Part shown: one piece after another, positions 1 through 33,674 of the stretch | Layout: every line of letters starts with the position of its first letter | How positions within the stretch are numbered: the first letter of the stretch is position 1 | Assembly (NCBI GenBank): GCA_021827365.1 | Contig: JAKAWK010000011.1 | Coordinates: forward strand, 1 to 33,674 | Direction of reading: 5' to 3' | Origin: Nitrospirota bacterium | Lineage (GTDB): Bacteria; Nitrospirota; Leptospirillia; Leptospirillales; Leptospirillaceae | Length of the DNA: 33,674 nt | Program-made: the position numbers and the translations under genes | Notes under the pieces: model-generated | Database searches by the model: none | Told to the model about the DNA's origin: nothing | The model's input: the letters and a program-made list of their open reading frames with translations, nothing else

Positions 1-61
1 GGGGCAAGAAAGTATTGGCAGGAGAAGAAAAAAACAGATAAAATCCGTCGCTGACGCTCCG

Positions 62-154
62 GGGTGGATCCCGATCAGGAAATCGGGTGGATCCTTACGG
101 TGAAATCAGGTGGCTCCCATCCCAGGAAATTGGGTGGCTCCCTTCGGTGAAATT
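62..154. repeat. Four tandem 23-24 bp repeats, probable IS21-family terminal repeats
   Basis: Four consecutive units are visible at 62-84, 85-107, 108-131 and 132-154. Each starts with (G/A)GGTGG(A/C)TCC and ends with GGAAAT(C/T) or GTGAAAT(C/T). Arrays like this are known at the ends of IS21-family elements, where the transposase binds repeated sites. The array abuts the truncated IS256-family transposase, which suggests the IS21-like element inserted into it. The first 60 bases could hold the end of its last gene, but no product can be recognised there. Confidence 0.5.
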
Positions 155-1225
155 TTGCAATTGCCACCGGAATCGGAACGATCAACATTCGAAAGCCCAA
201 GATTCGGGATCGGTCCCGAAGCGGGGTTGTCTTCCATTCCGCGCTTCTCCCTCCGTACCTCCGGAAGAGCCGGAGCGTGGAGGAACTGGTTCCCCTTCTC
301 TACCTGAACGGCGTCTCGACCGGCCACATGCGGAAAGCCCTGGAATCTCTCCTGGGAGCGGACGCCAAGGGGTTCTCTCCCGCCATGGTGGGTCGGCTGA
401 AGGCGAAATGGACGAAAGAATACGAAGACTGGCGGAAAGGTCCGATCGAGGGGGAGTGGCTGTACCTCTTGACATCGACGGGATCTACTCGAAGATGCGG
501 AAGGAATCGGACCGGCTGTGCCTTCTGGTGGTCATGGGCGTGAATGTCAAGGGGGAGAAGAAGATCCTGGCGATCGAGGACGGGTTCCGGGAACCTTCCG
601 AAAGTTGGAAAGAGGTTCTGCGCGTCCTGGCGGAGAGAGGGCTCAAGCCTCCTCTCCTGGCCATCGGCGACGGGGCCCTGGGGTTCTGGCCGGCTCTCCG
701 GGGGTCTTCCCGACCACAAAGGAACAGCGATGCTGGCAACACAAGACCCTGAACGTCCTGAACCACCTGCCCAAGTCGCTTCAGGCCCGGGCCAAGTCCC
801 AGCTCCGGGAGATCTGGAATGCCGAGAACCGGAAAGAGGCACGGAAGGCGTTCCAGGCCTTTGTGAGGAACTACGGGGACAAATACCCGAAAGCGGCCCA
901 ATGCCTGAAGAAAGACGAGGAGACCCTTCTGGCTTTCTACGACTTTCCGGCGGCCCACTGGGTTTCGATCCGGACCACCAACCCGATCGAATCGACCTTT
1001 GCCACGATCCGGCACCGGACGGGTCGGGCGAGAGGGTGCTTTTCCCGGGAGAGCCTCCTGGCACTGGTGTTCCAGGTGGCGATGTCGGCGGAAAAAAGCT
1101 TCCGTCGGTTGAAAGGGTACACCCTCATCCCCAAACTCCTGAGGGGAACGATTTTTGAGGATGGAGTCGAAAGAAAACCAGAAAACAAGGACAAATCGAA
1201 AACGGAAGCAGAATGCGCCGCTTAG
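151..1225 (+). pseudogene. IS256-family (Mutator-type) transposase, 5'-truncated and frameshifted
   Basis: Three reading frames together give one IS256-type transposase. Frame 1 runs from about 151, with the segment INIRKPKIRDR, a conserved LPPYLRKS block and LYLNGVSTG, to about 470. A frame shifted by -1 carries the first catalytic Asp (DIDGIYSKM) and the second (GDGALGFW) up to about 700. A second -1 shift leads to EQRCWQHKTLNVLNHLPKS and the catalytic Glu in TTNPIESTF, ending at the stop at 1223-1225. The two shifts lie near 470 and at a run of five G near 700, and look like single-base losses. The N-terminal 80 or so residues expected for the family are missing and an in-frame stop lies at 148-150. 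The gene cannot make active transposase as read, unless the shifts are sequencing errors. Confidence 0.85.
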
Positions 1226-1272
1226 GCTCTCGCTCTAGGAGGTCATACACTGACATTTACAATAACTCTTGA
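1226..1272 (+). mobile_element. Probable right end of the IS256-family element
   Basis: After the transposase stop about 45 bases follow before the homology of the IS5-like transposase on the other strand begins. The inner part has an AGGAGGTCATACACTGACAT-type sequence of the kind often seen at IS256 ends. The exact terminus and target duplication cannot be fixed because the left end is missing. Confidence 0.35.
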
Positions 1273-2035
1273 TCAGGAACGGTGACGCCTGGCTGTCATG
1301 CACGGAGGCCGAGGTCAGAAGGCAGGCAACCGGAAGCCCTCCTTCGACCACGGAGACATGAAGTTTGTATCCCTTCCAATACTCGTGTTTCCCCTGGCTG
1401 TTTTTCTTCCCGCCCCAATTGCACACTTTGGGAATCGCCCGTTCCATCTTGCCCGGCGTCATGGGAAGGTACCGCTCCACCCCGGACGGGACCTTCTGGA
1501 CAACGGATTCTCCTTTTCTTGGACGGCCCCGTTTTCTCGACTTGACGACCACGCTCTTCCTGGTGTTCCGGGCCGTTTCCCTCGCCTTGATGGCCGAAGA
1601 GTCGTGGGCCGTGTGACAAATCCCCCGGTCCTTCACCTGGGCGTTCGCCAAGGCTTCCTGAGCCCGGAGGGGGATGTTCAGACAGGCCAGCGTGGAGTTG
1701 ACCCGGGAGAATGCCGATTCGTCGGGCAACCTCTTTCCGAGCTTCCAGCCCAGAATCCGGCGCAGATTGCCGTCGACTTCGACCCGGGCGATCATGTCGC
1801 GGGTTGCCGCGATGTTCAGAACGGCTTTGGCCACGAAAAACCGGGCGAAGGGCACCCAGTCGTAGGCAGGCCGGCCTGTCCAGCTCCGGTTCTGGTGAAT
1901 GCTTTCCTCGATGCGGACCACTTCAAGGATTGCGATGATCTTCTTGTGCTCCTCCGTCAGGACTTCCGCAAAGATGCGTTCAAAACGGGGAAACAGAAGT
2001 TGCGGAATATGATTCCAGAACGGACTGAATTTCAT
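1235..2035 (-). pseudogene. IS5-like DDE transposase, 3' end removed by the IS256 insertion
   Basis: The 266-residue product has an N-terminal DUF772-like region (about 55-110, with LGWKLGKRLPDESAFSRV) followed by the start of a DDE domain: AHDSSAIKARE with the first catalytic Asp, a basic linker KSRKRGRPRKG, and WKGYKLHV followed by LTSASVHDSQ, where the second Asp lies. Family members continue for another 100-200 residues. Here similarity stops after SPFLIK at about 1270 and the frame runs into IS256 end sequence. The start is secure: ATG at 2033-2035 is preceded by AAGGAGG at a good distance. The upstream inverted repeat is at 2134-2156. The third catalytic residue is absent, so it should be inactive. 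Assignment to IS5 rather than a neighbouring DDE family is tentative. Confidence 0.75.
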
Positions 2036-2133
2036 CGAGCCTCCTTAAGGTATTGGGAGTGGTGCATCGATGAAATAATTATATATTATAAATACTTAAA
2101 CGTAAACTCAGAGAAAATCGCTCGGCCGCACGA

Positions 2134-2156
2134 GTTTTGCAAGAGGCTCCTGGTAA
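2134..2156. repeat. Left inverted repeat bracketing the polysaccharide operon (IS end)
   Basis: The sequence GTTTTGCAAGAGGCTCC followed by TGGTAA is, apart from one extra base, the reverse complement of 9331-9352. It lies about 100 bases upstream of the IS5-like transposase start and 11 bases beyond the stop codon of the membrane glycosyltransferase gene. It is therefore probably the terminal repeat of that IS. Confidence 0.6.
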
Positions 2157-2167
2157 ATCAATTTGGC

Positions 2168-3688
2168 TCACTTTTCTGTGGGCATTGTTTCCAGCATGGC
2201 TGGCCATAATTTTGATTGCAGCATGCCAGTCAAGTCGAGGGTTGTTGCTGTACCCTCGGAAGCATGATTGCATTTATTTTCCATAACCAAAGAAATGGCG
2301 TGAGTGAAATGAACGCTTTTTAGGGTTTCACCAATAAAAGAGGGGATATCTTGGATAAATGCTGATGTTGGCATTCCGTACTCATCCGACAGGATCGGTG
2401 AGATGACTTGATAATGAAGGGGACACAGGAGAATCGTTTTGAGATCTGGATTTTTTTTAATCAGATTGAGTCTGTTCTTTGCATATGTTAATTCGAAAAC
2501 AGCTGGTTTGACTAATGTATCACGCACAAAATGAAATTGTAGTATTGTGCCACCAATTAAAAATGGAACAATCAAAAACATTTCGGACCATAATTTTTGA
2601 GTTGAAGCATGTGCGATGGACGCAACCGCTCCGGACATATAAGCGATCACCACAATCCAGACTGGAAACATAGTTCTCAGAAATGTAACAGGAAAGTTGG
2701 AAACCAGAACAGGTGAGAATGCAATCCCACAAAGGATTGGATAAAGTAACAACAAGGAAATTTTCTTTCCTATGGAGAGTCTTGATACGGTGATTCCGAC
2801 AATAATAACTCCGATCAAGAACCAGGGAAACCATGCTATGGGGTTTGCAAACCAAAACCTATGGATAATAGGCATTGATGTATGAAAAAAATCATTGATC
2901 CGTTCCAGGGTAGAATTCAATGGATGCATCGATCTACTGGGATCGGCGACCTTCAAATTCTGATAGGAAGTGGGGATATACCATAATCCATATAGGGCAA
3001 TAGAGATAATTCCTAATGAACCCATCTGGATCGTTTTTTGCGCCCACAATAAATCATCGTCTGTGAGCCAATGCCATAAACTGAATGCCAAAAGACCCCA
3101 ATACAACATTGCAGAGGGCTGATACGTCAAAGTTGCTGCACCAAAAAAGACAACTGAGAGCATCAGGAAGAAGATCTTGTTCAAACCATGGATTCTATTT
3201 TCAAGAACATGGTAGGCAATCAATCCGGAAATGATCGAAAAAATAGCCCCAACTACAATAAATGAGGCTGTGATCCAGAATGCACAGATCGCAACGGCTG
3301 GGACTGTGAGAGTTAAGGCAGACAAGAGTAGGGCTTTTAATGGAGCAATGTTATTTTTAACAAGATAGACGAATAGAAGATATGCCATGACAGCAATACT
3401 GATGAGGATAATGAATCGTACAAGGCTACCTTCTTCGGAAGAGTGAACAAACTTTGAATATCCGCAAAGGATCCACCCTCCAAGCGGTCGGCCCATATCT
3501 GAGTACCAGTTAATGCTTATTGGAGACCATGGGCACCTTCCGGAACCCTCATTAAAATTGAGATAATCATCATGAAACAGATAGTTCCCCTGAATAGTAG
3601 GATAAAACATTAACAATGAATAGATAAATAATATTGCAGCTACGATTAGGTTATTGTTAAGAAACCTATTGATCTTTTCATAGATCAC
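2168..3688 (-). CDS. Multi-pass membrane glycosyltransferase, GtrII-like
   Basis: This 506-residue integral membrane protein has a first membrane segment at about 14-32, a periplasmic loop with HDD at 39-41 and GRPLGG near 66-71, then some ten further hydrophobic segments and a soluble C-terminal tail of about 100 residues. The acidic pair after the first membrane segment plus GRP is typical of GtrII-type and related GT-C enzymes. These transfer a sugar from a polyprenyl-phosphate donor to lipopolysaccharide at the periplasmic face. It follows gtrB with a one-base overlap (TAG/GTG), so the two are translationally coupled and should act as a donor-making and a transferring enzyme. The start is GTG. 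The DNA is visibly AT-rich compared with the core. The sugar and acceptor are unknown, and another GT-C function is possible. Confidence 0.7.
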   Translation of the reverse strand: MIYEKINRFLNNNLIVAAILFIYSLLMFYPTIQGNYLFHDDYLNFNEGSGRCPWSPISINWYSDMGRPLGGWILCGYSKFVHSSEEGSLVRFIILISIAVMAYLLFVYLVKNNIAPLKALLLSALTLTVPAVAICAFWITASFIVVGAIFSIISGLIAYHVLENRIHGLNKIFFLMLSVVFFGAATLTYQPSAMLYWGLLAFSLWHWLTDDDLLWAQKTIQMGSLGIISIALYGLWYIPTSYQNLKVADPSRSMHPLNSTLERINDFFHTSMPIIHRFWFANPIAWFPWFLIGVIIVGITVSRLSIGKKISLLLLYPILCGIAFSPVLVSNFPVTFLRTMFPVWIVVIAYMSGAVASIAHASTQKLWSEMFLIVPFLIGGTILQFHFVRDTLVKPAVFELTYAKNRLNLIKKNPDLKTILLCPLHYQVISPILSDEYGMPTSAFIQDIPSFIGETLKSVHFTHAISLVMENKCNHASEGTATTLDLTGMLQSKLWPAMLETMPTEK

Positions 3689-4647
3689 TATGATTGTTCT
3701 CCAAGATTTTTTGAAAAGTGTTTTTCGGACTCCACAATTGTCAGCGGTTTATTTTTTACCTGGTTGAAGATCCTCCCAATATAGGCCCCGATGATCCCCA
3801 AAAAAAGCGTATTGATTGATAGGGAGAAAAGCTGGATCAGGACAATTGTCGTGAACCCCCTGGGCCAATGGGAACCAATCAACCAGTGAGAAATAAAAAC
3901 TCCGAGGATACCTACTGATGTCAGAAGGAAAAAGACCATTCCGGAATAAAAGACAATCCTCAATGGCATGACGGAATGATTAATAATGCCGTCCACACCC
4001 AATACGAAAAGGTTAGCCCAACTGAATTTACTTTTCCCTCTGGTTCTAGCCTGTCGATCATAAGGAATCCCGATCTGACGGAAACCCATTTCGGAAATGA
4101 TTCCCCTCAGATAAGGGCTATCATCTTTGACTAGCCTGATTTCTTCCAAAATTCTGCGATCGACCAATCTAAAATCACCTGCATCCACAGGAAGGTTCTG
4201 GTCACTGATGACACTCACAAAACGATAATAGATTTTTCGAAGTGCATGAATCAGGAAGCCCTCTTCCCGAGTTCTTCGAATGCCAAAAACAACTTGGTAT
4301 CCTTGCTCCCAAAGATTTAAAAACTCTGGGACCAACCCAATCGGATCCTGAAGATCGCAATCCAGTTGAACCGCAGCATCCCCTGTTGCGTTCAGATACC
4401 CGGTCAATATTGACTTCTGATATCCAAAATTTCGTGAAAATCGTATGATGTGAACTCTTGGATCTCTCTTTGCAATGGCTTCCAGAAGTTGCCATGTTTT
4501 ATCGTGACTATGATTATCTGTGAACACAAACTCAAAGTTATAGCGCTGCTTGAGAGATTCTGTCATTTCCGATACTTGCTCGTAGAAAAATTCAATATTT
4601 TCTTCTTCATTGAAAACTGGCACCACGAAAGAAATTTTTTTCTTCAA
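3688..4647 (-). CDS. gtrB: Polyprenyl-phosphate glycosyltransferase, GtrB/DPM1-like
   Basis: This 319-residue GT2-family enzyme would move a hexose from a nucleotide sugar to bactoprenyl phosphate at the inner face of the cytoplasmic membrane. The N-terminal GT-A domain shows FVVPVFNEEENI (7-18), TDNHSHDKT (43-51) and the metal-binding DCDLQDP (96-102). Two membrane hairpins lie at about 230-255 and 265-290, as in GtrB/YfdH and ArnC-type proteins. The start is TTG at 4645-4647, overlapping the upstream stop as TTGA and preceded by AAAGGGA at about 5 bases. Downstream it overlaps the GtrII-like transferase by one base. The flippase GtrA that usually accompanies gtrB is not next to it. Confidence 0.82.
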   Translation of the reverse strand: MKKKISFVVPVFNEEENIEFFYEQVSEMTESLKQRYNFEFVFTDNHSHDKTWQLLEAIAKRDPRVHIIRFSRNFGYQKSILTGYLNATGDAAVQLDCDLQDPIGLVPEFLNLWEQGYQVVFGIRRTREEGFLIHALRKIYYRFVSVISDQNLPVDAGDFRLVDRRILEEIRLVKDDSPYLRGIISEMGFRQIGIPYDRQARTRGKSKFSWANLFVLGVDGIINHSVMPLRIVFYSGMVFFLLTSVGILGVFISHWLIGSHWPRGFTTIVLIQLFSLSINTLFLGIIGAYIGRIFNQVKNKPLTIVESEKHFSKNLGEQS

Positions 4648-5546
4648 GAGAGTCCCTTTTGCATGACATCTTCCAATGTTTTCCGGATTCCAGACTCAAT
4701 GTCGTGTTGGCACCTCCAGCCGAGGGCCTCAATTCCTGTGACGTCAGCACTGGAGTTCATGATTTCATTTTCTCGATAAGGAACTCCACCAAACACAAGT
4801 TTTGTCTTTGACCCTGTAACTCTGTGCACGGTTGACACAAAATCTCGTATGCTGACAGTTTGTCCGGTTCCGATCCCGAATTGGGTAAATCCGAAAGGGA
4901 TTTCCTCCAATTTATCCAAGAGAGTTATGTAAGCCTCCGCTACATCGTCGATATAAACGAAATCGCGCTTCTGTTCCCCAAGGGTAAGCTGTAATTCTGG
5001 AACATTTTGAAGGCAATTTCGGATGATATGGGACACGAATTTGCAATTGTCGTCTTCCGGTCCATAGAGATGTTCAAGACGCAAGTTGAGAAATCTTATT
5101 TTTCCTGATCCAGCAATGAGCTTTCCCTGTTCCATGAACTGACGTTTTGAGAGGGCATAACTGCTCAAGTAATTGGTTAAGGGGGACTCTGTGTTGAAAT
5201 ACGTATCCGTATTGAAAAACGTATCCGTATTGAAGAGGATCGCTGTCTCAAGAAGTTTCAGGGGAATCACCACATTTGAATCAAATATTGAGGAAACGGT
5301 TTCGCCGTGCTTCCCATAACAGGTTGCGGTATGAAGAACCACATCCACTCGATCAAGCTTTTCGAAGGGTTTTTCAAGTCCGTCTTCGACATCGAAAATA
5401 TGCAGATGAGGGATCAGGGAAGCAATTTTTTCCAAGCTGGAGGACTTTCGCTTGAGGAGAACGATCGTGTAGTTTTCAGCTAGCAGAGATTTTACGAGAT
5501 GACTCCCGAGAAAACCGGTTCCTCCGGTTATCAGTATGGTTTTCAT
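4644..5546 (-). CDS. NAD(P)-dependent SDR sugar epimerase/reductase, CDP-abequose/paratose synthase-like
   Basis: This 300-residue extended short-chain dehydrogenase has the nucleotide-binding GGTGFLGSHL at 8-17, the catalytic pair in YALSKRQF (about 130-137) and a sugar-binding C-terminal half. Next to rfbF/G/H it most likely reduces the CDP-4-keto-3,6-dideoxyhexose they make, as RfbJ (abequose) or RfbS (paratose) does. The product stereochemistry cannot be read from the sequence. The ATG start is one base beyond the stop of the toxin-RfbH fusion. An oddity is a duplicated hexapeptide (FNTDTF / FNTDTY, then a degenerate third FNTES) just before the catalytic Tyr, caused by an 18 bp tandem duplication in the region that supplies the catalytic Thr/Ser. 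Confidence 0.75.
   Translation of the reverse strand: MKTILITGGTGFLGSHLVKSLLAENYTIVLLKRKSSSLEKIASLIPHLHIFDVEDGLEKPFEKLDRVDVVLHTATCYGKHGETVSSIFDSNVVIPLKLLETAILFNTDTFFNTDTYFNTESPLTNYLSSYALSKRQFMEQGKLIAGSGKIRFLNLRLEHLYGPEDDNCKFVSHIIRNCLQNVPELQLTLGEQKRDFVYIDDVAEAYITLLDKLEEIPFGFTQFGIGTGQTVSIRDFVSTVHRVTGSKTKLVFGGVPYRENEIMNSSADVTGIEALGWRCQHDIESGIRKTLEDVMQKGLS
5199..5234 (-). repeat. 18 bp tandem duplication inside the SDR gene
   Basis: Two 18 bp copies at 5217-5234 and 5199-5216 differ at one base. Each encodes FNTDT plus F or Y. A partial third copy continues to about 5185 (FNTES). The reading frame is kept. Confidence 0.85.
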
Positions 5547-5547
5547 G

Positions 5548-7167
5548 TCAGCGGGTTTTTAAGACCGAACTTTGGAAAAAGTTTTTCATATGACCACCTA
5601 GATAGTCCAGCATTACTTCAGCCAGTCCTGGATACACACCGATCCAGAAAGTGTTGTTCATGATCAGATCGGTATTTGTAAGTGTGCCGCTCACGCGGTA
5701 GTGCTTCTTTTGGAAATAGGGCTGACGGGTCAGATTCCCTGCAAATAGGAGACGACTGCCAATTTTGTGCTGATCCAGGTATTTGAGGAGATCCAGTCGT
5801 TCTATTCCAGTTTTTTTTTGAAGTGTGACGGGAAATCCAAACCAGGCTGGATCACTTCCTTCGGTTGCTTCAGGTAGGATCAGAAACTCCTGCAGTTCAG
5901 ATAGTCGATTTCTTAAATAACGAAAGTTGCGCTTTCTGGTCGCAATGAATTCCGGCAACCGGTCCAATTGCGCAAGACCGACTGCTGCCTGCATGTCCGT
6001 GACTTTCAGGTTATAGCCTACATGAGAGTATGTGTATTTGTGGTCGTATCCCTGCGGCAGTCCGCCCAGTTGCCATCCAAAGCGCTTTCCGCAAGTATTG
6101 TCTTTGCCCGGAGGACAGTAACAGTCTCGACCCCAATCGCGGAAAGACTCAAGAATTCGCTTGAGTTTCCCGCTTTTGGTAAATACTGCGCCGCCTTCGC
6201 CCATTGTAATGTGATGGGCAGGATAGAAGCTGAGTGTGCCGATGTCTCCGAAGGTGCCGACCTTTTTGTCCTTGTATGTGGAACCCAGAGCATCGCAGCA
6301 ATCCTCGACAATCCAGAGGTCATATTTTTTGGCGACTCTCATCACTTCATCAAGGGCAAAGGGATTTCCCAATGTGTGGGCAATCATGATGGCCCTGGTT
6401 TTGTCGGATACCGCTTTCTCGATTTGTGAGGGATCGATATTGTAAGTAGGAATTTGTATGTCGACAAAAACCGGTACCAAGCCATTCTGAAGCAAAGGAT
6501 TCACTGTGGTCGGAAAGCCTGCGGCGACAGTGATGACTTCATCTCCGGATTTCAGAGCTTTCTCTCCCAGTTGGGATGAGGTAAGGGCTGAAACCGCCAG
6601 CAAATTTGCCGACGAGCCGCTGTTTGTTGTAAGGACATACTTGATCCCCAGAAATTCTCCCAGCTTTTTCTCAAAGGCATCGTTGAAACGTCCTGTGGTA
6701 AGCCATGCGTCGAGAGAAGCATCGGCCATATTCTGAAGCTCCTCAGTACCGATTACTTTACCTGAGGGAGGGATAACACTGACTCCAGGTTCAAATGGGT
6801 GTTTTTTCAGGCTGTAGGAGGAAAAGTGAGGAATTTCCGACAAGATCAGTCTGCGCCAGACTTTGGCCATTGTAGGAGCAGTCAGTTGCGCCAGTGGTTT
6901 GATAACAATATCCTTGTGCAATAGTATTGCTTTGTCTAAACGCAGGTGACTTGGGAATGGGAGAGGTTCACCACAATAATCGTCTTTTACAAGTTCAAAG
7001 CCTTGAGAATCACTTTCAACGGGTGTACGAGTGATAAACAAGAACCTGACATCGCCATTCTTGTCTGGCATCGTGAGGGCTAAGGCTGGACGGGCCTTGT
7101 TTCCTGACAAATCGGTGAAAGGAAATGGGAGTTTATAAATTCCCCCTGCCAGAACCTCACAGGTCAT
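5548..7167 (-). CDS. rfbH: Fusion of a MazF/PemK-like toxin domain with RfbH, CDP-4-keto-6-deoxyglucose 3-dehydrase
   Basis: From ATG at 7165-7167 the product has 539 residues; an upstream in-frame start at 7209 is less likely. Residues 1-115 read as a MazF/PemK-type domain: [15 protein letters not shown], then ARPALAL with the Arg (26) that is catalytic in MazF, FLFITRTP with the conserved Thr (46), and a C-terminal helix [12 protein letters not shown]. Residues 116-539 are RfbH (DdhC/E1), the PMP-dependent [2Fe-2S] enzyme that removes the 3-OH of CDP-4-keto-6-deoxyglucose. It has [35 protein letters not shown] with His in place of the usual PLP lysine, and the iron-sulfur cysteines in [12 protein letters not shown]. 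RfbH proteins are normally about 440 residues with no such extension. Start choice: ATGACCTGTGA overlaps the stop of the antitoxin-like gene, as in toxin-antitoxin pairs. An internal ATG at 6868-6870 could give a free RfbH of about 440 residues. RNase activity is inferred from motifs only. Confidence 0.85.
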
Positions 7168-7372
7168 TCCACACATCCTCTTCAGACCTTCCAAGGACCT
7201 CTTGGGCAAACCCAGTCATTTCCTGCATTTTGGCAGTGGCAATCTTTTTGTTTGGAAGATCTTCATCCAGATCCAGAACGATGACTTCAAGACGAGTTCC
7301 TGCCGGTTTCCCAACCTTTAGATGCAGGATCCCGTCTTCACCGACGGTTTCCACGGTCCTCATAGCGTGCAT
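7157..7372 (-). CDS. Small antitoxin-like protein upstream of the toxin-RfbH fusion
   Basis: The product is about 71 residues from ATG 7370-7372; a GTG three bases upstream and an ATG at 7361-7363 ([11 protein letters not shown]) are alternatives. It has an N-terminal beta-rich stretch ([20 protein letters not shown]) and an acidic, helical C-terminus (LDLDEDLP...[18 protein letters not shown]). This matches the layout of small antitoxins encoded before PemK/MazF-like toxins, where the N-terminus dimerises and the acidic tail wraps the toxin. GAGGGAG lies about 6 bases before the start. It overlaps the rfbG stop as TGATG and the fused toxin's start by 11 bases, so it sits inside the sugar operon. 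The family is unnamed here; the role is inferred from neighbour and shape. Confidence 0.65.
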
Positions 7373-8448
7373 CACAGTTCTCCCTCATTTTGATAAGCAC
7401 GAATCTGACTGATCGTTCTCTCGCGCATCTCTTCCTTATTTGCATAGGCACGATACCAGTCGCTGATCGTCTGCAGGGCAGTTTCAAGATCCCATCGTGG
7501 CATCCAGCCGATTCGTGTTCTGCTTTTTGAAGAGTCCAGCTTAAGGTAGTGCGCTTCGTGGGGGTGTTTCCCCTCGGCCAATGTCCAGAGAGCACTTTCA
7601 CCCCAGAGAGTGGACAATCGATCCGCAATCCATTCGACTGGTTTGGCATCCTCATCATTTGGGCCGAAATTCCACGCTTCGGCATAATTCGGCCCTTCTG
7701 CCCATAGCTTCTCTGCCAGCAAGAGATATCCTGAAAGTGGCTCCAATACATGCTGCCAAGGACGTATTGCTTGAGGATTTCGGATAATTGCTGGCTGCTT
7801 TTCCATGATCGAACGCATAATATCTGGAATCAGCCGGTCATTTGCCCAATCCCCCCCGCCGATTACATTTCCGGCACGGGCAGATGCCAATGCAACACCG
7901 TGGCGCTCAAACTCGGCAGGATTAAAAAACGAGTTACGAAACGCTGAAGTGAGCAACTCTGAGCAACCCTTGCTGTTGCTGTAGGGATCGTAACCGCCCA
8001 TCGGTTCGTTTTCACGGTAACCCCAAGCCCATTCTCGGTTTTCGTAGCACTTATCGCTGGTGATATTGACCACGACCTTTACTCTACCAACACGGCGGAC
8101 GGCTTCGAAAAGGTTTACTGTGCCCATGACATTAGTTTCATAGGTTTCTACCGGATTGGCATAAGAGTAACGCACCAAAGACTGGGCAGCCATGTGAAAG
8201 ACAATCTCGGGTTGGTGGGAAGAGACTACGGTCTGGATTTGCTCCAGATCGCGTACATCACCTATGCAGGAAGTCATTCCACCAGCAACATGGGCTGATT
8301 CAAAAAGACTTGGTTTCGTGGGCGGCGGGAGAGAATACCCAACGACCTTGGCTCCCACGCACTGGAGCCAAAGAGAAAGCCAACTGCCCTTGAATCCGGT
8401 ATGACCTGTGATAAGAACTTTTTTATTTTTCCAAAAAGAGGGATCCAT
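7372..8448 (-). CDS. rfbG: CDP-glucose 4,6-dehydratase
   Basis: This 358-residue SDR enzyme turns CDP-glucose into CDP-4-keto-6-deoxyglucose. It shows GHTGFKGSW near residue 15 for NAD binding, the HMAAQSLVRYSY segment, NITSDKCYEN with the TSDK catalytic stretch, and YDPYSNSK with the YxxxK pair. Length and motifs match RfbG/DdhB throughout. The start is ATG at 8446-8448, which overlaps the rfbF stop as TGATG and has GGAAGA about 7 bases upstream. In-frame ATG 8454 and GTG 8451 are possible. The longer frame back to 8532 would lie inside rfbF and is not supported. Its product is the substrate of the RfbH half of the downstream fusion protein. Confidence 0.93.
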   Translation of the reverse strand: MDPSFWKNKKVLITGHTGFKGSWLSLWLQCVGAKVVGYSLPPPTKPSLFESAHVAGGMTSCIGDVRDLEQIQTVVSSHQPEIVFHMAAQSLVRYSYANPVETYETNVMGTVNLFEAVRRVGRVKVVVNITSDKCYENREWAWGYRENEPMGGYDPYSNSKGCSELLTSAFRNSFFNPAEFERHGVALASARAGNVIGGGDWANDRLIPDIMRSIMEKQPAIIRNPQAIRPWQHVLEPLSGYLLLAEKLWAEGPNYAEAWNFGPNDEDAKPVEWIADRLSTLWGESALWTLAEGKHPHEAHYLKLDSSKSRTRIGWMPRWDLETALQTISDWYRAYANKEEMRERTISQIRAYQNEGEL

Positions 8449-9215
8449 CACCATATCTTCCAGGGTGCCTTGCCGGAAGCCCAGAGATCTTCCAGGTGAA
8501 TCTTGTCGCGCAAGGTATCCATTGGCTGCCAAAAACCTTCGTGCAAATAGGCCGATAGCTGTCCTTCACGAGCCAGACGCTCCATCGGTCCGCGTTCCCA
8601 GACCGTATCGTCGTCATCAATGTAATCAATGACCTTGGGAGACAGTACGAAGAAACCGCCATTGATCCATCCGCCATCCCCCTCGGGTTTTTCATGAAAG
8701 CTGTTTGCCATACCTCCATGAACATTGATTGCACCGAAGCGACCTGGAGGCTTTGTGGCGGTCAGCGTCGCCAATGTGCCTTTCGACTTGTGCAGACTCA
8801 CCAAATCAGAAATATTCACGTCTCCTACGCCATCACCGTAGGTGCAACAGAAATCTTCTTCTTCCAGATACCTCCGTATCCGTTTTATTCGCCCACCGGT
8901 CATTGTGCTCTCGCCCGTATTTACCAGTGTGACACTCCATGGTTCGGCACTGTTTTGATGAATCTCCATCTTGTTCTGAACCATATCGATCGTCACATCG
9001 GACATATGGAGAAAGTAATTGGCGAAATATTCTTTGATCACATAGCCCTTGTATCCCAAACATATAATGAAGTCATGAATGCTATGAGTAGAGTAGATTT
9101 TCATGATGTGCCACAGGATGGGTTTGCCGCCGATCTCCACCATGGGTTTTGGGCGAGTAGAGGTTTCCTCGCTGATTCGTGTCCCCATTCCTCCAGCCAA
9201 AATGACAGCCTTCAT
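8448..9215 (-). CDS. rfbF: Glucose-1-phosphate cytidylyltransferase
   Basis: RfbF/DdhA joins CTP and glucose-1-phosphate to CDP-glucose, the first committed step to 3,6-dideoxyhexoses. The 255-residue product begins [18 protein letters not shown] and continues with [17 protein letters not shown], the nucleotidyltransferase signature. YGDGVGDV near 128 supplies the metal-binding Asp, and WINGGFFVL and [10 protein letters not shown] are typical of the family. I chose ATG 9213-9215 because the family starts MKAVILAGG and a GAGGGG lies just upstream; ATG at 9236 would add seven residues. It is the first gene of the operon. No strong promoter is evident in the roughly 115 bases before the right IS end. 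Confidence 0.93.
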
Positions 9216-9330
9216 CTTCCCCTCGGTCTTCTTCATTCATTTCTTGGTGAAAGTTTTGATCGTTGCTATCTTGGAATTCGTTCTCCCCATCTCATTCGAG
9301 GAGTAGGTCCGACTCATTTTTGAACGGATG

Positions 9331-9352
9331 TTACCAGAGCCTCTTGCAAAAC
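9331..9352. repeat. Right inverted repeat bracketing the polysaccharide operon (IS end)
   Basis: TTACCAG followed by AGCCTCTTGCAAAAC is the reverse complement of 2134-2156 with one base missing. It points outwards relative to the left copy. Confidence 0.6.
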
Positions 9353-9485
9353 ACAAAAAATTCCGGCAAAGAGGACCTGTGGAAACTGATGGAAACCCGT
9401 GTATTGGGACCCCGCCCTCTTGAAAGGGAATTTGAGGGCAAAAATGATCCAAATCCATGAAATTTTCTCTACCCAGGGGCACCTC
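9331..9485 (+). mobile_element. 5'-end remnant of an IS5-like element
   Basis: Beyond the IS-end repeat come about 105 bases of non-coding sequence and then ATG at 9457-9459 coding for MKFS. These are the first four residues of the IS5-like transposase at the other end of the operon. The frame then stops after about a dozen codons. I read this as the left end of a related but not identical IS whose body is gone. It faces away from the operon, mirroring the left copy. Confidence 0.4.
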
Positions 9486-9502
9486 ACCGAGTCTCTGATC
9501 GA

Positions 9503-9898
9503 TCACCGCCTTATTTCTTTTCCGATAGCCTTACTTTTATTTCGCTCATTCAGAAGGATCTCCCAAGGATGACTCGAATCGTCACCCAAGGGGATAATCA
9601 TTACGCGAGGCCGTGGTTCGGGATCTCCGAGGATAATAACATTCTTGCCGGATAGACTGGATCGGTATTCTCTAGACAGGCTGTAGACGTAGGGATCCCC
9701 TTTTTGGCCACATCCTCCTCGGAGAATAGCTCCGGTATCCACGAGGCACCGGAGTTCCATGAAGTAATCCGACCGCCTCATTCGCGTTCTTGCAAAAAGT
9801 TCGCCGGATGCCATTGGGCCAGATACCAAGGTCATCATGATGCGGCTTTCCTGCCTCTTCACCAGCTTTCTTTTTATAGTCGGACTATTGCGTCCCAA
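9503..9898 (-). CDS. Putative winged-helix DNA-binding protein
   Basis: This product of about 132 residues starts from TTG at 9896-9898, which has a very strong GGGAGGGGG some 6 bases upstream; an ATG at 9838 is an alternative. The segment GPMASGELFARTRMRRSDYFMELRCLVDTGAILRGG followed by DPYVYSLS reads like a winged helix, with helix-turn-helix, recognition helix and beta wing. The C-terminal 40 residues (VIILGDPEPRPRVMIIPLGDD) are unassigned. It lies downstream of the replication operon on the same strand and probably regulates or assists it. No specific function can be named. Confidence 0.5.
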   Translation of the reverse strand: MGRNSPTIKRKLVKRQESRIMMTLVSGPMASGELFARTRMRRSDYFMELRCLVDTGAILRGGCGQKGDPYVYSLSREYRSSLSGKNVIILGDPEPRPRVMIIPLGDDSSHPWEILLNERNKSKAIGKEIRR

Positions 9899-10131
9899 CT
9901 CATCCCCCTCCCGTGATGTGTCACGCTTACAGGAAGTGCCATTTTCCGGTTCTGATCTTCTGTAGACCAGCATTCACCAATGCCGATGTCAGATCCCGCA
10001 ATGATGTGCCTTTTGCCGGGCTTTTTTCCGGAGAAAATACCGATCTGCCTCCGTCAGGTATATCGTCACCGGGACCAGCCCTTCGCTGGCTCTTTTGACC
10101 CGGCATTTGGCCTGTCTTTGCGCGGGTATCT

Positions 10132-10884
10132 TCATCGCAGTTGTATTTCTTTCTCAGAAGGGGGCTCCCACGCCTTCCCTTCATATCTCGGGGGAGCCAG
10201 CCAGTAATATTCCCGACCTCTATTTCGCTCCACCTTCAGGTCACCATCCTCAACAAGCCTATTGAGCCCCTTTCTGGCCTCTCCGATCGAAAGCCTACAT
10301 TTCCTGGCCAGTTTTCCGATATCGAGCTGATCCGAGAGAGCAAATCGAAGATTCAGAAGAACCCAGGCAAACACTTTGACATGAGGTTCATCGTTTACGT
10401 AGGCAAGGGGAGTCCCATCGGCCGGGTGACGGATAACCGGTTCCCCGAGATCTTCAGGGGTCTCGCTGGCATACTTGATCCCGATCCTCTCTCCCATGGA
10501 AATGGGATCTTCATTACCCTGTAGCTGGGACGGACCCGATGTTTGGACATCTGTTTCAGGGAATGGCATTTTTGGCTGGTCCCGCTGGTCCAACTGGGCC
10601 ATATTCTCGGATTGTGGCGCCAATACTAACTCTTCACGGTTCATTGCCTCTGGACCACTGCTCAGTTTCACACTGGTCCCGCTGGTCCCAAAATTACTCC
10701 GGGAGTCAGAAAAGGGCCTTGGGACCAAATCCGGGACCACAGGGACCAGTCCGTTTTTTTCACTGGTCCCAACATGTCTGTCAACGGAAGTCGCATTGTT
10801 ATATACATTTTCTTCATTCTGGCCCAGTGGGACAACTGGGACCAGCGGTTTTAATGATTCCCGAAGAATTTCTGCAATGCTCAT
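10132..10884 (-). CDS. Element-borne protein with disordered N-terminus and C-terminal winged-helix domain
   Basis: The 250-residue product has an N-terminal 130 residues rich in Pro, Ser and Gly, with repeats such as LVPVVP and GTSGTS that follow a repeated DNA heptamer. The C-terminal 90 residues form a compact domain (VFAWVLLNLRFALSDQLDIGKLARKCRLSIGEARKGLNRLVEDGDLKVERNRGREYYWL; positions about 165-225). That domain has the shape of a winged helix, with KLARKCRLS/EARKGLNRL as helix-turn-helix. The start ATG overlaps the primase-helicase stop as ATGA, so it is co-translated with it. A role in origin recognition or copy control is possible but unproven. Confidence 0.65.
   Translation of the reverse strand: MSIAEILRESLKPLVPVVPLGQNEENVYNNATSVDRHVGTSEKNGLVPVVPDLVPRPFSDSRSNFGTSGTSVKLSSGPEAMNREELVLAPQSENMAQLDQRDQPKMPFPETDVQTSGPSQLQGNEDPISMGERIGIKYASETPEDLGEPVIRHPADGTPLAYVNDEPHVKVFAWVLLNLRFALSDQLDIGKLARKCRLSIGEARKGLNRLVEDGDLKVERNRGREYYWLAPPRYEGKAWEPPSEKEIQLR
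10577..10844. repeat. Cluster of TGGTCCC/GGGACCA heptamers, iteron-like
   Basis: There are eight exact copies in 268 bases: TGGTCCC at 10577, 10674, 10683 and 10764, and its reverse complement GGGACCA at 10721, 10733, 10742 and 10838. A one-mismatch copy lies at 10586. A 7-mer should occur there far less than once by chance. The copies lie in the part of the overlapping gene that encodes low-complexity protein, next to primase and helicase genes. Confidence 0.6.
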
Positions 10885-13436
10885 TCGTGCGACTCCTTTC
10901 CAAAGACCGCCGAAGTGAAGACATAAACCCGTTTTCTTCCCAAGCCAGGAAGACTTTCGCGTTGGGGGATATGCGTTCCGTCAGGATCAGGGATCAGCCA
11001 TCCCGCATCGATGAGGATCCGTGTCGCGGTCTGAAGATTCAATCCCTTGATGATCTCTGCCTTGAAAGACTCAGGCAGAACAAAGAATCTCGTATCTCCA
11101 TCTTCCTCCTTACGGAATCCAACCCGATTCACGATCCGGATGTTGTCATCAGCCTCGAACGGTTCGAATCGACTCGACCCATGAGCTTCAAAAAATTGCC
11201 GGACCTGGGAAAGGATCTGATTCCTCTCCTGATTTCCCGATCCACCACGATGTTGAAGCCATGCCTTGAAGCAGGAGGAAGCCGATTCCTCCGCCTCACC
11301 CTCTGGCCAGCCCGTGATGCCAAAAAGGGTTGCCAACTCCCCAGCGCAGGCGATCAGAGCGAACCGATCCGCCACGCGCCTGACCTGCCCTTCGGATCCC
11401 TCTGGAAGATTCGCGGTCAGAAATTCAGCCATCCCCGTTCGGATGAAAGATTTGATATTCTCCAAGATTCCCGTGATCCCTGTCAGGAAAGATCGGATGG
11501 GAGTCCCGTAGAACTTCCTTGAGACATCTTTAAGGTGGTCTGAAAAAACACCTCCATCCTTGAACCCATGCAAATCCTCAAAGACGGTGCCTGGGCTGGG
11601 TTCGGCAGGAATATCGAGAAACCGGACCATCATTCCAGCCTTTGGGAAATGCCCTCCCGAAGCCATGTGAGCCGTGATGGTAATTTCTCCGGTCGATAGG
11701 GCCAGCGTCCTCCAGATCACTGTCTTCCTGATTCCTCCTGAACGATTCGCCCGTGACTTAGCCTGACCGTTCGCAATGAGGTATGCTGCATGGCCCGATA
11801 TTCTTGGATCCGACTGTCCCAGTTCATCAAAGACCGAGAGGCAATCGTTCAGACCTGCAAGAACCCCCTCAAGACCGTTATCTGTGGTCCGCCATGAACG
11901 GACGTAGTCTCTGGAGCCATAGACAGAAGTTGAAACCTGGATAAGTGAGGTCTTCCCCGTAGAACTGGCACCGAAGAAATGATTCACCCCCGAATCGACC
12001 CCACCGAGGTGCAGAAGAGGTGCGGCAAAAGCTGTCGAAATGGCAAAGATAAGCCGTGAATTTCCAGCACAAAGTTTCCCGATATTGTCCCGCCATTCCT
12101 CGACAGTGCCGGAGGTCAGAAAAAGATGGTCGGTTGTTTCCGACTGAAATAGGATCCTTTCCGGGCCTTTGTTTCCAAATGTCTCATCCGGAAGGACAAA
12201 GACATCCTCATACCAACCGATCTTTGGGACGCACCGAATCCGGGCCTTTGGAGAGGATAGCTTCACAAAGTCCTCGAGAAGGCGCTTGCTCTTCTGACCG
12301 GAGGCGAGGATGTAGCCGAGACGTGCCAGCTCCCGGTGAAAGTCGCTCGTGTCTGCCCCAAGGAGCGTTGCAGGACACACCCAGACGTGGGGGATCCCAT
12401 CGGGATCAGTGAACCGAAGGACACGCCCCCAATCCTCCGATTTTTTATCCCGGACAAGGGCCTCAACAATGAGCGGAGCCCCAATCCGGATTTCCCTCTC
12501 TCGAGGGTTCCCGTCGTCATCCTCTTTGATTTCCAAGGCATAGAGGCCCCCTTCCTTGATCCTGAAGCCATGGGGAATGCCTTGGAATTTATCCTCTTCG
12601 ACTCCAGGCAATTCCGGGGGCTTTGTCAGAGTCTTCAATTTCTCCAAGGAGTTTCCGGCTGCGAGGTAGTCATCCACCCCAACTTTCTTTCCGCTTTCCC
12701 CATCAGGAAGGTAGAGGATGATGACATTCGCCCCCCGTCCCCGAAGGAAGTTGGCAAGGCGATCCCTGGCATTCTCTACCTTGGGATTACGATCGGCGTC
12801 CGAATCAAAAACGAGGTAAACGTTTCGCCCTTTGAGTGCAATACTTTCCCAGTCCGAAAGGGCCGTCGTCCCTCCTTTCTCATTGCTTCCGCGCCAATTC
12901 CAAACTCCGGAAAGAGCGACCACGCATCGGGTACCATGTGATAGGAGAGAGTCTGCCTTCCGGACACCTTCGGTAATCCAGAGGTCCACTGCGGGAGTTC
13001 CGATGTGGGAAAAGGACCGAGGATGAACATCCAGGCACATCCGAGACCGGGCTGGGGTCTCGTATTTGACCGCCTTTCCTTCCCGGTTCTTTCGTGGAGC
13101 GTCTGGCCGGGATTGAATATTTCCAATTTTCCCATCGATGGTATGGAGGGGAATAAGGAGTGTCGGGGTCTGTTGCTGAGCGGGTGTAAAACCAAGAGAG
13201 GCCAGAGCCTCCTTGTTTCCGACCGTCCGATATCCCCGCTCCCTGATGATTTCCAGTGAGATTCCTGACTCTTTCTCCAACATGTGGGTATGGACATCAG
13301 AAAGTTCGGCGATGGGTAAGGTACGGATGATAGGATCCGGATCGGGAACCGGATCCCTTTTTCTTTTTCCATCCGGCATCACCTCCGGGTCGAGAAAGCC
13401 TTGTGGTTCTGAAATCAGTTCTGTAGAATTTGACAT
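10881..13436 (-). CDS. Primase-helicase: TOPRIM-like (DUF3854) plus DUF927-type ATPase
   Basis: This product of about 851 residues comes from ATG 13434-13436, which has GGAGGAG upstream; an in-frame ATG further up at 13502 lacks support. The N-terminal part has LWITEGVRKADSLLSHG (near 160), the acidic LVFDSDADRNPKV (near 210) and VGVDDYLA, the layout of TOPRIM-like DUF3854 domains in phage and plasmid primases. The middle and C-terminal part is a DUF927-type helicase domain with Walker A FGASSTGKTSL (near 480), Walker B LSVFDELGQSD and GEITITAHMASGG. Such proteins start or drive replication of integrative elements and plasmids. It overlaps the downstream winged-helix gene as ATGA. Both nucleotide-binding motifs look intact, unlike the helicase gene upstream. 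Confidence 0.8.
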   Translation of the reverse strand: MSNSTELISEPQGFLDPEVMPDGKRKRDPVPDPDPIIRTLPIAELSDVHTHMLEKESGISLEIIRERGYRTVGNKEALASLGFTPAQQQTPTLLIPLHTIDGKIGNIQSRPDAPRKNREGKAVKYETPARSRMCLDVHPRSFSHIGTPAVDLWITEGVRKADSLLSHGTRCVVALSGVWNWRGSNEKGGTTALSDWESIALKGRNVYLVFDSDADRNPKVENARDRLANFLRGRGANVIILYLPDGESGKKVGVDDYLAAGNSLEKLKTLTKPPELPGVEEDKFQGIPHGFRIKEGGLYALEIKEDDDGNPREREIRIGAPLIVEALVRDKKSEDWGRVLRFTDPDGIPHVWVCPATLLGADTSDFHRELARLGYILASGQKSKRLLEDFVKLSSPKARIRCVPKIGWYEDVFVLPDETFGNKGPERILFQSETTDHLFLTSGTVEEWRDNIGKLCAGNSRLIFAISTAFAAPLLHLGGVDSGVNHFFGASSTGKTSLIQVSTSVYGSRDYVRSWRTTDNGLEGVLAGLNDCLSVFDELGQSDPRISGHAAYLIANGQAKSRANRSGGIRKTVIWRTLALSTGEITITAHMASGGHFPKAGMMVRFLDIPAEPSPGTVFEDLHGFKDGGVFSDHLKDVSRKFYGTPIRSFLTGITGILENIKSFIRTGMAEFLTANLPEGSEGQVRRVADRFALIACAGELATLFGITGWPEGEAEESASSCFKAWLQHRGGSGNQERNQILSQVRQFFEAHGSSRFEPFEADDNIRIVNRVGFRKEEDGDTRFFVLPESFKAEIIKGLNLQTATRILIDAGWLIPDPDGTHIPQRESLPGLGRKRVYVFTSAVFGKESHE

Positions 13437-13568
13437 AGGTGTAGTCTCCTCCTGGCCGTCCCGTGAAGACGGCCTTTTTTGTGCCATCATGCGCTCTGCC
13501 AAGAATCAATCCATTCTTGGACCTCCCTAGATCTCCATCCTGCAGCCCGGATCGAGAGTTTGATTTGC

Positions 13569-14982
13569 TTAGGAAATTGCCCTTTCCCCACTTTTCTCGA
13601 TATTCCGGATTTTCTCGTTTTGCGGGATTTTCTTATTTTTCACGTTTTTAATGCCCGTTTGTGGTTTATCTGGAGGGTTAATTGCTACCGGTGCGGACGA
13701 GATTGCTTGCCCATCTCCATCGTCAACCCGAATGACCCTGAGCCATTTTTCGGAGTCTCTTTTCGCGTAGGAGGCTTCCCCTTCGGTAATACATGTCATA
13801 TCAGGGTCCTTTCCGGGTTGCAGAACAACCGTCCACCTGCTCCCTGCCGGGAGATTAGAAGATCCACGGGAAGATTGCCCATGCTTCTCTCCATTCATCA
13901 TCCCGACCTTGTTTTGATGATGGATTTCCAACACGGCAGCACCGGGCTCCCTTGATATTCTCCGGAGGCACTGGACAAGGACCTTCGCAGCCCGATCATC
14001 GTTTTCGCTGGCATCCATGACTTCAGCGAGGGGGTCGAGGATGATCAAACTTACCCCTTTCCCATCGCGAATGATTATGTAGACGTTCGAGGTAGGGGCT
14101 GGGATTCCTCCTGAATCGACGGAAACGAGATCACATTCCCGAACGGGAAATATTCTGAGGTTTTCCGCCCCGTCTGCTATCCATCCATAGCCCGGCAATT
14201 GGCGAATGGACCAGATCCGTCTCCATATCACCGGAGCTGAATCCTCCATTGAAAAAAATAGGGCTTTCCCGACCTTCGGCGCGGGCCAGAGGGCCTTTCT
14301 GTCAGGAGCATGGGCAAACCCGGGCGGTCTCCGGCAACAGCCAGGGCAATATGCAACGCAAGAAATGATTTTCTCGTTCCGTCCGGCCCGATTATCATCC
14401 CGAAGATACCGGGTTCGGCCGGGAAATGACTAACGATAAACTCCTGAGAAGGCGGAGAGGTAGTGACGCACATCCGGACATCAAGGGGCTTGAATCCGTC
14501 ATCTTTCGGGATAGATTTTGCCAGCTCACCGATCTTTTGCTGGATTTGCAGGTTTTTTCTGGATTACCCTCGTTGACGGCCTTATCCAAAGAAGCGGCCA
14601 AGAGCTTGGCCCGTCGAAGTGGGGGTTTCTCCCGCAGGATCCGGGCATAACAGTTTGCATTACAAGCGGTGGGGACGATCTCGGAAAGTTCTGCGATATA
14701 TATCCGCCTTCCCCCTCCCAAATCGACGGCGGACTTTTCCATCCAGTTAGCAAGCGTGACCGGATCGATCCCGGCCCCATCACACCACAACTCCAGCATG
14801 GATTTATAGATTTGCCGGTGAATTTCGAGATGGAAATCCTCAGGAGTCAAAACCTCCCGGTCGAGAACTCCATTGTCCACAAAAATCGAGCCAAGAAAAA
14901 ACTTTTCGGCCTCAAAATCGTGGGGGAGATTCTTCAAACCATTGACAGGCTCCAACTGGCGAACTTTGGCGGAGGCTTTCAT
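13569..14982 (-). pseudogene. DnaB-N/RepA-like replicative helicase split over three frames
   Basis: The intended protein has about 470 residues. It starts at ATG 14980-14982 (ATGA overlap with the upstream gene). The first frame encodes a DnaB N-terminal-like domain (LPHDFEAEKFFLGSIFVDNG, YIAELSEIVPTACNA). Near 14550, at a run of six A, the sense continues in the -1 frame with LQIQQKIGELAKSI, then FGMIIGPDGTRKSFLALH. Near 14320 it shifts -1 again to GKALFFSMEDSAPVIWRR, LIILDPLAEV (Walker B) and LEIHHQNK, typical of RepA/AAA_25 RecA-fold helicases. The second shift falls on G GGT TTG, a canonical -1 slippery heptamer in the correct phase. The Walker A reads GPDGTRKS, with Arg replacing the usual Gly. 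Decay, sequencing error or recoding are all possible; decay is the simplest reading. Confidence 0.75.
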
Positions 14983-15215
14983 TTTCCACTTCCGGAACAT
15001 TTATTCTTAAATCTGTTCAATCCTTCCCCAATGAATCTCCAACTCCAGCTCAATCCATTCCGGATAAGCTCCTCAGGAATGTCCCGTTGCCTTTCTTCGA
15101 CCCGGTAACGGATGGTCTCGTATGCCGGGCCTATTCTTTGCCTTACGATTTTGAGACTAATAAATGGGGGGATCTTCTCCCTTGCGTCCACTCCGATCGA
15201 TTTTCTCTCGTTCAT
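14979..15215 (-). CDS. Small unknown protein of the replication operon
   Basis: This basic 78-residue protein (MNERKSIGVD...) contains a predicted helical core with SLKIVRQRIGPAYETIRYRV and LIRNGLSWSWRF. I recognise no family; the helix pattern could suit a small DNA-binding protein. It overlaps the upstream HTH gene and the downstream helicase gene by ATGA at both ends. That supports it being translated as part of a coupled set. Confidence 0.55.
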   Translation of the reverse strand: MNERKSIGVDAREKIPPFISLKIVRQRIGPAYETIRYRVEERQRDIPEELIRNGLSWSWRFIGEGLNRFKNKCSGSGK

Positions 15216-15553
15216 CGCATCCTCCCTCCATCACCTGCGACAGGCTTCCTTGGGCGACCAACTTTCTTTTTGGCTGGGGAGGAAGAAGAAATTGTTTCGG
15301 TTTCAGAGGGAGGAAAAATATATGAGATGAGATCATCGAGAAGAACGAATCGCTCTCCGATCTCATCTTTCCTGACCCTGAGGCCAAGCGTACCTGCCTG
15401 GACCCGTCGAAAGAATCGTGAATAACTCAGCCCTACGCACTGTGCCGCTTCCTTCAGCCGAAGGCGCTGGCGCGGGTTGAAATGATTCCGAAGGGCTTCA
15501 GCTCCAGAAAGTCTGTTGGTTGACTGGTTCTCGGGTGAATGGGACAATGACAT
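15212..15553 (-). CDS. Excisionase-like HTH protein with AT-hook-like tail
   Basis: The 113-residue product has a central segment RLRLKEAAQCVGLSYSRFFRRVQAG with the layout of HTH_17/MerR-type domains found in excisionases and small repressors. LRVRKDEIGERFVLLDDLISYI follows as the wing. The tail has PAKKKVGRPRKP, an AT-hook-like GRPRK core. The ATG start has AGGAGGA six bases upstream. It is the first gene of the ATGA-coupled replication operon and may control its promoter or act in excision. A role as excisionase cannot be separated from one as regulator on sequence alone. Confidence 0.65.
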   Translation of the reverse strand: MSLSHSPENQSTNRLSGAEALRNHFNPRQRLRLKEAAQCVGLSYSRFFRRVQAGTLGLRVRKDEIGERFVLLDDLISYIFPPSETETISSSSPAKKKVGRPRKPVAGDGGRMR

Positions 15554-15616
15554 GGTTCATCCTCCTGTTATTCTGGCTCCTGCCTTCCAAGACCGGGCCT
15601 ATGACTGGGTGGACTT

Positions 15617-15652
15617 GGCGCTGCGGGGTTGCCGCCCCGTGGCGCTTTTTTT
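15617..15652 (+). terminator. Strong GC-rich hairpin with T-run, terminator-like
   Basis: An 11-pair stem, GCGCTGCGGGG against CCCCGTGGCGC with two wobble pairs, closes a short loop and is followed by TTTTTTT at 15646-15652. As a plus-strand terminator it has no obvious plus-strand gene just upstream. It could block antisense transcription into the plus-strand gene at 16248, or be a structural site of the element. Confidence 0.5.
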
Positions 15653-15687
15653 ATTTTCATGATCCTCTTTCCTGTTATTTCGCCTCC

Positions 15688-16128
15688 TTATCCATCTCTA
15701 TCATTTATGGGGGTTGCGATCCGTAGCACTCCCCGAACAGATTCATCGTCTCTCCCTTCCTGACCAGGAGCCAAAATTCTCCCCCCTCCCTGCTCCTCCT
15801 GCAAGAATCCGATAAGTAGATCCGGAAAGGGTTCTCCCTTGTACAAGGCGGGTTTTACGGGCTTATCCCCGATCAATTGGTACACGTACACATGAACCCA
15901 CGGGTCAGAGTCCTCCAGAATCTGAAAGAGCTGCACCGTCAGCCAGTCGCTGAAAAAATATCGCGCATCGATAGCTCTCCTTCTCGGCATTTGTGCCAAT
16001 TTCCGACAAAGGGTTCCTATGTTCAACTGTGCTACATCTGTGTATGGTCCGGTGTTCTCCCTGTGCGTCATCCTGTGCCTGAATGGATTTTCACATCCGA
16101 GCCGGAAACCCGGCCGTTCGCCTTTCAT
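15688..16128 (-). CDS. Unknown element protein
   Basis: This product of about 147 residues starts from ATG 16128; ATG 16179 and ATG 16071 are alternatives and no start has a convincing ribosome site. The middle (ARYFFSDWLTVQLFQILEDSDPWVHVYVYQLIGDKPVKPALYKGEPFPDLLIGFL) has a coding look with ordered secondary structure. The ends are less convincing. I recognise no family. It is on the same strand as the replication operon, about 135 bases before its first gene, with the GC-rich hairpin between them. Confidence 0.45.
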   Translation of the reverse strand: MKGERPGFRLGCENPFRHRMTHRENTGPYTDVAQLNIGTLCRKLAQMPRRRAIDARYFFSDWLTVQLFQILEDSDPWVHVYVYQLIGDKPVKPALYKGEPFPDLLIGFLQEEQGGGRILAPGQEGRDDESVRGVLRIATPINDRDG

Positions 16129-16247
16129 GCTCTTTTCCGTATTTAACGTTTCCCTCGGCGTATATCGTTGTTTTTCCAAGTATCCAATGCTAAGAATAGG
16201 ACACTGGAAGTTTTCCCAATAGTGGGCAAACCCCCCTTTTTTTGGAC

Positions 16248-16883
16248 ATGTCCATGGATCGAATGGCTCTCAAAGAAGACATTCGAAAGATCGACGGAGA
16301 CCCGGACTTTGTCTTTTTCCTGTTCAACAATTCCTTTCCCGTCCGAATAAAAATCCAGACGTTTCCTACCTCTCCTCAAGAAAAAGCCGCACTTTACAAA
16401 AAAAATAAGCGCCAGATTCAGAGACAAAACCCCGAAAACTGGAAACAAGACTGGGATAGGATGAAACCGATTCTGAAGGCGGGACGAGAGCCTATTTATT
16501 CTTTGGAAACAGCTACCGGTATCACTGTATCTTTTGGACCGGTGTCGCGGGTACCCGGGGGATACGGGTTCCGGGAAACGAGGGGGAATGGGCGTCCTGT
16601 CGATATGTTGGCCCAGTGGCAACTGGGGGTGGCCTGGATAATGACTGCCTACTTTAGAAAGGTTTCAAGAAGTCCCCATTGGCAACTTGTTGCGGACCTT
16701 GTGAACTTCTATCTCCATGAAGAGAGGTGGGACTATTCCAGCCTGCGGATCGCCTGGCAAGGCCGGAAGAAGGATTTTGCGCTCTATAACCCCAAGGCAT
16801 TTCTGGAGGGCTGGCTGGAGGTTTACAGGTGCGGTCTTGCGAAAAGGGATCCACCGCACGCAGGAGAAGAGATTTCCTGTTGA
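16248..16883 (+). CDS. Unknown element protein
   Basis: The product is about 211 residues. Possible starts are ATG 16248, 16254 or 16263 and TTG 16242; none has a clear ribosome site. The N-terminal third is rich in Lys and Gln (YKKNKRQIQRQNPENWKQDW). The C-terminal two thirds has aromatic-rich helices (WQLGVAWIMTAYFRKVSRSP, WQLVADLVNFYLHEERWDYS). It is the last ORF before the tRNA-derived boundary and the only plus-strand gene of the element in this window. It is not a tyrosine recombinase: no RHRY motifs are seen. No family is recognised. Confidence 0.5.
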   Translation: MSMDRMALKEDIRKIDGDPDFVFFLFNNSFPVRIKIQTFPTSPQEKAALYKKNKRQIQRQNPENWKQDWDRMKPILKAGREPIYSLETATGITVSFGPVSRVPGGYGFRETRGNGRPVDMLAQWQLGVAWIMTAYFRKVSRSPHWQLVADLVNFYLHEERWDYSSLRIAWQGRKKDFALYNPKAFLEGWLEVYRCGLAKRDPPHAGEEISC

Positions 16884-17087
16884 CTACGTGACCAAAAGAT
16901 GAACGCTTCATAACGCAATGAAACGCAAGAAATGGCTCATTTGAAGGATTTCAGAGGGATTTTCTTGTCACCCTCCTGTCACCCGAAAAAGAAAAATAAG
17001 GCATTAAAACGCAATTTGAAACACTCCATAACTTTGCTATTTTTAGTGATATTTTTGAAATCATTCTTGATCAGCGCAAGTCTTTTT
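16884..17087. other. Non-coding flank next to the attachment site, with short ACGCAAT-type repeats
   Basis: No gene is seen. AACGCAATGAAAC near 16912 and AACGCAATTTGAAAC near 17008 are imperfect direct repeats about 95 bases apart, with a further AACGC copy just before the first. Repeats like this next to an att site can be arm-type integrase or excisionase sites, but this is only suggestive. Confidence 0.3.
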
Positions 17088-17146
17088 CGGACTCAAAATC
17101 CGCCGGTGGTGACACCATAGGAGTTCGATTCTCCTCCCGAGCACCA
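17088..17146 (+). other. 3' fragment of tRNA-Leu(CAA), probable attR
   Basis: The sequence has an anticodon stem-loop with loop CTCAAAA (anticodon CAA), a class II variable arm GGTG-GTGA-CACC and a T arm AGGAG-TTCGATT-CTCCT. These are followed by the 3' acceptor strand CCCGAGC, discriminator A and CCA at 17144-17146. The long variable arm and discriminator A agree with leucine. Upstream of the anticodon stem there is no D arm or 5' acceptor strand (GCTCGGG), so this is a fragment. The first anticodon-stem pair is already broken, which puts the left limit of identity near 17088. Confidence 0.8.
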
Positions 17147-17366
17147 AAGCCGATCCTTAAAATTCCCCATCCAGGATATACTCGGTCATCTTAATCTTAA
17201 AAGCTTTCGTTAAAAGGGAATTTTGAGGGAAAACGGCCCATTGTAAAAACGGGCCATAAATCAAGGTGGGAGATTAAAAAATGACAATCACTTTCCTGCC
17301 ATTTGACTCACAGACCACAGGATCCGTGGATCAATCCCAAGGAACTTCTATCCTTGATTTTCATGG
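17147..17366. other. Non-coding junction between island and core
   Basis: No gene is seen. AAAGGGAATTTTGAGGGAAAA near 17215 resembles AAAGGGAATTTGAGGGCAAAA near 9423 in the IS remnant, so a small IS-derived piece may lie here too. Confidence 0.35.
17231..17257 (-). terminator. Weak terminator-like hairpin for the minus-strand pair
   Basis: On the minus strand GGCCC and GGGCC pair around a loop of about 11 bases and are followed by GTTTTCC. It lies about 110 bases past the stop of the beta-barrel gene. The short stem and poor T-run make it a weak candidate. Confidence 0.3.
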
Positions 17367-18833
17367 CTAAAGCCAGACATTGAGTCCGAACATCATGGTC
17401 GTGACAGCTCCAACATAGGCCTCTGCCAAAGATTCGTAGGAGATATTTCCGTAAAATTCAAGGTGGGGGCCTGCCTGGACGGAAACTCCGCCATCAGCCT
17501 GAAGTCCTACAAGAGGGCCAGGAGAATCAAATGTCCCGACCACACCTCCAATCTGCCCGTTTAAAACCACAAATCGGCCGATCTGGTCGAGGGTGGAAAG
17601 GCCGGCAAATCCGAAATTCGACGATAAAAGGACTGGGACAAGGCTTGTCGCATTCGGAATGAATGGTGTAAACGACTGGGTGTCGTATCCGGCAATCAGA
17701 TGAAGGTCAGGTTTTTTCAGAAAATCCCAGTCAAGGGCAAACATCGTGTTATGGTTCAGCCCGAATGGCGTCTTGCTTCCTCCCAGCGTGTCATAGGTGT
17801 ATTCATATTCGCCGGAGAATGTGAGGGTTGGAAAAATGGAAAGGGTTCCGTTCAACAGACCGCCACTCTGGAGAGCCCCATTCAGGAGAGCTTGCCCGTA
17901 CCCGCTCCAGGGAAGCATGTACCACCCCTGACCATCGATTCTCACCCGGCCGAGGGGGAGGTCAAAATGCCCATAAACCCCGGCATTGATCTCATTTCCG
18001 GCGAAAACATTCCCCACGTCCAGAAGATAATTCGTCTCACCGGGGCCCTGGCCGTCGACACCGGCAAAAAGGTAGTCTTCAGGTCCGCTTGTCTGTCCTG
18101 CCGCAGAACCCACATAGATGTTTGTTCCCACTTGAAAATGGACAATATCCTTGAACAAAGGGGTTTCAACCGTAATCCCTGTCCCGATTGTTGATCCGCC
18201 ACTATAGCCGATGTCAACGTTCTGGACACGGACATGATAATCGGAGTTTTCAATCTCATAGGTGGAAGGCGACTGGAGGGGCGGGGGTACGGTTTCCTGA
18301 AAATTTATATTCTGGTCGAAGGTTTCCAGGGGCGGAAGTGACATTGAGAGGACCTCGAGGGTTTTCCTGTCCTCCCGGATTTTTGCCCGGTCTTCCCGAG
18401 AAAGTGCCGGATCTTTGGCGAGCTTGTCCAGGATACCTCGCGCGCGGATCATCTCTCCCTGTTCCATGAGAAGCTCCGCCTTCAGCCGCAAAAGAGTCCG
18501 GTCACCGGGAAACTGACGGAGTCCTTTGTCCAGGATGGAGATCCCGTCCCCCGGACGATGAATTTTTCTGGTGATTCTCCCCCCGAGCGTGTAGGCTTGG
18601 TAATTTTTGGGGTGGAATTTGATGTAGTTGCCGATCTGCTCTTCCGCCAAGTGATATTTTTTCAGGGCGACGTTGCGGTTGATCGTTCTCCAGTCATGGT
18701 CGACATAGGGTTCTTCTGGCGGACCCGATGCACGGGCCGGGGAATTCCAGAACAGAGATCCGGACATGTTGGCAAAAAGACAAAGCATGAGAAAGGCCGG
18801 GGTCAACCCGGCCTTTCTGAATCGAAATCGCAT
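17367..18833 (-). CDS. Secreted TPR/beta-barrel outer-membrane protein
   Basis: The 488-residue product has a basic N-terminus, a hydrophobic stretch and a signal-peptidase site near ARA-S (34-35). Residues 45-165 form TPR-like helical repeats (YHLAEEQIGNYIKFHPKNYQAYTLGGRI, GISILDKGLRQFPGDRTLLRLKAELLMEQGE). From about 200 alternating aromatic/hydrophobic strands run to a C-terminal NVWL, as in an outer-membrane beta-barrel. TPR plus C-terminal barrel is the arrangement of exopolysaccharide exporters such as PelB and BcsC, though this protein is shorter. The ATG overlaps the stop of the coiled-coil repeat gene (TAATG), so the two are co-translated. Export of a polymer or of the repeat protein is a possible role; none is proven. 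Confidence 0.6.
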   Translation of the reverse strand: MRFRFRKAGLTPAFLMLCLFANMSGSLFWNSPARASGPPEEPYVDHDWRTINRNVALKKYHLAEEQIGNYIKFHPKNYQAYTLGGRITRKIHRPGDGISILDKGLRQFPGDRTLLRLKAELLMEQGEMIRARGILDKLAKDPALSREDRAKIREDRKTLEVLSMSLPPLETFDQNINFQETVPPPLQSPSTYEIENSDYHVRVQNVDIGYSGGSTIGTGITVETPLFKDIVHFQVGTNIYVGSAAGQTSGPEDYLFAGVDGQGPGETNYLLDVGNVFAGNEINAGVYGHFDLPLGRVRIDGQGWYMLPWSGYGQALLNGALQSGGLLNGTLSIFPTLTFSGEYEYTYDTLGGSKTPFGLNHNTMFALDWDFLKKPDLHLIAGYDTQSFTPFIPNATSLVPVLLSSNFGFAGLSTLDQIGRFVVLNGQIGGVVGTFDSPGPLVGLQADGGVSVQAGPHLEFYGNISYESLAEAYVGAVTTMMFGLNVWL

Positions 18834-19918
18834 TACCGGGAATGTCTGTGCATTTTGGCATGGTAACCCGCCTTGTTTGTGGGCGAATAGAGAGCCACAA
18901 TCCTTTCGTGAGATCCCTGCATGATTTCCCTGGTCGCCTCTCGATGGGGTCCCCCTTCAAGGGCTGACCATCGGCCTCTTTCAAGTCGATGGTCATCGCC
19001 GTCATGATGCAGGGATGCTTCTGGGGACTCACGATCCTGAAGATCCCGCCCATTGCGGTCGAAATCTGAAGCATTTGTCCGTAATTCTCTGAGCCTGATC
19101 CTGAGAAGAGCAATTTTCTTCTTGACTGCGGCGATGTCCGCTTTCAGATCCGGGTTCGTCCTCTCCGTCCGAAGCGTTCTAAGCCGGGTTCTGAGCTTGG
19201 CGATCTCCGTCTTGACTGCGGCGATGTCCGCTTTCAGATCCGGGTTCGTCTTCTCTGTCCGAAGCGTTCTAAGCCGGGTTCTGAGCTTGGCGATCTCCGT
19301 CTTGACTGCGGCGATGTCCGCTTTCAGATCCGGGTTCGTCTTCTCTGCCCGAAGCGTTCTAAGCCGGGCTCTGAGTTTGGCGATCTTCGCCTTGACTGCG
19401 GCGATGTCCGCTTTCAGATCCGAGTTCGTCTTCTCTGTCCGAAGTGTTCTAAGCCGGGCCCTGAGCTTGGCGATCTTCGCCTTGACTGCGGCGATGTCCG
19501 CCGTAAGGTCCGAGTTCGGCTTCTCCGTCCGAAGCGTTCTAAGCCGGGCTCTGAGTTTGGCAATCTTCGCCTTGACTGCGGCGATGTCCGCCGTAAGATC
19601 CGGGTTCGTCCTCTCCGTCCGAAGAGTTCTAAGCCGGGCCCTGAGCTTGGCGATCTTCGCCTTGACTGCGGCGATGTCCTCTTTCAGATCCGGGTTGTTG
19701 GCCTTTTCCGACGACAGGGTTTTTAATCGATGTTCAAGTCGTGAAATTTCATTCTTGATATCCAGGGTGTCTGCCGTCAGGTCCGGATTGCTCACTGAAA
19801 CCAATCTTGCTGGACTGGTTAACGGTTGGGACTGTGACGTCGATTCTTTCGCAATCCCCACTCCCGCCGCTGCGAGAAAAAGGATGCCGATGACCGGCAC
19901 CGCTTTCTTGAACTTCAT
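18833..19918 (-). CDS. Exported protein with eight 30-residue coiled-coil repeats
   Basis: The 361-residue product comes from ATG 19916-19918, with AAGGAGG seven bases upstream; a further in-frame ATG at 19951 is not needed. Residues 1-24 look like a signal peptide (KKAVPVIGILFLAAAGVGIAK). Eight tandem 30-residue units follow, the first degenerate. Each has a helix with perfect a/d spacing (I-V-I-L-L-L at 3-4-3-4-3) and a basic surface, then an NPDL turn that can cap the next helix. The C-terminal 80 residues are hydrophilic and His-rich (HHDGDDH, HAKMHRHS) and unassigned. It precedes the TPR/barrel gene with TAATG coupling. It might be a periplasmic or envelope scaffold, or a polyanion binder. 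Confidence 0.7.
   Translation of the reverse strand: MKFKKAVPVIGILFLAAAGVGIAKESTSQSQPLTSPARLVSVSNPDLTADTLDIKNEISRLEHRLKTLSSEKANNPDLKEDIAAVKAKIAKLRARLRTLRTERTNPDLTADIAAVKAKIAKLRARLRTLRTEKPNSDLTADIAAVKAKIAKLRARLRTLRTEKTNSDLKADIAAVKAKIAKLRARLRTLRAEKTNPDLKADIAAVKTEIAKLRTRLRTLRTEKTNPDLKADIAAVKTEIAKLRTRLRTLRTERTNPDLKADIAAVKKKIALLRIRLRELRTNASDFDRNGRDLQDRESPEASLHHDGDDHRLERGRWSALEGGPHREATREIMQGSHERIVALYSPTNKAGYHAKMHRHSR
19070..19789 (-). repeat. 90 bp tandem repeat array (eight units)
   Basis: Units of exactly 90 bp encode NPDL-x-ADIAAVKAKIAKLRARL-like 30-residue repeats. Units 2-6 are nearly identical at DNA level, including silent positions, which indicates recent expansion or gene conversion. The outermost units are diverged. 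The antisense frame is also open across the array, an effect of the repeat. Confidence 0.9.
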
Positions 19919-20161
19919 GGACGCCCTCCTTAGTGTTTGGTCAATAAACAATACATGAGAATCTATCAGATGCGAACAAAAAAAGATGTGACGAAAATCA
20001 TGCCATCGAGGTTCTCTTCACCTCACAATTCTTCCCACATCCACCGAAATTATGCGCACGGGAATCCGTCTCACTTCCGTAACTTTCCAACAACCTCGAT
20101 GTCATAGCACCTCCCTACTCTAGGAACAATGGATCTCGTCCACCCTTAAGGGGAGGTTCCC

Positions 20162-20938
20162 GTGTCATTATCCTGCGCTGTCCATCCCTCGTTTTCCCGC
20201 AAGACATCATTTTCCGTCTCCTGGGCCAGCTCTTTCGAAGACATTCTCAAAGCCCAGAAACTTCGGGCCGTGGCCTTCGGATTTTGTCCGCCAGAGACCC
20301 CGTTCGATGAAATCGTCCCCGAATGTGACGGATTTGATCCCCATGCCCGTCACCTGCTCGTCACGGTCAGCGAGACGGGTCAATGCGTGGGAACCTACCG
20401 CCTTCTTGACCCGGAAGGAGCCCGAAAGGCCGGAGGGTTTTACACGGAGTCCGAATTTGACATTTCCTCCTTGACCCCCTTTCTCTCTCGGACAGCGGAA
20501 CTTGGGCGCTCCTGCGTCCACCCCGAATACCGGAGAGGAGGCGTCATCGCCCTTCTCTGGTCAGCCCTGGCCCGGACATTGATCGCGGAAAACATCCATT
20601 ATCTGATGGGATGCGCAAGTCTCGACCTGACAAATCCCCACCTCGATCCGGACCAGATCTATAGCGACCTCCGCCTCTATCGATGGGGGGACCCGTCTCT
20701 GACCGTTGTTCCCCATCGTCCCTATCCCTGTCTCCTGCGCCCGGTGGGCGGCGGAAGAGGCTTCCCGCCTCTTCCGCCCCTTCTGAAGGGATATCTGCGA
20801 CTCGGGGCACGCTGTATCGGTGACCCGGCCCATGACCCCCTCTTTCGAACGGCGGACTTTCCTGTCTGGCTCCCCCTTTCTGCCATGGACAGAGGCTACG
20901 TCCGCCATTTCCTCCGAAAGGGACCTTCAGCCTCATGA
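20162..20938 (+). CDS. olsB: GNAT-type acyltransferase, OlsB-like (ornithine N-acyltransferase)
   Basis: OlsB transfers a 3-hydroxyacyl group from acyl-carrier protein to ornithine, giving lyso-ornithine lipid. The 258-residue product shows QCVGTYRLL (about 80-88), ELGRSCVHPEYRRGGVIALLWSALA (about 113-137), which is the acyl-donor-binding segment of the hemolysin/OlsB GNAT group, and YLMGCASLD (145-153). The start is GTG with GGGGAGG upstream. It overlaps the next acyltransferase gene as ATGA, the usual olsB-olsA arrangement. Other N-acyl amino acid synthases of this family are possible, so the ornithine specificity is inferred from context. Confidence 0.7.
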   Translation: MSLSCAVHPSFSRKTSFSVSWASSFEDILKAQKLRAVAFGFCPPETPFDEIVPECDGFDPHARHLLVTVSETGQCVGTYRLLDPEGARKAGGFYTESEFDISSLTPFLSRTAELGRSCVHPEYRRGGVIALLWSALARTLIAENIHYLMGCASLDLTNPHLDPDQIYSDLRLYRWGDPSLTVVPHRPYPCLLRPVGGGRGFPPLPPLLKGYLRLGARCIGDPAHDPLFRTADFPVWLPLSAMDRGYVRHFLRKGPSAS

Positions 20939-21690
20939 GCTTTTGTCCGATCTGCCCGCCTCCCCTTTCTCCTCCCCTGCGAGCCCTGCGGGGTGTCAGA
21001 GCGGCAACGCTCATGGCCCGGGGCTACTGTATCGCCAGAAATCAGTCCCCGTCTTCGGACGATCCTCTGGCCCGCTGGTGCCGGGATCTCCTTTTAAGCC
21101 TCGGGGTCGGAATCCTTTCCTCCGGGGAAGCCCTGCCCCGGGATTCCTGCCTTCTGGTGGCCAACCATATCTCCTGGATGGACATCCTGGTCCTTCGTTC
21201 CCTTCTCCCAGCCCGCTTTATCGCCAAGAAGGAGATCTCTCTCTGGCCCCTCGTGGGGTCCTCGGCCCGGAAGGCCGGAACCTTTTTTATCGCCAGAGGC
21301 CGGCTCTCCTCTTTCCGGCGGACACTGGAGCAGGTCGAGGAGACCCTTGAAAACAATGACTCCGTGGCGGTCTTTCCCGAAGGGACGACCACCTGCGGAG
21401 ACCGGATCCTACCCTTTCGGTCCGGACTTTTCGAGGCGGCTGTCCGGACAGGTCGTCCCGTCCTTCCCATAGCCCTCCGCTATGAAACTCCCGACCGGAG
21501 GCGCCTGGACACCATCTCCTATACCGGGGGGGAAAGCTTTGCCCGCTCCTTCTGGCGAACCCTTGGCGAACCCCGAATCGTTGTCCGTCTTCACATCCTT
21601 CCCTCCCTCCTTCCCACAGGGCTTTCCCGAAGGGATCTCTCCTTAAAGGCCTGGACAGATCTCCGTCTGGTCCTTTTCCCTTCCCTCTGA
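20935..21690 (+). CDS. olsA: 1-acyl-glycerol-3-phosphate-type acyltransferase, OlsA/PlsC-like
   Basis: The 251-residue PlsC-family enzyme has the four usual blocks: NHISWMD near 75 with the catalytic His and Asp (HX4D), RFIAKKEIS, the FPEGTTTCGD substrate block near 140, and PVLPIALRYE near 180. After OlsB, OlsA acylates lyso-ornithine lipid; a phospholipid-type PlsC activity is the alternative. A membrane segment is expected near LLLSLGVGILSSG. ATGA overlap with the OlsB-like gene supports joint function. Confidence 0.72.
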   Translation: MSFCPICPPPLSPPLRALRGVRAATLMARGYCIARNQSPSSDDPLARWCRDLLLSLGVGILSSGEALPRDSCLLVANHISWMDILVLRSLLPARFIAKKEISLWPLVGSSARKAGTFFIARGRLSSFRRTLEQVEETLENNDSVAVFPEGTTTCGDRILPFRSGLFEAAVRTGRPVLPIALRYETPDRRRLDTISYTGGESFARSFWRTLGEPRIVVRLHILPSLLPTGLSRRDLSLKAWTDLRLVLFPSL

Positions 21691-21802
21691 ATCTCCCCTC
21701 ACACATTTCCATATGGATTTTCCCTTTCCCCTCCGGTATCATTTACATGAAAATACTTCATGAATCATTCATACTTAAACATTTCACTCCCATCATCCTT
21801 TC

Positions 21803-22585
21803 GTGGAGGAGACCCGCACCCCCATGGAATCCAGAAATTGGCCGCTCGAAATCGCCTCCTGGACCACCTCCCTGTTTCTCCGATTGATCAAGCTCACCAA
21901 CTCCGCCCGATACATCGGCTTTGAAGGTTATCGCCGATGGCTGGGGGAGGGGAAGCCGGTCCTGATCGCCTTCTGGCACAACCAGGGCCTTTTCATGCCA
22001 TTTGTCTGGTTCGGAAAACCTGGCAAGATCAAGCTGATCGTTTCGCAATCCAAGGACGGTGACCTGATCGCGGCCCTTCTCCGTTGGTTCGGGATCCTGA
22101 GTGTCCGGGGCTCCTCGAGCCGGGGAAGCACGGCCGCCTTAAAGGAGCTTCTTCGCCTCGACAGGGCCGGGGAGGACTCGATCGTCTTTACCCCCGACGG
22201 ACCCAAGGGTCCCATCTACCGCGTGAAGGAGGGGGTCGCCTACCTTGCCCTCTCCTCGAAAAAGCCGCTCTACCTTCTGTCGGTGACCTGTTCCCGGGTC
22301 AAGGTTCTTGGCTCCTGGGACCGCTTTCGCATTCCCCTCCCCTTCGGGACGGCCACTTACGTCTGCTCTCCTCCCCTCCATCTTTCGGATTTTCCGGGGA
22401 TTTCCCTTCCAGAGGCGGCGGCCATCATTGAGAACTGCCTTAGGCAGACCAACAGGATTGCCGATGCTCTGTCGGGAGGGGTGCTGACCGACCGCGAAGC
22501 TCTGTCGCTCCTTTCTCCGGACCGTTCTCCCTGGTCGCCCTATTCTCGCCGGGAGGAGTCTCCCCGGGAAGGGAAAGATTCGTAA
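21803..22585 (+). CDS. DUF374-type lysophospholipid acyltransferase
   Basis: The 260-residue protein (from GTG 21803, or 253 from ATG 21824; GGAGGAG lies between them) shows the DUF374 signatures FWHNQ (about 57-61), VSQSKDGD, RGSSSRGST and TPDGPKGP. The HX4D-like box is replaced by HNQ, as in that family, which is related to lipid A acyltransferases. It lies about 110 bases after the OlsA-like gene in the same direction, within a membrane-lipid gene set. Substrate unknown. Confidence 0.75.
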   Translation: MEETRTPMESRNWPLEIASWTTSLFLRLIKLTNSARYIGFEGYRRWLGEGKPVLIAFWHNQGLFMPFVWFGKPGKIKLIVSQSKDGDLIAALLRWFGILSVRGSSSRGSTAALKELLRLDRAGEDSIVFTPDGPKGPIYRVKEGVAYLALSSKKPLYLLSVTCSRVKVLGSWDRFRIPLPFGTATYVCSPPLHLSDFPGISLPEAAAIIENCLRQTNRIADALSGGVLTDREALSLLSPDRSPWSPYSRREESPREGKDS

Positions 22586-22618
22586 GACCTTGGGAGGATT
22601 GCATCTTCAGACAAAAAT

Positions 22619-22648
22619 GGTGCATTTTCTTTTTTTTGGGAGTATAAT
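22619..22648 (+). promoter_or_regulatory. Probable sigma-70-type promoter of the desaturase gene
   Basis: TATAAT at 22643-22648 is a perfect -10 box. A weak -35 (GTGCAT) lies 17 bases upstream. The transcript would start near 22655, some 70 bases before the desaturase ATG. Confidence 0.5.
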
Positions 22649-22723
22649 ATTTCAGATTGAGTCAATTCGATCATAAAGAGAGACTATGCTCTGCTCTCAT
22701 TCGAGAGGCTGGACAACGGCCTC

Positions 22724-23605
22724 ATGACGAACCTAAGGAAGGAATTCAGGGTGCAATTGCCGCTAGCAAAAATACGACAGCACGTAGATAACTATAACCG
22801 GCTCGCGGACGATGCGAACTGGAACCGCTTCAAGTCACTTCACTGGAATGAGTTGAAACCCGAACTCCTCACCCAGGGCCAGAAAGATGCCGTCGTCTTC
22901 GTCACCTACGTCGAAGACCATCTCCCCGGATATTTCGCCGAATACCAGTCCCTTTTCCCAATCGAGGCCAAGACCAAGGAAGAGGCGATGCACAATCGGG
23001 AACTTTTTCACTTCACCGTCCGCTGGGGTCTCGAGGAGGACCGTCACGCCCAGGCCCTGGCCCTTTACCAGTACCACGCCGGGATCGAACCTGATCGGGA
23101 CCGCCTTGAGGAAAAACTGATCATCGAGAACCGGAAGCCCTTCAGTATCGGATTTTCGAATCCTGTCCAGGTCTTCACCTACACGCTCCTTCAGGAAAAG
23201 GCAACCCAGCTCTACTACCAGAGCCTGTCACGGGTCGTCAAGGAACCGGTCCTGAACCGGCTCCTCATATACCTGACCAAGGACGAATCCCGCCATTTCG
23301 GATTTTTCTGCGACATGGTCGACACCTTCATCGAAACCTTCGGAGAGAAGGTCCTTCCCCTCGTCGAGGATGTCACCCTCAACTACAAGATGCCTCTCCA
23401 CAACACCATGCACGACTACCGGCGCAAGGCCATTCTCATGGCCCGGGAGGCCCCGGGGTACGACCGGATGCTTCCCCAGAAGGTTCTCATGCGGCAGCTC
23501 AGAAGGACAGGAGAGCGCCTTGCAGAGCTTTCGCGCCCGATCGAGGACTCCATTTCCCGCATGATGACCGCCCTTCGCATTTCAAACATCGAAGGAGTCG
23601 CCTGA
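22724..23605 (+). CDS. Acyl-ACP desaturase-like di-iron protein
   Basis: The 293-residue ferritin-fold protein has iron ligands in the order FVTYVEDHLP (first Glu), EEDRHAQA (EExxH), LLQEKATQLYY (Glu of the second half) and KDESRHFGF (DExxH). This order and spacing fits soluble stearoyl-ACP 9-desaturases, which use O2 and ferredoxin to place a double bond in acyl-ACP. Neighbouring acyltransferases support a lipid role. The start ATG lacks a strong ribosome site (AGGCTGG lies about 15 bases upstream). Related di-iron N-oxygenases are a less likely alternative. Confidence 0.75.
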   Translation: MTNLRKEFRVQLPLAKIRQHVDNYNRLADDANWNRFKSLHWNELKPELLTQGQKDAVVFVTYVEDHLPGYFAEYQSLFPIEAKTKEEAMHNRELFHFTVRWGLEEDRHAQALALYQYHAGIEPDRDRLEEKLIIENRKPFSIGFSNPVQVFTYTLLQEKATQLYYQSLSRVVKEPVLNRLLIYLTKDESRHFGFFCDMVDTFIETFGEKVLPLVEDVTLNYKMPLHNTMHDYRRKAILMAREAPGYDRMLPQKVLMRQLRRTGERLAELSRPIEDSISRMMTALRISNIEGVA

Positions 23606-23655
23606 AATCCGGGACCGTTTTCCCCCGGGTTCCGGTCGTCGTAAGAGGAGGACTG

Positions 23656-25176
23656 TTGGCCAAGGGACTCACCACCCCCCTCGTCTATTTTCTTGCCATC
23701 TTCGTCTCCCTGGCCTCCCTCTTCCCGGGAGGCCAGGGAGACGCCGCGGTGGCCGGGACTTCGGAGCCCGCCTCAAGCTCACCCGGCTGGACTGTTCCGG
23801 TGGCTCCGGGAGGGCCCTTTTCCCGCCTCTACCTTCCTCAAAACGCTCCGATCGGGGCTGACAGGGGATTTGGCGCCAGACGTTGGGTTCAGATGAATGC
23901 CAACGCCCGGCACAACGCCGCCATCGACATTCCCAAAAAGGCGCCGGCCTGGTTCCGGGACGGGGTCTTCTGGCGATTTGCCGAGGCCCGGGCCTGGCCT
24001 CTGGAAAGACGCCATCCCTTCGGAACAAAAACCTACGGAGAAACAGAGGCCGGAGCGGTCCAGACCCAATTCTACGGAAATGCCCTGGGTGTCACGGTCG
24101 TCGGAGGGATCGTCTACGCCGAAAGCGACGACATGTTCGCCTACGCCTTAAATGCCCGGACCGGACAGCTCATCTGGCGGACCAGCCCGGTGGGGAACAA
24201 CCTCATGGGCAATCCCCTGGTGGACGGGAACATCGTGTACCTTGCGGCCGGAGGGGTCGGTTTCAACTTTGCCAATGTCATGGCCTTTGCCAGAAAGGGG
24301 GCTGCCGTCCGGGGAATGGATGTGAGCTACAACGGCATCTACGCCCTTGACCGGAAGACCGGAAGGCTTCTCTGGCACGCAGGATCGGTGGGAGAGGCCA
24401 TGCCTACGCCTGCCATCCATGGACGGATGCTCTATTTTGCCACCGGTTCGGGCTCCGTCCACGCCCTGGACAAAGTAACGGGGCGGCCGGTATGGACGGT
24501 CCGGCTTGGCGGAAACGACAACATGTCGAGTCCCGCATACAGCCATGGGCGTCTTTATCTCGCCATGGCCTCCCCTCCCCGCCTCTTCTGTCTCGATGCA
24601 GGAACAGGGCGGACCCTGTGGACGGGGACCATCCCGGGAGCCGCCAATACGGGGATGGGAGACGTGAGTCCGGCGGTGGGAGACGGGGTGGTCGTCATGG
24701 ACACGGTCGCCCACCCCAAGATGGTTCATGGACAGGCGACCCTCGAGCCGGTCGTCCGGGGCTTCGATGCCAGGACGGGACGGCCCCTCTGGACCGTCTC
24801 CATGGGGCGGGGTCCCAAGCCTCCAGCCTTCAAGGGCGGCGTCCCCCTGATCCATGGGAAGATCCTCATTGTCGGATCTCCCGCAACAGGACGCTACGAG
24901 GCCCTGGATCTCCATACCGGCCGGCACCTCTGGTCCTGGCACAGGATCAGCTCCTCACGGAGCGCCCCGACCTTTTACGACGGCCACCTCTATATCGCCG
25001 GCGGAGATAGCCTCTATCGCCTCGATCCAAAAACGGGCCGGGAGACCGGACATCTCCGCATCGGCGGACGAATGGGGATCGTGAGTCCCACCATCGTAGG
25101 CGGCACAGCCTACCTTGCCAACTCCTACGACTGGATCGTGGCCGTTCCCCTGTCGTCTTTCGGCCCGGAACGCTGA
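23656..25176 (+). CDS. Exported PQQ-like beta-propeller protein
   Basis: The 506-residue product starts at TTG 23656 with AGAGGAGGA just upstream and has a signal peptide (hydrophobic 8-25). From about 140 it is built of repeats such as YALNARTGQLIWRT, YALDRKTGRLLWHA, HALDKVTGRPVWTV and FCLDAGTGRTLWTG. This is the AxDxxTGxxxW pattern of PQQ/BamB-type blades, eight or so in number. There is no CxxCH haem site and no lipobox. It could bind PQQ or serve as an assembly scaffold in the periplasm; the fold is clear but not the function. It converges on dut with 11 bases between stops. Confidence 0.7.
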   Translation: MAKGLTTPLVYFLAIFVSLASLFPGGQGDAAVAGTSEPASSSPGWTVPVAPGGPFSRLYLPQNAPIGADRGFGARRWVQMNANARHNAAIDIPKKAPAWFRDGVFWRFAEARAWPLERRHPFGTKTYGETEAGAVQTQFYGNALGVTVVGGIVYAESDDMFAYALNARTGQLIWRTSPVGNNLMGNPLVDGNIVYLAAGGVGFNFANVMAFARKGAAVRGMDVSYNGIYALDRKTGRLLWHAGSVGEAMPTPAIHGRMLYFATGSGSVHALDKVTGRPVWTVRLGGNDNMSSPAYSHGRLYLAMASPPRLFCLDAGTGRTLWTGTIPGAANTGMGDVSPAVGDGVVVMDTVAHPKMVHGQATLEPVVRGFDARTGRPLWTVSMGRGPKPPAFKGGVPLIHGKILIVGSPATGRYEALDLHTGRHLWSWHRISSSRSAPTFYDGHLYIAGGDSLYRLDPKTGRETGHLRIGGRMGIVSPTIVGGTAYLANSYDWIVAVPLSSFGPER

Positions 25177-25187
25177 CCCGGCCTCCA

Positions 25188-25643
25188 TCAGGAATTCCCG
25201 GTATGGCCGAACCCTCCCTCCCCCCGGGCAGTCTCCCCTCCGAAACCTTCCACGAGCTGAAAATCGACCAAAACGACCGGCATGAAGAGAAGCTGGGCAA
25301 TCCGGTCTCCGGGAAAGACGGTATAGGGCTCCCTTCCGTCATTGGCCAGAATGACCCCGATCTCCCCATGGTAGTCCGAATCGATCACCCCGATACCCTG
25401 GGCCACCCGGATCCCGTGTTTTAGGGAGAGCCCCGATCGGGAGGCTACAATCCCCACGATTTCAGGATTTCCGATGTTGACGGCAAGACCTGAGGGGACC
25501 AGTTGCCGGCCTCCAGGCGGAAGAATCAGCGGTTTCTGGATGGCAGCCCGGAGATCCAGACCCGCCGACCCCGGTGTGGCAAAGGCAGGAAGGGGCCTCT
25601 CCTGGCCCTCCCCAACCTTTTTCACCTCTATGACTTTTCTCAT
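25188..25643 (-). CDS. dut: dUTP diphosphatase
   Basis: Dut hydrolyses dUTP to dUMP and pyrophosphate, keeping uracil out of DNA. The 151-residue product shows the five trimeric-dUTPase motifs: GSAGLDLRA (27-35), [25 protein letters not shown] with the catalytic Asp, [10 protein letters not shown] and GEGGFGHTG. Start ATG 25641-25643 has GGGAGA upstream; the longer frame to 25805 overlaps the lipoprotein gene and is not supported. It overlaps no other gene on this reading and is the last gene of the long minus-strand run. Confidence 0.93.
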
Positions 25644-25701
25644 GAGTCTCCCGACTCTGGGGGTTTTCCGTGTGAGTATCCGGCCCTTGCGCGAGAATTC
25701 T

Positions 25702-26226
25702 TCAGGGAGTGGAGACCCCGGACGACTTGCCCGAACCCGACCGGGAGGCCTTTGGAAAGGCCTGGCCCACGGGAATGTAGAGAGCCGAAAAACGGCCGTA
25801 AACATCCCTCAGGGAAAGGTGGATCCGGCCTTTGGTGTCTGTGGTCCGGAAAAAGACCCAGCCGGACGTGGTCACTCCCGCGGGAAAAACTGTGGGAAGC
25901 CCCAACTGGACCAGGCGCCCGAGCTTCGACCGGCTCTGTTCGACGAGTCGCCGGTCCATCAGGGCCTCGGACGCAATCCCTTGCGAGGTTTCGTAGCGGT
26001 ATCCCAGAAGCCGGACCTCCGCCCCGGGATTCGTGATGGAAATACGGACCGCCAGAACCGGAATCGTGGACCGGTGTCCCGGTGCTCCTCCCGAATCAAT
26101 GGCCAGAAGACGAGCCTTTGCAATCGTCCCCGTGACCGGGGGAGGATTCTCGTGGGGAGTACAGGAGAGGAGGGCGCCTCCCAGCAGAGCCCCGAGCATA
26201 AGTCTCCCGAATCGGCCGAATCTCAT
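25702..26226 (-). CDS. Hypothetical lipoprotein
   Basis: The 174-residue product has a basic N-terminus, a hydrophobic core and lipobox LLSC with Cys at 22, so it is probably processed by signal peptidase II. The rest ([50 protein letters not shown]) looks like a beta-sandwich of the type seen in small envelope lipoproteins. Its start overlaps the argB stop as ATGA. Function unknown. Confidence 0.7.
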
Positions 26227-27089
26227 GTCTCCGGACTCCGGACGATCTCGGTGCCGATCCCTTCGGGGGTGAAAATCTCGAGAAGCAGGGCGTGGGCAAT
26301 CCGCCCGTCAATCACATGGACCTTTCCCACCCCCTCCGAAAGGGCCCGGAGACAACCCTCCATCTTCGGGACCATTCCCCCGGCGATGATCCCACGTTCG
26401 ATCAGGGAGAGGATTTCCCGCCGGTCGAGAGAGGATAGAAGCTCCCCCTGCTCGTCGAGGACGCCCCGGGTGTTGGTCATCATGATGAGCTTTTCCGCCT
26501 TGAGGGCGCCGGCGATCACGGCCGCCGCCTCGTCGGCGTTGATGTTGAGAGGGATTCCTTCCTCCGTGACGCCGACCGGGGCCACGATCGGAATGAACCG
26601 GTGCCGGTCGAGAAGATCGAGAATCTCGGGGTTGACCGTCACGATCTGGCCCACATGGCCCAGATCCCGCCCCGAATGGCTCTTTCTCTCCCCAACGAGA
26701 AAGCCGGCGTCCCGTCCCGAGAGTCCCACGGCCCGGCCCCCGTGCCGATGAACCATCGTCACGATCTCCCGGTTGATGCGGCCGGTGAGAACCATCTCCA
26801 CCACTTCCATCGCGTCGCTTCCCGTGACACGGATCCCGTCGACAAATTCGGGGCTCATTCCCAGACGTCCCATGAGCTGGGAAATCTGGGGACCTCCGCC
26901 GTGGATCACCACCGGCCGGATGCCGATATGCTGGAGAAGAACCAGGTCCTGGGCAAAGGACAGGCTTTCCTCTCCACCTCCGTCAAGAGCTCCCCCACCG
27001 AACTTGATGACAAAGGTCTTTCCGTGAAAGGTGCGGATATAGGGAAGGGCATCGATCAGGACCTGGGCCTTCTCGAAAACACTGTCCAT
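26223..27089 (-). CDS. argB: Acetylglutamate kinase
   Basis: ArgB phosphorylates N-acetylglutamate, the second step of arginine and ornithine synthesis, and so may also feed the ornithine lipid made by the OlsB-like enzyme. It has KFGGGALD (near 29) for the phosphate site, HGGGPQIS (near 62), DGIRVTGSDAMEVVEMVL, and NINADEAAAVIAGAL with KLIMMTNTRGVL. Start ATG 27087-27089 matches the family N-terminus (MDSVFEKAQVLIDALPYI) and has GGAG upstream; ATG 27107 would add six residues. No N-terminal arginine-sensing helix is evident, so feedback control cannot be judged. Confidence 0.93.
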   Translation of the reverse strand: MDSVFEKAQVLIDALPYIRTFHGKTFVIKFGGGALDGGGEESLSFAQDLVLLQHIGIRPVVIHGGGPQISQLMGRLGMSPEFVDGIRVTGSDAMEVVEMVLTGRINREIVTMVHRHGGRAVGLSGRDAGFLVGERKSHSGRDLGHVGQIVTVNPEILDLLDRHRFIPIVAPVGVTEEGIPLNINADEAAAVIAGALKAEKLIMMTNTRGVLDEQGELLSSLDRREILSLIERGIIAGGMVPKMEGCLRALSEGVGKVHVIDGRIAHALLLEIFTPEGIGTEIVRSPET

Positions 27090-27122
27090 GGACTCTCCGG
27101 GATGCATTGTGTGTTTTGTCTC

Positions 27123-28037
27123 CTAGCTCTCTTCCCGAATCCTCGAGAGTTTTTTGGCCAGAAGGTCGAGGCCGGTATGGAGGTACCGCTGGGTCGTCCC
27201 GAGGGAGGCATGGCCCAGAAGCGCCTGAATTTCCCGGAGATCGGCCTCACGGTTCAAAAGATGGGTCGCACAGGAGTGGCGAAGAGCGTGGGGGGTCACC
27301 TTCCTGTCGAGACCGATCTCCCGGGACCGTTTTTTCACGATTCGGCCGACCTGCCAGACGGAGAGCGCCCGTCCCTCCTTTCCGGAAAAGATCGGTGAAG
27401 ACGGAGGGAGGGATCCCTCCCCCTCTTTGGCTCTCCTGAGCCGGACGATGGCGGCCCGGGCCTCTCCCACAACCGGAACCCGGCGGTCCCGTCCCCCCTT
27501 GCCATGGACCAGAAGGGAGCCGGACCCTTCCTCGAAGTCTCCCCAGACGAGGCCGCAAAGTTCGGAGAGTCGGAGCCCGCTTTCATAGAAGAGCTCGAGC
27601 AGGGCTCGGTCCCGAAGGGAGGATACATCCTCTTCTCCGACGGGAACGGCGACGAGGGAGGCGGCCTCCTCTTCCGAGAGGACGGCCGGAAGGACCCGGG
27701 AGACCCGGGGCCCCGAAACCCTCCGGAAGGGATCCTCCTCCACATGGCCGGTCTTTTGCAGGTAGGAGAAAAATCCCCGGAGGTTCGAGAGAATGCGGGC
27801 AATGCTCGAGGGGGCGTAGCCCCGTTCATGAAGACGCTTCACGGACCGGAGGGCGCGGGGCCGGTCGACACGTTCCCAGAGAAAGCCCTCTTGGCCCCAA
27901 AAGGTTTCGCCCAGGAGACCGGCCAAAAGGGCAAGGTCCTTTTCCACAGCCGCCTGCGTCCGGGGGGAGCGGCCCGCCTGGACCATCTCCCGCCGGTAGG
28001 AGACGAACAGCGGGTCCCGGGAAAGCCGTTCTTCCAT
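27123..28037 (-). CDS. xerC: Tyrosine recombinase XerC/XerD-type
   Basis: The 304-residue product has a core-binding SAM-like N-terminal domain (1-95) and a catalytic domain with Arg in ESGLRLSELCGL, Lys in VHGKGGRDRRVPV, HALRHSCATHLL (H-x-x-R), the second His in GHASLGTTQRY and the nucleophilic Tyr in QRYLHTGLD. The place after trmFO and the length fit XerC, which resolves chromosome dimers at dif with FtsK. ATG 28035-28037 is the family-like start but its GAAGGA lies directly against it; ATG 28088, just past the trmFO stop, would add 17 residues. It is in the core run, not in the island, so it is not likely to be the island's integrase. Confidence 0.88.
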   Translation of the reverse strand: MEERLSRDPLFVSYRREMVQAGRSPRTQAAVEKDLALLAGLLGETFWGQEGFLWERVDRPRALRSVKRLHERGYAPSSIARILSNLRGFFSYLQKTGHVEEDPFRRVSGPRVSRVLPAVLSEEEAASLVAVPVGEEDVSSLRDRALLELFYESGLRLSELCGLVWGDFEEGSGSLLVHGKGGRDRRVPVVGEARAAIVRLRRAKEGEGSLPPSSPIFSGKEGRALSVWQVGRIVKKRSREIGLDRKVTPHALRHSCATHLLNREADLREIQALLGHASLGTTQRYLHTGLDLLAKKLSRIREES

Positions 28038-28092
28038 TCCTTCGCGTTCGCGGCCGCTCCGCCGGTTTCCCGATCCCGAGCCTCCCATCGGC

Positions 28093-29511
28093 CTACCCCT
28101 GACCCGGACGAAGTCGAAAGGGCCCAGCCGGAGCCGGAGGGGCCTCTTCATTCAAGTTTTCCCGCCACGAGGCAAAATCCCTGCGGGCCCGGGCTACGAT
28201 CGCCTTGCGCCTCTCGCTCTTCCCTCCGCGGACGCGAGACGGGAGGGGCGGGAAGAGGCCGAAATGCAGGTTGACCGGACAAAAGGGCCCGGTCTCCTCC
28301 GGACCGGGGGCCTCTCCTTCCGGACGGTAGGCCGAGGGAACGAGTGCCCGGAGCAGGGCCCCGACTGCCGTCGTGGCCGGGGGAAGGGTTTGGGGGGGGC
28401 GGGGTCCAAGAAACAGGGCCGTGAGGCGTCCCAGGGCAATGGACTCGGTATACCCTTCTACCCCCACCATCTGGCCTGTGGGATAGACCCCCGGAAGTCT
28501 CCGGAGGGAGAGATCCGGTCCCAGGACCCGCGGGGCGTCAAGAAAGGTGTTCCGGTGAAGCGATCCGTAACGCAGAAAATGGGCCCCAGAAAAGCCTGGG
28601 AGCTTTCGGAAAATCCGGTCCTGTTCGGAGTAGCGGAGTTTGGTCTGGAATCCGACCAGATTGAAGGCGGTCTCTTCGCGATTTTCAGCCCGGAGCTGGA
28701 CAACGGCATGGGGCGTCCGGCCGGTCCTGGGATCCACGAGACCCACCGGCCGCATGGGACCATAGGCCAGGGTCTCCGGTCCCGACTCGGCCAGTGATTC
28801 CACCGGCTGGCAGGCCTCGAAGGCCCGGAGCACCTCCGGACGGTCTTCCACGCCTTCGTGGGGAGGAACCCGCTCTCCCCGGAGAAGGTCCTCGACGAGG
28901 CTCCGGTAGCCCTCGGAATCAAGCGGAACATTGAGGTAGTCCCCGACCCCCGGTGTTCCGTACCGGTCTCCCCGGAAGAGCTTAGACAAATCCAGGGAAT
29001 CGGCCTCAACCACAGGACTGATGGCGTCATAGAAGGACAGACGGTCGCTTCCGATCCTTTCCAGGAGATCCTGCGTGAGGGCGGGGTGGGTCAGGGGTCC
29101 GGTGGCAAGGATCAGGGGCCTGTCAGGAGGGATCCGGTCCATCCTCTCCCGGCGGAGCGTGATGTTCGGATCGGCCTCGACCCGGGCGGTCAGGTGACGG
29201 GAGAAGCGCTCCCGGTCGACAACCAGGGCTCCTCCTCCCGGAATGCGAGCCTCCATCGCCGCCTCCAGGACAAAGGATCCCATCCCCTGGAGTTCCTCCT
29301 TGAGAAGACCGTGGGCCGTCTCCGGGTCAAGGGACTTGAGGGAGTTCGAACAGACGAGCTCGGCAAGGTCTCCGGTCCGGTGAGCGCCGGTCTGACTCTC
29401 CGGGCGCATTTCGAGGAGGAGAACCCTGACGCCCTCTCTGGACAGGGAGAGGGCGGCCTCCGTTCCCGCCAGTCCCCCTCCGACAATGGTGACGGACCCG
29501 GGCTCCTTCAC
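28093..29511 (-). CDS. trmFO: Folate-dependent tRNA (uracil-54) methyltransferase
   Basis: TrmFO uses methylene-tetrahydrofolate and FAD to make ribothymidine at position 54 of tRNA. The 472-residue product has the FAD fold VGGGLAGTEAA near 9, the GAHRTGDLAELVCSNSLKS signature near 43-60, ALVVDRERFS and TGQMVGVEGYTESIA near 370. GTG 29509-29511 overlaps the topA stop as GTGA; the longer frame to 29625 would sit in topA. topA-trmFO-xerC is a common order in bacteria that have trmFO. Confidence 0.93.
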   Translation of the reverse strand: MKEPGSVTIVGGGLAGTEAALSLSREGVRVLLLEMRPESQTGAHRTGDLAELVCSNSLKSLDPETAHGLLKEELQGMGSFVLEAAMEARIPGGGALVVDRERFSRHLTARVEADPNITLRRERMDRIPPDRPLILATGPLTHPALTQDLLERIGSDRLSFYDAISPVVEADSLDLSKLFRGDRYGTPGVGDYLNVPLDSEGYRSLVEDLLRGERVPPHEGVEDRPEVLRAFEACQPVESLAESGPETLAYGPMRPVGLVDPRTGRTPHAVVQLRAENREETAFNLVGFQTKLRYSEQDRIFRKLPGFSGAHFLRYGSLHRNTFLDAPRVLGPDLSLRRLPGVYPTGQMVGVEGYTESIALGRLTALFLGPRPPQTLPPATTAVGALLRALVPSAYRPEGEAPGPEETGPFCPVNLHFGLFPPLPSRVRGGKSERRKAIVARARRDFASWRENLNEEAPPAPAGPFRLRPGQG

Positions 29512-32105
29512 GCCGTGATCCCCGGCTCCTCGCCCTCTTCGCTCTCGTATCCGCACCCCTTCTCGGGGCAGGAGAAAACGGTTGCCTTTCCCTTCTTCCT
29601 TTCGATCAGGAAGGCATGGCCGCACAGGGGGCAGGGCTTGGAGACCGGCCGCCCCGGATAGGTCCGGTCACACTCCGGATAGCGGCTGCATCCATAAAAC
29701 GTTCCCCTTTTTCCCTTGCGGGGAGTGATTTCTCCCCCGCACCCCGGCCGGGTGCAGGCAATTCCGGTCGGAAGGGGACGAGTCGTCTTGCATTTGGGAT
29801 AGTTCGCGCAGGAGAGGAAGCTTCCGAACCGGCCGGTCTTGATCACCATGGCCCCCCCACAGGCCGGACAGGGAGGAATCTCCGCCGGGAGCGGAACAGG
29901 AGCGGCCGCCTGACCCTTCGGGGGCCAGGGCCGTGTGGACTTGCAGGCGGGATATCCGCTGCAGGCCAGGAAGGTCCCGAAACGTCCCTTCCTGACCACC
30001 ATCGGCTTTCCGCAGACAGGACAGGTCTCCCCGGCTGCTTCGGGAAGGACTTCGGGAGCCAGGCCGTTTTCCGTCTCGACGATATTTCTAGTGGTCTTGC
30101 AGGCCGGATAATTCCCGCAGGCCAGATAGGCCCCATGGCGCCCCCATTTTTTCACCATCAGCGTCCCGCAGACCGGACAGGGAATCTCGGTCGGTTCGCT
30201 CTGGGCTTTCAGGTTGGCCATGCCGCCCCCGCGCGCCTTCGACAGTTCCTTTGAAAAGGGCCGGTAGAAGTCGTCCACCGCGTCGCGGTAGACCTTCTCC
30301 CCCTCCTCCACCGAGTCGAGCTCCTCTTCCATGCGGGCGGTGAAGGCCACATTCAAAAGGTCGGGAAAGGAATCCACCAGGAGTCGGTTGACCGTCTCGC
30401 CAAGTTCGGTCGGGTGAAAGCGGTTCTCACGCTTTTCCACATATTCCCGGTCGAGGATCGTGGTCATGATGGTGGCATAGGTGCTGGGGCGGCCGATGCC
30501 TTTCTCCTCGAGCTCCTTGATGAGGGAGGCCTCGTTGTAGCGGGGAGGAGGCTCGGTGAAGTGCTGCAGGGAGACCGGGGGAGCCGCCGCCTCCACCGGT
30601 TCCCCTTCGTGAAGGAGAGGAAGCTCGTTCTCCTCCTCGGCCTTTTCCTCTCCCTCCTCCTCCATGCCATCGACTTTTTTCCGGGACCGTCCTTCATCAC
30701 CCCGGAGAACAAGAAAGCCCGGATCGAGCATGCGCCGGCCGGTGGCACGGAAGGTATCCTCCCTGTCGCCCTCGATCGTGACGGTCGTGAGAAGGTAGCG
30801 GGCGGGAACCATCTGGCTTTCGAGAAAGCTCTGCCAGATCAGCCGGTAGACCCGAAGGAGGTCCCGGTCGAGGATTCCCTCGAGGGAGTCGGGGGTCCGG
30901 ACGACGTCGGTGGGCCGGATCGCCTCGTGGGCATCCTGGATCCCTTTCTTGTTCCGGTAGGCGGGACTCTTCGGAGGAAGGGCCCCGGGATAGTTTTTGG
31001 CGAGGAAGCTCCGGGCCATCTCCTGAGCCTCCGGCGCAAGTCGGACGGAGTCGGTCCTCATGTAGGTGATAAGTCCTGTCTGCCCCTGGCCGGGGAGTTC
31101 GACCCCCTCATAGAGCTTCTGGGCAAGCTGCATGGTCTTCTTGGCCGAAAACCTGAACCTGCGGGCTCCTTCCTGCTGAAGGCGGCTGGTGGTAAGCGGG
31201 GGAGAGGGCTGGCGGCGTTTTTCATCCGCAGAGAGAGAGGCGATCCGGAACCCCTCGGTGAGGATCCTGTCGACCGTCTCCTGGGCTTCTGCCGCTGTCC
31301 CGATCTGGGCCTTCTTTCCCGAGATCCTGTCGAGACGGGCCGTGAAGACGCTTCCGGCACGGGCCGGATCGGAGGGACGCATCTCGAGGGTGATGGTCCA
31401 GTACTCAACCGGGACAAAGGAGCGTATCTCGTTTTCCCGATCGCAGACCAGACGCACCGCCACGGACTGGACGCGGCCGGCGGAGAGTCCCCGCCGCACC
31501 CGTTCCCAGAGAAGGGGGGAAAGGGTGTAGCCCACAATGCGGTCGAGGGCTCGGCGGGCCTTCTGGGCATCGACCTTATGGAGGTCGATCTCGCCGGGCT
31601 CTGAAAGGGCCGCCTCGATTCCCCGGGGAGTCAGTTCGTGAACCAGGACACGCCGGATCGGCTTCTTGAGTCCGGTCAGCTCGCTCGCAATATGGTAGGC
31701 GATCGCCTCCCCCTCCCGGTCGGGGTCTGAGGCGAGGAAGATTTCCCGGGCCCCGCGGGCGGCCTGCCGGATTTCGTCGAGGACCTTCTTCTTCCCCTCC
31801 GAAACCACAAACTGGAGCTCATAGTCGTTGTCGAGGTCCACCCCGATCCGTGAGGGGGGAAGATCCTTAAGATGGCCGACGCTGGCCTTGACCTTGTATC
31901 CGCTTCCCAGAATCCGGGTCAGGGTCCGGGCCTTCGTGGGAGACTCGACGATGATGAGGGTCCCCTTCGGGGAGGCCTCAGGACCCTTTTCGGCGGAGGC
32001 GTTCTCCCGGGAGCGAGTCTTTGGAGATTCCGCAGTCTTTTTCCGGGTCGCCCGGACCTTGGGTTTGTCGGAAGGAGCCGGAGCCGATTTCTTTCGAACA
32101 CTCAC
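29508..32105 (-). CDS. topA: DNA topoisomerase I
   Basis: The 865-residue type IA topoisomerase relaxes negative supercoils. The N-terminal 45 residues are Lys/Ser/Ala-rich. TOPRIM begins at TLIIVESPTKA (near 48) with ASDPDREGEAIAYHI (DxDxxE). TYMRTDSVRL carries the catalytic Tyr near 345. The C-terminus has five zinc-ribbon-like Cys modules (CPVCG...ACKTT, CPVCG...ACKST, CPACG...KCKTT, a CTRPGCGG module and CPLCG...CGYES), the last two variant. The GTG start has no strong ribosome site and lies 26 bases after dprA. It overlaps trmFO by GTGA. Confidence 0.95.
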   Translation of the reverse strand: MSVRKKSAPAPSDKPKVRATRKKTAESPKTRSRENASAEKGPEASPKGTLIIVESPTKARTLTRILGSGYKVKASVGHLKDLPPSRIGVDLDNDYELQFVVSEGKKKVLDEIRQAARGAREIFLASDPDREGEAIAYHIASELTGLKKPIRRVLVHELTPRGIEAALSEPGEIDLHKVDAQKARRALDRIVGYTLSPLLWERVRRGLSAGRVQSVAVRLVCDRENEIRSFVPVEYWTITLEMRPSDPARAGSVFTARLDRISGKKAQIGTAAEAQETVDRILTEGFRIASLSADEKRRQPSPPLTTSRLQQEGARRFRFSAKKTMQLAQKLYEGVELPGQGQTGLITYMRTDSVRLAPEAQEMARSFLAKNYPGALPPKSPAYRNKKGIQDAHEAIRPTDVVRTPDSLEGILDRDLLRVYRLIWQSFLESQMVPARYLLTTVTIEGDREDTFRATGRRMLDPGFLVLRGDEGRSRKKVDGMEEEGEEKAEEENELPLLHEGEPVEAAAPPVSLQHFTEPPPRYNEASLIKELEEKGIGRPSTYATIMTTILDREYVEKRENRFHPTELGETVNRLLVDSFPDLLNVAFTARMEEELDSVEEGEKVYRDAVDDFYRPFSKELSKARGGGMANLKAQSEPTEIPCPVCGTLMVKKWGRHGAYLACGNYPACKTTRNIVETENGLAPEVLPEAAGETCPVCGKPMVVRKGRFGTFLACSGYPACKSTRPWPPKGQAAAPVPLPAEIPPCPACGGAMVIKTGRFGSFLSCANYPKCKTTRPLPTGIACTRPGCGGEITPRKGKRGTFYGCSRYPECDRTYPGRPVSKPCPLCGHAFLIERKKGKATVFSCPEKGCGYESEEGEEPGITA

Positions 32106-32131
32106 TTTTCAGAAGCCTTTCGTATAAGTCG

Positions 32132-33043
32132 TCATATCGCCTCTCCTCCAGACAGGATTGCGGAGAGGATTTCCTCGGCGCTCCCGATTCTCCGGGAGCC
32201 TTCGGACTCCAGAAGATCCGGTCCCTCCCGTTCCCAACCGCGGGCACCTCCGTCGAAGACCAGCACCTCCCGGCCTTCTTCGAGGGCAATTCTGGCAGTA
32301 ATATAGGTTCCCGAACGGCGCCGGTGGGGACCGGCCACCACCGCCACCGACAGTCCGACGATCAGCCGGTTGCGGTGGGGGAAGTGCCAGGCCTCCGGCA
32401 AATCCCCCGGGGGAAACTCCGAAAGAACCAGGCCTCCCCCCTCCATGATCTCCGTTTCAAGGAAACGGTGGGAGACTGGGTAAACCCGGTCGAGGCCGGT
32501 CCCGACAACGGCGATCGTCCTGCCGGACGCCGCCAGTGCCCCACGGTGAGCAGCCCCGTCCACGCCCATGGCCATCCCCGAGACCACACCCAAACCAAGC
32601 CGGGCGACCTCCCGGGACAGGGCGGTCACCGCCATCAGGGAATCGGGTCCGGCCTCGCGGGCTCCCACGATGGCAATTCCCGGAGAATGAAGGGCCGCGG
32701 GATCTCCTTTCATCCAGAGCATGAAGGGCGGGGCGGAAATGTCCGAGAGAAGGCCGGGCCACCCGAAAGATCCGGGATGACTCATCTTAAGCCCAAGGCG
32801 TTCGGAATTGTCAAGAAGATCCAGAAGACGGGCTGTCAGGCGGTCCCGGTCCATCCGGGACAGGCTCTCAAGAACCCGGTCCCGTGCAATCGCCGGGTCG
32901 ATTCCCGGTTCGGTCCGGAGCCGCCGCCTGCGGGACAGGGCCTCAAGTTCGGCCAGATGGGCCACTCCCCAGGGAAGCAAGGAGGTCAACAGCCCTCTCC
33001 GGGGATTTTTTCTCCCCCGCAAGTCGGGGTACAATAGGGGCAT
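32132..33043 (-). CDS. dprA: DNA-processing protein DprA
   Basis: DprA loads RecA on incoming single-stranded DNA in transformation. The 303-residue product has the Rossmann-like core: IAIVGAREAG, VVSGMAMGVDGAAHRGAL, IAVVGTGLDRVYP, GGLVLSEFPPG and HFPHRNRLIVGLSVAVVVAG-like VAGP, then SGTYITARIA. I chose ATG 33041-33043 because the longer frame to 33148 crosses the divergent gene. It is the first gene of the minus-strand run dprA-topA-trmFO-xerC-argB-lipoprotein-dut. The promoter must lie in the 44 bases to the divergent gene or inside that gene. Confidence 0.9.
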   Translation of the reverse strand: MPLLYPDLRGRKNPRRGLLTSLLPWGVAHLAELEALSRRRRLRTEPGIDPAIARDRVLESLSRMDRDRLTARLLDLLDNSERLGLKMSHPGSFGWPGLLSDISAPPFMLWMKGDPAALHSPGIAIVGAREAGPDSLMAVTALSREVARLGLGVVSGMAMGVDGAAHRGALAASGRTIAVVGTGLDRVYPVSHRFLETEIMEGGGLVLSEFPPGDLPEAWHFPHRNRLIVGLSVAVVAGPHRRRSGTYITARIALEEGREVLVFDGGARGWEREGPDLLESEGSRRIGSAEEILSAILSGGEAI

Positions 33044-33087
33044 GCCACGGCATCTTGCGCCTTCCCCGTATGACGACAGGAAAAACC

Positions 33088-33330
33088 ATGGACCAGTCCC
33101 TCTACCACCTTTTTCTTTACGCCACGATCCTCCTGACCATCCTGACACTTTTGGGAACGGCCTACTATCTTTCCGACCGCAAGCGCCGGCTTGCGGAAAG
33201 TTCTGACCGGCAGTCTCTCTCTCCGGTCGAGCGGCTCTCCGAGATTGAATCCCAGATTGCCGCCTTCCGGAGGCGGATTGCCGACCTTGAGGAGGAAAAG
33301 AGGAAACTCCTCTCTGCCCCGCGGGACTGA
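33088..33330 (+). CDS. Small membrane-anchored coiled-coil protein
   Basis: The 80-residue product has one membrane segment at about 6-27 (HLFLYATILLTILTLLGTAYYL) and then a charged coiled coil (VERLSEIESQIAAFRRRIADLEEEKRKLL). AGGA lies 7 bases before ATG 33088; an in-frame ATG at 33070 is possible. It diverges from dprA and converges on the ABC ATPase gene with 13 bases between. Function unknown. Confidence 0.55.
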   Translation: MDQSLYHLFLYATILLTILTLLGTAYYLSDRKRRLAESSDRQSLSPVERLSEIESQIAAFRRRIADLEEEKRKLLSAPRD

Positions 33331-33343
33331 TCGCCCAGCTCTC

Positions 33344-33674
33344 CTAGACCCCCCGGTCGACATAGAGCTCCTCGCGGGCCGCATTATACCCGAACAGCTC
33401 GGCATAACGCCCCCAGTTGACGAGCATGGAGAAGGCCATATCCACATCTTCGTTGGGAAAGGCCTCTCCGATCCGTCCCTTGAGCGTCTCCATGGAGAGG
33501 CTCTCTCCCTCCTCCCCTTCAAGCCAGGCGAGGACCCTGGCAAACAGGGGAAGGGTCAGCAGCCGTTCCCGTATCAGGGTCTTCCTTCCATTGATGTCCT
33601 TTTCCAGGATTTCCTCTCCCAGAGGGGTGAGCGCGATGTCGCTTTCGGGGGTGATGACGAATCCCAGGGATTCG
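33344..33674 (-). CDS. ABC transporter ATPase, C-terminal AAA-associated domain (partial)
   Basis: The minus strand is open from the window edge to TAG at 33344-33346, giving 109 residues without a start. The segment LGFVITPESDIALTPLGEEI, KDINGRKTLIRERLL and SMLVNWGRYAELFGYNAAREELYVD matches the C-terminal AAA-associated domain found after the ATPase domain in nitrate/sulfonate/bicarbonate-type ABC transporters. The ATPase motifs themselves lie outside the window. Confidence 0.65.
   Translation of the reverse strand, partial: ESLGFVITPESDIALTPLGEEILEKDINGRKTLIRERLLTLPLFARVLAWLEGEEGESLSMETLKGRIGEAFPNEDVDMAFSMLVNWGRYAELFGYNAAREELYVDRGV

What the first reader, a model, noticed from the sequence alone, without database searches (positions are those of the whole stretch)
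5548..7167. MazF/PemK-like toxin domain fused in frame to the dideoxysugar enzyme RfbH
One uninterrupted frame encodes a domain of about 115 residues with the MazF-type [10 protein letters not shown] and ITRTP motifs, followed by a complete RfbH with its His-for-Lys and iron-sulfur Cys motifs. RfbH homologues known to me have no such domain. Either an RNase-type toxin has been captured to tie O-antigen synthesis to cell survival or mRNA control, or the domain has become a regulator or stabiliser of RfbH. A toxin attached to a metabolic enzyme with its own antitoxin would make the operon hard to lose.
Basis: partly seen in the sequence, partly recalled or inferred. Interest (0 to 1): 0.9.

Follow-up and report, generated by a model that had tools for sequence, protein, structure and literature searches.

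The report
RNA-cutting toxin fused to sugar enzyme
A bacterial growth-stopping toxin, together with its antidote gene, is joined to the front of RfbH, an enzyme that makes surface sugars, in several distant bacteria, and it keeps its cutting residues where the antidote is kept, so this looks like a real, recurring toxin-enzyme arrangement and not a sequencing accident.

Summary
In detail: one open frame (5548-7209, minus; conserved ATG 7167) encodes a MazF-fold domain followed by a complete RfbH. It is not unique. The same architecture (type 1) occurs at 14 loci, in three named phyla and the window's own, always behind a ~70-76-residue ORF that overlaps the toxin start and whose profile matches antitoxin ORFs of two stand-alone MazF pairs. 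Three other MazF subtypes, with antitoxin-like ORFs of their own, are fused at the same place in other RfbHs. Fused RfbHs are scattered among unfused relatives; close pairs differ by an antitoxin+toxin insert (467 and 481 nt in two); toxin-module and RfbH trees reject each other. The catalytic Arg and Thr are present in all 16 aligned fused domains. Five RfbHs with a degenerate MazF-like domain lack the Arg and any detectable antitoxin; one pair of them shows relaxed constraint (dN/dS 0.66 against 0.12-0.16 in intact pairs). Best reading: MazF-type toxin-antitoxin modules captured by rfbH and kept as enzyme-borne toxins, probably tying a mobile deoxysugar operon to survival. Toxicity, neutralisation and trigger are untested; the number of captures is open (one origin of all fused MazF domains not rejected, p 0.0585). 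My paper searches found no report of it.

The parts
5548..7167 (-). MazF-RfbH fusion gene, 539 codons from the conserved ATG 7167 (an upstream TTG at 7209 is in frame)
6838..7167 (-). MazF-type domain, residues 1-110, with catalytic-type Arg26 and Thr46
   Evidence: fold match to MazF structures; Arg/Thr invariant in 10 of 10 aligned type-1 fusions and in 16 of 16 fused domains of four subtypes
6796..6867 (-). junction (about residues 101-124): last MazF helix lies where unfused RfbHs have their N-terminal helix
   Evidence: predicted helices 97-110 and 112-119 in the full model, 97-120 in the domain model; unfused RfbH N-termini
5548..6798 (-). RfbH domain (CDP-4-keto-6-deoxy-D-glucose 3-dehydrase, E1)
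7157..7372 (-). antitoxin-like ORF, 71 aa from ATG 7372 (72 from GTG 7375); overlaps the toxin start by 11 nt and the rfbG stop by 1 nt
   Evidence: 13 such ORFs aligned, window included, invariant Q51 F56 L61 E66 D67 W69 N70; profile matches 2 of 28 small ORFs beside stand-alone MazF genes at 2.3e-8 and 1.7e-6, over the N-terminal part; overlaps
7372..8532 (-). rfbG, CDP-glucose 4,6-dehydratase, directly upstream (the listed TTG start is probably too long)
   Evidence: NCBIfam TIGR02622, 521 bits, cutoff 278
8448..9236 (-). rfbF, glucose-1-phosphate cytidylyltransferase
   Evidence: NCBIfam TIGR02623, 462 bits, cutoff 300
4644..5546 (-). SDR-type NAD-dependent epimerase/reductase, immediately downstream
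   Evidence: Pfam Epimerase 5.2e-38

Best explanation
The locus is a MazF-type (type II) toxin-antitoxin module captured by the rfbH gene of a CDP-deoxysugar operon, so that the toxin is the N-terminal domain of the RfbH enzyme. The ~71-residue protein translated just before it, from an overlapping frame, is the antitoxin: it binds and silences the MazF domain while RfbH does its normal C-3 deoxygenation. If the operon or its island is lost, or its expression stops, the labile antitoxin would disappear first and the remaining MazF-RfbH would cut mRNA and stop growth. Shown here: architecture, recurrence, insertion place, conserved catalytic residues, antitoxin-like ORFs, constraint on toxin, antitoxin and RfbH alike, and decay where no antitoxin is found. 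Inferred: neutralisation, RNase activity, lability of the antitoxin, and the benefit (stabilising a mobile surface-sugar operon or guarding it, for instance against phage).
For: Type-1 fusion with the antitoxin-like ORF at 14 loci. Three further MazF subtypes fused at the same place, with antitoxin-like ORFs of their own. Fused RfbHs scattered among unfused relatives; toxin-module and RfbH trees mutually rejected, AU p 0.00023 and 0.00065, 11 genes; in 6 of 8 fused/unfused comparisons the upstream gene is shared too and the extra stretch lies between it and RfbH. Catalytic Arg and Thr in 16 of 16 fused domains. Antitoxin profiles hit fused loci and one remnant (L147) only: 0 of 68 loci labelled unfused, 0 of 8 labelled degenerate, 105 scanned. 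dN/dS of MazF 0.12-0.16 and RfbH 0.10-0.15 in three intact pairs; 0.66 against 0.15 in the one pair of firmly MazF-like degenerate domains. In two surveys every listed MazF hit in a frame of 300 aa or more was RfbH: 3 of 3 and 6 of 6.
Against: No activity data. The window's domain misses Pfam's gathering score for PemK. Only 2 of 28 small ORFs beside stand-alone MazF genes match the type-1 antitoxin profile clearly. The link between lost Arg and lost antitoxin rests on five firm degenerate domains, which are related; two weaker candidates without an antitoxin (L149, L106) show an Arg at that column in an unreliable alignment. The survey of fusion partners used a query built from fused domains. 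Why RfbH is the partner is unexplained, and most sampled RfbHs do without the module. A single origin of all fused MazF domains is not rejected (p 0.0585).
Confidence: 0.65

Rival explanations
1. Domesticated regulator: the MazF domain no longer acts as a toxin but controls RfbH (stability, oligomer, localisation) or binds its own operon's mRNA, with the small protein as its regulator.
For: RfbH is the only large fusion partner seen; the antitoxin is often wired directly to the upstream sugar gene with no room for its own promoter (gap of 29 nt or less in 7 of the 11 type-1 loci where it could be read); promoter-like sites are not in excess (5 found, 5.2 expected); the last MazF helix takes the place of the RfbH N-terminal helix.
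Against: Unfused RfbHs of the same clades do without it; the RNase residues are kept in the fused domains that have an antitoxin and are lost, with drift, in the firm degenerate group that has none; one relative lost the toxin core and kept RfbH (L147).
Confidence: 0.2
2. Neutral hitchhiking: selfish toxin-antitoxin modules land in a hypervariable sugar cluster and happen to read into rfbH; the fusion itself has no consequence.
For: Presence is patchy; remnants and possible module turnover are seen (L147, L028, L196).
Against: In-frame fusion at the same helix by four MazF subtypes, to RfbH and to no other enzyme among the long-frame hits of the two surveys, and constraint like that of RfbH.
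Confidence: 0.13
3. Assembly or frameshift artefact.
For: The window genome is a draft of 155 contigs; two relatives (L028, L033) have broken frames.
Against: The same open architecture in ten other full-length type-1 genes from different assemblies, one of them a named DSM strain (Thiorhodococcus mannitoliphagus DSM 18266).
Confidence: 0.01

Closest known systems
MazEF / PemIK type II toxin-antitoxin systems (PF02452)
   Same: MazF fold; catalytic-type Arg and Thr (their role in B. cereus MazF from passages of PMC7354611); small upstream antitoxin-like gene overlapping the toxin start; antitoxin profile matching small ORFs of two stand-alone MazF pairs
   Different: The toxin is the N-terminal domain of a 539-residue metabolic enzyme and the module is embedded in a sugar operon
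RfbH / DdhC, CDP-4-keto-6-deoxy-D-glucose 3-dehydrase (E1), solved as 3bcx
   Same: Complete domain, 66% identity, His220 column and four spaced cysteines
   Different: Unfused RfbHs begin with their own N-terminal helix; here a MazF domain precedes and its last helix takes that place
Fused toxin proteins such as SMC-HicA, fused HicAB and CapRel (passages of PMC10865869)
   Same: Toxin domain fused to another domain
   Different: There the partner is an antitoxin/sensor domain or an SMC domain; here it is a biosynthetic enzyme and the antitoxin stays a separate protein

Membership tests
MazF/PemK toxin family | MazF/PemK fold | tested here: met
   AF2 model of the domain, pLDDT 83.7; 50 of 50 listed PDB hits are MazF/PemK-type mRNA interferases, probability 1.00
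MazF/PemK toxin family | Pfam PF02452 gathering score (23.1 bits) | tested here: not met
   Window domain 18.7 bits, E 0.0021; type-1 relative L025 19.9 bits and T2 L065 46.5 bits; T4 27.3 and T5 27.8 bits
MazF/PemK toxin family | catalytic Arg (R25 in B. cereus/B. subtilis MazF) and Thr/Ser (T48) | tested here: met
   R26 and T46 in 10 of 10 type-1 rows and 16 of 16 fused rows; the remaining four type-1 loci have them by reading. A stand-alone relative in the same alignment lines its Arg-Pro and Thr-Ser up with solved MazF6. The stand-alone set was chosen by the Arg-Pro motif, so its Arg count is no evidence. Role from passages of PMC7354611
MazF/PemK toxin family | endoribonuclease activity and toxicity | not testable with these tools
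   needs expression and assay
Type II toxin-antitoxin module | small antitoxin gene next to the toxin, usually overlapping | tested here: met
   13 aligned ORFs plus L143; toxin ATG 11 nt before the antitoxin end in 13 of 14, 8 nt in L030
Type II toxin-antitoxin module | antitoxin neutralises toxin by protein contact | not testable with these tools
   needs co-expression or pull-down
Type II toxin-antitoxin module | operon autoregulated from its own promoter | tested here: inconclusive
   Promoter-like sites not in excess in 5000-10000 (5 found, 5.2 expected); antitoxin start overlaps the rfbG stop
RfbH (CDP-4-keto-6-deoxyglucose 3-dehydrase) | NCBIfam equivalog score | tested here: met
   739 bits, cutoff 423
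RfbH (CDP-4-keto-6-deoxyglucose 3-dehydrase) | His in place of the PLP Lys and C-X57-C-X-C-X7-C iron-sulfur motif (motif recalled) | tested here: met
   alignment to 3bcx and invariant C291, C349, C351, C359
RfbH (CDP-4-keto-6-deoxyglucose 3-dehydrase) | pathway partners rfbF and rfbG | tested here: met
   TIGR02623 and TIGR02622 next to it

The most novel reading that the evidence does not exclude
RfbH is a preferred docking enzyme for MazF toxins because the enzyme's own state controls the toxin: the MazF-RfbH protein would be a guard of the surface-sugar pathway that releases an RNase when the pathway, its iron-sulfur cofactor or its antitoxin supply is disturbed (for example by phage infection), so that a housekeeping enzyme doubles as an abortive-infection effector. 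Different MazF subtypes are swapped in and out of the same site.
Probability: 0.15. Interest if true: 0.92.

Novelty: new variant of a known kind. Interest (0 to 1): 0.8.

Why it matters
Toxin-antitoxin modules are usually described as free two-gene units. Here a toxin is part of a metabolic enzyme, its history differs from that of the enzyme it sits on, and it decays where the antitoxin is missing. That makes it testable whether toxin modules are selected for tying a mobile surface-sugar operon to survival, and it offers a natural series (intact, remnant, deleted, absent) within one enzyme family.

Tried and rejected
Artefact: rejected by recurrence. Contaminant contig: rejected, topA on the contig is 98% identical to a congener's. 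Fusion unique to this genome: rejected. Structural necessity for RfbH: disfavoured, most sampled RfbHs lack the domain. One tidy inheritance of module and enzyme together: disfavoured by the AU tests. Not established: T1 and T2 as separate captures (held together not rejected, p 0.43; in the larger tree they join at 51/89); all fused MazF domains as more than one origin (one clade p 0.0585); T1 and T5 apart (together p 0.13). MazF homology of the N-terminal stretches of L149/L150 (P 0.007) and L106 (P 0.0005) is too weak to claim; only the group L080, L082, L084, L087, L089 is firm (P 6.6e-14, probability 98%).

Led nowhere: plasmid search with the type-1 domain (no match) and with the T2 domain (one partial hit); viral contigs; PADLOC; PDB by sequence with the domain and with profile A3; promoter scan.

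Rows dropped: in the RfbH tree 13 of 104 loci gave no usable row (L028, L033, L034, L075, L084, L093, L106, L110, L111, L146, L148, L152, L154), so T4 and several fusions are not in it. For stand-alone MazF genes 24 of 40 loci given to the script entered the tree; they were picked by an Arg-Pro motif. In one search, 2 of 8 fused/unfused comparisons (L031/L121, L026/L096) showed no shared upstream stretch. The pair L026/L029 was saturated and gave no MazF ratio.

Literature, open PubMed Central papers only: MazF+RfbH, 0 papers; toxin-antitoxin+RfbH+fusion, 1, seen as listing; four of five MazF/fusion terms, 18 papers, of which I saw passages of PMC2701414 and PMC10865869 and the others as listing only; O-antigen gene cluster+MazF, 1, listing; dideoxyhexose+toxin-antitoxin, 1, listing; PemK+fused to+polysaccharide biosynthesis, 0; MazF domain+fused to+enzyme, 1, PMC2701414 again.

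Full report
OBSERVATION. The frame 5548..7209 on the minus strand is open for 553 codons. Relatives share a start at ATG 7167, which gives 539 residues. The last ~415 residues are RfbH: NCBIfam equivalog 739 bits, cutoff 423, 66% identity to solved E1 dehydrase 3bcx, with the His220 column and four cysteines in the spacing C-X57-C-X-C-X7-C (that this is the iron-sulfur motif is recalled). The first ~110 residues are a divergent MazF/PemK domain: Pfam PF02452 at E 0.0021, below its gathering score, yet the predicted structure (pLDDT 83.7) matches MazF-type entries in 50 of 50 listed PDB hits. The small ORF ends 11 nt inside the fusion gene, and its ATG overlaps the rfbG stop by one base. Around it lie rfbF, rfbG and an SDR gene. 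GC is 42-51% over 1501-9000 and 57-65% over 21001-33000. None of the 13 congeners and 7 other family members searched has an RfbH-class match (best E 5.1e-26; many of these genomes are incomplete), so the cluster looks acquired.

THE FUSION RECURS. A scan of one genome per species with the N-terminal domain gave 10 relatives. All 10 continue into RfbH, 8 in an open frame and L028 and L033 across broken frames. By their record titles they are Gammaproteobacteria (Competibacteraceae, two Thiodictyon, Thiorhodococcus), a Rhodoferax, Chloroflexota (Anaerolineae, Oscillochloris) and Campylobacterota (two Sulfurimonas, one Campylobacteraceae); phylum names are general knowledge. With the window that is 14 type-1 loci: 11 with the whole frame open, L034 cut by a contig end, L028 and L033 broken. 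All 14 have the antitoxin-like ORF (13 aligned; L143); an ATG lies 11 nt before its end in 13 of 14 and 8 nt in L030 (in L028 the toxin frame is interrupted after it). In 12 carrier genomes searched, no second RfbH-class gene was seen; the next matches were 1.9e-73 or weaker, and in G067, G399 and G404 the gene itself is in pieces.

OTHER MazF SUBTYPES AT THE SAME PLACE. T2: L065, L144, L145 and L172 (same gene as L154) carry a different MazF (PF02452 4.6e-12 for L065) behind an antitoxin-like ORF of another type, with the toxin ATG 17 nt before its end in the 3 of 3 measured; L197 is a T2 fragment at a contig end with no antitoxin in reach. T4: L146, PF02452 4.3e-6, with an antitoxin-like ORF ahead that the type-1 antitoxin profile matches weakly (0.002). 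T5: L196, in the window's own phylum, PF02452 3e-6, with an antitoxin-like ORF overlapping its start and a second one before that, matched by the T2 and T1 antitoxin profiles. L028 has a piece like the T2 antitoxin upstream of its type-1 antitoxin. These hint at turnover of modules at one site. In the MazF tree T1 and T2 are each one clade (99/96 and 100/99), but one origin of all fused domains is not rejected (p 0.0585), nor T1 with T2 (p 0.43), so I claim no number of captures.

SPECIFICITY. In the own-phylum survey (395 genomes) three listed MazF hits lay in frames of 300 aa or more (G000, G304, G227) and all three are RfbH. In the Thiorhodococcus family (146 genomes) six listed hits did, all RfbH. 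The queries were fused domains, which may bias this.

HISTORY. In a tree of 91 RfbH domains the 11 type-1 rows need 10 changes of the label, at least 7 forced by well supported branches; shuffled labels need 10.6 on average, so type 1 is no more clustered than chance on this sample (quick method, LG+G4). Campylobacterota and Chloroflexota fusions lie among unfused RfbHs from samples of their own phyla. For 11 complete type-1 genes, antitoxin+toxin and RfbH give trees that reject each other (AU p 0.00023 and 0.00065). In 6 of 8 fused/unfused comparisons the upstream gene is shared as well (68-82% DNA identity over the shared stretches), with the extra module in between: 481 nt in L031 against L114, 467 nt in L032 against L131, likewise L030/L066, L029/L096 and, with a T2 module and a longer extra stretch, L065/L070 and L065/L072. 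Such pairs alone do not tell gain from loss; L147 shows a loss, with most of an antitoxin read straight into RfbH and the toxin core gone. RfbH-class matches at the thresholds used were found in 41 of 398, 19 of 301, 37 of 298, 12 of 146 and 27 of 180 genomes, each sample including a centre genome chosen for its fusion. Most are unfused by where the match begins, except in the Thiorhodococcus family, where 7 of 12 have a MazF subtype (three T1 including the broken L028, three T2, one T4), three a remnant or weak candidate (L147, L149, L150) and two are unfused.

SELECTION. dN/dS (own Nei-Gojobori script): L143/L025 MazF 0.141, RfbH 0.150, antitoxin 0.155; L144/L145 0.121, 0.139, 0.242; L031/L032 0.162 and 0.099 (MazF dS 1.8, near saturation); L026/L029 saturated. 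Five RfbHs (L080, L082, L084, L087, L089) have a degenerate N-terminal domain that aligns with the MazF profile (P 6.6e-14). At the catalytic Arg column they have M, V, L, D, E; at the Thr column one of five keeps T (L080). No antitoxin match was found beside them. L087/L089 gives 0.66 for the domain against 0.15 for RfbH. L149/L150 gives 0.35 against 0.09, but their MazF homology is not established; L149 and L106 show an Arg at that column in an unreliable alignment. Antitoxin profiles matched 0 of 68 loci labelled unfused and 0 of 8 labelled degenerate among 105 scanned. Arg and Thr are kept in 16 of 16 fused domains in the tree, and by reading in the other four type-1 loci.

MECHANISM. The simplest account is a type II module whose toxin is carried by RfbH and silenced by the separately made antitoxin. 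In the pairs measured, the domain is constrained about as strongly as the enzyme where an antitoxin exists and drifts in the degenerate pair that has none, so it is probably selected as a toxin and not as a part that RfbH needs. The fusion would make it hard to lose the toxin and keep RfbH, or to lose the antitoxin at all, and so may stabilise a mobile sugar operon. What releases the toxin, and whether RfbH's state influences it, is unknown.

KNOWN OR NEW. MazF toxins, their antitoxins and RfbH are known. In the passages and the one section that I saw of the 2009 survey of type II systems (PMC2701414) and the passages of a 2024 study of HicA contexts (PMC10865869) no toxin is fused to a sugar enzyme, and the searches listed no MazF-RfbH report. 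I file it as a new variant of a known kind.

Noticed in passing
L107, L112 (Chloroflexota sample): RfbH preceded in the same open frame by a stretch that reads like an RmlD/SDR-type protein, possibly another natural fusion of RfbH with an operon neighbour; identified by eye only.
   Followed up: no
L179: MazF-like domain followed in one 232-aa frame by a stretch with a P-loop (GPNGAGKTTFA) that looks like a zeta-toxin or similar kinase; identified by eye only.
   Followed up: no
window 518-1225 (+) and 1235-2035 (-): Parts of two transposases (Mutator family; DUF772/DDE_Tnp_1) at the edge of the sugar cluster.
   Followed up: partly
window 10881-15000 (-): DUF927 protein, AAA_25 protein and DnaB N-terminal domain next to the sugar cluster, suggesting an integrated plasmid-like or phage-like element; GC lower than in the core part of the contig.
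   Followed up: partly
window 18833-19951 (-): ORF made largely of tandem copies of a coiled-coil-like unit (such as NPDLKADIAAVKAKIAKLRARLRTLR).
   Followed up: no
L028, upstream of the type-1 antitoxin; L196, upstream of the T5 antitoxin: A piece of, or a whole, antitoxin-like ORF of another subtype before the current module, as if one module had replaced another.
   Followed up: partly
L147: Most of an antitoxin read in frame into RfbH with the toxin core missing.
   Followed up: yes

Follow-up and report, generated by a model that had tools for sequence, protein, structure and literature searches.

A cluster of short repeats just past the stop codon of a primase-helicase gene is, with high probability, an iteron array of the ori/crr type, belonging to the replication origin of a mobile element and bound and fired by the self-loading DUF3854-DUF927 initiator (P0002) that the gene encodes. 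An origin of iteron type is proposed because the repeats are constrained at the DNA level, lie 3' of an initiator primase-helicase and face both ways around an AT-rich stretch, and because most relatives with DUF927 share this layout, as do P4 crr and the EcCICFT073 origin, which has been tested. The element carried by the window, the whole 33.7-kb stretch of DNA that was analysed, thus gains a concrete candidate origin.

The repeat array

Exact copies of the heptamer TGGTCCC/GGGACCA occur eight times within 10577-10844, with TGGTCCC on the plus strand at 10577, 10674, 10683 and 10764 and on the minus strand at 10721, 10733, 10742 and 10838. The sequence-only reading had reported these eight copies, four each way in 268 bases, and the figure was confirmed by a recount and by shuffling: in 100 dinucleotide-shuffled versions of the window, no heptamer reached more than four copies per 268 bp. 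Both strands of the window together hold 14 TGGTCCC sites, eight of them in 10577-10844, and no second heptamer cluster was found in the whole window. Allowing up to one mismatch to the octamer TGGGACCA gave ten sites, namely the eight exact heptamers and two more octamers, and eight of the ten are paired at 9 bp (10577/10586, 10674/10683, 10732/10741 and 10828/10837). The features of the array and of the genes beside it are as follows.

10132..10884, minus strand: P0001, 250 aa, whose start overlaps the P0002 stop (ATGA)
10577..10844, both orientations: iteron array and candidate origin, made up of ten TGGGACCA-type octamers of which eight contain the exact heptamer
10577..10593, minus strand: iteron pair with 9-bp spacing; TGGTCCCG and TGGTCCAA on the plus strand; frame RDQ/LDQ
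10674..10690, minus strand: iteron pair with 9-bp spacing; TGGTCCCG and TGGTCCCA on the plus strand; frame GTS
10720..10748, plus strand: iteron triplet with spacings of 12 and 9; TGGGACCA, CGGGACCA and AGGGACCA
10764..10771, minus strand: single iteron; TGGTCCCA on the plus strand
10781..10826, no strand: AT-rich stretch, candidate melting site, between the 10764 iteron and the 10828/10837 pair
10828..10844, plus strand: iteron pair closest to the helicase stop, spaced 9 bp; TGGGACAA and TGGGACCA
10881..13502, minus strand: P0002, DUF3854 (Toprim-like primase) plus DUF927 (MCM-like AAA+ helicase), proposed initiator (Pfam, profile, model)
10884..11222, minus strand: P0002 C-terminal region (about residues 761-873), proposed iteron-binding domain (motif tracking; homology, PMC7581432)
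13569..14249, minus strand: AAA_25/RepA-like ATPase ORF, upstream in the same module (domain search)
14395..15000, minus strand: ORF with a DnaB-like helicase N-terminal domain, upstream in the same module (domain search)

A genome-wide count of the heptamer had been proposed with the sequence-only reading, and the heptamer proved not to be common. A pattern search of the host genome (87% completeness, 155 contigs) returned 436 sites in 2.25 Mb, fewer than the 691 of its reversed control, which is no enrichment. At the genome-wide rate 0.05 heptamers are expected in 268 bp and the probability of at least eight is about 1e-15, while Bonferroni correction for every start position and all heptamers gives about 2e-5.

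The stretch at 10781-10826 is moderately AT-rich (0.675 over 40 bp, where about 4% of the window's 40-mers reach 0.65) and separates one iteron pair from the other eight sites. AT-rich flanking is clearer in the sister loci L181, L183, L187 and L185. A role in melting is suggested for this stretch by the origins of PICIs (PMC6092414).

The proposed initiator and known origins

The array starts 37 nt past the stop of P0002. This protein matches PF06048 (DUF927) in Pfam with an E of 8e-80, and its family conserves GxSSxGKT-type Walker A and DE Walker B columns. A profile built from 61 relatives matched only two PDB entries, that of SaPIbov1 Rep (8tch) with an E of 3e-34 and that of SCCmec Cch (5dgk) with an E of 9e-27. 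The same two entries were the top PDB matches of an AlphaFold2 model of residues 295-873 (pLDDT 92.8), over the full length including the C-terminal domain (TM 0.66/0.73 for 5dgk and 0.57/0.67 for 8tch). Judged by sequence and by predicted fold, the P0002 helicase is a homologue of SCCmec Cch and SaPIbov1 Rep. The C-terminal 134 residues alone gave no PDB sequence match, and P0002 as a single-sequence query found no match among viral contigs where the alignment query did. A P4 alpha-type primase-helicase was considered for P0002 and rejected, as alpha matches 7ola and 1ka8 in the PDB and P0002 matches 8tch and 5dgk.

Cch has a DUF927 domain and is a relative of SaPIbov1 Rep, both are self-loading initiator helicases, and in the SaPI Rep helicases the C-terminal domain recognises a short-iteron origin directly downstream of their own gene (PMC7581432). 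What we infer for the window is a series of steps that ends in the firing of the origin. The C-terminal domain of P0002 would bind the TGGGACCA repeats, whichever way they face, and helicase hexamers, probably two, would assemble at these sites. The AT-rich stretch (about 10781-10826) would melt, and the P0002 helicase would load and then prime replication. The first ~105 residues of P0001 would be a low-complexity linker in front of the conserved winged-helix domain, arising because the ORF reads through the array.

Repeats 3' of the helicase genes of SaPIs, PICIs and P4 are known, and the variant here is a candidate array that is read through as part of the next gene. The window shares with SaPIbov1 Rep, SCCmec Cch and the SaPI origin a homologous helicase, repeats directly downstream of its gene and a C-terminal region proposed as the origin reader. 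It differs in its N-terminal DUF3854 fusion, its octamer TGGGACCA, its host and the position of its array inside the next ORF. In EcCICFT073, GGTAGACA repeats lie directly past pri-rep, some of them 9 bp apart, and this origin was shown to be necessary for plasmid maintenance (PMC6092414). The iterons directly 3' and the 9-bp spacing among them are common to both, the PICI having two sets around an AT-rich region. However, Pri-Rep is annotated as another primase family and its array is intergenic. Neither alpA nor an integrase was found for the window's element. The crr of P4 consists of 8-bp repeats, GGTGAACA, starting 46 bp past the alpha stop; as in the window they run both ways, are partly 9 bp apart and lie directly 3' of a primase-helicase gene, and the alpha C-terminal domain has been solved separately (1ka8). 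Alpha, however, is not a DUF927 protein, a second P4 array (ori) lies about 4.7 kb away, and GGTGAACA stands against the window's TGGGACCA. Origins within genes are known, phage lambda ori lying inside gene O. The lambda iterons are likewise within coding sequence but in the initiator's own gene, whereas those of the window are in the gene after the initiator and those of the sister elements in the 3'-terminal part of the helicase gene. PLE RepA (PMC7145576) was set aside as a comparison, being of another initiator family.

Several observations concern the surroundings of the module. The AAA_25 ATPase ORF and the separate DnaB N-terminal-domain ORF (13569-15000) may be parts of a helicase that was split or has decayed, or may form a loader pair. 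A minus-strand polysaccharide block adjoins the module at 3688-9236 (GtrB-like glycosyltransferase, DegT aminotransferase, GDP-mannose dehydratase and nucleotidyl transferase), and the N-terminus of its DegT ORF is extended by a sequence with weak similarity to MazF/PemK (E 0.04). Neither an integrase nor an att site nor plasmid circularity could be found for the element, which could therefore be a decaying remnant. No tRNA was found, and no integrase near the replication module; the sole integrase in the window (27123-28151), near topoisomerase I and DprA, looks chromosomal (Xer-like).

Arrays at related loci

The collection comprised 170 loci with a closed DUF927 ORF, drawn from plasmids, phages, genomes and viral contigs, and was reduced to 120. 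The survey was based on 119 dereplicated loci with sequence past the stop, an array being scored as at least six copies of one hexamer in 400 bp at the stop. Such an array was found at the stop in 73 of the 119 loci, inside the gene in 5 of 119 and at +1200..+1600 in 0 of 107. Fewer than six copies were present at 46 of the 119, some of which, e.g. L012, have shorter arrays. At the 73 array loci the median position of the first copy is +33 nt past the stop and the median number of copies is 10; at least two copies in each orientation are present at 64 of them, and 209 same-orientation neighbours are spaced exactly 9 bp. The SaPI-type rule that the origin lies directly after the helicase gene extends in this way to many bacterial groups with DUF927 proteins.

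The motif drifts around GG(T/G)NNACA, with GGTAACA, GGTGTAACA, GGTGTGACA, GGTGGAACA, GGGGACA, GGGAACA and TGGGACA as examples. The P4 iteron GGTGAACA and the GGTAGACA repeat of EcCICFT073 resemble this motif. The window's TGGGACCA is an outlying member which does not have the ACA ending common to most of the family. Some 90 initiator-array pairs with motifs drifting around one core offer a basis for studying the origin specificity of self-loading helicases and how it changes. The pattern TGGTCCCNNTGGTCCC was found in viral contigs mostly as single occurrences among the matches listed. At L167, L169 and L173 a TTGGAGAta repeat follows the DUF927 stop in place of the usual GG..ACA motif.

Related modules from the same genus and family are present at L181, L183, L185, L186 and L187. 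Pfam identified a VapE-type helicase in L181, L183 and L185 and DUF3854 in L183 and L185. The sister arrays comprise 6-11 copies of GGGAACA (CGGAACA in L185) within the 3' end of the helicase gene, arranged in two blocks with an AT-rich stretch between them. The spacings are 18, 10, 11, 24 and 10 plus roughly the mirror image. The sister arrays fall in two reading frames, the 10- and 11-bp spacings breaking the codon frame. Between L183, L186 and L187, identity is 93-98% at the iteron bases and 59-66% in the remainder of the tail, the first figure being raised somewhat by the choice of columns by motif. The sister arrays occupy the same place in a changed coding context, and therefore the position of the array between the helicase and the winged-helix domain is kept. 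An alignment of homologous elements had been suggested as a check on the sequence-only reading, and in the relatives the motif does keep its place while the surrounding protein changes. In the position of the window's DUF927 the sister elements have a VapE-like helicase, DUF3854 being kept in L183 and L185, and this has the appearance of helicase exchange within one module.

Alternative readings and translation of the array

The sequence-only reading had placed an origin with initiator binding sites here, which the place, the anatomy and the relatives fit, and had suggested the downstream winged-helix protein as a binder, which is less likely. If P0001 were the binder, the array would be an operator for autoregulation or P0001's own origin. 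Its winged-helix domain is indeed encoded directly past the array, here and in L181, L183, L186 and L187, and the sister arrays are similar in motif despite the different helicase class. However, no P0001 homologue accompanies the 11-copy array of L185, and no array accompanies the P0001 homologue of L184, whose N-terminus is similar and whose linker is free of the repeats. Most DUF927 arrays elsewhere are followed by unrelated other ORFs, and motif similarity tracks the helicase C-terminus. Across 92 array loci, motif distance varied with C-terminus distance when the helicase core was controlled (partial r 0.18, 0 of 500 permutations) and not with core distance when the C-terminus was controlled (partial r 0.04, 87 of 500 permutations), the effect being small and the permutation ignoring the relatedness of the loci. 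Binding by P0001 is thus regarded as unlikely. The C-terminal domain of P0002 is the more likely binder, given the arrays without P0001 and the P0001 homologue without an array. An initiator-bound array may still not be the start site. In P4 the alpha-adjacent array is crr and the mapped start is about 4.7 kb away, therefore the window's array may be a required cis site, an accessory element resembling crr in copy-number or incompatibility control, with replication starting elsewhere in the element. P4 type 1 repeats do occur in two places, crr immediately 3' of alpha and the separate ori. Against this, the 33.7-kb window holds no other heptamer cluster, and in PICIs and SaPIs the origin follows the initiator gene immediately on its 3' side (PMC6092414, PMC7581432). 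The accessory role is therefore considered unlikely.

It could also be argued that the repeats are a protein-level feature, a tripeptide-repeat linker (GTS or LVP-VVP) of P0001, with the DNA repeat as a by-product. Residues ~1-105 of P0001 are encoded across the array and residues ~110-243 form a conserved winged-helix-like domain with homologues in the sister elements. Within each orientation most copies in the window do fall in one frame, those at 10674, 10683 and 10764 translating as GTS, and ORFs of at least 150 aa run across the array at 23 of the 73 loci against 2.6 expected. However, the 10577 copy, in the same orientation, translates as RDQ in another frame. The unit GGACCAgcGGGACCA is present twice, at 10674-10689 as GTSGTS and at 10577-10591 as LDQRDQ in a different frame. 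The pair at 10577-10593 thus repeats the 9-bp-spaced unit in another frame, which argues that the DNA is constrained and not the peptide. Resampling or permuting the synonymous codons of the overlapping ORF (5000 tries each) gave a mean of about 1.1 heptamers and a maximum of six, never eight. At other loci just 10 of 81 same-orientation sets lie in a single frame, the sister arrays contain 10- and 11-bp spacings, and many arrays have no ORF across them. The protein-level linker is already contradicted by these data and retains almost no credibility. The array sequence is constrained at the DNA level and kept for predicted binding, with the downstream ORF reading through it; the sequence-only reading was right that the protein follows the DNA motif.

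P0001 homologues align over residues ~110-243 only, i.e. past the array. P0001 alone folded poorly (pLDDT 48.5) and only the winged-helix part reached 70-80. P0001 was rejected as an initiator, its PHROG match to 'replication initiation O-like' not being significant (E 0.27).

Translation of the array is frequent in the survey. At 44 of the 73 loci, against 21 expected from shuffled sequence, at least 80% of the array is spanned by an ORF whose start lies no more than 60 nt from the stop. In the array-spanning ORFs the iterons translate into GGT/GVT/GTV and VPP/VTP/VPT runs, in most cases with more than one frame in use. It is possible, though the proposal is a tentative one, that in much of the DUF927 family the origin doubles as the 5' coding part of a separate gene that follows, the frequent 9-bp period giving GxT/VxP runs and the array and initiator C-terminus co-evolving as a specificity code that can be read. 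Through such reading of the array, expression of the downstream protein may be coupled to occupancy of the origin. In the literature searched, with partial coverage, no description was found of an origin doubling as a coding part of the next gene in DUF927 elements. The odd low-complexity GTS/VPVVP 'proteins' are explained as translated iterons. The array-spanning ORFs at L011, L013, L027, L029, L030, L070, L086, L102 and L166 often share a C-terminal EERAAIxEyDGGLxRxEAE-like motif; this type of small protein is tied to DUF927 origins and gives a weak match to phrog_22422 in L027 and L102.
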